From Pegea sp. RAD2-039 (Eukaryota; Chordata; Thaliacea; Salpida; Salpidae): a stretch of 64,000 nucleotides of DNA. The stretch spans positions 124,001-188,000 of the forward strand of contig JAQGEQ010000078.1 of assembly GCA_034620365.1 (NCBI GenBank). The letters run 5' to 3'. Below the pieces are notes generated by a model. The model was not told the DNA's origin. It did no database searches and saw only the letters and a list, made by a program, of their open reading frames with translations. A program made the position numbers and the translations under genes. Position 1 is the stretch's first letter. Each line of letters starts with the position of its first letter. Of the stretch, positions 1 through 64,000 are shown piece after piece.

Positions 1-885
1 ATAGAAAATTAGCATTGTATTGCTTCTGACTATTAAACTAATACTTTTAATTAAACTTTGATCTCTATCTGCGATTTTTTCTATTATGTAAATCAAAAAT
101 ACAAATATAATAAATGTACTATTAGTAAGGTTACTATCAGCTAAAATAAGTAAATAAATATTGTAACGGGACGACATAATAGCTACCAGTTTTTGATAGA
201 AACTCTCATTGGTGATCGAAATTTTGGTTACATAAATACGTAAAGCTCGTATTAATATATTAACATTATGTTTTGGTTGTAAGTTTCAAATTTTGATGCG
301 TCATTGCAACAACCTGAACATTAGATTCTAAAAAATTACAAATTCTCTGAAATCAGCGCGAAATTTTTAATTTAACTTTTATACATGATAATTATTTTAT
401 AAATCTACCTCTTGTATAAAAGAAGTATATTCATTTCCTAATTAGTCACCAAATTTAACTTCTGCTAACAACTGTATGCCACCGGCTTATTTAGCCACTT
501 TAACTTCAAAACCCCTGATCTAATTTATTAACAAATTAAACTTGAAGAAAACCAAGTATCAGTAGTTTCACCAACTAACGATTTCTTTGCTAGCACAGTT
601 AACAAAATGTTGGCAGCAATCTACAGCTGTCTAGAAGTGAAATGATTAACGACATACAAAAATGAAGTAATCATCTTTTATTAAGAGGACTGTCACTTAA
701 ATTCAAAGAAATTTTAAAAATGATAAAATTTTATTTAATTTAAGAATGAAGAATATGAAAATGGTTATTCTTTTAATGAAAAATAAAACATTATCAAATC
801 TCTAAAAGACATTAAAACTTAAATAATAAAACATTTTAAATACAATTTTTCTAAAATACATAATAATAAATAAGATGTCAAAATT
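1..885. other. AT-rich intergenic DNA, no gene seen
   Basis: This is AT-rich sequence downstream of the minus-strand carrier gene. I see no open frame with splice signals and no RNA gene. The 3' UTR and polyadenylation site of the carrier must lie at its right end; several TTTATT words (AATAAA on the minus strand) occur between about 720 and 850, so the exact site cannot be chosen. Confidence 0.5.
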
Positions 886-1686
886 TTATAAAGTCTTATC
901 AAAAAACTGTTTTGATTTTTCATAAACTCCAAGAAATATAAATCCTCCGGAAGAGATCATAACAGTCCGAGGCACAACACCAGCAAACAAGGATTTTATA
1001 CCCTCTTGTTTAAAACATTGATGCAAAACTTCAAAAACTTTTCCTTTTGCAGCTTTATCTTTTCGTTGAGCCAACATTATCCTAGTTTTAACAACATCAA
1101 GTGGAGTAGTTACAGCTGCAGCAAATCCACCAGAAACAAAACCACACAAAGCTCCTTCAAGGGGACTAACTTTCTCTTTTTGACGATATGAAGCAAGTTG
1201 TCTCTTCATTTCTTCCCAGATTGGAAACTGTACAAAAGAAAAAGGAATTTCTCTGACAACAGTACTACGGTAACCACGAAAAAGTCCACTGAAACCCTCC
1301 TCTTTTATACAATTACGAAATGTCTGAAGACTGCTTGAATGAATGAGATTAGTTTGTGTGCGTTGTTTGATGACTTCTACTGGTACACGTACTACACAGG
1401 CCATTACTTCGCCTAAAGAAGCTGCTAGCATATCAGAATAAAGAGGTCTGATATTATAACGTTGTGCTAATTGTCTTGAAGTTTCATATGTCATAAAAAA
1501 TGCCGCAGAACCTGGTGCTGACCCAAGGATAACTGGACCTATTCCCGAGTACAAGTTTCTGAAACCACCTGTAGCTAGAAAGCCTTGCTTACTTTGCAAG
1601 CGTGTCTTAATAGTGTCAACAGGAAATAAAGATAAGTCCACAGCTAAACCAGCAAGGGCACCACTTATAAATGAGCTAAATGCCAT
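886..1686 (-). CDS. SLC25A26: Mitochondrial S-adenosylmethionine carrier, SLC25A26-like
   Basis: A 266-residue member of the mitochondrial carrier family in one uninterrupted exon. Three carrier signature motifs are present, one per repeat: PVDTIKTR (residues 22-29), PVEVIKQR (102-109) and PLDVVKTR (195-202), giving the usual six-helix fold. The stretches REIPFS.VQFP and GFAAAVTTPLDV are typical of the SAM carrier subfamily, and the length is close to the human protein (274). The expected role is exchange of cytosolic S-adenosylmethionine for mitochondrial S-adenosylhomocysteine across the inner membrane, supplying mitochondrial methyltransferases. The start is the ATG at 1684-1686, just before the first helix. 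The absence of introns is odd next to the intron-rich genes here and could mean a retrocopy or intron loss. Family assignment is firm; the substrate is inferred from similarity. Confidence 0.93.
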   Translation of the reverse strand: MAFSSFISGALAGLAVDLSLFPVDTIKTRLQSKQGFLATGGFRNLYSGIGPVILGSAPGSAAFFMTYETSRQLAQRYNIRPLYSDMLAASLGEVMACVVRVPVEVIKQRTQTNLIHSSSLQTFRNCIKEEGFSGLFRGYRSTVVREIPFSFVQFPIWEEMKRQLASYRQKEKVSPLEGALCGFVSGGFAAAVTTPLDVVKTRIMLAQRKDKAAKGKVFEVLHQCFKQEGIKSLFAGVVPRTVMISSGGFIFLGVYEKSKQFFDKTL

Positions 1687-4252
1687 TATAAAAATGTTTA
1701 CTAATTACAAAAGATCTCTGAATTAACAAATTTTTAAAATATTAAGATATTATAATATGCCAACACATTTTGAAACCAAGTAAAGTATATATATTATCAA
1801 AATATTAACAAAATAAGAAAATAAAAATGTCAAGCACCAATATATAGAGAAATAAATGTAAACACTTTTAAGAATATTATACTACTATCAAAATAACCAG
1901 ACAATTGATATTAAATGCTTACATCAAGGTGAAAGCTTTAATTGATAACAAGATTGATTTTTAGAAGAGTTGAAATAAATATTGCTTATTAGTTTATTAG
2001 TAAGCTAATAAATCAAATGCAAAAACTTTATTTTAAGCTCTAATTATTGATCATAACATAAATAATAACAAGAAATAATGAAAAAGAGTTGTTAAGGCTT
2101 TGTAAAACTTGGTTAGTTTTTAGAGTAATTGTTGCTAATATATAGTTCCTTGTTAAATTAATAAAGACTATAGTTAAATTAAGTTTACTTTTAAATTTAA
2201 TAGTTAAATAATAAAACATACATTTAAATCATGTCTACATATAAATCATAGAAAGCATGATAATTGGAATAAAAAATATTTAACAAAGATAAAAAGTAGA
2301 TTATATTAACTTATACAAGCATAAATAATTTATCAAAAAATGCTAAAAATTATAAATACAAAGTCTATATGCATAGCTAACATTAATTAGAAAACGTTTG
2401 ATAAACATCAAACTAACAAAATATAAACCAAAATTAAATCATTTTCTAAATTCAATAGTTGACTTGATTTAAGACAAAGTTACACCATTATATAAACTAA
2501 TGCCTAATTCCACGTAATACAAATTAACTTATAAAATAAATACTTTTAACATAAATATATAAAATATCAATAATGGAAAAATTTCTATAAGCTATTAGCT
2601 TGAACATGAGAAGATGCAATTAAAAAAAACTGTTTACAAAAATTAAATTACTAAAAACACCAGTTAGGTTTAAACTTATTAATACTCAACTAAAATTATA
2701 CTCAGAGACTAAAAATAGATAAAATTTACTTTTAATAAATAATTGCACTAAGTTATTGAAATTATTAACTTTTTTAATTATCATAAATGTTGAATATTTG
2801 TAGTAATATTGTGGGAATGCACCACTTGCAAATTACAACTAAAATGGCTTTAACATTTAAAAACTTAAAACTATTTCTAAATAAATACTAACCTTTAAAC
2901 AATAAATGTTAAACTTTATAAAATAACACAGTAACACAGTAAGTCTTTTGTCTAATATTAATTTTCAAAAATCCTTTTAGAATTGATTAGATTAAGAAAC
3001 ATTTTTGTTTAAAAGTTGATTGTATTGTTTGTAACTAGACTTATTTTATAGTTTTAAAGATTAAACACTTCAGGCTAAAAAGAAAGAAATCATTTTGGAG
3101 TAAAAAAGAGTGTATAAAATGTTCTTATGTAAATAAGTTAATTTGTATTAGCAAAATTGTTATAACAATTAATTATATAAAATATATCAAACAATATTTT
3201 GCTACAAACTAAACATCCGATCAAAACGATTTTGTTTAGAAATTTACTCATTAGATTGAAATGTAGACCGAAAGTAATCGTGATAAATAGTAACATAATA
3301 TAGTAATATTTATTAAATCAAAAATCTGACAAGGAAGAGTGTTTGAGTTGATACTTGACTAGAAACTTGTCATTAGAAGAACATAATTTTATTCACAAGA
3401 AATCGGCTTTTGGATCTTCAAAAATAGGTTTGTTATTAAAAATATGATTTTTTTAATTTCAAATAGGTTAACTTGGTGTTAATGGATTACGTTGTGCCGT
3501 TGATTATTGGTACATCAACACCAATCTACAGATAAATTTAGACTACTTTTAAAAATTAGAGTTAATTTCATAAAGTGTGAAATATTATTTAAGAAAATGT
3601 TTATAGCAAAAGTTCGACTTAAATTTGAAAAGTTAATCAAAAAATTAACTAAAGTTTACAATAAAAACTTCTCTAGTAAATGGAATACTGAAAATTAGAT
3701 TTAGGTAGAAAATACTAATATAAAAACGAATAGTTTGAATGTTTTAATGAGTCTACAGAAATTGGAACAATTATGATATTAGTAGATCACAAGATAAGAT
3801 AGTTTATAAAAAATGCAATTGAAATTAGATCTTGCTTCTTTTCATATTTACTCATGAAATTGTTACAATAAATCCATTTATCGAGAAATGTGCTGAAGAG
3901 GTGTATTAACAAGTTATTTTGATTATCAAAATATTAACTATTTATAAACAAAAAATAAATAATTGAATACAATAAAATCAAAAAATAATAGTTTTTATTA
4001 TTATAGAAATCAAAAGTTTCAATGAACACAAATAACAAAGTTAAATTGTAATGTTATGGATTTTGGGAAATAACAATTTAGCTTGAATATATATATCAAA
4101 AAGTTAAGGGCAAAAAACTGTATTAATAAATTACAAATTAAAAAAAATACAATTAGTGAACAGTGTATATGAGCAGACACAAAACATTTCGTTTAAATGC
4201 AGTAACATTGCAACCGACAGTCAATAATAAAATTAGAAACTTCTTTAAGTCT
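1687..4252. other. AT-rich spacer between two minus-strand genes
   Basis: This holds the 5' flank of the SAM carrier and the 3' flank of IFT52. It is AT-rich with many homopolymer runs. A 63-codon frame near 3507 lacks any recognisable feature, and I consider it chance. No RNA gene or mobile element seen. Confidence 0.5.
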
Positions 4253-7198
4253 TCATGTCATTAAATCCAACTCATCAGTATGATGATCCTGAAAAAGATG
4301 TCAAATCTTAAACTGAAACCTTGATTAGACTAAACTGACCAAAATGGCTTTTTTATGTTGTACAATTTCAGCAAAAATATTTCCAAGAATATGTTTGGCA
4401 TCCTTGTCTTCAGGAGCAAGTTTTTGAGTTACTCCAAGTATGTCTCCGCATTCTCGTATATAATATTCCAAATCGTTTTCGTTGCCTGTGAGAAAGATAG
4501 AAGTTTGAATTTTTCAATTATAATATAAGAGGTTTCACATTTGTTAGTGATCTGAGCAAGCCGGACTTTTTCGGATGAAAAACATTCATCAAGGTCAAAA
4601 AGATCGAGAGGAGGTCCAGGAAGATCACAAAACTCCGGAGGAAAAACCTGAATAAATGGGAGATTTCAGCAAAAACTTTTTATTAGAAATTTTCCAGCTT
4701 ACAGCAGGCTGTAGAGGAGGTAAAGGTGTCTCAAAATTTGGAGGGATCAGAGTAAGAGGTTCATGTTTCACTTTCATTTGATCATAAGCACTAAAAATTA
4801 AGAAAGAATTGAAGATCTTGAAGATGAGAGTAAGAGTAAAAGACCTTAGCACTTCAGGAAGAACTTCATTTCCCATCTTGTAGAGAGTCAAGTCAAAGAG
4901 TTTGGTGTGGTCACTTGGAATCTCATCACCTTCTTGTAAACAACTTTTTAATCTGAAAATTGAAACCAGAAAAGTCACCCTTGTGTTACAAATTTATATT
5001 TCCAAGAATCTTAATTTGTTATATAAGTATCAGACAGATGAACGATCAACTAGTTTGTTAAAAATGGAATTACTTGTCGGCCATTTCAGATGTATTTGGT
5101 AACATGTTGTAATCGGAAATTTCTGGATCTTTAGCATCGATTGCATTCAATTCAATATCATTAGTAGTCAACCATTTCATTATTACATCCTGAAAAGTAA
5201 ATAATGTTGATTGGTGATAAAAATGATCATTATTCTCTAAATGATATACAACTCAACACCAAAAACTATCAAGTTTTTAAAATAAGTTTGCAGTAAAATG
5301 TAGCCTGTTAATAAATCAAATTGTTGACTGTTGTGTAAGTTTGTAGAAAATAGAACATTTGAATAAAAGTGTTTTATTTCAAAATCATTTACATTTCTAA
5401 TTGTAATTAGAAGGAACCTTACCATAACTTTTGAATTTTCTTCTTTATCAATGTATCCATCACTAAACATATGAACAGAACCAAGAACTGCTAGCTTGCC
5501 TTCAGAAAACTAACAACAATAAAATAAGCAAAGTTGCAATTAGTATCGGTTAACCCAAACCTTAGATTGATATAATGCAAGAATCGGTCTATTGACTGGT
5601 ATACAAGCTGAGCCAGTTGATAAAACAGCAGTTGATGGTTTTGCGACGTTTAATGTTGCCCCATAGGGGTATACAAACTTCAAAGCTCTTAAGAAATCAA
5701 TGAAAATGTTGTTAACAGATGTTGTAGACGGTATTGAAAAAAGAAATGTTGTACATTGAAAATTGAAGGTTAAAAACCAAAATTTCAAATCATATTTCAA
5801 TAAGAAAAATATAGATTCGATTAATCTACAAATTTTTTACATTTCAATTATCTTTAACAAATTCAATTTATAAAAAATAAATTTATATCGGAATGAAAGA
5901 GGCAGGAAAGACTTTTATCAACTCACTGAGATGTCACGTTGACTCCACCAATTTTTTCACTCTCTTCTTCAAATCCAGGAACAAATTTCCCAGCTGCCCG
6001 ACTTACGGCCCTGTTCAATACTCCATTGCTCACTAAAGCTTCTTTGGGGTGGAAGTACTTGTAGTACAAGCTCCTCACCACAGCATCTGTTTGAGATGAA
6101 AATGAGAATATTTACAGTTTTGTAGTCGACAAATGAATACTGTTTACTTATAAATACAAAAGTAAACATAAATAGGATACAATTATAGATTAAATGTTAG
6201 AAAGTTGTTTTTATGAAAAAAAAATCATTTTTATTGACCATCATTTATCATAATCCCAAAATCTTCAAGCAGGAAGTTGATGTTGGTCTTTCCATTTTCT
6301 CCACCTTCACCAAGTAATACAAGAACATTTCCACCGCTTTCAATATATTTCTTCAAAGTTTCAAACTGAAATATATAGTACAAAAATTAAAACTAATCAA
6401 ATATCATAAATGTTGAATTAAATGTCAGGCAGGGTAACAAAATTAAGCAAGTATTGAGTTAAGCGAAAAAGTTTTAGTATCATCATTAAATACCTATGAA
6501 ACTCGACAGCAAATAAATATTTTATTTTAAATAACTAAATATGATTTTAAAAGAAATATTTTACTTCAGATGTAGTGAACTTCTCTTTTGGACAAGCAAT
6601 TACAAAAACTTTTGCTTGATCCAAATTTTCAGTAGTAATATTTTCTTTCAATCTAGTAGAAAATATGAATAAATTTAGCTTCAAAAATTACTTTAAGAAA
6701 AAATAAATCATTACAATGAGATGAATAGATCATATTACATTAACAGATCTAAAAAAATCTCTATAATATCTTACTTTGGCATGTTTGATTATAATTAGCA
6801 TAACAAAGTCATCAAAGCAATTATAACATAAGCTTTTAACTGTAGATAAATAGTTTTAAAATTTCATGAAATATTACTTACGGCAAAACTTTCCAGACAC
6901 TTCTTAACTTTCTGTGCCAGCTTTTGTAACCATTTGTTAATGTAAATGTTTCTTTTTTAGTTTGATTAAAGAGAATTATGTTTCTTGTCAGCTTATCATC
7001 TTTAACTACTGGATTCTGAAAAAATATTTGAATAATTATTTAATTTTAAATGTTTTATAAAACCAAAAATGAAAAATTTACAATAATTTATATTATTTAG
7101 ATAATCAAACAATTAATAATTTGTAAATCATATTCAATCAATAATATTAAATTTATTTATAGTTTAAGTAACTAAATACCATCATACAAACTTACCAT
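4253..7198 (-). CDS. IFT52: Intraflagellar transport protein 52 (IFT-B core subunit)
   Basis: Thirteen exons read on the minus strand: 7196-7198 (start codon only), 6882-7015, 6565-6652, 6239-6365, 5927-6086, 5561-5687, 5423-5509, 5074-5189, 4845-4952, 4703-4790, 4539-4647, 4340-4485, 4253-4288. All junctions are GT-AG and phases match, giving 442 residues, against 437 in human IFT52. Diagnostic stretches include ILFNQTKKE (near the N-terminus), ALKFVYPYGATLN (about 172-184), AVLSTGSACIPVNRPILALY, MFSDGYIDKEENSKVM, QEGDEIPSDHTKLFDL and VKHEPLTLIPPNFETPLPPL. The protein is a core subunit of the IFT-B particle needed to build cilia: an N-terminal GIFT domain, then a region contacting other IFT-B1 subunits, and a short acidic tail. 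Exon 1 supplies only the ATG before the intron. Nothing is broken; this looks like a normal functional gene. Confidence 0.97.
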
Positions 7199-10100
7199 TT
7201 TTGAATATGGTGGCATGCCTTTATATAGAATAAAGAATTAATTTGAAGTTTTCTTTTTGAACAAAAGTTTTTATATCAAATTATTGTAAAAGCAATAACA
7301 AAGTAAATAAATATACATTAAGCTTGGTGGCAATAATTTGAAAATAGTCAATATAAACTAAACTAACTAATTTCTATTCAAAGATAACAACAAAAAACAA
7401 AAAATAAACAAACTATTTCAAGTTTAAGTTGAAAGTAACAAAAATATAATTCTTAAAAAGAACATGAAACAAATACTAAACCTATTATTAATTTTAGTTT
7501 ACAACTTTTTGATTAAAAATCGAAGATTTTGAAATACTTAGTATAAATTTGGGTAAATAAATAAGAAAAATATTATTAGACTTATATAGAGTAACATAAA
7601 CAAAATACTTAAAACAAAATATAACTAGGTGATGACAATTAAAACTTACAAATTGTAAGTAAAACAAATAACAGATTTAAACAAATTTCATATCATAAGA
7701 TTTAAAACGAAAATAACAAAAAAATATATTTATCTTAAAAAAAACAAATAGAAAAAGAAAACATTTAGATCATAATATTTGAAAGATTAAATTTTAATGA
7801 AATGCTACCTTTTATACACGTATATATACGTATATATATATATTATTAATACTTAAATTAGAACTGTTTGAAATGTCAAGATAAAAATAAATAAATGTGA
7901 ACAAGAGGATTAAATGATAATAACATTTGAACCATCCGAACACAAACGCCTTCTGTTAAAATATCTTGTAAGCATTATTTACTAAATCTAGCTGTCGTTA
8001 AATTATAGAAAGTAAAAACAGACTTAAAATAGGTTTACTAAAAGTATTTTGACACAAAATTAAATGATCATTTATAGCTTATTCTGTAGTATAAATCAAG
8101 AATAATAAAAATGAAGTTCTCATAATTAGAAAAATTTCTTTAGAATTGTAATTTTCAAAATGACTGTAGACTTTAAGTTCTTTAGATTAGAATCTAATTT
8201 AAGTTCAACATTTAATTTTCAGCATTTTTTTATTGATTTGATAAAGATTAGCCTAAAATGTTTTAATTGAAAAAAATACTAAAAAAATATTATATAACTT
8301 AACTCAAGGGTAATAGATGAAACAGTTAATTTCAGATTACTTTTGATTCCTATTCAACAAAGCTAAAGTTAACTAAGCTAAAATTAGATTTTTTTCTTTA
8401 GAGAAATTCTAATATACTTTATAAGATGCTAATCCTTATAAGATTTAAAGTTTTGAGCAAGTAATTTGGAGTCTAAATAAAATAATAATTTTAGTGCTTC
8501 AAATTAAACAAGATATTTGGTCCAAATATCATAAATAATTATATGTGAAATAAATCTATTGAAGGCTTATAAATATTTGAAAGTATGTATTCATTCTTTT
8601 TCCAAATCTTTGGGTAGCTCTGTAAAAAAATAAGTAAAATTGAAGCAGTTGATTGTTGATCTTTTAATTAATCAACAGTGTTGTTAATACATCGTTCAAA
8701 AGATGCCAAGGAATTTTTAAGGTTTCCAAATTTTCACTTAACCTTAAAATTATAAAAGTTTGATTTTGTTTATTCATACTTTTACAGTTAAATATATAGA
8801 CAATTTATTTGCTTACAGATAAATTACCTTCGTTTTTTAATGTTTAATTTGTAGTAGAAATCACAAAAAAATGAACGAATTTTGAAGAACCTGTAAAAAC
8901 ATTATTGAAGATAATAAAAACAAATGAATGATTACAATAACTTTTCTAAATTTATAAAATACTTTTTTAGAACTAATAAGAGATAGCTGATTCACTATTC
9001 AACTTATGGAATTCCATATAAAACCATTATATATTTTAATGTAGATATTCTAATTAAATGCATTCTAATATTTTCATGTTGACTTTAATAAATATATGAA
9101 ATAATCAAATTATTAAAATTCATCTAAATTAGTCCAAAAATACATGTAAATGTTTGATATAAGGAATTAGTTCAAATCTTTTTTAAAATTAATTTACCCA
9201 TCATCAATTACAAATTTTAATTAAAGAAGATTATGCAGTTTCATAAAAAATAATATATCATACTTGTATCAGCAATCGATCAAGTTTTATTATATAAGTA
9301 TTTTTATGAAATACAGCTTTGGTTTGTTGTATTTGTTGGTAAGTATTAGATTGTAAGCACCTACCAACTGTAAAAAGTAAAATCTTGTAAAAAAATAAAA
9401 TCAATGAATTGATTTCATGTGTAAAATCATTTATAAATATCAACTTATAATCATAAAATACTATTATATCATTCATTAACTGTAAAAACATCAAAGCTAT
9501 AAAAAAGTGTACAGTGATTAAACAGTTTGGAGTGGTCATTATATTTAGCCCACAATAATTATATAAGCTATAACATAGCTTAAGAACTAACATTTGATCA
9601 AAACAAAATTTGTTTATGTATTTCTCATTTTTTATGTAAAAGTATTAATCTAATACTAATTTCTTTTGATACTATCTATCAAAAAAACTCGTTAGTTTAG
9701 TTTAAAAACAAATTTTCATTTAATGATCGATCCATTTGTTTTTCTATCGATTTTTTTTTTAATTTTCTTATATAATTAATTAGGTTAACAATTAATATAT
9801 TTTTGGATTTATGATAAATCATTTATATTAGATACATTTATCAGGTACCATTATTTTATCATCATTATTTCTTGTAAAATTTCTGCAAAAGTATTTAGGT
9901 AGTAACGAAGTTTCAGTAGATACTATGATATTAATCTTTATGATTTTTAACATTTTATTTTATAGTCTTTATAAAACTTAATATTTACAAAATCATGTAA
10001 AAAATTGATTTAAAAATTTAAAACTTATTAGAGAAATTATTTCATCCGGAAAATCAAGTTAAATTATCTTTATGAAGTTTTTCAAAGAATTTTTTTCTCT

Positions 10101-10361
10101 TGTTTTAACTACAAAACTAGTTTGTAAATAACATTTTACAAGAAATCTTGAACACCATTGCTGGTTTGTTTTTTGTATTATATTTTTAAGCCATGCAAAC
10201 GAACGTAGCATTGCAAGTTGTTAATGCAATCATTTTCAGTGTAATCAAGTAAAATTGAAAATTAAACCTGGAAGAAAGTGGTTAACGTAAAGCTACTGAA
10301 GAAAATTGTCTGCATAAATAAAAACTGTAGACATTTTAAAAAGTAGTCACAACTAATCATC
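7199..10361. other. AT-rich intergenic DNA with possible orphan minus-strand exon
   Basis: No complete gene is visible. Around 7808-7845 there is a short TA-rich palindromic patch. Near 8590-8625 the minus strand shows an acceptor-like site followed by a short open frame ending in TGA (encoding about LPKDLEKE). This could be a terminal exon, but I cannot join it in phase to the NAT8-like gene upstream. A 111-codon minus-strand frame at 9258-9593 looks like chance in AT-rich DNA. Confidence 0.4.
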
Positions 10362-11561
10362 TTACATATCCGCAAACCTCTTAATTAGAATATTATCTAC
10401 AACAAGACCTGTACAATATTTGATCGGTACATCTATACATCCAACAACCAGATACTTCATCTTTTTGTAAAAATAACTAGAAGCTTCCATGTAAGTATAA
10501 GCTGATAAAATCAGATCTGGTGGATTTTGATCTTTCAATCGGACAGCAGTTTTCTTGATATGATCTTCACAAACTGTCATGAGATTTGTAGCAATTCCAA
10601 GTTTTCTGAATTCTGATTTAACCCCAAGCCGCTAAAATATGATTTAATCATTTAACTATTTTATAGTTTTTGGTCGTTTTTAAGATTTCCTTTTTATTTT
10701 CAAAGCAATTATTGAAGAAAAATGAGATTAGACTAAAGCTTACTGAGATCATTAATGAAGATGGAGATAAACGCAGCTTTGAGATGAACTCTTGTAGTTC
10801 ATCATCTGGAAATCTGATTGATACACATCCAATCAGCATCTCTACTTCTTCAGTCAAGCAGATTGTTGCAACCCAAAAGTTGCAATATTTATTTTGAGAG
10901 TAAATTTTGGAAAATATAGAATAGTTTTTTAATTCAAAAAACCATTGGATGTGATATTTTTTCCAGATTATGTAATCTAAAATAAATTGATAAAAGTGGA
11001 ATAATTTTGCAGCAGCTAAACACCACAATTAAAGTATTCAATAAAATTAAAAATAAGAAATATGACTTTTAAGGTAGAAGATTGATTAAGCTTACAAAGT
11101 AAAAAAATCGATATAATAGGTAACTCACTAAAAGTCCAAAGTAATATAACCAACAAGAGATAAGTAAACACCGCAAAAGATAGTTCTACTTCGGTAATTT
11201 TTGTGATTACAAATGCGGTAAATATGAGAACCAACTGTAAAGTGGTTTGAATAACTTTATTATAAATGTCTAACAATTAAAATGACCTGATGAAAAGAAA
11301 AGGTTTTTGATAATGTTTACCTAACAAAGAAATCTTTAGCCTAACAATTGTACACTAAATGTATTCTAAAAAAGTGTTGAAGTAAAACATAATTAAAAAG
11401 TGATATTACTTAACTTGATTTTTGATATTAAAAAATATCAATTGTTTAAAAGCTGGCGGGTAATATTCCATATTTATAGTTTCGAAAAACTTCTGAATTT
11501 CGTAAAGATCAGATTCGTTTGCATTTCTAATTGTTATATTTTCTTTTTGGTGAGATTTCAT
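10362..11561 (-). CDS. NAT8-like membrane-associated GNAT acetyltransferase
   Basis: Four exons on the minus strand: 11415-11561, 11129-11234, 10744-10976 and 10362-10631, all phases consistent, 251 residues (NAT8 family about 230-300). Exon 1 gives the GNAT start (ITIRNANESDLYEIQKFF). Exon 2 gives a hydrophobic segment (about residues 50-82), as in NAT8/NAT8L, which are held in the ER membrane by a central hairpin. Exon 3 carries the NFWVAT core strand. Exon 4 carries the acetyl-CoA motif RKLGIA (171-176), matching R/Q-x-x-G-x-G/A. NAT8 relatives acetylate cysteine S-conjugates, lysines or aspartate; the substrate here cannot be told. The exon 3 acceptor is ambiguous: another AG further upstream in the same frame would add about 14 residues. 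The C-terminus could be extended if a GT at the stop codon is used as a donor. Confidence 0.85.
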
Positions 11562-14500
11562 ATTCAATAAATTTATATTAGATTTCCCTTTTTTAACAAA
11601 AAAGTAGTTACGGTATGTTTATTAATTTATGTTATTTGTATATACGGTTAATATATAAACATTTAGCTTACATTTATAAGAACACAGTTATAGATACCAA
11701 TTTAGTATCTAATATAATAGCAACCAATCACTGCCAATATTGTAAAATTATTTAAATTAGCTTTGAGTCTATTTTTTACCTGAATCTTTAAGCTAAAAAA
11801 TACTTACTCTAAAGAAACTTTTAAATAAAAAAGATTTGAAGCTAAGCGGCTCATAGCATAAATGACAATTTCTGATTAGTCAAATTAATAGTTATTTTCT
11901 TTTTTATATATTAATTCGATAAAAACAGCTTTTTTAATATTTGATAATTTCATACTTACTTACCTGCTAAATACTAAACCTTACATAAATTCATTTAAGA
12001 CCATTTTCCAAACAAAAGTTTCTACTAAGCTATAGAAAACAATTTCGGAACTGTTATTCAGAAAGTTTAGAAGAAACAAACATTTTTACTCTTGTTATGT
12101 AACCTAAATTATTACCCAGACTATCATTTTAATTAACAGCAAAATTATTCTTTGTTCTTGACATATTTACTGACTTTGTTTTGTCTTCTATATAAAACAG
12201 TTTTATTTTTTAACGAGACCCTAAAAAACCTACGTCTACAAAAGGACTTTTTTTGCTTTTTTTCAATACTTCGATAGCTTTGTACATGCTGATATTTACT
12301 AAAGCTGAAAAAGAAAGTTTTATGAAAAAAATTTTTAAGTCATAACATATTAACTGGTTACAACAGCAATATTTTAATTAATAGAGTTTATTCAATTGCA
12401 AATATAAACGTTTGAAATCTGCTGAACAAATAAAAAGTATTTGAGTATGGTTAGAGTGACAAAGTTTTTACCAATGTTTTGACAATAGCTGAAAACCTAA
12501 ACCACTTAACGTTTAGTTCATGCTTACATAAAGTATTTTTTCTAACATTTTTGAAAATTATGATTACCAATTATTAATTACAAGACATTAGCTTAAAAGT
12601 AGAAAAAAAAATAAAATAATAAAAGAAGAAAAAAGTTATGAGAAAAAATACTTGACAAAAAAATTCTAAAAACAAAAATTTTAATTAACCAATTTTTCAA
12701 ATTAAAACTATAAATTTCATTACAAAAAAAAATTCAAAGATATTTATCATAAATTTCAAGTTTTAAAAACTATTTTCAGTAGGTTTAATGATGAACCTCT
12801 TAAATGATATCTAACCTAAACTATTTTTGTCAGCAGAATACCTCCCAGCTATATAATTTTTCGTCTGAAACCAATTCGCCATGTTTTTTACTTTCGCTTG
12901 AAAATTCTGTTGATTTTGTATTCACTTTGTTTATAGAACCACCCTGCGTAAAACATAAATTCTAAAATAGTTTTCTCCAAATGATCTCAGTCTAAAAATA
13001 ATAAAAGTTCATAGTTAATACAGTATTTTTCGCTTGATTTTCAAAATAGGTGTAAATTAGCTTAACAATATATTACAAAGTACTTATTTAATCTTGTTTA
13101 GTAGCGACTCTTAACATTTTGTTTATCAGTCAATGACAATACGGTTAATTATTTTAAAAATGTTTTTATTTTCTTCAACTAGTAAAGATAAAATATCAAC
13201 ATTTTTATCGTTTAAAGATAACATTCAAACTTTTTTCTAAATATTTTTAATTTTAAAGATTTCAGACTTTTACTCTTGTATTAAAACTAATTTCTTCTTG
13301 AAGTCTGGTAATCTGTGTATACTTAAAAATTAAACTAAAGTTGTCGGAAATAATCAACATTTTCTTTAAGTATATGTATAAAATTAGAAATATTTTTTGG
13401 AATCTAAATCTAAGTATGATTTTAAAACTCTTATAAAGACAGCTAACCTGCTTATTATCTTAAAGACATAGACATTTTGAAGCGAAAGTCTAAAATAATT
13501 GACAAATACCTAAAGAAAGGTTATATGTCAAGTGACTTTTAAAACTGTTGATTTTTTATAAGTTGTAAATAAAATAGCTCCAAGTTGTTCGGTACAAGAA
13601 TAATCTAATTAATAGTTGTAATTTCTGGTTTCAAGAAAGATTGTTTTATATTTTTTGGTAATTAGTTAATCAATATGAAAACTTACATATGTAAAAACGC
13701 ATAAACATTTTTATTCTTAATTTGTTTTACAGAAATAGTTTTAGAGATCACAGGTGATATATTTCATTTTCTGTCATTTGCAAGTTTAGTAAAGCTTTTA
13801 TCTTAAATGTAGTATTTATGCTATTAAAATGTTTTTGTAAAGTTTTGAAGTTTTTTAATGGTGGTATTTGTTAATATTTTCTATGAGGCAATAACTTTTA
13901 GACATTACGTGATTCTATTTATTATTACCGGTATGGTTATTATATATATGTGATGTTTTTCACCTATAGGTTTCAATACAAAAATTCAAATTTTAGACAA
14001 AATTTTTTTAAATTAAGCTCTTATGTTTCTTATAGTTATTATTTGCCATTTTTATTATTGGGTATTCTAAAAGGAATGAACAATCTACATTAATTGCGTT
14101 TTGTTTTAATCGTATTTCAGCAAAAATAAAATATTAGGTGATGTAGTTGAGTTTTCTAGAGAGTTTACAATTACAAATATTCCTAGTATTGAAACTCATT
14201 TTTTTGTTTGAAATTTATAATATCATGCCATCATACTCATAAATTATGTTGATGCAAATAAAATGATTTAATACCGATTGCTTTTTTGTGTGTACTTGCT
14301 CTGTGTTAGAGTTTGTTTTTGAAAGGTTATTAGTAATTTTTTGCAACAAAGTATGTTTTTGTATAGCAATTGAGTTTGCATGTTTTTATTGATAAAAACT
14401 TATGCTAAAGGCTTCAAAAATTTATTTTTTCACTGCATTTACTATTGTTAAAATTTTTTTTTTGTAAAGTTTAAAAAATTAACTTTTAATAATTATAAGT

Positions 14501-16027
14501 GAAAATACTTTCACTTTATTTTTTGATTTTAACATATTTAAAAAACTTTTATACTAATATTTAAAGTTTTATTTCTTATTTATTGTTATTTATGATTTTT
14601 AGTATTATACTTTATAGTTTTGCTGTTTTTACTCTACATGAAATAAATTTACACTAAGTAGATATTGTTTAAAAATACTTAAAATAATACCGGTAAACCT
14701 TTATTTAATGTTTATAATGTTACTACTTTTGAACTCGTTATACCTTGTTTACTTACAGAGGTGTACCGATGCCTACTTTACAATGAAACTTTCTTATGAA
14801 ATATTTTATAACTAAATTTTTTAAAGATGTTGATTTTTTGCAAATGAAGTTGTCACTGTGAAATAGATGTTAAATCTTGTCTCTAAAAATAACTATCTTT
14901 AAGTTACTTGCTAGACGAATAAACTTTCAATTTAGTTTGTTTGTTTTAGTCTGAAGGATTAACTTATTTTATCCATTACTCTTATTGCGTAAATGTTTGT
15001 TGACTTTTCTTGTAACGACAGAAATTAAACGTTGTTAACCTGAAACTTGCTCAACAATGCATTTCTAAAACGTTTTCTAGTTTTTAATCTACCATCTAAA
15101 TTTTTTTATCTTATAATCTTTAATAAACATAAATTATAAAACAATTTTCCTAATTTGATTTTTTTGAATTACTTTGTTCTAGTATATTTTTATGCTTCTT
15201 AACTTTAATTGCATAGCTTTAATATACATTTTGATGATTTTACTTAAAAATCATTGCCTTTTGAAAATACTTTTAATCACATTTTAATCTTAAGAAAAAT
15301 TTATTTAACTCTGTTTGTTCTTATAGTTGTAATTATTACAACTAAATTTTTACATTATCTCTTTTAATCTTTTATCAAATTTTAATACTTAAAGAGAATT
15401 CATAAAACCTAAGATTTTATCTAATTGTTTAAAATTTGATAAATAAGTTAAATTTTCTAAAATAATTTATTTTATTTCTAAACTTATTTTTTGTTTATCC
15501 TAATAAGTGACTATTTTCTCAACAAATTAATCTTAATGTCAATTAATAAACTATAGTAACTCTATGTTTTTATTTTTAATATCCAAATTTTATCTTTAAA
15601 GAATTGTATTACCTCTTTATATTTATAATTCTAATTGTTTTTAATTAGAAATATCATATTTCTAAATTGTTAATAAGTTTAATTTATTTAAAATATCATT
15701 TCTAGATTGCTTGTATTTAATCATTCATTATGTCATTAAGTTTTTGTATCTACATTTTACAAGTGTTATAATTATTACAGATCATCACATAGTTTATTTA
15801 ACAAATAAAATCATCTGATCTTTAATTATTTTTGTTAATTATAAACTATCAGAAAACTTTTGTTTATGATTGAATTCTATCACTGTATTTATCCTCATAT
15901 TCATAATCCAAAAATTCTATCAACTTTTGATATTTTATTTTTCAGATTTATTTATTTTCTTTTTATTATAATATTTATTATTATTATATTGTAGCTAATT
16001 TGTTAATGATTTATAATAAAGCTCACT
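11562..16027. other. AT-rich spacer between convergent-side genes
   Basis: The stretch is mostly homopolymer-rich AT sequence. The only candidates for coding are two minus-strand exon-like pieces (listed separately). From about 13.9 to 16.0 kb I see nothing beyond A/T runs; the end of this stretch contains the putative 5' UTR exon of the plus-strand gene starting at 16028, with an AG acceptor near 15991. Confidence 0.45.
12217..12943 (-). other. Two possible minus-strand exons of an unidentified gene
   Basis: At 12842-12943 the minus strand has a polypyrimidine-AG, then 34 open codons (Ser/Lys/Glu-rich, ending LYSWE), then GGTATTC as a possible donor. At about 12217-12306 it has a strong CTTTCTTTTTCAG acceptor followed by a basic open frame rich in K, Q and R. 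Base composition is less AT-extreme than the flanks. However, the two pieces do not join in a common phase with these sites, and no family is recognised. They could be exons of a small gene, a UTR, or chance. Confidence 0.2.
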
Positions 16028-17120
16028 ATGATTAATAACAAAATGATTCATAAGGTAAGTTGGTTTGTAGCATTATATGGGAATAACTTTATTTTAGATA
16101 AATATTTAACTTTTAAAAGAAAATTTTATTTAATAAAATTTATTTGTAGAAATTATATGATCAAATTGATAAGAATAGCTGTGATATTAAGAAAGTATCC
16201 AAAGGTAAGTTTTTTATGATTACCATTTTGACTATGATTCTTTTAATAAAGACTTTGATTTTTAATTTTATAATTGATATTTGAAATATACCAGCTTTAC
16301 TAACTTTTTGATAACTTTTTCTAATAATTATATTTAACCTTATATATTTTGCAGAAGAAATCATTTTAGAAACATGTCATCAATCCTGCCCTTTGCAAGT
16401 ACTATCCACAGTTGCAGGTTTTAGTAAGAAAATCTTGACAAATGGTGAGTAATAATTGTTACTTTATTTAAAATTATAATCAGGAAATAGTGCAAGACAG
16501 TTTTGATGATTCGTCAAAATCAATTATTTTATAGGAATTGAAAATGGATTTCATAATCATGACAATAATTGTGTTCAAGATTCAACTAACGATTATAATT
16601 CTTCAAGTTCTACTAATAACAGCATAAGTCGTAAGTTTGGTAATTTTATTAAATCATCAATTGATAAAAATGTTAAGATCTTATCGCTGCTGCAAGTATG
16701 GTTGACTCAAAGAAGGTTTCTGTAGAAAATCATTCCAACAAAACATTTCTTGATTTTGTAAATGGTGAGTTGTAATTCAATCCACTATTCTACATTCTTC
16801 TAAATTCCATTTGATTTTAGCTTTCATTAAAGCTGCTGAAGTAGTCGATTCTGATATAGGAGCATCATCTTCATCTTCCTGTGAATTTGATATCCCTGTC
16901 TCTCCAAATCGTATCAAAGGTAAATAACAACATCTATTTGTTTTGGTACAAAATGGTCTTTTTTTAATTTGGATTCAATATAGATTCTATTAATGGATCT
17001 AAGAAAAGTACCTCTGGCGCACCACTGAGAAGGTCCAGAAGGATTATCGTCAATCCAATTGCAAAATCCGGTGTTTATGACACTAATACTGGATATCGTA
17101 GAAAGAAGTTGTTAAAATGA
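16028..17120 (+). CDS. Unrecognised small protein built from phase-1 short exons
   Basis: Seven coding exons: 16028-16054, 16150-16204, 16355-16444, 16535-16630, 16678-16764, 16821-16919, 16984-17120. All introns are GT-AG and the frame stays open, giving 196 residues. The ATG is the first after an in-frame TGA. After the first junction every intron is phase 1, and the four internal exons of 90, 96, 87 and 99 bases can each be skipped without shifting the frame. No signal peptide or membrane helix is evident. The sequence is Ser/Asn-rich with a basic C-terminus (RRSRRI near residue 165 and RRKK near the end) that could be a nuclear localisation signal. Exons 5 and 6 encode similar segments (LIAAASMVDS and FIKAAEVVDS), suggesting exon duplication. 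Function unknown. Confidence 0.62.
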
Positions 17121-20100
17121 GTCTTGAAAACATTCGAATCTAACTCACACTGCTATTTTCACAACAACTTCAATCATTTGATGAGTGTTGTACATGAGAT
17201 TGAAGTCAGGTTCTTGCCTGATCTATCTACTTTTATTGTTCACTGATTTTTCAAAGTGGAAACATTTTTACATTTTTTTTTGAGTCTTATCCTTTTACCT
17301 TTTTTGTCTTTCCTTTTTATCGATTAGACAATTTTTTCCATTTTTTTCAATCCTATTAACTTCCACTTTAATTGGAGATGTTTCAAAGATTATTGCTGCG
17401 TTCACACATCGATTTTTTGATATCAGTAATCACTTTTGTGGGTTTCATCTTTTGATGATATCTAATGTAGTAATTGATGAATTGAATCAAAAACGTCATC
17501 ATCAAAACGAATAATTCAATTTACTTTTTTCTATTTCCACAAACATTTCTTCTTTCCTTTTTATTTTTTTTGTAAGATATCAAAATAGAGATGAGGTTCA
17601 TTCTAACTATTTTGCTATTTGACAAAATTGCTTTGAAAAACTTTATGATCAAATTAACAAGTAACAAATTAAATTAATAACTTCGCTGATCTGTTTCAAA
17701 ATGATTTTCATTTCTAAACGTACAATACGTCCAAGTTGTTGTAATACCTCTGCAGATGAAATCTTAATAGAAACAACAATTTTGTCAGATTACTCATACT
17801 GTATTACAAACTGAAATATGCAAAATGCTTTCAATTTATCTGTGTTCAGTGCCTTCGTCTTGTCTTATATCACATCAGTTTCATTCTTTGTTACAACTGT
17901 TGGAGGTGATGTTTTTTGAAACTCATTTGGATTCTAATTACTGTAGACAGATGATTTTCATTTGCGTTTTATGTCTTCTGTCCCTAATCATTATCATGTA
18001 TTCTATCGTGTTTGTTGATTGTGATCAAAGTATTTGCACATGTTTTTATTTAAAGAAATGTAGAGAAACTGGCCTGTTTTGGTTCCAATGTTTATAGCGA
18101 TAAAACGTGAATTAAAAATGTTTTGTTTTTATGATTCCCAGCTGAATTCTATCGGATAACTAGTTAGTTTCCTTTTTTTAAATTTCTGATTTAATTTTGT
18201 TAATTGCAAATTTTTCAGTTTGAAGAAAATTGTAAAATAATTTAGTTGAAAATCACGAAACGAATTTGCTAAGAAGAAGTTATTAAAGAAACAATTTAAG
18301 TATTTAAAAGATGATTATTTTTAATCGCTATCTGGTCGTTTGATCATTAAAAAGTCAAAATATTCCATAAATCAGTAAACACTAGAAAAGTACAATCAAA
18401 ATAAGTCATTTACTAATCAAAGTTTTTTCAAAATATTTTGTCAGTTTTTATGAGAAAGAATTAGAAGTAATTTTGATGATAATTATGGATTTGATCAGTT
18501 TCCACCTTGAAATCAGTTCAATGTTCAAAAAGTAATTTAAAATAAAAGAAGATTTCTGAAGTGAAGTTATTTGGAATAAGAAAAACTATAAAACAATTTT
18601 TCTTATTTTCACTTTGATTAAAATTTTTTAATGTTATAAATTAAATTAAAATTTTCAAACTAATTGCCTTTACTGTCAATTATCAAGAATATCTGTAAGA
18701 AAAATATTTGTTTCAAAAACTTGCACGCTATTTTAGAAAATCTTAAATGACGCCTCAGAGCTGACATTGAAGATGGATGTGTTTGCAGCAGATCTTATAT
18801 AAATTAAATCTGCTTTTGAAAGGGGACTAACCTGAATAGTTTTTTAACATATTTTTATGCCCCAAGCATAACTGTTGATTTTCTGAAAAGTTTCTGACAA
18901 AAATAAAACCTGAAATTAGGGTTGATCTTCCTTGTAATTTGAAATATAAAACTAGGGAATATTTGAATAAGATATTCTACAACACATAAATATTTTATTT
19001 TACTATTTACTCGATTTTAGTTTATCTATACAAATCATCAACGTCAATATTACATTTTCTAAGGTTCTCTACTTGAAACAACACAAGATTTTACATTTAC
19101 TATTCTTAAACTTATATTTACAAAACTTTTATAATTCTTCGATCAATCTAATTTATTTCCAAGAGTTTTTGTAAAAATTTGATTTTTTTTAGTAAGCCGA
19201 ACATTTTATATTAATAATAATTTCACTTTTGTTTTGAGATGAAATCTTTTTTCTTAAAGCTTATCAATAAATTCATCAATCTGACTTAATTTTATGAAAC
19301 CATTCTCATCAAAGATTCTCCATCATTTTATTATTAAATGAAGACTTTAAGGACATTTCAAATTATTTAGAGCTTAATAGTTTGCTTTGTGATATGGCCT
19401 TGACTTGTGGAATTTATTATAGATTGTTGGGTATCTACTACTGTACTATTTTTGTGGTATAAAAGCTTAAAATACTTTGATTACATATCATCTAAAATAT
19501 TTGAAATTTTTTTTATTAGATTAAAATTGCTGGTTTTGCACAGATAATTGATAACATAATCAGATAACTTTAATATTATATCAAATAAATGATGAAAGCC
19601 AAAAGAAACTTTAACAAGAAATAATCAACAACTGGATGGTTGTTACTAGTAATATAATACATTGTGATATTACGATATTTCTAGTACTAAATAGTTTATT
19701 TATTTATAGTTTGCTTATAAGCTTCCTTTTCTTAAAATAACAGCTTATGGGACAAATATTAATTTGTGTGATGGTATTTTAAAACAATTTGTCTTTAGGG
19801 TTAATTCTAGATTTAAGAAACTAGTGATTGTTATTTTTGTTCACTTTTATAGAATTAGAAGCGTTTTTGATCTTTTACTCAGATTATGCAAACTGGTGTA
19901 GCAATAAATTGGTCAAGTAGAAAGGATTTTACAACTAGAAATGATAATTTAACCTTTGATCAGTAACGTTTGTATATACAAAATGGAAAAAAAACGTTTA
20001 TTTTAACAAAATTAGTGGTTACTCATCTAATTTACAGAATAACTTTATCGATCTTCTACAATAAAGAAACAAGTAAAATAGAACTAAACAAATATAGCTA

Positions 20101-23100
20101 AAACAAAATAAATTAAATAAACTTATATTCACTAAAATGAATTATTAGTTTATTCTAATTAATTACGCACTGATTACATATTTATAGGTTTACCTAGCCA
20201 TTTGTATTTTTGTTTTAAATGAATTTTCATAAAAAACTATTAGCTCAAAGACTTTCAGTTTTTTCAACATTTTTTTAGTATCGGAAAATGCAAACCTCAT
20301 ATAAACTTATATTCTTTGAATATAACCACAGAAGACAAGTTTAAAAGAAATTTTCAACCTGCTTTATATTTTCTTACATTCTTTACATATAAAGAAAATT
20401 ACATAGCACTAAGAGCTTGTTGGGCAAATAAAATGTAATTTATGACTAAAAAAATAACAGTCAAAATTTTGAAGTTATGGCCATCAGTTTGATCATTAAG
20501 TTGGGAAATTTCAAATCTACATTTTGCTTTTTAAAGAGCAAAGTTATTTTTATATATTTATTTTCATAAATGAATGAAAGAATTATGGAAATAACAAATT
20601 AGACATAAATATTATATCATATTACAAGTTTTCTAGTTTCTGTAAACTACTTATAAACATTTTTATAAATTATCACCTTTTTAAAATTTCTAGCAAACAA
20701 AAAGAAAATGTAAGCAATCTCTAGCTCAAAGCTTTCACAGATCAAAAGTTAAAACAAGATATAATGAATCTTGTTGAAAAACAAAGTTTCACTTACTTAC
20801 AGATGCAGGAAAACTTGTTGTATCGTAAGTTTTATAAAAAGCAAGTTTATCAAAAACTTGAAAATTAGTAAAAGTGTCTTCTTGTAGTTTCATAAGTTAT
20901 AAGAGGTGATAATAAATAATTTTTTTTAAAGTGAGGCTCTAATAAAGTCTTGATAATGGAAATCGGCTGGTATATAATTTTTTAAACTTTAATTTAAGTA
21001 ATTTAATGGAACTAGAAACGTTACTCACTTTTTTTTTTGGAAACCATTTTTTTTGTAAAATACGCTACAGAATTAAAAACCTTTTATAAGACCTTACTTT
21101 TCGAACATATTTATGTTATTTTCTGAAAAATCATTTAGAATAAAATCCAAACAGAAATTATTGTAAAATTTCATTTATGTAATAACTTTTTAAGAAACTG
21201 ATTAAAATTCTGTGAGACTAATAACATTTAAAATTAATTTTGTAGAAAGAGACTTAAAATTTTAATTTTCTTGTTAGATTTTGTAGGAGTTGAAGATACA
21301 AAATTTGTTGTTGGATTGTATACCATAAGTTTCACTTTTTTCCTTGAATATAATTTTTATCAAAATCAATGTTAAGTCATTTATTTTTACTTGTATAGTT
21401 TTATAAAAGAGAAAAACTATTTATTTTACTTTGTAATAGTTTTTATCTAATTTTATCATCAACATATTGAACAAAGAATATTCTAAACGAAAATCTTGAA
21501 AAAGTTCTTCAAGAATGTCATCAGTACTACTTGAAATTTAATTAATAAACTATTTTATCATTATAAGTTAGCAAAGCTTGTTTGGTCATACTAATATGTA
21601 ATCCCGTATATATATAAAACATATAATAAATACAATAACATGTATGTAAACTTTAAAATATTTTGTCGACAAAAAGTTAAAAATAACTGCTATAAACACT
21701 ATAATTCAACAGATACATTGAAAAATAAAGTTTTTAAAATTCCTAAACTTAAAATCACCTTTAAAAATAAGACAGTATTTAAACATAAGGGCATTTATCA
21801 AACTAATCATAGCTTTTCAAAGAGTTTTTCTATTTTTAATTTTTTTTTAATTGGATAAAATTCAAAAGTTTTAAAATTGTTTTATTCTTGGAAAATTTTT
21901 TTTAAGATAAAATTCCACAAATTTTAAAATTTATGAATGGTAAAGTTGCAAATGTTGTTTTATATTTAAACAGAGTTAACCAAAAGTAGACTGGCTTGAT
22001 AAAAAATTCGTTTTGTTAGTTACTTAATTTCTATACGCCACTTTAAAAATTTACTTTCAACCTACTTGAAGCATTTAAATTTTTGTAATAATTTCAGAAA
22101 AATATTACAAGTCAATATCTAAAAAGCAGTTTTTCATAAAAAACTTTTAATCTTTAATTTTCTAGGCATTCATTTCAATATCCAATACATAGAGCTGATT
22201 ACTAAACAGTCCTAAGACACTTAAAAATATTTAAGATTAAAGAGAAAGTTAAAATAAGATGAATTTTAACATAAGAGATGTTAAAATTATTTTCACAGTT
22301 TTTTAAATTATAACAATTTTGATATGAATAATAATTAATAAATCAAGTGTAAAAGTACAATATGCCAAAGTTAATTACGTTTGTTGTTTTATTTAATAAC
22401 TGAGGTTTAACTGAGGTTGCTAAATCGTTTTTTAAAATTTTAAATTTTGTTATTCTGAGGTTTTAGTTTTACAGTTCAGATTGAAATAAAATTATTGAAA
22501 GAAATTATCTAATTTAACAAAACATTTCACAAATCAACATCCTCAAGGTTTGTCGTTTGAAAACCCACTGGACTAATAGCTTTTTTAACCGGCTAATCTT
22601 AGTTTGAAGACTTCTTATCGACTTCATCACTACAACAAATTCTGCCACCTCTTTTTGCTGAAGAAGTATGACTAGAATAATTTGTTGACAAATGTCAAGT
22701 AATGCCACCATTTTATCTACTTGTTTTGTACCTTATTGCTATATTAACTTTATTATTCCGTGCATAAATTCCCATTTGCAGTGTTTTCATTTGTATAGTA
22801 ATTCTGCACTACTTATATTGGTACTTTTCATAATTTCTCTGCAGTTATATTGATCTGTGTTCTGTATAATAGCTGTATAATTTGTTGTCTACAGCCATGC
22901 GTTACATAAGCAAATAAATAGATGTCGAAATAGGCGTTTATGACCACCAATAAAAGTTGAAAGGAATTAGAAAATGTTTTTTAATGAAAACTCTGAGAAC
23001 TTACATAGAATGCAAACATGTCCGATTTTTACTTCACGATAGTTTTATTGTAGACTAAAAAGATTAAAAGTATTATTGGAAAATAATTCGTTTTTATAAT

Positions 23101-24125
23101 TGTTTTAATACTTCAACTAAATCAGTTTTAATTTGAATTTGAGACTTATTTTCTACTTCTGATCTTGTTTATGAAACAGTTTTAGCGATTAAACATAAGA
23201 GCACGTGATAATTTTCATTACTGAATTTACAGCGTTTTGTAACAGAACTACTTTGTAATTATTCCTTGATCAAAAGACTGAAATAGTATGAGCTAATTCA
23301 ATTCAATTCTAATTAAATATTTTGAAAGTAGAAAAATATACTTTGAATTGTAAAATCATTGAACCTTCCAACAAACATTTGTTTGTTAAATTGTTTTTAT
23401 AATATCTAAATTTACTTCATAAAAAAGTTTTACATTTTTGGAAACTTTAGATGAAGTTAATTAATTTATGAAACAATTTCGTCAAAAACTTTAGTAGCTT
23501 GACTAAAACCTAAGGCAATGTATAAAATTATTTTCAGCTACAAATGTCTTAAAATAAAATTCATATCATAAAATACAATTGAGATAAAAATTGCTACAAA
23601 TTGAAGAAATAATCATTAAATAATAAGTGTTTAGTGACAGTTAATAAAACCGCAAAAATGTCATTGATAAAAATGTTACGTAAATATGAATTTCGGAAAT
23701 TATTGAATAGTCGATCACTCATTTTCACAAACGACCAACTAAGTAGTTCTTGATGTTCATGCTTCTTGCTTAGCTGCTATGTTTAGTTAAAGTATGCAGC
23801 TTCTGAGTTTCTGATGTTTAATTTGAATTAAAAAACTAAAGCTTCTTTCTACTGCATAGTTTTTCAAAGTTATTTATAAGACTAGAAATTTTCAATAAAA
23901 AAATCAAAGTTTTATAAATACGTTTATTATTATAATATCAAATAAAAAATCTTTTTTACTCAAGATAACTTGTAAAATAAATATACCAGATTCAGTTTGC
24001 TCATTCATATACATATAAAAGATATAAAATATAATGATGCTTGCTATTTAACTAAATTTTTTGGAGTAAACAAGAAATAGAAAGAAGCGTTGATAAATAA
24101 TTGTTTTTAAATGTTCAATCTACTT
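17121..24125. other. Long gene-poor AT-rich region
   Basis: The first few hundred bases are probably the 3' UTR of the small multi-exon gene. A 90-codon frame at 17825-18097 is hydrophobic at one end but has no splice or start context that convinces me. The rest has no support for genes except a slightly GC-richer patch around 22.5-22.7 kb, listed separately. Confidence 0.45.
22510..22720 (-). pseudogene. Possible coding remnant, interrupted
   Basis: This patch has clearly more C and G than its surroundings. On the minus strand one frame runs 65 codons, but a second frame looks more protein-like (SSAKRGGRICCSDEVDKK, then after two stop codons PVKKAISPVGFQTTNLEDVD). Two stops nine bases apart cannot be an intron, so this would be a decayed exon or mobile-element piece. 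No family is recognised. Confidence 0.2.
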
Positions 24126-25382
24126 CTATAGTATTTCGAATGAAACAGTTTCTCGCGCAATATATAATCTGTGAACGATTAACTCCATCCAAATTTGGCT
24201 AACAGCAACAAGTGGAACACCGGCTCCAGAAACCACATGATAGATTGCATTGTGGTTAAAGTCAATCGGAAATTGACAGAGGCTTGTCTGAAGACCTTCT
24301 GCGGTTAAATCTTGGAGGCAAACACTAGCAAGTACAAATTGAAGTATACCTCCAAGAAGTATAATCCAAACTCCGATGCATCTCAGACACATTGCTCTTT
24401 TGAGAAGCCGATAAGGATGTGTATTTATGAGAAAAGACCTTGATCTTTGTGATATTGCAAAGATGTAAACTAGTGAAAGAGCATAAAAAAGAAGAGAGAT
24501 TTGTAAAAGTATTGAGGGAATTCTCATGTCCCACATCTCATTCCATTTAAGTAGTTTAAATTCCGATAAATTAATTTTTAAGTGATTTCTTTCAACCAAC
24601 TTTTGATAAATAATCGAATCTTCATTAGTGTCCGCCAAAAAGTTTGTTATTGACGAGATTTGAAAGAAGATGTTGACACAGCTTATACTCAGAGCAAATA
24701 AAATAAACAACATCTTGAAAGCTTTTGGCTGGTAACTTGCAAACCATTCAGTTTTAAAAGCTAAAACTTCCCACTGACGTCGAAGAATTAGTTTGGCTTG
24801 CGAGTCGTCAGTAGATGAGCGCGATCTATGTGTGCTACATTCTAGTATATTTCTTAACTCTTTGTTAGTAAGTAAGACATTAAGGGTCATAAGAATAAAA
24901 GTTGACGCAGAGAGCCCACAGAAGATACAAGCAACTGACCACAAAATATGATCCAAAACAACTCCCTTACGAGCTTTTAAATTTGCCCCTAACTCTTCTA
25001 ATGTGTTATTATGAAGATCAGTACTGAAAACCGGTGGAAGATCCAAGTCTTGGACTCTATCATGAACCGACCCACCAATTATAAACATTCCACTAAGTAG
25101 AAACAAAACTAGAGACGTCATTAAGGTCTCACTAGCCACTCTATTATGTAAAGAAAACGTTGCGAGTTTGTTGTGGGAAGCGGTGACGTCTTCATCTAGC
25201 CTGTTGTTTAGTTTCATGGGTTGGTGTAAAGTAGGTTTGCGTTTTGTTTTTTGTTGGATAATAAAGTGAATAATTAAAATGATGATGGCAGTAGTAAGCA
25301 TCAAGGCAGACACAACATAATCTGTTATGTAAGTTCCTTTTGACTCATCTAATCCTCGATGATATTGAAGATTATTTTTCAT
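24126..25382 (-). CDS. Seven-transmembrane protein of unknown function
   Basis: A single coding exon of 418 residues starting at the ATG at 25380-25382. A longer reading back to 25499 exists, but TTTTACAG, a good splice acceptor, ends 15 bases before this ATG, so the upstream part is probably intron or 5' UTR. Hydrophobic segments lie at about residues 21-43, 86-103, 145-171, 222-245, 290-311, 332-355 and 379-404, that is seven helices. A loop with the glycosylation sequon NNT (125-127) separates helices 2 and 3, and a long polar loop follows helix 3. The last helix begins with FNHNAIYH, with two histidines (377 and 382) that recall membrane metal sites of the ceramidase/adiponectin-receptor type; this link is speculative. 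No GPCR motifs (DRY, NPxxY) are seen. I do not recognise the family. Confidence 0.78.
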   Translation of the reverse strand: MKNNLQYHRGLDESKGTYITDYVVSALMLTTAIIILIIHFIIQQKTKRKPTLHQPMKLNNRLDEDVTASHNKLATFSLHNRVASETLMTSLVLFLLSGMFIIGGSVHDRVQDLDLPPVFSTDLHNNTLEELGANLKARKGVVLDHILWSVACIFCGLSASTFILMTLNVLLTNKELRNILECSTHRSRSSTDDSQAKLILRRQWEVLAFKTEWFASYQPKAFKMLFILFALSISCVNIFFQISSITNFLADTNEDSIIYQKLVERNHLKINLSEFKLLKWNEMWDMRIPSILLQISLLFYALSLVYIFAISQRSRSFLINTHPYRLLKRAMCLRCIGVWIILLGGILQFVLASVCLQDLTAEGLQTSLCQFPIDFNHNAIYHVVSGAGVPLVAVSQIWMELIVHRLYIARETVSFEIL

Positions 25383-25499
25383 AATGATTATAATTTTCTG
25401 TAAAATACAAAAGCATATTAGATATTTAGAAGCAACTTTATCAAGAGAAAATCTTTGTTCCTGACTCATCAATTTTTTCCTATTATTTCTTACAGACAC

Positions 25500-28400
25500 T
25501 AGAATCTTCTCGAGCTTTTAGAAAACACAACTTCATACTTTTGCATAAAACTAGAATTTCAAAATCATACTTGGCTTTGAAACTTTTTAACTGTTCCAAA
25601 GTTATTGTAAACTAAACCAATTAAAATTATAAAATATTTCTTCTTTCAAAACTCGGTATGGCCCCAAGGTAATTATTTTAAGATTTTTTAGTTACAAAAT
25701 AAAAAGAAAATAAAGATTAAATTAATGATATCTCTTTTTTGGTCTGCCATAAAGCTTTCTAAACTCACTTTTCTTTATCTTACAAGACTACATAAACATT
25801 TAATGATAAAAAACACCATTTAATAAAGTATCATTTATTGAAAATATTTATGAATTAGATTTTAAAGAATTTAGAGACGTTTCAACCTACATAAATTTTC
25901 TTTCCGGTTTGTATTAATTAAATACATTGAAGAACAATACTAATTATTTGGAATTTTTACATAGATTTCCCATTTAATATCTTATGAAGTATAAACTATT
26001 TAAGCTTCGTATGTTTGATATTTTATCGATTAGAGTATATAGTAGTCTATTAAGGTATTGAAGTACATCTGGATTAGATAGAAAACCCTCCATAATTAAC
26101 CTGATTGGATCTTATCAGCCCTGGTAGTTAGGCCTTGTAGGACAGGGAAAATGTGAAACAAATCTGTTGACTTCGATATCAATGTCCTAAGCTACTGGTG
26201 TGCTTCACTAAACAACAGATATAAGAAATCGGACTTTAGTATATGCTGCTCTTCATTATAATCAAACCCCACGCGTAGGTTTGAAAGAAAGAAGCATGTC
26301 TGCCAACATTCTTTCATCTATTGTTTAGGCCTACGAAACTCAGCCCTGAGAAAGTCAATAATAATATTTATACTTTAATTAAGATCGATTTTAGAAGATC
26401 TTTTTAAATTAGTATCAATAAATAAAAGCATTAAATAAATACACAATAAGAATTTAAAATAACTTTTATACTAAAATATCTTATATTTTACTTTCTATAC
26501 ACTTTATTCAAGCCTGGCTCTAAAGCATTTTCAGTTGGGACAAAAGCTTTACAAGTAGAAAAATGTAAAAAGAATTATACATGATATATTTATACTGATT
26601 TTAATCTTTTTTTCTAATCGAAACTTTTTTCACAAATTATTTTGAGTGTACACCAGTATTTCAAACCTTTGCCTAGAGGCTAGAAGTCAGAATTTAATGT
26701 TAATAATAATAAACTTAGCAATATCTTATAAAGCACCTTGGCATTTCCTTTGAAAAAAACATTGCTTTATATTGGTTATAAAATATTTTAATTTCTTATT
26801 TTGCCATTTCCTGATCAAATATGTCATAGAATAACTTTTCCAAAACCTTTAATGAAAAAATTCTTTTTCTGACTTTGATGAAGATTATTTATTGTGGAAA
26901 TATCAGTTTTTTGTACAGTAACTTCTCATTGAGTACATTACTTTATAAATCTGATGTTTTTGTAAAGAACGTTTAGAAAATTAGATAATCTTTTATAATA
27001 CAATTTAATATCGTTATTTCTCTTATATAACTGCTTAAGTACGAGTTGAAAATGTTGATCAATTAGACCACAATCATTGTTTTATTAATTTCACGATTTG
27101 TATTTTAGATCGGTTCCAGTTCCAGTAAACAGTTCCTATTTGTGTGTAATTTAAAAATCTTGTTAGAAAATATATCGATAAGAATTTTGTTAAACATTTA
27201 ATTCTATTCGCGATAGAATTGATAAAGTTTTTCTTACATTCTTATAGCTCTACTTTAAGTATAAAATGTATTATTATAAATTTACAGTTAAATTTTATAT
27301 TTGAAATATATCATAAACTGTCGTGATTATATGCTGTATGTCATTTGTGTCAAATTGATGTTTTTTAACCTAAATTTAATGTAAAAATTATTGATAACTG
27401 GGAATAAAATGAAAGTATACAATAAAAAAGTCTAAATACTTTAGTATCATCTATTCATTTAATTCTTTTAACAAAATATAATCCAATTTCATAATTAATA
27501 ATTAATTAATCCTCATTTTATTAGCATTCTTTAAAACAAACCTAAATTACAGAAATAACACCGTAATTAAAGCTATGTACCATTTTTTCTAAGCTTGATT
27601 GAATGGGTCAGCAGTGGTACTCCACCGAAATTAATAAAATAATATTTGCAAAATGATCTTGTTGCTTAGTTTAACTACACAGCCTAAACTAATCTATTTT
27701 AGCTCTATATAAAACAAAATTTCCAAAAGTTTTACTCAATCATTGAGAAGATATAAAACGTTGATGTACTAAGAGTTAGTAGAGCGCAAATTATTCGTCA
27801 TAAACAAAACATTTTTTCGTTTAACCTTCAAATACGTTTTTCGTAACTTATAAACGTGTTACTAACGTACTATAAACTCAAATTATCTGTGTTACATTTG
27901 TTTATGTTCGATAAAAATATACTTATTAAAAACTGCTTGATAATAAGTTGGCAATTTTGCTTGAAAATTGGTTTAAGCTTTGTAAATATTAACAAACAAC
28001 ATGATCTCTAAGTCAAAATTTTCAGTTTTCTGATTGTAACATAACTAATTTCAAACAGATTTTCTTTTGATGAGATCAAGTTATTTTTTAATCAAAACTC
28101 CACAACTTAAAGTTTATCCTAATAAATTGATAAAGATCGTTTCCATCTGACAGTGAAATAAATTCTTTTTCACGTATTTGCAAATACAGTTTAAAAACAG
28201 ATGAAGAAAGTAAAGATCAAATTTAGTTTCAACGTCACCACCTTAACTTATAAGAATTAATAGCTACTAAAACTAAATATGATTTAAATTTATCTCAAAG
28301 ACATTTATCTTGTAGACAGAAATGTCTTGGTTGTGGTCTTTCTTACAGTATGTCGATTTTGCAATAATTGCTTTAAAATTAAACCATATCAGAATTTTTA

Positions 28401-31400
28401 TGACAACAAGTTGATGGAATTTGTCATAAAGAAATTAGAATTACTATTTATTCAAAGAATAACTTTGCAGTATTCTTTATTTTTCCAAGTTTTGATTTTT
28501 TTTAACTATGTTTTCTCAGTTTAACTTTAATTTATTTAATAAGTTTTCTGACACAGTACAGTAAATTTTATGCGTTTCGTATATAGATATAAACAAATAA
28601 AAAAAAATTAAATAAAAAAACAAGTTTTCATTTTCATACATAACACTTTTATCAAATTTGAATCCGTGTATTTTGGATAATGTATTTCAAGATGATCAAT
28701 ACTTTCTAGTCTCTGAAAACGTGATCTGTTTTATTTTGTTGTTTTGCATTAAGATTATTTTTGCATTTTAAATAAGTGTATAATTTTCCATTTATTTAAT
28801 ATTATTAGATAAACTGTTATCTTATGATTTTGAAAGAATCTGGTGTTACATTTTCAAAATAATAATAGTAGGGAAAAGTATCTACCAAAATAGTACGCTT
28901 CTAAAGATAATTAAGTTGATAATAAGTGAGTACTTGAAAAAAATACTTCTTTTTTAGTAGGTTGAAGTAATAATTTTTCATTTTATCAGAAAATCTTACG
29001 AAAATATTTATATATGTATGGTTAAGATGTATGTATGTTGTGGTGAAATGATTTTCTAAATATGCATACAAAGTTAAAAAAATATAATCTTTATAATAAT
29101 ATTTTTCTTTACGTTTATATCAGATACAAAAGTTTAAGATTACGGCAAAAACTGTTGTATATTCATTAATTAAATGAATTTGATAAACATAATGTCAATC
29201 ACTTTATTCTTCACTTATTCATTATTTTATTTTTTACTACTATATGCAGCTTGTTACTTAATTTGGGGTCTTTAGAACGATTTACAACTTATGAATATGA
29301 ACAAGTTTATACTAGTTTTATCGAAGTTTTTAAGTTTACTTTTTGGCGGCAAAACTTTTGAAATGGAATTTAAATATGCTGCTAAAAATTATATAGATAT
29401 TTGTTTCGTGAATAAGTTAGAAGAAAGGTTTTGAGAGATATATAGTCATGTAGTAAAAATTCATAGACCAAATTAAGTGTGCTAATTTCTTAAGGCATTA
29501 TTTTGTAAAATTTTAATAAAATATTAATTTCAAAAAAACAAAAAACAGAAGTGTTTTTCAATTAATAAGCTACAACTACTAAAGATACAAAACAGCTTTT
29601 CAAAAGTGATTGTTATGGCTCAAAAGATAATAAAATTAGAAACAAAAAAATAAATCAGAATTAAATGTTACTCTAATCAAAATTGATTTAATTACAATAC
29701 ACAAGTTGATGATGACTTATAAAAGCTAAAAACTCATTACGATTAAAGTTCAAAGTTCAAATTTCCAATTTCTTGAATATATCTTTTTACATTAAAGCTT
29801 ATGTCATCAAAAAATTTTAAATATTTTTATAAATTAAAATCAGATTGTGATTGCTTTATTTGAGTTTGTCTTAGATAAAAATAGTCTTTAAACTAATTAA
29901 AAAACTAATTCTCATAGATTCAAATATATACTATCAAAATAAATTTTAATCAAAAAAATAATTAGAATAATAGTTGATCTAAAAGTCTTATAAGAAGAGT
30001 TTTATCGATTATACAAGAATCATTTTGATGCAAACTATGATTCAATTTGAGTACGCTCAAAACAAATAGTTACTTTAAAAATGATTCGAAGATTTTTTTT
30101 AATTCAAAATTAAATCTAATGACTTTGGAAAAGCTCTTAATTTGAAAATGAAAGTAAATATACGAAACAATTCGTTTCTCTAAAAGTCCTAAATATTTTA
30201 ATTTCGAGTAAGTATTCCGGTATGCTTTAAATTATTGTTGTGTAAAATTATTCTCTTAAATTATGCTCCAGGCTGCATGAGTTCATAACTCGTATTTCGA
30301 TAAAACCTGAAAACTATAATTCAAGTTAAGGTATTGACTTCTACACTGACATACTCAAAAGATTAACCTTTAATATAGTTGTATAATTTTACATAATTGG
30401 TCATCAAATTTCTAAATTTGTTTCAAACAAAAGATGTTTTTTTCTTCTAATTATTTTTTATCAAATTATTTCTTACAATAACTTTGTGCAATTACTTTAA
30501 AAAATGAAAATATTTTGATAGTAAAGTTAAAAGTCAATTAGTAGTAAGAAAAATCTTTAAAATTGTGTCATTAGCACACCAAGTTTTTTGCAAGTGATTT
30601 ATCAGTATTTTATTTTTATTGCCAATATCATTCGACATTTACGTTTTGTTAAAATGAATCTTTCCTATAAAATAAAAACAACTTAAAAAATTGAGTTGTT
30701 CAAATATCAATAAGATGACTTTCAAAACGAAGAGCATCCAAAAACTAAAATTTAAAATATTTCAGTTTATAAGGTGAACAAATTTCATTTAAGAAATTTT
30801 ATAAAAATAATGTTTAAAATAATTTATACACTTTTTTATCAACTAATAAATCTGACTTTTAGTAAATACAGTTGAAATTAATTTTGATCTTTTTTAAAAT
30901 TAATATTTTTCTTTTCAAATGTAACCTGTAAGTTATTTTCAAATGGTCCTTCAACTCTAGATATCAGAAAGTTAATTTATATAATAAGTTAATTAAAAGT
31001 TTTATGATTTAATTTATTTTTTATAAAGTTTATTTCAAAATTATGGTATTTTAACAACACTTTGCACCAATTTTTTAAATAAAAAAAACTAAAACTAGAA
31101 AATGAGCCACTTTTTGTAGATTTCATTTATTGTTATTCATTTTCGATTTGCTGGTTGAAACATGAAACGATTTTTGATCTTGTACTTTCGCAATTTCTTA
31201 AGATTAATATTTCATTTTGTTCATTTATTAAACATTTTATAAGCTAGAGAATAAACGTTTAACCCAAGATTGAATTAACCCACGGAATGAAAAAAAAAAC
31301 TGTCTTTTTGCGAGCTAAAAAAGAATATATTTGAAAATGAACCTGCAAAAATTAAAAGATGATTTTATATTTTTCGAGTTGTTTTTCAAAGTTTTGAAGT

Positions 31401-34400
31401 GCAGTTGCTGAAATAGATTTATGTACTTTGCTATCTAACCATTACAAATCAATAACTTATTCACTTGATGAAATGTGGTTAAGGCTTGATATTAGGTATA
31501 GAAAATAATAAAAAAATTCTAAAGTTTAACATTTCTTAAACTTGTTGAGTAGGGTTTGATATGAATTACATCTTAGAATATTATTTTGCAATTAGTAGCT
31601 ATTCAATTGCAATTATTTTAGCTTTTTCATAAGATTTCATCTTATTTCAAAAGTGTGGTTTTTGAACGTTTAACTTTTTTTCTCGATAATTTTCTAATTA
31701 TAAAAATAAAAAAATTATTCTTAAGATGAAGATTTAAAGATTCATTAATTAATCGAAAATGAATTTAAAATTGAACTCCAAAATTATTTGTAGTTTATTA
31801 TTGTTGATTTTTACCACTAAATAGTATTTAGCTTCTTAACATCTTAGGATTAGTAAGACAAATATGCTTTGATTTGATTTTTCATTTAAAACGTAACTGA
31901 TTTTGAAATAATACTTTCTGCCTTAAACACCAAAACAAGTTAGTCGAGTAACCATTCGAGCAACCATTCTGAAATTTTATATTGATTGTTCAACATTAAC
32001 ATATAAGTTAGCTATCGGATTAAGAAAATCTGATTTTAAACATAGTTAGCAGCTAAAAATTGAAAAAAAGATTATAAAAAGATTATTGTGGTAGTCATAG
32101 GTATATCGAAAAAAGACATTTATTAAAAACTGAAAAATTCAGAATAATTGCAATAATAGAAAATGTAATTCTGAAGTAATCTGAATGTCAAAAGTAGATT
32201 ATCTTCTCTTTATGTTATTGGAACACGTTTATCACGATAAGAACTTTACTGAATATCACAAACACTTCACTTTCGATATTTTGTCATCAGAAAGTATCAT
32301 AAAGTAAAAAAGAAGTGAATTATTAATTTTTGTAAGCTTATTTAATACGTTAAAAACTAAAATTCTTTAGCCAATCATTTTAATCAATTTTACCATAACC
32401 AATTTTATAAAACCAGATACTATTTGTTAAAGATAAAGCTGAACAAGCTCTTTAAATTTATACATAAATTTATTGAATTATTTTGTACTTAACTTAATTT
32501 ACCTTTGAAAGGATTTATTTTTAAAAAGTTTTATTTCAAATCGTAAAAATATCATCAACTAGCATTTTAAACTTTCACCTACCTTCAATATTGACACAAC
32601 ATCAAAATTTAATGTTTTTAATCATTTAAAATGTTTTAATAACAATTCTTTGGTTTTTAAACCGCTAATTCTTTTCAAGCTCAAGTTTTTAGTTAGAAAC
32701 AAAAATATAATAAACTGTTAATATAATAATGCAAAGAAAATAACTTTAATACTGAAAGTTGTCTTTTACACCAACTTTATACATTAAGTCAGTAAACAAA
32801 GTTTTACTTTTATGCTTTGCTGGTTTTTAAATTTCAGAATACTTTTAATTTTAACCGAAAGTTTTTTGATTACTGAATAAGTTTCAAATTTATTTAACGT
32901 TTTATCTTCGTTTGTTTTTTATAATATTTTACTAATCTACTATAAGAACTTATGATAAAAGTTCATGCAAATATTTATATAGATCTTGTAATTTAATTCT
33001 TCTGGTAAACATTTAAAACTATTTTTTATTAAAGACCGATTTGAGACAATCCTATTAACGCTTAATTAATTCTTTATAGAAATCAATAAACTGGTTAAGC
33101 GATATTTTTGTATTTCGTAATAAATTTTAGTTAATTCAGCATAAAAATGCTAAACACAGTGATTTAGAATGTGGTTTTTCTCATAATTAAGTTAAAATGT
33201 TTTTTGTGGAATTCTTAAATGTACAAAAGTTATATAAGTTATAACTATTTTAGTTTTTCCCACTAAAAGTATCTCCCTAGAAATGCTTAGTCAGAGATGA
33301 TTTCATTTCCTTTTATTTGCCACCTCATTGAAAAAATGAATTTATAAATATATGAGACATAATTCAAATGTTTAAACAACAAATATTATTTTATAATTTA
33401 CAGAAATCCTAAAGTTTCTGAAAGGTTTTAATATAAAGCTGAATGTATTTCTTCATACTTTGTCCTCAATAAGTTAAAAAAACTCTTGAACTTGTTGTTT
33501 CTTGGAATATTTTAGCTTAATTACTTGTTAATGATTCCTGATGTAGTTTTATGAAAGATCAGTAAAAGAGTTAGTCCTTATATAGCCCTTACTTTTAGCA
33601 TTTCTACAATAGTAGTTACCAATTATAAATTTCAGAAAATTTATTTATGCTAGTATAATAATGTAAAATATGTTTAATAAACAAACATATCGAAATTTTA
33701 GATACAAATTTCAAAAGTTTCGTCACAAAATATTTTTGATTTTGCTTGAATTAAAAACATTTGGATTATAAAATGAATAAGACTCATTGTTCTCTAAAAT
33801 AATTGTCATAAAATTGACTTAATTTGAATCAAAGCTAGAAGCAATTATTCGGTTCTTCTCGAGTTTAATAGCTTTTTGTGATTTAATCTTTCACTTATAA
33901 ATTAAAAAAAAATTAGGGAGGTCTAGTCTGAAAACAAACTTAAACAGATTTAATTTCTTAAAGTTCAAATAAAAATTTATGTAAATATTTATAAAAAACA
34001 TTAATTCGATTTCTTCATCGTAAATGATTTTACATCTAGTTTAATTTCAAAAGAAAACAAACAAATAGAGTATTAAATAATAAATCTATCAAATAGTTCA
34101 AATTTGATAACTAAAATATATGCCTTAATTTGAAATTTAATTTTTCATTCTGAAAAATATTAATCTTAATAAAATCTTATAAATCTTAATTTTATCTTAA
34201 AATTAAATAAATAGTATCTGTAACATGCAGCAAAATTGATCCCTGATTTGGTATAGATTTGTAATAACTTTTACTAACTAATAGATGGACTATAGACACT
34301 AGGATAATTGTAATCTTTATGTTGAACACATATCGCTTGATTTAAAAAATCATTTTGTATTAATCATACTAGGAAGAATTGAAAAATAGATTTGCTACTA

Positions 34401-37400
34401 TAAATAAGATAAAAGCATTTAAATAAATGTCATGTTTTTCTAAAATTCTGAAAAATCTTCAAATTTTGTTCGGATAATCCGGTATTTAACTTTCATTATT
34501 TTTCAGCTTCAATTACAAGCTTGTTTGAAATATTAAAATGTCAAAGTGAGACTGAGAAATTATCCAATGTTTCTCTTTATTGCAATGACTGTTGTAAGCT
34601 GTTTTTAAAAACCTATAAAATTTTTCATAAATACATCACGCAAACTTTGGTATTTCAACATTTTGTAACCTCTTGTTTCTCACAAATAAAATGTCTTACT
34701 TCTAAAATTGTTTTAACTTAATAAAAAAAATCTCTAAAACTTCAAATATAGAGGCATTACGCAATGTTTTTCCAAAATCAATTGAATATTTAAAATCAAC
34801 TAACAAATTTAATTTTAAAACGTTACAAGCTGAAATTCTTTTCAAAATATCCTGTAAGTTGTACTTTTAGTATTATTAAATAAATGTTTGAAACTTGGAT
34901 AATAGTAAGACACTAAAATGTTTCTAAACTGTTTTTAATCATAAGTATTGCTGCCTTATTTAAATCAAATTTAGATAAAAATTTTCGGAAATTGGTTAAT
35001 AATTTACATACTACGAAAAATATCAGCTTTAAGAATGACGTTTGAATATTGTGTTCTAAATGTCAGTTTGATTTTAAGGAACTAACTTTCGCCAGCTAAT
35101 TGTAAGAAATTTGAAACTACACTTGCTTTAAACCGGGTTTTCCCAACCATATAAAATCAAAAGAAAATTAAATGAAAAAATATCAAATTTGTTTGTTGTA
35201 GTCTGCTTGTCATTTTGTTCAAAACCTTTGGTATTCAAGTCGACCGCTTGAGTATAATTTATATCTATAACATTTATAGCTTATAAGAATAACCAAATAC
35301 TCGTCTGAATTGCTTAAAAGTAATTTTCAACTATACTTTACTAAACCTTTATATCTGATAATGTAATCTGATCTGTACTGTTCTTCTTTATTTTTAATGT
35401 ATTTGTTTGCAATCAGATAAAAAAGACATGCTGTATCAGCTTTCTGTAGTTGCTTCAACCAAGCAATGCATATATAATAAGTTTGGTTAAAGTTAAAGCA
35501 AAAATAAAGAAACATGTGAGTGGTATAATGTGAATAGTAGGCCTTATTATCTGTTGATTTTGAATGTTTAGATAATCTAAGTTATGTCTTTTTACCAGCA
35601 TTTTTCTGAAATTAAAAAAAAATATTTTCAAAGTGTAGTTTACTTTCATTTATTTTAAGTTTAAGAAAATAGCTTTTTGATATCACAAGAGTTAAACAAA
35701 AACTAGAAAGAGCTTTCTTCGGTTTTTTTTTTCAAAACTTTTATGCGCTGTTAGCACGTTAGTACTGTTCAAAGAATGTAAAGGATTTTCTCAAAAACAT
35801 TTTATTAAATTTAATGCCCGCCTTTTTAAATCTTAAGTTTCAAATTTGTGTCATCTCTTATTGCTGTTTTATAAATGCTTTCAAAACACTGGTCAACTAA
35901 ATCATTCTAAAAAAAGGAAGATGTCAAAAATACTTTGATGAAAATGGTTAAAACAAGACATTTTCGAGAACAAAGTCAAATGTTGGATAAAGGCTTGTAC
36001 AGTTCAAAAACACCTGACCAAGCAAACAGAGTGTCCTGTAATCATGCTGACACAGAAACGTGGAGCCATTTATAGATTAAATTTCAATGGTTCGATGATT
36101 ATAAGAAAAGAAAATATTTTTGGCAACACTTATTTAGATAAGTTTCGATTTTTCAAAGTTTACTCTGTATTTTTAGAGTTTTAATTAATTTCATGATTTC
36201 AGTCATAATATTATTTAAAAATATTTTCAATATAAATAAATTTATTTATAATAAATGAACACCAGCTGTAACAATTGATCTAATTATTTTCACATTTTTA
36301 AATTTTGAAATAGTTTACTAATTTTAGTTTAAGCAATTTGTTGACAACCTTTTTAATTTTTATCTTTATCAAATCTTCTTATCAACTTTTCTGTGACTTC
36401 AGATTATTTTTATTGTAGCTTCAAAATTGACAACAAGTTTTCAATTTTAGTTAAAATAAAACCTTCATCTAACCAATTTTTCAACAAAATAAAAGCTGAA
36501 TGCAAAGTATTTTTCTTAAAATCTCTTTTAAAAACATCAAAAATTTATAGTTTGTCATAAGTATGAACAAAATTAATCAATAATAAAAAATTTAAAAACA
36601 ATGAAAGTTATGTATAATTACAGATAAATAATATTTTATATCATTTTTTTATATATATTCGATTTATAGTGCCTATGAAGTGTGTTAGATTGAAGTTTGT
36701 TTAATTATCAGTTTACAATAAAAAGGTTAAGTAAAATAGATCAATATCTTATCATTTAAATTAAAAAAATTGTAGGCTTAAGTCAATTTAAACAAACTAA
36801 ATGTTTAAATGTCCTTGCAAAATTAATCGGTATTTGTAATAAAAAGACTGAAGACTGTCTTAATTTGAACAAATATTAAAAAAAAAACTGCGAAAAAACA
36901 TTATCTCCCGAAATAATGACAACATATTTGATGATTTAAAAGGAAGTTTTATTTCCTGCTGAATCATTGATTTTTTTGATAAATAATGAAGAATCTTTAA
37001 AAAAGGTTTTTTATGAAGTTAACTTCAAAGTTTTTTTATTTTTTTGCAGTCAGTATTTTATTGAGTATAATATTTCTAAATGGGATTTTAGATTTAAACG
37101 ATCACTAAACCCAATTTATAAAGTATTTGAATTATTGTTCAGATCGATTTTTTTATTGTTTCATAAATAATTTCATAACAACATAGTTGTGAGTATTTTT
37201 GGCCTGACTCTATTTTAATTAAAATTTTTTTTTATATGATTAATTTAATTAAAATTTATGGAGCTTTTGTTAAAGATGCTTTGATCTGATAATATAAGTT
37301 TAATAAATAAGTGATCAAGTCAAAAGCAATAATATTTTTCACTTACAAAACTAGAAAGACCTTATTGATTAACGACGGTATGAATTACTCATAAAATGTC

Positions 37401-37837
37401 GGTTTGCGGTTTTGCATTTTTATGAAAACTTATTTCATGTACCAAAATATTTTAATCTTTAATATCGTCTTTTAATACTGTCTTTAAAAACATCAACAAC
37501 ATTTTAAGACTACGACAATTCTAAACCAACTATTACAAATCAAAAAGCTTCAGTCATTAGAATATCCAAAATTTTCGGAAAATAAGATAGTTGAATATTA
37601 GAAGTATATCAGATATTCAAATATATTCCATACATTATAGAGAAATTATTATTTTTTTGATTAAGATAAAAGATGAGTCTTCTTAAAAAAGAAATGATTT
37701 ATACTATCTTATGGATTAATTAAACCAAAATCATAACACATAATAAATTTCTCTTTAATTTTGATGCTATTTTATATTGTTTTTATCTGCTACAATTTAA
37801 TACACTATTTTAGGAATAAGTCGTCTTCAGAAAAAAT
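25500..37837. other. 12-kb gene-poor AT-rich region
   Basis: No gene could be supported in this long stretch. Open frames are short and Lys/Asn/Ile/Phe-rich, as expected by chance. Two patches stand out by base composition, near 26.1-26.35 kb and near 35.99-36.08 kb. One frame at 34.5 kb (34521-34721) is preceded by an acceptor-like TTTTTCAG and is Cys-rich at its start, but has no partner exon. The region may hold distal regulatory DNA or very old transposon debris. Confidence 0.45.
26095..26350. other. Compositionally distinct insert, origin unknown
   Basis: About 250 bases visibly richer in G and C than the flanking sequence, with words such as CCCTGGTAGTTAGGCC and CCCCACGCGTAGG. No open reading frame of useful length runs through it on either strand. 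It may be a decayed mobile element or a non-coding RNA. I found no second copy in the window. Confidence 0.3.
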
Positions 37838-40800
37838 ATGACATTAACAAAATTTCAATTAATGTTGTTGATTCTTTTAATCGGCCTTTTTCAACTTACT
37901 TCAGGTTAGTACAATAAACAAAACTTATGAAAAAATCTTCTGAACTTTATTAGTTTTAATTATATTAACTTTTTGATCGAAAATTGAAATAGTCGATAAT
38001 TTTTTGATAAAATAATTGCTAAAAAGCTTAATATTTAACAGGCTGTGTAGTAAGTAGAAGTGTACGAAGCACTGAAGATGAACAAATGGATTTTCTACGA
38101 GCCGAATTAAAAGAATGTTTAAGTAGTGAGAAAGGAGTTCTAGTGGATTTTTTTGTGTTACATTCGGAATGGTTTGAGTATACAAAAACAGTCTGCCGAA
38201 AGTCGGTCGCTATCAACAAACTAAACCAAAATAATGAGTTTATTTCGTTTCCAGTCAACTTGATGCTGATTGTTGGATAGAAAGTTTGTCTAATTTAATA
38301 GATGTTACCGACTCTTCTTATGATGAATATGTTTCATGTATTAACCAGTTTGTAGTGTCAGCAACAGCAGCACTCTCAAACGGAAAACGTAAATCATTTG
38401 TATCTTTATCTTACTCAATTTTAAAACGGTCTTTACCCAAAAATTATAACTTTATTATAAAGTAATTTTGCTATCTAATAATATAAATAGTTTATGAAGT
38501 AAGTAATACCCAATAACAATTCTATAATTAAAGTGATTTTTTCTACTAAGAAGTTGAGGTTTTTTGAAGTTAATAATAAATATAAATCATTTGAGGTTAA
38601 CCAACTCAATGTCTATTTGAAGCAAACAGTTTCATTTTAAAGCAGATCATGTATGTAAGTAGTTTTTACTTAAATTAATCATCGTTTCATTTTCCAGGTA
38701 AAAGAAACATCAAGCAAAACAATATTAAACCAAAAACTACTCGAGTTCGAAGGTCTGTTGCTAGATCTAGGCCGGTAAGCTTCGATAGAAGAACCACCGA
38801 TAATCATTTAATTTTGATTTTTATCTACAATCCAAGCCACCATGCCCTTCATATGATCCCAAGGTCTTAAAGAAACAGCTTCAAGACTTATCCATAAGTC
38901 TTTCGAATACTAATGATACAACAATCGAAAGTTTTGATGAGCTTCTTGCCCAATTTGCTAATCTTAACTGCTTGTAAGTGTTAAAAAGATTTTAAATCAC
39001 ACAACATTGTCAAAAATTAATTTTCTTTGACTTTAGCGAAGAAGTTTGTTCCATGGATAATATTTACCGAGATGCTAACTATACTCCAAGTTTTCGGTAC
39101 TATGGAAGTTTGACTTGTGATTATTTAATGATCTCAGGGAGTGTCAGACAAGCGTCATCACTAGCTTCACCTCTGGCAGTCTTAGTAACTTCAAAAATTG
39201 AAAGTAAGCAGATACCAAAGATTATTTGCAACTGATATTTAATCAAATATATATTCTATGTCTGAAAAGTCAAAAGAAGGTTTATAATATAATAAATAGT
39301 AATAACTTTCTGCTTTTTTAGCAATCTCATTAGTTTCAAATGAATTTTAAGTTATAGGAATCAAATAGATAAATTAATTATCAATATTTACTTTCAAACT
39401 TGTTTTTGTAGCAACTTCAATTACATGTTTTCCTCAGACAAACATTAGGTCAGTTGAAAACAAAAGATTTTTGTTGTAAAAATAATGTTTGTAAGATATA
39501 AAAGATGTTATTTATTCAAACATGTCATCTTACACTTTTTCTAAAGACTTCTAACTCATTTTATTTTCAAGAATTGATTCGGAAAGTCTACAGTCTTTCA
39601 AAGCGACCTCAATGGAAGATCAATTAGTGATTGGTCCTCAAAAATATTGTAGTCAGGGTACAGATGCACCAGAAGTTGTTGCTGATGAATGCAAACCAAC
39701 AATTGTCGAATCTAAATCTGGAAACTCAACTTTTTTCACTTTTCCTACTCTTTCATGTGGAGCAGAAGTAGAAGTAAGAGTAGATATTTTATCACACATT
39801 TTTTATCTGAAATAAATACTTGAAACAGTTTTAAGACTTTAATAGAAAGACAATTTTAAAAGTAATTATTTAACTTAAAACAATTTAAACTAAAAACAAC
39901 TTTTGACTTATATCAACAAATATTTGTAAAAAAGGTTTGATTTGGAGTCAAGAATTAAACTGAACAGTTAGATTTAATTAAAATAAACTCACAAATATCA
40001 AAAACATTTATTTTAAAATGATTACATTTCAGGAAACATCAACATCAACCATCTTCAAATACACGGTCAATTTTGTACCTGCTATCGGTACAAATGATGT
40101 CATTGGTCGGTTTACTTGTCCCAGCATAATATTAAAGTGTGAATTAAACACAAAAGGAGTAATTGGAAATCTTGCTCCAACTAGAATTGTTCCCACAATC
40201 GAGTAAATATAAAAATTGAATTTTCATTAACTTTTAATTTTGCTGAATACTTTATAATAGCATCAAAGTACAAAACATTTTAACTTATGGGTAATTTAGT
40301 TACATTGAAAAGATAATCGATGCATGACCTCATTTATATTTTTTTACAAACATTGTAACGATTAATTTGCAAAACCAAAAGAGCTTTTATAATGTAAAAG
40401 TGAACAGTAATTTAATTTTGATCAAATTTCAATAACTAGGATTTTGTAATTTGATAGAACTTGATTTATTTTTTATTGGTTTTGAAATTTAATTAAAGTT
40501 TTACTCGAACTTTTTAGAACATTTATCAGTGAAAGAGTAGACGAAAAGGATAGTTACGCTCTTAGCTTTGATGCTACGACCAAAGGAGGTACTATAACAG
40601 CCCCTGTTGATGCTGGAGACTATATTGAAGCTTCTATAACTTTGATTAATGTTAAAACAACAAGCATCTACCAATTAAGGGTAAGACTCTAATAAGAGAT
40701 AAGTACTCATCATTATTTAAGCTTTTATCATTTTATTTTGAATTATCTAAGTTTTAGTACAAAATATACTCTTCCAAATATGACTTAATGAATTAATTAA

Positions 40801-42062
40801 ATAAAAACTTTTAGGCAAGTAATTGTTTTGCCTCACTTTCAAATAATAGAGCAAATCTGTCGGCAGTATATCCTATTTTAGATTGCATTGGGTAAGCTGC
40901 TTTAGTTTTATTCAATAACAATTACAGTTAAATTGACTAAATTTAAAAGATATATAAAACTAAAAAAAGCTATTTAAGAAACTATGAATGTTTAAAAGCA
41001 TATAGTAAACAATCAATGGTAGATAATACAGTTATTATATCTCACTTTTGGTTTTTTTTTCAATAAAACGCTAGAAAAGTAACTTGTGAATTAAAAATGT
41101 TTTTGTGTTGATGTTGCAGCAATTTTCTAATTCAAATATTTAAATATAGGTGCAAAGAAAATAATTCCTATGATCCTAATGATGCGATTGTTGTAGAAAG
41201 TAACGATAATTTTGAAGTGAAATTTAAGTTTCAATCTTTTATATGGAATGATGTTCAAGCTGAAGACCAGATCATGTTTTTACATTGTAGTGTAAATGTT
41301 TGTAACACCAATGTCCAAACATGTAATGCAACTAAGGTATACTATTTTCAATATCTTCTTTTAATGAGGGTTATTCCTTAATCTTGGTACCACGATTGAT
41401 TATATACATCAATATCAAACTAATATAGAAGCAAATTATGCTCATAACGTTTCAAGAATGAACACCATAGAATTGTTTTGAATTTTAGAATTGCTCACTT
41501 TCAACAAACTGTCCATCAAAATCTCGACGTCGTCGCTCTGTAAAACAAGATGAAGACACATGGATGAGATTCGGACCAATTGTTTTAGTTGATAAGTTTG
41601 CTTTATCAAAGGATATTACAAAAGAATGTGAAATAGTAAGTTTCGTAAGATGCCAATATCTCGAGTCTGTAATTGAGTTCATTATTTATAATCTAAAAAT
41701 TATTGAAGAATAATGGGGGCTGTGAAGATATCTGCAAAGAAGAAACTGGATCTGTTAGATGCTTGTGTAAAGCTGGAAAAGTCCTCGGTTCGGATTCGAA
41801 ATCTTGTTTTAGTAAGTAATACATAAAAAGAGCTTGGTACTTAAAATATTTTAAAGCTCATTTGTTTTATAAAATTCAATACATAAAGATTTAAATTCAT
41901 TTTTATTTAGCCACAGATCCATCCAATGAAGAGATAAACCAATCTTCTCAATTTGTTGTTTTTACATCTGCAATTCTCAACCATTATCCCCTTGTATCAA
42001 ACATAGCTTCATTATGTTCCATTTTTATGCTGTTATCAGTCGTACTTGCTTCAACAGATTAA
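37838..42062 (+). CDS. Secreted/surface zona pellucida-domain protein with EGF module
   Basis: Fifteen exons: 37838-37904, 38042-38201, 38255-38388, 38698-38774, 38837-38973, 39037-39203, 39412-39448, 39572-39773, 40033-40202, 40518-40680, 40815-40891, 41150-41336, 41489-41635, 41709-41811, 41911-42062. All are GT-AG with consistent phase, giving 659 residues. Residues 1-22 form a signal peptide. Residues about 23-245 are a Cys-containing unique region with an RKR and an RRS basic stretch. A ZP module spans about 248-537: ZP-N begins at SITCFPQTNIR; ZP-C carries LRASNCFASL, DCIGCKENNS and MFLHCSVNVCN. The polybasic RRRR (539-542) is the consensus furin cleavage site that normally releases ZP precursors for polymerisation. 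One EGF-like module follows (about 573-610), then a Ser/Thr-rich segment and a hydrophobic end that could be a membrane anchor or GPI signal. A matrix, cuticle or egg-coat role is inferred from the family. Confidence 0.95.
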
Positions 42063-42728
42063 CTAGCGGTTAATTGTTTTCTATACTCTAGACCAAACTA
42101 TTTGCAACAACCTTGTAAATGTTGAATAACTTTTATGTTTATATTGTAATGATTTTAATCTAAGTAGAGACTTCTAATTTTTTTTTTTAATTTATAAAAC
42201 AAATTTATAAGCTTCTAAAATGTGCCATAAAAAGTAATTAGCTTTCAACTTAGTTTGAAGTTCTAAATAAAACTATTTTCAAATTGGATAAAAATGTTAT
42301 AAATTAAATAAATAGCTACCATTAAAGTATTCACTGAGAGAAAGTTTCAGAACTGATAAAAAGATATTGAACTGTCTTGTCAATGATTATTCTATAAATA
42401 CATAGCGACAATTTTGAAAGTTTTTTCTTTTAGTTTTACTTTAAGAAACTTCAAAAAGCTACTAAATCAAGCAAACAGCTTTTCAGAAAACTTTTTATTT
42501 CTTATTTACAAGATTTCTTGATAAATTTCAAATATATTCAACGATGGTTTCTTATCAAAAAAATATGTCATTCAGGAATTAAAAAGATAGAAAATACAAA
42601 TGTGATTATCAAACAATTTTAAACCACAGCAAATGTCATGATACAAATTCAGTGCTGAAAATATACTTAAAAGTTCTAGAATTAGATAATGATCATATAA
42701 CTTCATTAATTTGTAGATACTTGCAAGA
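42063..42728. other. Spacer between two convergent genes
   Basis: The ZP gene (plus) and oxidoreductase A (minus) end towards each other here. The 666 bases should hold both 3' UTRs. The sequence is AT-rich, with AAATAAA words on the plus strand near 42265 and 42305. No further gene seen. Confidence 0.5.
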
Positions 42729-44977
42729 TCAGACAGATTTCATCTTTGTAACTGATAACTTATCAGCTAGCTCATGCTGAGGAAATGTTGATAAAAGTCA
42801 AATGGATTGATTTAAAACAACAAGTAATGGAATAGAAACTCTTACCATGTGTTCTACGACTGCTTTTGGATATGGAATCCCTCCTAACGTGGCACATTTC
42901 TGTATATGAATCCTTTCTGGATCACCTGCTACTAATATCGGTTGTTGTGGGTCAATTGGAGTTAACTCTCTTTGCATTCCGATCAAATCTTCAATTCGAT
43001 CTTCAAAGCCTCCAGCAAACGCTTTTGGATCAATTGCAATAAAGCAATGTCCCTAGAAGTAAAACATGAAGAGGATAAGATTGATAAGAAGATAATCAGA
43101 TCACCAAGTCCGCTATGCGATTAGTTCCACCCCACTTACGAATGTTTTTACTGTATGTAGCCCCTGATATTACAGCGCACAGGATCTCAACCATCAAACC
43201 GAGTCCGTAACCTTCAAAATATTTCAAGTATTATCAAAAAAATCATAAATCAAACCACCTTTATATCCGCCACTCTCATCAGCTCCTCCTAGTGGTAGTA
43301 ATCCACCGCCATTCAATACCTTATTAGGATCATCTGTTTCTCGACCTTTACTATCCGCTCCCCATCCGTGAGGAAGTTCCATCCCTTTTCTACAAGAGTA
43401 AAATATTAAAACTTTCGAAAAAATACTTAGAGCGAAAATATTTGTTTTGCTGGTAAATGATTGAAAGAAAAAACTTCGGAAGATTTGATATATAGCGGAG
43501 GTTCACAGAAGTTTAAAAGAAAAAAACTTCACAATTTAATTTCAAAGGTCATAAAAATAAATAAAATGAAATAGTTTGAAAGTTTATCAGAAATTTGTTG
43601 AATTTAGAAACTAATTAATCACTTGTGTAAAGTCAATGAACTTTTTTGAAACAATTTCAACTGACAAAAAAAACAAAAAAATATATATAAAGTTTCCGAT
43701 AAACTAATTTGATATTTGGTGAGACACAATTAACAAATATATTCTTATGAACTCCAATATTTGTAAGATTATCTTCATCAGCAAGATTTAATATGCTCCG
43801 TGTTTCAACTAGTCCTATTAATCTTGGGTTTGTTTTGTGTCATTTAGTTGTTTACTTTTGGACAGACTTTCAGCAAATATTGTAACTTGCTTAGAGATAG
43901 TTTAAAAGCAGAATAATTAAGTAGCAAACCTTCTAGCAAGTTCCAGTTTTCCTCGAGCAACTGTACTTGTAGCTGCATCCAGAACAAATCTATTATCTTC
44001 TGATCCTGGAGTAGCAAATCCAATTGGATTAGTTCCAATGATACCAGGATCACAACTTCTTGGATTATGGACAGAAGGAGCAGCATTTGTAAAAGATAAC
44101 CCCTAAAAGAAAACATTGAATCAAATTATTGGAGAAATAAACGATTTTTTTTGAAGACGAAATGAGAAGAGACTTACAATAACACCTTCATCAGCTGCCA
44201 TTAATGAGTAATATCCAGCTATTCCATAATGATTAGATCTGTGAACGGTAACCATTCCTATTCCAGTTTCTTTGGCTTTCTGTTACAATTAAAAACTTAT
44301 TTTTACTAAAAAGTATCTAAAGATAAAAAGTTGAAATGAAATCAACAAATAGTAATTGAAGTGATATACTTTAATTGCGAGTTTCATTGAAAACTTTCCT
44401 ACAGCTGCACCAAGGAGGTTTCTACCATCAACAAGAGCTGTTGAAACTGTTTCTTTTTCAATTAAAGGCTCATCATCATGAGACATAACTCCACTTACAA
44501 GATCATTGACGTACAATTCTGTTTGAAAATGAAAACAAAATATTCTAATATTGAAAAATAACAAAATGAATTCAAACGATAATTTAAAAAAAACTTCAGG
44601 AGTAACCTAATCGATTGAGACCATGACTGAAATGTCCTCTGTGATCAGCAGCAGCCAGGACTTCGGCAAGATCTTTTGCATGCTCCGGGTGAGCACCTAC
44701 TTTCAAAGCACACTCTTCAACAAAAGTCTTCACAGTAGAGATACTAATGCAGCAGGTTTCACTAAAAAGTGGTTGGTGGTTACAAGTAGATTAAAGAAGC
44801 TAAGATCAAGTTTATAATTGGATTTTGTAAGTTCAAAAAAGTTTAAAGTCAATGCGAGTTTATGTTTGAAAATATCTACTTTTTTCATCTTATTTGTCAG
44901 CTTTACTTAAAACTATTTACAAAAAATTCTCTGAAAAATTATGAAAGAAGCATTTTAACTAACCTTTGATTGGACAT
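42729..44977 (-). CDS. LDH2/MDH2-family NAD(P)-dependent oxidoreductase, copy A
   Basis: Nine exons on the minus strand: 44964-44977, 44607-44761, 44370-44518, 44178-44279, 43930-44102, 43259-43389, 43105-43211, 42846-43052, 42729-42776. Phases match throughout, giving 361 residues, the usual length of the family (PF02615; bacterial malate, sulfolactate and ureidoglycolate dehydrogenases). Conserved blocks: [14 protein letters not shown] (about 43-56), [13 protein letters not shown] (122-134), GTNPIGFA (163-170), [34 protein letters not shown] and ILVAGDPER. The first exon is only 14 coding bases (Met-Ser-Asn-Gln) and is inferred from its donor and phase. The reaction is probably NAD(P)-linked oxidation of a 2-hydroxy acid; the substrate cannot be read from sequence. 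No signal peptide. Intact and probably functional. Confidence 0.95.
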
Positions 44978-46636
44978 GGTTTTGATTGAAATGATTCAAA
45001 AATTGAAAGTAAATACTAAATTCTAAAAACATAGAATCAAATTAGACATAAAAAAAAACAAAATATATAAAAATATATCAACCTTTTTAAAGTCTATTTG
45101 TATAATTTATCAATCAACAAAAAAATTACATCTTTATTAATCTTTTTCACCAAATATAATTGATTTAAAAGTTCTTTTAAAGAAAATAATCTTCAAAATG
45201 ATAATGAATTGCTAAAATTGATGAAACTTACAAAAAATAATCATAATTATTAGCTTTTAAGATATAATGATAAATTATTTACATAATTTTGAAATTGTTA
45301 TACAAATTAATCAAATATTTTATATTATAATAAAAGTTTTATTAACTTGTATATAAACTAATCACCATAAAAATCATCTAAATAAAATATTATAAAACTT
45401 TATTAAAAAATATTTTTTTTCAAGTTAGATAAACAAATAAAATATTTTCCAATCTGTCTTCATTGTATTAATACAATTAATTTTATTAATACCAAAAACT
45501 TTTACTAAGAATATTATTAAAAATAATTATTATCACTTGATCCAATATTAGTATTATATAGCGGGAAATTACCATGACAACTATTTTTATATAAGGTTTT
45601 CCGCTTTGATATATTCTAAATATCTTTTGGAAAATGCACGTAAACGGAAATATCAAATTACTGCAAACTACTCAATCGATAGTCAATGTAAAGTTGGTCA
45701 CGTTTAAAGGCTCGGCGTTTTACGAACTTATACATTTTGTATCTTTCATCAAAGAAAAAAGCTGTGAAATAATGAACCTTTTAATAGTAAAATTAAACAC
45801 TTTATTAAGTAAAATATTAAAATTATGTAATTTTGAATGAAAAATTATTAGTCGTTGAAGCTCTCTTAAGTATTTGTACGCATTTATTTCAGCAACAAAA
45901 CTAACTCGATGAAAAAGATATAGAAACTTCAAACTGAATTATTTCTTTTTCAAATTTGTTTCTTCACTACAGCCACTTCTTAAATATTTATTCCAAGTAT
46001 CACAAAAACAAACTATTTGCTTTTACTTTATCTTACTTGAAAACTTATAAACAATTGGATATCATATTGTGGTGGCTTATTCCGTTTGATAAGACAATCT
46101 AAACGAGCTTTGTTTTTTTCTTTCAATATAAATACTTTCCAGCTTTAACAAGTATAAATTGGTTTTATGAAAAGGTTAGAAATTATGAATTAGTAATACA
46201 ATTGTATTGTTTCATATTTTATAAAACTCTGTTCTTTCTGTGTCAGAATTACAAACTATAATATTTTTACATATTTTTTTGTTACTCATCATTTACTTTG
46301 AGTTGTTAAAACTTTTCGTCTTTATTAATCTATTTCTCAATAATCATTTTCGATTTTAGATATTTGGTCAAATTGCAGATTTTGGTCAAGTCTTTTTACT
46401 TTTAGAAAATTATCAAGTTTTTTTCAATTTTAAATATCAAAGTAAAACAAACTTGACTTATAAAAAATCTGCAATCACCAGATATTTATTTTATTACAAT
46501 ATTTATTTACTATTACAATTTACTGAAAATACCTACCAGTATAACATAGGAACTAATATCATAAACATAAAAAGTAAATCTAGTTTTTATGAAGTTCAAT
46601 AACAAAAGAACAGATAATAAGAATATAAGAAAAAAA
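44978..46636. other. Spacer between oxidoreductase copies A and B
   Basis: Very AT-rich. It must include the promoter of copy A and the 3' end of copy B. A pair of overlapping 68- and 70-codon frames at 45634-45932 on opposite strands have no recognisable features. No mobile element identified. Confidence 0.5.
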
Positions 46637-46686
46637 GATGAATTACCGAAAAAAACTAATTTTCAACTATATGTTAAAAGTATAAA

Positions 46687-47353
46687 TTTTGAAATTGGTT
46701 TTGACTCAAATAAGGTATAAGGCAGAAATTCAAGATTGATTCAAATTGAAAAGATCTCGATGAAAGAAAATTTTTAAAAGAAATCATTTTAAGATTTGCA
46801 TTATATTACATGGATGCTGAATCAACTTCTGACAAAAATGGGAGTTTTCACAATTTGAGATGATTCACTTCATTAATAATTACATGAACAATATAGAATT
46901 AGTAAAACTCAATCATTTGTATCTTCTTCATTTAAATTGAGGTCATCGGATCAATTGACAGCTTGGCACCGACTGAATTCTGCAAAAAATAATTGTATCT
47001 GCTTTTGAACAGCATCATATAAATGTGGATTTTAACAATTACTAACTTTTAAAAGAAATAAAATTGTTATTTTTTATTTGAAATAAATAAAAGTTCTACC
47101 ATATAATCAACAACTTGGCTGGGATAAGGAACGCCTCCCAGCTCCGAGCATTTCTTCATATGGAGACGCTCCGGATCACCAGCAATTAAAATAGGCTTCT
47201 CCGGATCACTAAGAGGTTGATTACGATGTAAATTGAGTAGCTCATCAAGTCTTCCATCAAAACCAGGAGCAAATACAGAAGGATCAATTGCAATAAAGCA
47301 CTGGCCCTTGAAAAGATGATGTTGTTACATAAAAGACATCAATTAATGTTCAA
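46687..47353 (-). repeat. Inverted repeat tract 1, partner of 54710-55376
   Basis: About 667 bases covering exons 8 and 9 of copy B, the intron between them and the 3' flank. They are almost identical, in opposite orientation, to exons 8-9 and flank of copy C. Exon 8 differs at one base by eye, and intron 8 appears identical. Identity ends abruptly at both sides; outside, a roughly 20-base indel is followed by some more similarity to about 46637 and 55408. Confidence 0.9.
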
Positions 47354-50300
47354 AAGTCGTTTTAAGATTTCATTGAAGTAATTTTCTTCTATTTTTACAA
47401 TTGTCTATGATAAAGAGATAGTTTAGTTCCATTAAAGTAATATTTTTAGATTAAAAGTGACAAATGGCTTTTTACAATAGTTTTATGGTTCTTTTCTCCA
47501 AATGACGACGGTTATAATTATTATATTAATGTTACACACCAGGTCAGCCTTTTCCGATGTTGATCCCCATTTTTTTACATCTTTCGTAAATTTTGCTCCA
47601 GACAATGCAGCGCACAAAATTTCAACCATTAAAGTTAACCCATAACCTATAAAGATAAACTGTTTGAAAAAGAAAACAGCTCTTAAAGTAAGCTCCTTTT
47701 TCTTAACTTTAACCTAAAAACAGAGCACATTTTGAAATGGGTCGTTTACTGTCGTTAAATGCACTAAAATAGCAGCTATGTATTAATGAAATGCCAAACT
47801 GAATGAAGTTAGATTAATTAAACTCAACGGTTTGAAAAATGAGTTTGAAATAAATACCCAACAATTACAAATTTTTATATAGAGTATAAGATTTTCTTAG
47901 TCTCTGAACGATTATAAATTTTATGTCGACCATAAACATGAATATGTATGCGCGACAACTACAGAAAAAATACAAACAACAGCATAGTCCTTCGTATATC
48001 GCGTCCATTGACTTTACCAAAGCTTTTGACATTGTCAGTAGGTAGACCTGTTTTCGATACTGTTGAAGATTGGCTGCCCAACAAGCCTCTTTAATACGGT
48101 ACATTTCACAAGAACACGAAGGCAAAAGGCACATCATAATGGAAGCTGCTCTGAACTATTTAACATCAAACACTTATTAAAACAAGGACGTGTCCTTTTC
48201 CCAACGCTCTCTGGGATTTTTTCTCAGTGTTACTAAAACCAGCGTTTCATACTTCTTCTAAGGAAATTCATTTAAGATTTGATGGAAGTCTTTTTAATGC
48301 ATTACGTCTAAAGGTGAAAAGTAAGATAAAAAGAATCACCATCAATGAATTGCTTTTTACCGACAACGCAGCAATTGTTGCCCACTCAGTAAAAGACATA
48401 CAGATGCTAATAGACCAATTTTTATCAGCCTGTACAGACTTTAAAATGAAAATCAGCCTAAAAATGACATAAGCGCTTTTCCCAAGATGGCCTTAACGTT
48501 TTACAGCCAATCAACATCAATGGCTATGACGTTGGGACTGTATATAATTTTGTCTATCTCGGCTCAAAAATAACATCATCAGTATCGATAGAAGCCGAGA
48601 TCAACAGTTGCATAGGTAAAGCACCTAGTAAATTTGTACGGTTTATCTAAAGGGTCTGAGGCAATCCAAAGCTATCCATCTAAATCAAGACTACCATCTA
48701 TAGACCCTTTGTCTGCAGCACGCTATTGCACACCATTCAAATTACCTTAATTTTGTTGTCATCGTCTTATATTACGTTAAAGTGGCAGCAAAAGATCTCA
48801 AATATAAAAGTCGCAAAAGACACTGGTCTGACAACAATTTAAAGCAAAGGCTTCGCTTGCTCGGATACGTCCATCGGATGAAAGACACACGGATCCCAAA
48901 GAAGCTGTCGCATAGGGAGCTATCAAAAGTTCATTAGCCGTCCTTATCTTCACATTAAAGATTCTTGCAAGCGCAATATGAAATCGCTCAACATTAACAC
49001 TAGCAATTGGGAAGATATCGCAGCAGATCTCTCCGAATGACTCTCTCTACGCAACAATCGAAGGATAGAGAAAAAAACAGCTTCAAGAAAATAAAGAAAC
49101 CCTAAAAAAATATTTTGCATCTCACTGTGTTTTGCGTTGCTCTTAATGTAGCACTCATAGCGCACCCAGTATGACCGTTCTCAGCCGAAGCAGGTCTCAT
49201 GGAAATAATATTTCATTTGGTATTTTTTACGTGGACTTCATAATAATAATAATAGTTTAGAATTGTACTTTATAGAACTATAATAGATGCGTTCTTGCAT
49301 ATTTCTACTTGAAAACAACATATATTCCATGAACAACCAGAAATTTGCGTCATACTTTGGCATTGTGTTGTTAAGTATTAATTTTCACAGATTAATGCAA
49401 TTATTAAGTTTTTGAGCAATTTGAACAAGATAAACTAGTACTACAAAAAAGCTTTTAATGCACTATTGAGTGAGCTCACATGGATAGTTTAGAATAAGTA
49501 TTCTCGACAAACAGTTTTAATTTTTTAGATAAACATGTAAAATTTGGGGTGAAACTTGATACTGAATTTTACAAAATTGAAATAAATGCTTTTAAAAAGA
49601 AATGAGCTAACTTAACTGGCGTAAACTAGTACTATCTGTTACTGAAATATCTATCAATCAATAACTGTCTAATGTTTGTAGCAAATGCTGCTCCAGATAA
49701 AGTCAAACATAGAATCTCTACCATTAAAGCAAGGCCATAACCTGTGAGTGTATATCACTTTAAACATTTACTACTAAAACATTTTTCAAGATGAATGATG
49801 CTAACAACTTCACCTTTATATCCTCCACTTTCTTCACAACCTCCTAAAGGAAGCAATCCTCCACCATTTAGAACTTTTGAAGGTTCTTCAGTTTCATTCC
49901 CATCTGCATCAGCTCCCCAACCTCTGGGCATTTTGCTTCCTTTTCTGAAATCAACAATAAAAAACTACAATAAAGCGAATTTGTAATTTATTCCTTAGTA
50001 ATGTCCATTAATTATTATTAATATTTTGATTTAAGTTTTGATCAGATTCTAGATATACTGTGATTAACTGGACGAATTTACACTGAAAGAGTCTTCTTAA
50101 TTCAAACTGATGTAGTTGTTGACCTTGCTTTAACTTCTATTTTGCCTCTTGAAACTGTGCTTGTTGCCATATCGAGACAAAACCTTGAAGTTGGTGGCCC
50201 TGGTGTTGCAAAACTGATCGGATTTGAACCACTTATTCCGCTATTTTTACTACAAGGATGAAGAACTAAAGGTGTTGTGTTTGTAAATGACATTCCCTGT

Positions 50301-51472
50301 TGACAAATGTACGATTTTGCAAAAATGGTAACCTAAGTTCAAATATTTACTTTGATAATGTTTGTGTAAATCAAGTAACATTGATTTTTTTTGGAAAAAT
50401 TTATTTAAAAGATCATTTGCAGACACATTTAACCTAGTAACAATTAGAATAGATAAACTGAGATATATTTAGAAGCAAATACTATTAATCCGGCATCGCT
50501 AGCCATTAATGAGTAATATCCAGCTATTCCATAATGGTTTGAATTATGAACTGTCACAACTCCCACACCACTTTGTTTGGCTTTCTACAATATACAATTA
50601 AATTGATTTTATGAGAGATTTTATAAACTACTTTGTTACAAATACCAAGAAAATTTAACAAGAAAATTAAGAGATTCACGAACTACCACATTAAGAATAT
50701 TTTTGAAATCTAAAATCATTAAAGAAATCTAATAACCAATTAGCAATATGATGTCGAAATTGTTTAATCTAATACATTTTAAGAGTATTTTACCTTTATA
50801 GCAAGTTCCATACAAAACTTTCCAATTGCTGGCCCCAGAAGGTTGTTACCATTTACTAGTGCAGTTGAAATAGTTTCTTTTTCAATAATTGGTTCACCTT
50901 CTATGTTAATTGCTAGTATACTTAACGCATTCATATATCGTTCTGTAAGCAAACATATTAAGAGTTTATTTATTTATTTATTTATTTACTTTTCAATGTT
51001 TTTATTATGCTAAATTTTATCCACGATTACTTAGGATTTATAAAATAAGAATCAGATCAGCAATTAATTTAGAAGATAAAAAACACTTATTTATTTTCTC
51101 CATCATTGATAGGTATTGCATGTGCATTAGGTAAATAAAAAGATTCAAATAAAGTTAGTACTTAATTGCTAAAAATTAAATCATAAACAATTTTTATCAT
51201 TACCTAGTCTGTTTAAACCATGACTGAAATGTCCTCTGTGATCAGCAGCTACCAATAAATCAGCCAAGTCACCTGCGTGCCCTTCTTTAGCACCAGATTT
51301 TATACAACAATTCTTTACAAAGCTTCTCACAACATCCAAAGGAATACATTTCATCTCACTACAAAATAAATATACTTTTTTTCAAAAAAGTTTTTAATGT
51401 AATGAACTACTAATTTTTATTAAAAAGCTTTTTTCTTAAAATAACAGCTAGAAATCATTACCATTCATCCAT
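46932..51472 (-). CDS. LDH2/MDH2-family oxidoreductase, copy B (interrupted intron 6)
   Basis: The nine-exon layout of copy A can be followed on the minus strand: 51462-51472, 51204-51358, 50794-50942, 50483-50584, 50124-50296, 49814-49944, 47540-47646, 47100-47306, 46932-46979. Each exon from 2 to 9 has exactly the same length as in copies A and C, phases agree, and the joined protein would be 360 residues without stops. The family motifs are kept ([53 protein letters not shown]). The oddity lies between exons 6 and 7: about 2.2 kb holding a truncated second exon 7 (49669-49741) and a decayed retrotransposon on the other strand. If the truncated exon 7 were spliced in instead, the frame would stop soon after. 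So B is either functional with a long intron 6 or becoming a pseudogene. Exon 3 is the most diverged ([18 protein letters not shown]). Confidence 0.72.
47647..49668. other. Inserted DNA inside intron 6 of copy B
   Basis: This is the stretch between the intact exon 7 and the truncated exon 7 copy of gene B. It contains the degenerate reverse transcriptase listed separately (about 47985-49205) plus AT-rich flanks. The boundary at 49669 cuts the duplicated exon 7 in mid-codon run, so the insertion or rearrangement breakpoint lies there. Confidence 0.7.
47985..49205 (+). mobile_element. Decayed non-LTR retrotransposon (reverse transcriptase region)
   Basis: Pieces of a LINE-type reverse transcriptase can be read in several frames on the plus strand. 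SIDFTKAFD at 48004-48030 is the RT palm motif. Further pieces are [10 protein letters not shown] and [13 protein letters not shown] (48353-48391), then a downstream [15 protein letters not shown] region near 48858-48908, as found after the RT in endonuclease-type LINEs. The catalytic YADD box reads FTDN (48356-48367), so the second aspartate is lost. Many stops and frameshifts break the frame. The element is 5'-truncated and has no visible target-site duplication. It lies antisense inside intron 6 of oxidoreductase B and is richer in G and C than its surroundings. Confidence 0.85.
49669..49944 (-). repeat. Inverted repeat tract 2, partner of 54224-54499
   Basis: This covers exon 6 of copy B, the 72-base intron and the first 73 bases of a second exon 7 copy. 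Exon 6 and the intron appear identical to copy C (54224-54426), and the exon 7 part differs at two positions. Similarity begins exactly at the exon 6 acceptor and stops within exon 7, so this exon 7 copy is truncated after the residues ATNIR. Just beyond lies unrelated sequence. Confidence 0.9.
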
Positions 51473-52615
51473 ACTACGTTTACGTTTAGAATGTATGTTT
51501 TGTTTGCTTAACAACTTGCTTTAGCTAATATTATGACTATTTAGCCCTAAACGATATAGATGTCTTATAATAGATTTAAAAATATATTTAGTTGAAATAA
51601 TTGGTGCTGAAAACCTATAAAATAATTTCAGTAGATACTTTGGATACAAAAGATACATGGCCAATATAAGTAAACTTAAATAAGCTTCAAAAATTGCAAA
51701 AAGTTTCAGATCGTACATGTTAGCGTGCGCACAAAAATAATCGATTGATTTTAATTACTAGTTCATAAACAATTTTGACTTCTACAATGAAATAAACGGT
51801 TCATTGTATTTCTTGATATTTTAATTCTATTGTATTTGACGCCAATAAGGTTGGAACAAACGGACTGATGCAGCTGTTCCCGGCCGACATGGCAGGAACT
51901 GCCAGAACGATACTGAGTATGGTGACAAACTGTCTAAGGGGCTCCAACTCCGGCTTTAAATTCAGAGTTTTGAGTCTGTTACTAGCACTGTCATTAACCA
52001 GACTAACTAGGCTTTTCCACCCGTGTTTCTTATGGAATTTTCCTTGCTGCAAATATGTGTCCACTTGGGCACGAGCCGGAACCTCTTACCTGGCAAGCGG
52101 GTATTGTAATCGTCATACCACACAGAAGGAAAATTACTGGATTATATGGCGGTTATATCTGTCAAATTAAATTATCCATATGTTTGATATATGCTAAGGT
52201 AAGCAATAGAATCTAATTATATAATTTATATAATTTAGAATCTAACTGTGAATGACCCACTAGATTAAAGAAGAGATATATAATTATTATTATTATAAAT
52301 ACGAACCTCAACCAAATGCATAAAAAATATGTAGATCATAATCTAACTATACTTTTAAACTTAATAAATTGAAGAATGTCAATGTTTGACTATATTTAGT
52401 AACAATAGATTTTTTCTTCGAACGAATTTATTATTTGAATAAATTTATTTATTATTTGAAGAGAATTTTTGATATTCAAAAAATATTCATTTAAACTTGA
52501 TTTGTTATGGACTTTGTTTTTGTTTAAACATTATTTGACATACTAAAATGATGTTCAAATTATAGTTAACCTCATAAACAAATTATAAAATCTCATAAAA
52601 ACCAGATATCTCTTA
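51473..52615. other. Shared head-to-head promoter region of copies B and C
   Basis: Genes B (minus) and C (plus) start at either side of this roughly 1.1-kb stretch, so it must contain both promoters, possibly a bidirectional one. It is AT-rich except for the GC-rich island at about 51840-52135 listed separately. No TATA or initiator element can be singled out in such AT-rich DNA. Confidence 0.5.
51840..52135. mobile_element. GC-rich island, likely retroelement fragment
   Basis: Nearly 300 bases of strikingly balanced composition in an otherwise AT-rich locus, with words such as CCCGGCCGACATGGC and GGGCACGAGCCGG. Open frames exist on both strands (51868-52170 plus; 51801-52064 minus), but neither shows a domain I can name with certainty. 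Decayed non-LTR elements in this window share such composition, so an endonuclease or other ORF fragment of a LINE is the most likely explanation. It lies between the divergent starts of genes B and C. Confidence 0.4.
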
Positions 52616-55131
52616 ATGGCTACTGCTAGGTATTTTATGTTTATTTATTATTTTTATGTTTTCTTTGCTTTTTTAAATTAGTTTATTGGTTATTTAGTTG
52701 TATAACTTTTTCATAATATACAATTTAATTCAATATCACTACTAACAGTAAACATAAATATAGAAATAAATTGTAAATGATTAAAATATATTAAGTTATA
52801 TGTGTATACCAGTTTGTTATTAGGTATATTTGATTTTAGCTTTATTTATTATTATTCTAACTTTCTTTATAATTTAAACATTCTTCTTGTAACTAAATTG
52901 ATTACAATTTCATTTTTGTAATATCTATTTTTATTTTGTAGTAAGATAAAATGTATTCCTTTGGATGTTGTAAGAAGCTTTGTAAAGAATTGTTGTATAA
53001 AATCTGGGGCTAAAGAAGGGCATGCTGGTGACTTGGCTGATTTATTGGTAGCTGCTGATCACAGAGGACATTTCAGTCATGGTTTAAACAGACTAGGTGA
53101 CTTACTTAAGTCTTATATTGATTTGCCAGAGATATACCTCTTAAATGTACAACTTCAAAATATTTAACATAAATATTAGATATTTATAGAATATAAATCA
53201 TAACATATTTTGTACTTTGCTAACAAAGCTTATTAAATCAAAATTACTTTAAAGTATAATTATAGTTTAAGAAAGATAATATGTTATAAGATTAATATAA
53301 ATAGATTCTTTTAATTATAAAAATAATTACTTAATCATTGAAAATTGGTTTTGTTGACTTATATGATATTTTATAAACAGAGATCTATGTAAATGATTTA
53401 TTAAATGGACTAGTCTGCAAAGAAAATGAGCCAATTATTGAAAAGAAAACTGTTTCAACTGCATTAGTAAACGGCAACAATCTTCTGGGACCAGCGATTG
53501 GGAAGTTTTGTATGAAGCTTGCTATAAAGGTTGATAGAGTTTCTGAAATCTACAAGATTTATTACAAGTCAATATACTTTGGCATTCAACTTTTGATATT
53601 TTTATTTCTAATAGAAATTTTAGTTGCCATATATTATAACATCAAATTGTTCATTTAAATAATTGAAAAATTAATTACAGAAAGCCAAAGAAACGGGTAT
53701 TGGAATCATAACTGCTCATCAGTCGAACCATTATGGAATAGCTGGGTACTATTCATTAATGGCTGGAGAAGAAGGATTGATTGTAAATGTTTTTTTCAAA
53801 CATTAAATATTTTTATGTTTTATATTTCTTTTAAACTTTATGTTAAACTCGTAATTTACTAAAGACAAAACAAATTGTTTTTAAAGGGAATGTCAATGAC
53901 TAATACATCTCCTTTGGGGGTCGCTACAAGAGGTAAAGAGGCAACTTTTGGAACAAATCCGATTGCATTTACAGCTTCATCCTCTGAATCGAATGATGAT
54001 TTCACTTTGGATATGGCCACTTCTACAGTTGCTCTTGGTAAAATAGAGTTAGAAAGCAGGTTAAAACATACAGCTAGGTTTTTTAAAACGTTTATCTTAG
54101 CTTAAATATTTCTGCAATTTCTTTTTTGTAGTCCAATTAAATTTTTCATTTTATTAATTTGATAAATGACTATCAAAAAAAATGTAACAAATTTTCTATT
54201 TCTAATTATTTATGTGGTTTCAGAAAAGGAAGCAAAATGCCCAGAGGTTGGGGAGCTGATGCAGATGGGAATGAAACTGAAGAACCTTCAAAAGTTCTAA
54301 ATGGTGGAGGATTGCTTCCTTTAGGAGGTTGTGAAGAAAGTGGAGGATATAAAGGTGAAGTTGTTAGCATCATTCATCTTGAAAAATGTTTTAGTAGTAA
54401 ATGTTTAAAGTGATATACACTCACAGGTTATGGCCTTGCTTTAATGGTAGAGATTTTATGTTCGACTTTATCTGGAGCAGCATTTGCTACAAACATTAGA
54501 CGGTGGGGAGATTTGACAAAAGTTGCTAACTTAGTAAGTAATATTTGAGTAGCTCTTTCGGATGTTTATTCTATGAGCTTGATTTATCATTCTAACTTTA
54601 TTCAAATGTAAATTGAGGATTCAAACTTTCCACTTCAAAAATGGATTTAAGGTTTAAATTTTAAACTTTAAAATGTAACTTTTATTTATTTACGATTTTA
54701 ACTATAAAGTTGAACATTAATCGATGTCTTTTATGTAACAACATCATCTTTTCAAGGGCCAGTGCTTTATTGCAATTGATCCTTCTGTATTTGCTCCTGG
54801 TTTTGATGGAAGACTCGATGAGCTACTCAATTTACATCGTAATCAACCTCTTAGTGATCCGGAGAAGCCTATTTTAATTGCTGGTGATCCGGAGCGTCTC
54901 CATATGAAGAAATGCTCGGAGCTGGGAGGCGTTCCTTATCCCAGCCAAGTTGTTGATTATATGGTAGAACTTTTATTTATTTCAAATAAAAAATAACAAT
55001 TTTATTTCTTTTAAAAGTTAGTAATTGTTAAAATCCACATTTATATGATGCTGTTCAAAAGCAGATACAATTATTTTTTGCAGAATTCAGTCGGTGCCAA
55101 GCTGTCAATTGATCCGATGACCTCAATTTAA
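52616..55131 (+). CDS. LDH2/MDH2-family NAD(P)-dependent oxidoreductase, copy C
   Basis: Nine exons: 52616-52629, 52942-53096, 53381-53529, 53681-53782, 53887-54059, 54224-54354, 54427-54533, 54757-54963, 55084-55131. Lengths and phases equal those of copy A exactly, giving 361 residues. Motifs: [74 protein letters not shown] and [15 protein letters not shown]. The 14-base first exon (Met-Ala-Thr-Ala) was chosen because it gives a GT donor and the right phase at the same length as copy A; an in-frame ATG is missing in exon 2, so some upstream exon is required. The likely role is 2-hydroxy-acid dehydrogenation with NAD(P); substrate unknown. The C-terminus ends in TSI, not a clear peroxisomal signal. 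Intact. Confidence 0.92.
54224..54499 (+). repeat. Inverted repeat tract 2, copy C side
   Basis: Exon 6, the short following intron and the first part of exon 7 of copy C. The partner lies at 49669-49944 in opposite orientation. Here exon 7 continues normally ([12 protein letters not shown]), so C is the intact source and B carries the truncated copy. Confidence 0.9.
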
Positions 55132-55376
55132 ATGAAGAAGATACAAATGATTGAGTTTTACTAATTCTATATTGTTCATGTAATTATTAATGAAGTGAAT
55201 CATCTCAAATTGTGAAAACTCCCATTTTTGTCAGAAGTTGATTCAGCATCCATGTAATATAATGCAAATCTTAAAATGATTTCTTTTAAAAATTTTCTTT
55301 CATCGAGATCTTTTCAATTTGAATCAATCTTGAATTTCTGCCTTATACCTTATTTGAGTCAAAACCAATTTCAAAA
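54710..55376 (+). repeat. Inverted repeat tract 1, copy C side
   Basis: The end of intron 7, exons 8 and 9, intron 8 and 3' flank of copy C, nearly identical to 46687-47353 in reverse. Because introns and non-coding flank are as similar as exons, purifying selection on the protein cannot explain the identity. Confidence 0.9.
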
Positions 55377-57820
55377 CTGAAAATTAGTTTTATTTTGTAA
55401 TTCATCTATTTTCTCTTTAAAAACTAATCATAAAATAAAATGCCAAGTATTTACTTTGGGGTTGTGCACACGTGATTTGCTTCTTTATGACCTGAATTAC
55501 TTGGTGTTTATTAACTTATTCAATTAATTGGATGTAGATGACATATCTGAGGTGTATTTTAATGGAAATATCAGTGTAGTTCTTTTATCAATTAGGGGTT
55601 TTTCAATTTTAAGTCCAAAGGTTTATTTGCGTCTAAGAAAGTTTTATAGAAAAAAAAGTGTTTTCTGATCCGTACTAATAATGATTGTAGATAAGTCGCC
55701 AGTACTGTTTATGATGTTACATTTTAACCATCCTTCAGTAAAACATTCCGTTTGGTAAAAACTTGTTTAAAGCGTATAAGAGATTAAAGCTATATTTTCA
55801 AAATAAAGCTTTTTTTGAATATTATTGGGAATCAGTAGAATTAAGATCTAATTGCTTTTTTTAAATCATGAAACTTATATAAAAACAAACAGCTTATATA
55901 CTGTAAGCTATTTAACCGAAAACAATTAACTTTGTTGTGTAAGTTAAAACAGCAAAAGAAAATTGAAATTTTCTTTTATAAGTTTTGTAAATTATTATTT
56001 TGTTAAGTAGTATACTTCATATTTTTTTAAATGTCTAAAAATGTATCTATAGCTATATCTTGTTTATACCCAAGAAGTTTTCAAATATGCCTGTTTTTGA
56101 AACTTACAAGTTTTTACAAACATGAAGAATACGATGTCTTTCCAAAAGCTCTTTATACGTTTTTATTGAATTAAAAATCTCATTGTATCGTCTATTTCAT
56201 CTTTAGTTAGCAGTATTCCATGGAAAATGATAAAAAACTGCGTCAAAGAAGTTAATGTAAGACTTTTTACGTGGTTGCAAACAGTTGTTGGCAGTAGTTA
56301 AGAATTATTAAGTTGTTTTAAAAATGCTTATGTGTCGAATAAATAGAAGAATCAATTTTAAATAAATATTTTCATTATAGCGTAAATTATTCAACAGATA
56401 ATATTTGAACGCAATATTCAGCGCTTAAAATATGTACTCATATTTAAATGTCTAAGAAATTACAGCTTTTAAAATATGATGCTCTGTTATCATACAAAGG
56501 TCAATTTATATTTTAAACAGTTGTTTTATTAATAAGTCTTAATTATATTCATATTTGAAATTCTGATCATCAATAAGAGTTTACATTCAAAATCTATAAC
56601 CATTTTATTGTAATGGAAGCATGATTATTTTAGATTTAATTGATTGAAACCTTGTTAGCAGTAATTCTATTGTGTTTCATAATTCACAGAATACTATAAA
56701 CAGTTGAAAATAAATTTTGTTATTATTTGTCTTTACGTGCATCTTGAGAAAAATCCTATAGTTTGTATACATTATTCAATTATTTTAATTACAAATATAT
56801 ATCCTCAAAAAACTTATATTTTTAAACAAGGGAATCGAAATTTAACCAATGTAAAGAGAAAAGTTAAAGCATAGTAATTTGTTACAATTTTATGATTTCG
56901 TAAAATAAAATATAATGTATGCTTGTTCTTTTTAATGTGGAAAGTAGGTTTGTAGGGGATTCCCCTAACTAATCACAAGTGAGCCCTAACTTAAATGCCT
57001 GTAACAAACACGAGTATTTTCGTAGATTAATTTCGTTCTCTTAAACTATTGCCGCGGTATGAGAAACTGCACCTTAGGAAATGTTTTAATAGTAAATTTC
57101 CTTCATTCAACTTTATTCAAAGCTTTACTGTTTACAAAATAATATTTATTAAAAATTAATCAAATTTCTATTTTTTACTTTTCTTTTTGTTATAAATCCT
57201 CCAAAAGCTAATCTATTTCTTTTATGAAATTTAGTTATCACAATTGTTATTTTATAAGTTTTAAGTTAATTTGATGACATGTCTGTATAATCTGTTATTG
57301 CTATTCATATCTGGAGCCTTAGAAGAAAAAAAAATATATAAGAAATTAAATTTTTTATACAAAAAGTACTAAACTTTTTGTAAACTTGATTTTTATCATT
57401 AATTTCATCAATTATACTTTTTTGTAAATTTTGTATCATGATATTAGTTCACCATCAAATCAATGTATAATATTTTTTTTTTGGTTTTATTCGTATGATT
57501 TTTATTTTTGGTAAACTTATTGATTTTGATAAGCTGTTATATTAGTTTGTGAAATTATTTTGATTCATTATTAAAATATTTTTGATGTTATTGTAAGTTT
57601 TTTTTGTATTTTTAATATAAATTCATAAACTTTTTTTGTCACAAATTTTAAACATCAGATTTGATGAAAGATTTTATTAAAGTTCATTAAGCTTATTAAA
57701 TTTATTAATAGTTTTGCATTTAAATTCAATCTTATCATACTTCTAACTAAATGACTTTTATTACTATAGTTATTTTTTCATATTTTTAGATTGTTGTTAA
57801 ATGAACTTTTTTAAACAAAA
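55377..57820. other. Spacer upstream of the MPP8-like gene
   Basis: AT-rich DNA between copy C and the chromodomain gene. A less AT-rich patch lies at about 56949-57080 and includes a perfect GGGGATTCCCC palindrome and a CCGCGG word; this may be part of the promoter or a 5' UTR exon of the downstream gene. Nothing else recognised. Confidence 0.45.
56955..56965. promoter_or_regulatory. Perfect kappaB-like palindrome upstream of MPP8-like gene
   Basis: GGGGATTCCCC matches the Rel/NF-kappaB consensus GGGRNNYYCC exactly and is symmetrical. It lies about 860 bases before the ATG of the MPP8-like gene, in a patch of unusual base composition where the rest of the spacer is almost only A and T. Binding is not shown; a chance or repeat-derived origin is possible. 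Confidence 0.3.
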
Positions 57821-60800
57821 ATGTCTGATCAGAAAGCTGAATCAGAAGAAGAAACTATTTTTGAAGTTGAGGAGATCTTAGATGATTATGATGGAGATCA
57901 GAAGTACTATAGGTGATCAAAGTTTTTATATGATAATATTTAAATTTTCAAATTGTTTAGATAAATAATTATAATTATTCAAAAAGTTTATAATTTTTAT
58001 GGAAGTGATTTTATATAATCATAAAAACCATGATATTGTTCTTGTAAAAAAATTAAAGTATTTGTTTAAAAAAGTTTCTAAATAGGAAACACTAAACTAA
58101 GAAGAAATTAGTAAGATTCAAAGATACTTTTAAAATTGTTGATAGAAAGTATTATTAAGAATTCATTACTATAGTTCAGTCTCACTTTTAATATAAAGTT
58201 TGTTTCATAAATCTAAATTTTAATGACAACTTGTATAATTTGATTTGTTTAATTGATAGAGTTAAATGGAAAGATTATGATGAAATCACATGGGAGCCAA
58301 AGCTAAATTTGACTGGATGCAAAGACATGGTTCAAGTAAACATTTTTTATATTTGTTTATGTTTCTCCTGTTTTATAGATTCATCAAGTTCTATGACAAT
58401 TATTATTGTTTTATTTCTCAATAAAAACAATAGTTTATAGCTTCATATATGTATACATTTTGGTTTTTATGAAATGTTTTTTATTAAGGAGTATGAAAGA
58501 GATAAACATACAAAGAAAAGAAAAATAAATCCTCCATTTAAGAAAAAAATGAAAGAAAACAGCAGAACAAAAAAACGAAGAATTGGTAACTTCACTTTTT
58601 TAGCTTTTTAAGGAAATCTTAGATATTTAAACGGGTATTTGATTGTGAGCTACTTATTTTTGGAGTTTCTTATGCATTGCTTTTTTCTTGAAAGTATTTA
58701 AATGTTAGATACAGAAACGATATCAGATTCTGCAGCATTTAATGGAGGTTTCCTTCTTTATTTATAATGATGTACTTATAATTTTCAAATGTTTTAAGCG
58801 AAATCTAAACCACAAAATACTGTTTGGAATAAGAAAAAGTCACAAAATTTAGCTGTAGTACTTAGAAGTAGTTCCCGAAATTGCCTGAGAAGCGGATTGG
58901 ATAGAAGAGGTAATTTGTTTTTTTTGAAAATCACCCCTTGGGGAAGTGGCTGATGACCCCTCCCTTATTTTAAGATCATTAATAGTTCTCGTTTGTTTTA
59001 TATTATCTATTTGAATTTATTTTATTATTTTAATGATAATAGAAGAAGTTCTATGAGATAGAAACTGAAAATGAGGTTAAACCACTACTAACTCCTAAAT
59101 TCAGATTGTGAAAAGCTAGGTTTAGAGAAATTATCGATTTGTATTTACAAGTATGCTATAAAATTATGAACTTTAGCAATTTTTTCATTTATGTTATTAT
59201 CATATCTTTTGAATCTATTTAAAAACAACCATAATATAAAATTATTTTTTATCTAGTAATTACTTCAATAAATATTTGAAGTGATTGGATTTATGTTAGA
59301 GTTGAAATATCTCTACAACTAAATCATAAACTAATAAGAATTTGTCTTTTCATTACAGTTAAATATATATCACAGCATACTTATGCTCGTAATTTAAGTC
59401 TTTTTCTAATTATATGTTTATACTAAAATGATCTTATAAATAAAAAAACGATTATATTTACTTCTCTACAGTAGATCATTACTCTTGCATCAACAACTAA
59501 CTATTTCTGTGAAAGAAAATAGAAAATATCTTTGGGCTTTAAACCAATTGATAATTTTTAAGAAACATTTTGGTTTAGATATTTTCTTATTTGTATTTAT
59601 ACTAATGTTTTTTTAAACAATTTTCAGCAAATTATCCTTCTTCGTCAAACTCAACAAGCCTAAGCTTAAAAAAGGTATTTGGAGTTGATATATGAAATTA
59701 TTTTCTATCAATGTTAACATAGTTTACAATTATTTGATTTCTTTTAATTGCTTCTTTATTATTTTATAATTAACATAAATTGTAATTTTTAGGCTGGAAA
59801 ACAGAAACTTGAGAAAAGTAATTTCAATTGCAGTAAAAGAAAGGAAAATAAACCTGATAAAAGTCATTTTGTACCTAATGTAAGTTTTCTGTCCTTTTAA
59901 ATTGTCTTTGAAGACTGAATTACTTCTTTCTAATTTTGCTAATTGTATCGTTCTTGTTGCTTTTATATTTTTAAAACATTCTGGAATTTATTGAATTTGT
60001 TTCAATTGTTTAAACTCTTTATATTTTTTAGTCATCTTCTTTTTCTAATTATATTGAGGATGGAGAAACTGATTCAAGAAACTCTTTGATGAATGTTGGG
60101 AAGTTAGTTTATTAGCAATTCTCGTTGTAACATGTTGCTGTTTATAAAAAATCGTAAATTGAAAATTTCAATTCTTCAATTTAGTTTTATTAAAAAGTAA
60201 ATAAACTTTAAACTATAAAAAAGCAATTGATTTTGTTGGTATATAGAAATATGGAATCGGAATCTTCTGCTCCTTCTCTAAATGTTGTTGAAGAAGACCC
60301 AACAATGTTTAAAATAACGGAAAGTTGTGATTCAAGCGTTTCAACAATCGAAAAAACTTCTGAAATAGAAGAAGCAAACGATGAAACTCAACTGAATATG
60401 TCAATTGATGCATGTCTAGAAGATAAACAAAGTTGTAGTAGTCTTCTTCACACCGTAGTAGAGTTGCCTCATTTGAATGAAACGTTGAATCGTCTTAGTG
60501 AAGGATGTATTAAATCTGAAATCCTGGATAAGTCTTTGGAAAGAAGTGAAGAAAGAAGAGTTGATAAAAATGATGATAAAAAAGAAGGATCTTATTTAAG
60601 CACTGCAAAAAGAAAAGGTGACGATCAGAATTTTGTGAAACACCAAATCAGCAAAAGCGAAAAAATGGAAGAAGCCCAAATTGAAGAAGCCCAAATTGAG
60701 GAACTCCAAACAGAAGAAGTCCAAACAGAAGAAGCCCAAATTGAAGAACTCCAAGCAGAAGAAGCCCAAATTGAGGAACTCCAAATTGAAGAAGCCCAAA

Positions 60801-63800
60801 TTGAGGAACTCCAAACAGAAGAACTCCAAACAGAAGAACTCCAAACAGAAGAAGCCCAAACAGAAGAAGCCCAAATTGAGGAACTCCAAATTGAAGAGCT
60901 CCAAGCAGAAGAACTCCAAACAGAAGAACTCCAAACAGAAGAAGCCCAAACAGAAGAAGTCCAAATTGAGGAACTCCAAACAGAAGAACTCCAAACAGAA
61001 GAAGCCCAAATTGAAGAGCTCCAAGCAGAAGAAGTCCAAATTGAAGAAGCCCAAATTGAAGAGCTCCAAGCAGAAGAACTCCAAATTGAAGAGCTCCAAA
61101 CAGAAGAACTCCAAATTGAAGAAGCCCAAATTGAAGAAGCCCAAATTGAAGAGCTCCAAACAGAAGAACTCCAAATTGAGGAACTCCAAACAGAAGAACT
61201 CCAAATTGAAGAAGCCCAAATTGAAGAACTCCAAATTGAAGAGCTCCAAACAGAAGAACTCCAAATTGAAGAGCTCCAAGCAGAAGAACTCCAAATTGAA
61301 GAGCTCCAAGCAGAAGAACTCCAAATTGAAGAAGTCCAAATTGAAGAAGCCCAAGTTGAAGAAGCTCATTCAAGTATGGTAAAAGAAAACCAAATAGATG
61401 AGTCACCTATGTCTAAATTTGTGGTGGATGAAAATGGTGAAGAGATTGAAGTTTCCTACGCAAACATTGCAGAAATTAATCGTCGCTACGAAATAGAATA
61501 TCAAAAGGAACAAGAAGAACTAAAAAGACAAGAAGCTTTAAAACTACCGCGATATCCTTTTTACGAAACATCTTGTGGTTAGTTTGTAGTATTTTGACAA
61601 TAAATTTTCAATAATTTAAATAAATGTGGAATTCATTTTTGAAATTTGTTAATTTGTTGTTCAAATATTGTTTAAGATTACATGGACAACTTTCCTGGTG
61701 ATCCTGAGAGAGAACATGAAGAAGATATGAGAGAGTATCAGGAACTATTAGATGCAAATCCTACCTTCTACGCAAATCAATACAATCTAACCGCTGACGT
61801 AAATACAGATGGAAGTACATCTCCTACTAATGTTGAAGATAATCGAACAGAAACAGTTTTAAGTTATGAAATGGATTCAGGTGTCTTGGCGACTTCATCT
61901 GGAACAGTTAATGATGATCATCCTGAAGCAGCTGATCTTTCTGAAGCAAAGAATGAAAATCTTTTTGGAGCAAAAAATGAAGATCTTTCTGGAGTTGAAG
62001 ATGAAGATCTTTCTGGATTAGATGATGAAGATCTTTCTGGAGTAAAGAATGAAGATCTTTCTGGAGTAGAAAATGAAGATCTTTCTGGATTAGATGATGA
62101 AGATCTTTCTGGAGTAGATGATGAAGATCTTTCTGGAGTAAAGAATGAAGATCTTTCTAGATTAGATGATGAAGATCTTTCTGGAGTAAAGAATGAAGAT
62201 CTTTCTGGAGTAGAAAATGAAGATCTTTCTGGAGTAGATGATGAAGATCTTTCTAGATTAGATGATGAAGATCCTTCTGGAGTAAAAAATGAAGATCTTT
62301 TTGGAGTAGAAAATAAAGATCTTTCTAAAGTAGAAAATAAAGATCTTTCTGGAGTAAAGAATGAAGAACTTTCCGGAGTAGAAAATGAAGATCTTTCTGG
62401 AGTAGAAAATAAAGATCTTTCTGGAGTAAAGAATGAAGATCTTTCTAAAGTAGAAAATGAAGATCTTTCTGGAGTAGAAAATAAAGATCTTTCTGGATTA
62501 GATGATGAAGATCTTTCTGGAGTAAAGAATGAAGATCTTTCTAAAGTAGAAAATGAAGATCTTTCCGACAGTCTTTCTGGTGTTACAGGTGAAGATTCTT
62601 CTGCAGTTGTAGAAGCTTCTATGTTCACCGAAGACAAGACAAAGTTTGAGAAAATTAAATCATCGATAATAACTGCTGATGATTGTAATCAAGCAACTTT
62701 TATTAATTCTAATTTACTACAAACTGATATTTCAAATGAAAATACAATTAAGATTTCTAAGTTGAATCAAGTCACCGATACCACTAGAGGGCGAACAAAT
62801 GAAGAAGTACAATTAGTAAATCCTGAGTTATACCAACCAGAGGAACTAATAACGATAAAAAATAACACTGAAACACCGGATCAAAAACCAGATTTTAATC
62901 GTAATACCAAAGAAAATAGTGAATCACCAACGAAAGCTTCAGAAATGGTTGTTTTAGATTCTATAGATTTAGATGATTATGTTGAAGAAATACCATACTC
63001 AAGTGAATCAGATAATAAAATCGTAGAACACAAAGAGGTTAAAGAAAGAAAATTAGGATTAGAAGATTTTAAAGCAAATAGCTGGATCGATTCACAAAAT
63101 TTATTTTCTCGTTTACAAGCAAGCTCAGATGAAAACACAACTGAACGCTTGGCATGCAAATCAAAGAAGAAGACTTCAAAGATAGACTTAACAGAAGATG
63201 AATACTTGGCTGGGTCAAGTTCTATTGTACGTGACTCTGATAGTAACGACGCATCATCTCATTCAAGTAAAAGCTCCTACTCGTCTAGAAGGTCAAAGTA
63301 TAGAAAGAAGACTCGTGATCGGTATAAACCAAGTACTCCCTACACTTTCAAGGCGATATCTCACAAACTAGAAAACAACCAAAAATTGACAGAAGCTGAA
63401 CGCTTTAATTGGGATAAAAACAATAAATTTTTGAAAATGAAGGTTAACTTTGATCTACCGCAGGTAATAACACAGTTTCTTATAATAATCGGAAATTTTA
63501 TCTCAAAGTTCATTTCAGATTAGTCAGTCGAAAATTGAAAATTATTTTATGACATCTTCTGGTGATCGGATGTTAAATAATCTTCAACCTGATCCGACTA
63601 TAAACAATAGCCAATTTAGATGTTTTGTTCGTGACAACAATGTTAATAAAGTGAAACAAGCTTTTGAATCATCTAATTTGTATAATCTTGAACACGTGGT
63701 AAGTCAGCTACGATTTATTCATCTCTTTGTTTTAGATTGATTTATTTTAGGATGGATCTTCAATGACAGTTCTGATGATTGCAAGTATATCAGGTTACCA

Positions 63801-64000
63801 TTCAATGGTTCAAGTAAGTTGATTCTTGTAATAGTTTTCTTCAACTTGTAAGACATCAATAAAAATTGAAGAACTTTATCTGTGAAGGTTGCTGATTATT
63901 TGTTAAAAAGTGATTAGTTTAATTTATTAAAATTTATCTGAATTATTTGAGGAACTTGAACGACATGATAATAAAGCAGAAGATTTGTTTATCAGCGAAA
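57821..64000 (+). CDS. MPHOSPH8: MPP8-like chromodomain-ankyrin protein (HUSH subunit), 3' end beyond window
   Basis: Exons: 57821-57912, 58260-58335, 58489-58585, 58709-58747, 58799-58909, 59628-59674, 59793-59879, 60032-60102, 60247-61577, 61677-63463, 63519-63698, 63751-63813, then the gene continues off the window. All junctions are GT-AG with matching phase; 1327 codons are visible. Residues 13-60 form a chromodomain (FEVEEILDD, VKWKDYDEITWEP, GCKDMVQEYE) with the methyl-lysine cage aromatics F14, W34 and Y37. A basic KKRK-type stretch follows, then a disordered Ser/Lys-rich part, a 15-base array (about residues 346-581), a 24-base array (about 738-948), and from about 1280 ankyrin-type sequence (FVRDNNVNKVKQAFESSNLY, then GSSMTVLMIASISGYHSMVQ) that resembles the start of the MPP8 ankyrin block. 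MPP8 reads H3K9me3 and works with TASOR and periphilin in the HUSH complex. Orthology is inferred from domain order and both domain sequences. Confidence 0.88.
60665..61370 (+). repeat. 15-base in-frame tandem array in MPP8-like exon 9
   Basis: About 47 units of 15 bases, consensus GAAGAACTCCAAATT with variants GAAGCCCAA and CAAACA. Each unit encodes five residues (EELQI, EEAQI, EELQT, EEVQT, EELQA). The frame is never broken. Higher-order blocks of several units recur, as expected from unequal exchange. The encoded segment is strongly acidic and probably helical. Confidence 0.95.
61940..62570 (+). repeat. 24-base in-frame tandem array in MPP8-like exon 10
   Basis: About 26 units of 24 bases, consensus GAAGATCTTTCTGGAGTA followed by AAGAAT, GAAAAT or GATGAT. 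Each unit encodes eight residues such as EDLSGVKN, EDLSGVEN or EDLSGLDD. The array is unrelated in sequence to the one in exon 9 but is also acidic. Each unit carries an AGATCT (BglII) word, and Ser in a D/E-rich context offers repeated casein-kinase-2-like sites (inference). Confidence 0.95.

Follow-up and report, generated by a model that had tools for sequence, protein, structure and literature searches.

Gene organisation

The window, the whole stretch of 64,000 nucleotides from Pegea sp. RAD2-039 analysed here, ends within a predicted gene of 18 exons on the + strand. The gene model runs from 57821 to 65229, encodes 1,566 aa and overruns the window edge. All 17 introns of the model are GT-AG, with consistent phases and lengths of 50-718 nt, and the frame is open throughout. 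The splice sites of the small exons 4-8 were chosen by eye to preserve the frame. The downstream part is covered by a fetched locus, L009, and the model ends at L009:2229, which equals position 65229, compared with the window limit of 64000. In the predicted protein, a chromodomain is followed by a spacer of 1,216 residues, then by ankyrin repeats and finally by a C-terminal region. The features are as follows.

57821..57912, + strand: exon 1, ATG at 57821 and the chromodomain's first half, aa 1-31; matched in the genome by the gene's own protein
58260..58335, + strand: exon 2, second part of the chromodomain, including W34 and Y37
58489..58585, + strand: exon 3, last part of the chromodomain plus a basic stretch, aa 57-89
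58709-58747, 58799-58909, 59628-59674, 59793-59879 and 60032-60102, + strand: exons 4-8 (predicted), spacer aa 89-207
60247..61577, + strand: exon 9, 1,331 nt, bearing array 1
60665..61369, + strand: array 1, within exon 9
61677..63463, + strand: exon 10, 1,787 nt, bearing array 2 and more of the spacer
61955..62554, + strand: array 2, within exon 10
63519..63698, + strand: exon 11, start of the ankyrin region
63751..63813, + strand: exon 12, ankyrin repeat
63814..64000, + strand: intron 12, interrupted by the window edge
L009:1161-1325, 1381-1508, 1559-1704, 1757-1902, 1963-2043 and 2176-2229, + strand: exons 13-18, remaining ankyrin repeats, PINIT-like C-terminal region and stop

The units of both arrays are stop-free in several frames and on both strands, and the evidence for the coding frame therefore comes from the flanks. 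None of the four non-repeat flanks in exons 9 and 10 contains a stop, a result equalled by 0, 4, 0 and 0 of 2,000 base shuffles. A Pfam scan of exons 4-8 (aa 89-207) returned no domain, and Rfam at gathering scores gave no match within the window. Searches of the 105.7-Mb genome with the gene's own protein found high identity at this locus only, so a close paralogue or a second haplotype was rejected. COX1 had no match in the assembly.

The chromodomain

The preliminary description proposed a HUSH-type MPP8 homologue with an N-terminal chromodomain, and this domain is confirmed. It spans exons 1-3 and matches Pfam PF00385 at aa 14-60 (E 8e-9). Residues F14, W34 and Y37, which we take to be the cage residues, occupy the columns of the corresponding F, W and Y of human MPP8 in the alignment. 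The three best PDB sequences are all human MPP8 (E 6.6e-10, 1.9e-9 and 2.3e-9), followed by CDYL (E 9e-9), and the identity to human MPP8 is 43% over 53 aa.

Reciprocally, with the human MPP8 chromodomain as query, the HP1-like locus L001 obtains 55.5 bits and L005 obtains 48.9 bits. The spliced chromodomain of the MPP8-like gene reaches 43.9 bits, obtained in a run separate from that of L001 and L005, and the gene is absent among the nine BLAST rows listed for the human domain. It is also missing among the 15 matches of a genome-wide search with the Pfam chromodomain family, because introns divide its chromodomain. Judged by these sequence comparisons, the chromodomain alone is not reciprocal-best; as it is a short conserved domain, it provides a supporting test and not a family-defining one. 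Pfam identified no second chromo-type domain in the scanned stretches, aa 1-650 and 1183-1566.

The ankyrin repeats and the C-terminal region

The ankyrin block (PF12796, E 3.1e-31) begins at 63519 and runs past the window edge. The expected continuation beyond 64000 was found, with more repeats in exons 13-18. The C-terminal half is collinear with human MPP8 (8QFB), with approximately 30% identity over 251-254 aa (pairwise E 1.5e-24). A C-terminal domain downstream of the window had likewise been anticipated, and while the region is present, its PINIT-like part matches weakly when taken by itself. The post-ankyrin region alone matches human MPP8 over a 51-aa core with E 0.002; its local score is attained by 5 of 1,000 shuffles and its global score by 43 of 1,000, and phmmer against the PDB gave nothing relevant for it. 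On the sequence evidence, the ankyrin part of the match is partly generic and the PINIT-like part weakly matched. Human R741 and F813, which lie at the contact with TASOR DomI and are mutated in a loss-of-function triple mutant, align with K1440 (adjoining a gap) and W1514, respectively.

The reciprocal search with the human C-terminal half used a small database of the spliced gene and 12 fetched loci, representing 8 distinct places and including one ankyrin locus, the top match of the whole-genome search. The outcome was mixed. The best single alignment falls on the MPP8-like gene with 83.6 bits, compared with 57.0 for the other ankyrin locus in this small database, and the best phmmer domain also favours it (66.2 versus 41.7). 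The summed phmmer score, in contrast, is 67.6 for the MPP8-like gene and 124.6 for the long ankyrin gene, and by this measure the other gene is favoured. When human MPP8 was searched against the whole genome, the MPP8-like locus accounted for one of 59 matches, a single ankyrin exon with 24.7 bits low in the list. The domains of this locus are divided by introns; exon by exon, other ankyrin loci in the genome outscore it. When the ankyrin region was searched against the PDB, the best 60 of 394 matches did not include human MPP8.

Candidate HUSH partners in the genome

A search for TASOR and periphilin homologues had been suggested, and the first of these was successful. A TASOR-like gene lies elsewhere in the genome and contains DUF3715 (E 2.5e-30); its single PDB match at E up to 1 is human TASOR 6TL1 (E 4.2e-31). 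SPOC reaches 15 bits in the TASOR-like protein, under the Pfam cut-off of 25. Periphilin_C (PF25234) was not matched in the genome, in a search without a positive control in which the control genomes gave no match either, and the genome search for PIN_TASOR, also without a positive control, gave none. A Tudor_4 exon (E 2.1e-9), presumably linked to SETDB1, and a MORC S5 match of 26.6 bits, just above the cut-off of 26.2, were detected as well.

The acidic arrays

Array 1 comprises 47 consecutive units of 15 nt (47 x 5 aa) with the pattern [I/T/A]EE[L/A/V]Q and a net charge of -94. Array 2 comprises 25 consecutive units of 24 nt (25 x 8 aa) with the consensus EDLSGV[EKD][ND] and a net charge of -53; its copy number is 25 by unit pattern and 26.3 by TRF. 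In both, a single open frame is maintained and consecutive units are gapless.

The arrays had been described as perfect and as dominating the middle region, and the change behind them as fast and recombination-driven. Their existence and frame are upheld, but they are not perfect: TRF matches are 80-87% for array 1 and 85% for array 2, and 13 distinct unit sequences occur among 47 and 14 among 25, respectively. They do not dominate the spacer by length either, as they account for 435 of its 1,216 residues. The longest exact runs are three units in array 1 and two in array 2, lengths reached by 179 of 300 and 180 of 300 shuffles, and these offer no sign of rapid change. The diverged units and short exact runs thus do not fit with perfect or freshly homogenised arrays. 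Array 1 has a higher-order period of 90 nt, which is reached by 5 of 1,000 shuffles, and block duplication therefore probably occurred, with no sign of recency.

Copying of the arrays from elsewhere in the genome was rejected, as all exact pattern matches (16 of 16 for array 1, 8 of 8 for array 2) are confined to the gene's own contig, a test by which diverged copies are undetectable. A match of array 1 to Pentapeptide_4, with 20.9 bits against a cut-off of 38, was taken as a chance repeat match.

Single-sequence AlphaFold2 modelling predicts helices at exon-9 residues 121-228 and 236-378, where array pLDDT is mostly 72-91 with a dip in the middle to approximately 46-54; the overall quality of the array 1 model is low (mean pLDDT 66.9, pTM 0.20). 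Array 2 is modelled as disordered.

On the sense strand, exon 9 contains 43.9% A and 18.3% T, and exon 10 contains 38.6% A and 27.9% T. From the protein, an A content of 0.418 is expected for exon 9 and 0.368 for exon 10; the observed values are 0.439 and 0.386, respectively. For either exon, the observed value was reached by 0 of 300 recodings, which used the codon usage of 2,600 codons from other open frames and from exons 1-8 of the MPP8-like gene. Special selection for A-richness was rejected, the composition of the encoded protein accounting for most of the A content of both exons.

Comparison with known systems

Human MPP8 (MPHOSPH8; 3QO2 and 9H77 for the chromodomain, 8QFB for the ankyrin repeats and PINIT-like C-terminus) shares the order of chromodomain, long spacer, ankyrin repeats and C-terminal region. 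It differs in its length of 860 residues versus 1,566, and the 1,216-residue spacer with two acidic tandem arrays is a feature of the present gene, as is a chromodomain with one residue fewer ahead of W34 and two fewer behind Y37. HP1, CDY and CDYL share the chromodomain fold and the aromatic residues, with near scores (CDYL E 9e-9 versus MPP8 E 6.6e-10), but in the present gene the chromodomain is followed by ankyrin repeats and a C-terminal region. CDY has a hydratase-like end. The chloroplast plant protein cpSRP43 combines ankyrin repeats and chromodomains in a different order. Its PDB match is weak and at chromodomain level only (E 4.7e-4), and the present genome, moreover, has a TASOR-like gene.

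The Chp1 subunit of yeast RITS likewise reads H3K9 methylation through a chromodomain and belongs to a silencing complex that is linked to transcripts. Unlike the present gene product, Chp1 itself bears SPOC, DomII and PIN, and has no ankyrin block as described in the paper that compares Chp1/RITS with HUSH (PMC7532188). HUSH is called vertebrate-specific in two papers (PMC7532188; PMC10915761), and invertebrate TASOR-like proteins with DUF3715, SPOC and DomI have been reported (PMC10578480). Among the titles and beginnings of abstracts in the matches listed, with subscription papers mostly outside the scope, none dealt with an MPP8 gene beyond vertebrates or with an action of HUSH on the genes that encode it. 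MPP8-like genes of invertebrates have probably been annotated automatically.

Identity of the gene and role of the arrays

Taken as a whole, the sequence evidence is best explained by an MPP8 orthologue, the H3K9-methyl reader of HUSH, and the gene probably encodes such a protein with a spacer enlarged by two in-frame minisatellites. The proposed identity is supported by the domain order, the matches in the PDB, the collinearity of the C-terminal half and the presence of a TASOR-like gene in the same genome; the chromodomain alone is not reciprocal-best. Confidence is slightly reduced because the comparison included only one other ankyrin locus, whose summed phmmer score is higher.

We infer a pathway that extends from transcription and splicing through peptide binding and complex formation to silencing, with any array role added to it. 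The N-terminal chromodomain would bind methylated H3K9 or H3K9-like peptides, while the C-terminal ankyrin and PINIT-like region would dock on the TASOR-like protein at its putative SPOC/DomI part. H3K9 methyltransferases would then be brought to transcribed repeats, leading to silencing. Two in-frame minisatellites would have grown in the unusually long spacer, with array 1 giving a highly acidic stretch that may be helical and array 2 an acidic stretch predicted to be disordered.

The arrays are most likely tolerated expansions of the MPP8 spacer, most likely since what the spacer has to provide is reach and charge, and not an exact sequence. Such an expansion is plausible since residues 125-535 in the middle of human MPP8 are predicted to be unstructured (PMC7618375) and since, in a reporter assay, the protein can do without residues 1-499 (PMC7532188).

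There is about an even chance that the arrays are neutral minisatellites, enlarged within a disordered spacer through slippage or unequal exchange, retained only because multiples of three preserve the frame, and with no role in silencing. The nonsynonymous-to-synonymous ratios per site, derived from a minimum spanning tree of unit types, are 0.92 for array 1 and 1.62 for array 2 and give no sign of purifying selection, but they are very imprecise, as each array contains only three synonymous steps. The units are diverged and not homogenised, and noncoding 52-bp minisatellites exist elsewhere in the genome. Less readily accommodated are the strongly acidic character of both arrays, which are unrelated in sequence, and the E-E pair kept in 47 consecutive units of array 1. 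The neutral reading is compatible with MPP8 identity.

A functional role is a more tentative proposal, in which array 1 would be a long charged helix spacing the chromatin- and TASOR-bound ends and array 2 a flexible acidic segment tuning contacts with basic histone tails or condensates. The net charges of -94 and -53 are in line with this, as are the helices and disorder suggested by the single-sequence models. However, the array 1 model is of low overall quality (pLDDT 66.9, pTM 0.20), single-sequence models often render E-rich repeats as helices, and with no basic partners, repulsion between the E residues would weaken such a helix.

It is improbable that the chromodomain and ankyrin exons belong to two transcription units, or to an independent chromodomain-ankyrin fusion that is not MPP8. 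An in-frame ATG is located near the start of exon 9 (aa 209), exons 4-8 depend on splice sites chosen by eye for frame, an HP1-like gene outscores the chromodomain reciprocally, and summed ankyrin scores prefer another gene. These points are opposed by an order, strand and end domains as in human MPP8, a frame open across 17 introns, and the fact that the human C-terminal half has its highest-scoring single alignment with the MPP8-like gene. Tandem repeats are commonly mis-sized in assemblies, but an assembly artefact is hardly credible here, given that the units vary in order and sequence, neither array interrupts the frame and exact matches to each unit pattern are restricted to this contig, even though the copy number could still err.

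If the gene is an MPP8 orthologue, the presence of MPP8-type and TASOR-like genes in a single genome of 105.7 Mb would suggest an origin of the reader-scaffold pair before the vertebrates and would open the pair to study in a small animal. As for the MPP8 spacer, the arrays are a natural test of whether it needs a particular sequence. Another question that they pose is whether a complex that silences repetitive exons could control its own gene. HUSH reportedly selects its targets by a signature of long, A-rich exons with a repetitive polypeptide product. Exons 9 and 10, being long, A-rich and repetitive, resemble these known targets, from which comes the highly speculative and quite unlikely idea that the array-lengthened exons cause nascent MPP8 RNA to recruit HUSH in an animal outside the vertebrates, with array length setting silencer dosage by feedback. 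As a separate observation, most of the A-richness of the two exons is explained by the protein that they encode.

Gene model

The MPP8-like gene lies on a 370 kb contig of a 105.7 Mb genome in 387 contigs, and GC content across the window is 20-35% in 2-kb bins. One model of 18 exons (57821-65229) encodes a product of 1,566 residues, and all 17 introns, 50-718 nt in length, are GT-AG. Introns this short in a genome of this size suggest an animal that is probably not a vertebrate. As the preliminary description had anticipated, the model runs on past 64000 to 65229, and Pfam places ankyrin repeats close to the C-terminus. Because the splice sites were chosen by eye with the aim of preserving the frame, the consistent phase of the exons is no independent proof. 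Stronger support comes from the four non-repeat flanks within exons 9 and 10, which are free of stops and are matched by 0, 4, 0, and 0 of 2,000 base shuffles.

Assignment to the MPP8 family

Pfam identifies a chromodomain at residues 14-60, whose top three PDB matches are human MPP8, with CDYL not far behind. The reverse search is less favourable: the human MPP8 chromodomain scores 55.5 bits on a gene of the same genome labelled here HP1-like, versus 43.9 bits, in a separate run, on the spliced window chromodomain. The chromodomain alone therefore cannot fix the family, and for this domain only the forward direction of the proposed reciprocal match held.

The C-terminal half is collinear with human MPP8 (8QFB) at approximately 30% identity over 251-254 residues. 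It was compared in a small database of the spliced window gene and 12 fetched loci, representing eight distinct places, among them a single ankyrin locus, itself the best match of a whole-genome exon-by-exon search with human MPP8. The best alignment of the human C-terminal half gives 83.6 bits for the window gene versus 57.0 for the ankyrin locus, and the best phmmer domain 66.2 versus 41.7 bits. The summed phmmer score is 67.6 versus 124.6, which the other gene wins because it has far more ankyrin repeats. In the whole-genome search, the window locus, its domains divided by introns, is one of 59 matches (24.7 bits). Human MPP8 is absent from the best 60 of 394 PDB matches to the ankyrin region. 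Beyond the ankyrins, where no relevant PDB match was found, only a 51-residue core matches human MPP8 (E 0.002; equalled by 5/1,000 local and 43/1,000 global shuffles). Human R741 and F813, reported within a triple mutant without function (PMC7618375), align with K1440 and W1514, the former pair adjoining a gap.

The MPP8 identity rests on the sum of chromodomain type, domain order, the collinear C-terminal half, and a TASOR-like gene; the homology proposed earlier is supported in part, with the reverse chromodomain match and the summed phmmer score against it. The window gene is probably of MPP8 type, from an animal that is probably not a vertebrate, and its acidic repeat spacer is enlarged. 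What the gene is, and how far back in evolution that would reach, is more interesting than the arrays.

TASOR-like gene and other candidate HUSH partners

Partner subunits had been suggested as a check, and the TASOR half of that search succeeded. A TASOR-like gene on a different contig encodes DUF3715 (E 2.5e-30); when its product was searched against the PDB with an E limit of 1, human TASOR 6TL1 was the sole match (E 4.2e-31). A SPOC-like region follows, at 15 bits below the Pfam cut-off of 25. Periphilin_C and PIN_TASOR had no match in the genome, nor in the control genomes. A MORC S5 exon is only just above cut-off, and a Tudor_4 exon was found, a domain linked to SETDB1. Invertebrates are reported to have TASOR-like proteins that combine DUF3715, SPOC, and DomI, and TEX15, which also has DUF3715, is reported as vertebrate-specific (PMC10578480).

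The contig of the TASOR-like gene also carries noncoding 52-bp minisatellites (92-93% matches), both immediately upstream of its exons and at the contig end (G000:C3:4527592-4529466 and 4545845-4546548; loci L014, L015, and L016). An open frame at L015:3368-4033, on the same strand and approximately 1 kb downstream of the final TASOR-like exon in the model, ends in an Arg/Phe/Pro/Tyr-rich tail reminiscent of the RNA-binding end of Periphilin. Also downstream is a reverse-transcriptase fragment at L016:1803-2312 (minus strand; RVT_1 at 25.8 bits, short of the 29.6-bit cut-off).

Repeat arrays

Array 1 (60665-61369, exon 9) consists of 47 consecutive [I/T/A]EE[L/A/V]Q units, and array 2 (61955-62554, exon 10) of 25 units around EDLSGV[EKD][ND]. 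Both are gapless, with net charges of -94 and -53. They had been described as perfect, but TRF matches are just 80-87% and 85%. A six-unit (90-nt) period in array 1 is reached by 5/1,000 shuffles, and the best lag of array 2 by 115/1,000. The longest exact runs, three and two units, are equalled in 179 and 180 of 300 shuffles; since chance reaches them so often, recent expansion or homogenisation is not supported, and neither is the suggested fast, recombination-driven change. Nonsynonymous/synonymous ratios between unit types are 0.92 and 1.62, roughly the share of nonsynonymous differences expected without selection, but each is based on only three synonymous steps. Four arrays of at least 200 bp occur in 180,548 bases (the window and 12 loci, a non-random sample with 1 kb counted twice): besides arrays 1 and 2, these are a pair of noncoding 52-bp arrays close to the TASOR-like gene, of which one is divided between two loci.

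Single-sequence AlphaFold2, run on unspliced exon reads, predicts array 1 as two long helices (pLDDT mostly 72-91, dropping mid-array to ~46-54; model mean 66.9, pTM 0.20) and exon 10 as disordered (mean pLDDT 41.2). Both are low-strength predictions. For the rest of exon 9 after array 1 (61370-61576), the single-sequence model predicts a pair of short strands with a 28-residue helix (pLDDT up to 90), which may form a small motif.

Probable spacer role and possible self-targeting

By homology, the chromodomain would read H3K9 methylation and the C-terminus would hold TASOR. Human MPP8 residues 1-499 are reported as dispensable in a reporter assay (PMC7532188), and the C-terminal part as required in human cells (PMC7532188; PMC7618375). 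By analogy, the arrays are located in what would be the region that tolerates change. Most simply, a spacer that does not depend on an exact sequence has expanded; the arrays may also act as an acidic helix and an acidic linker.

It is highly improbable that the gene is a target of its own HUSH complex. HUSH repression is reported to rise with sense-strand A content and length, L1 ORF2 having 41% A and 20% T (PMC8770142); exons encoding repetitive polypeptides are reported with TASOR-dependent H3K9me3 (PMC7532188), and Xist feedback via SETDB1 and HUSH was described in 2026 (PMC13243529). Exon 9 (1,331 nt; 43.9% A, 18.3% T) and exon 10 (1,787 nt; 38.6% A, 27.9% T) have the highest A among the eight stop-to-stop frames of at least 200 codons in the sample, slightly above what their proteins demand (0/300 recodings reach either). 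However, protein composition accounts for most of this A content, 17 introns interrupt the gene, exon 9 falls short of the reported 1.5 kb and exon 10 barely exceeds it, and the RNA-binding subunit Periphilin was unmatched here as in the control genomes.

Other features of the window

Two inverted repeats lie upstream of the MPP8-like gene, among further features:

46678-47353 with 54710-55385, inverted repeat, 676 nt, 99% complementarity
49664-49953 with 54215-54504, inverted repeat, 290 nt, 99% complementarity
43224-44606 (minus) and 53377-54413 (plus), Ldh_2 (malate/L-lactate dehydrogenase) exon sets in opposite orientation
889-1704 (minus), mitochondrial carrier open frame, Mito_carr E 8.1e-58
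24129-25517 (minus), 463-residue open frame with hydrophobic, membrane-like stretches

The 463-residue frame matched no Pfam family with an E cut-off of 0.01. Four open frames of the Ldh_2 exon sets were scanned, two scoring over and two under the family cut-off.
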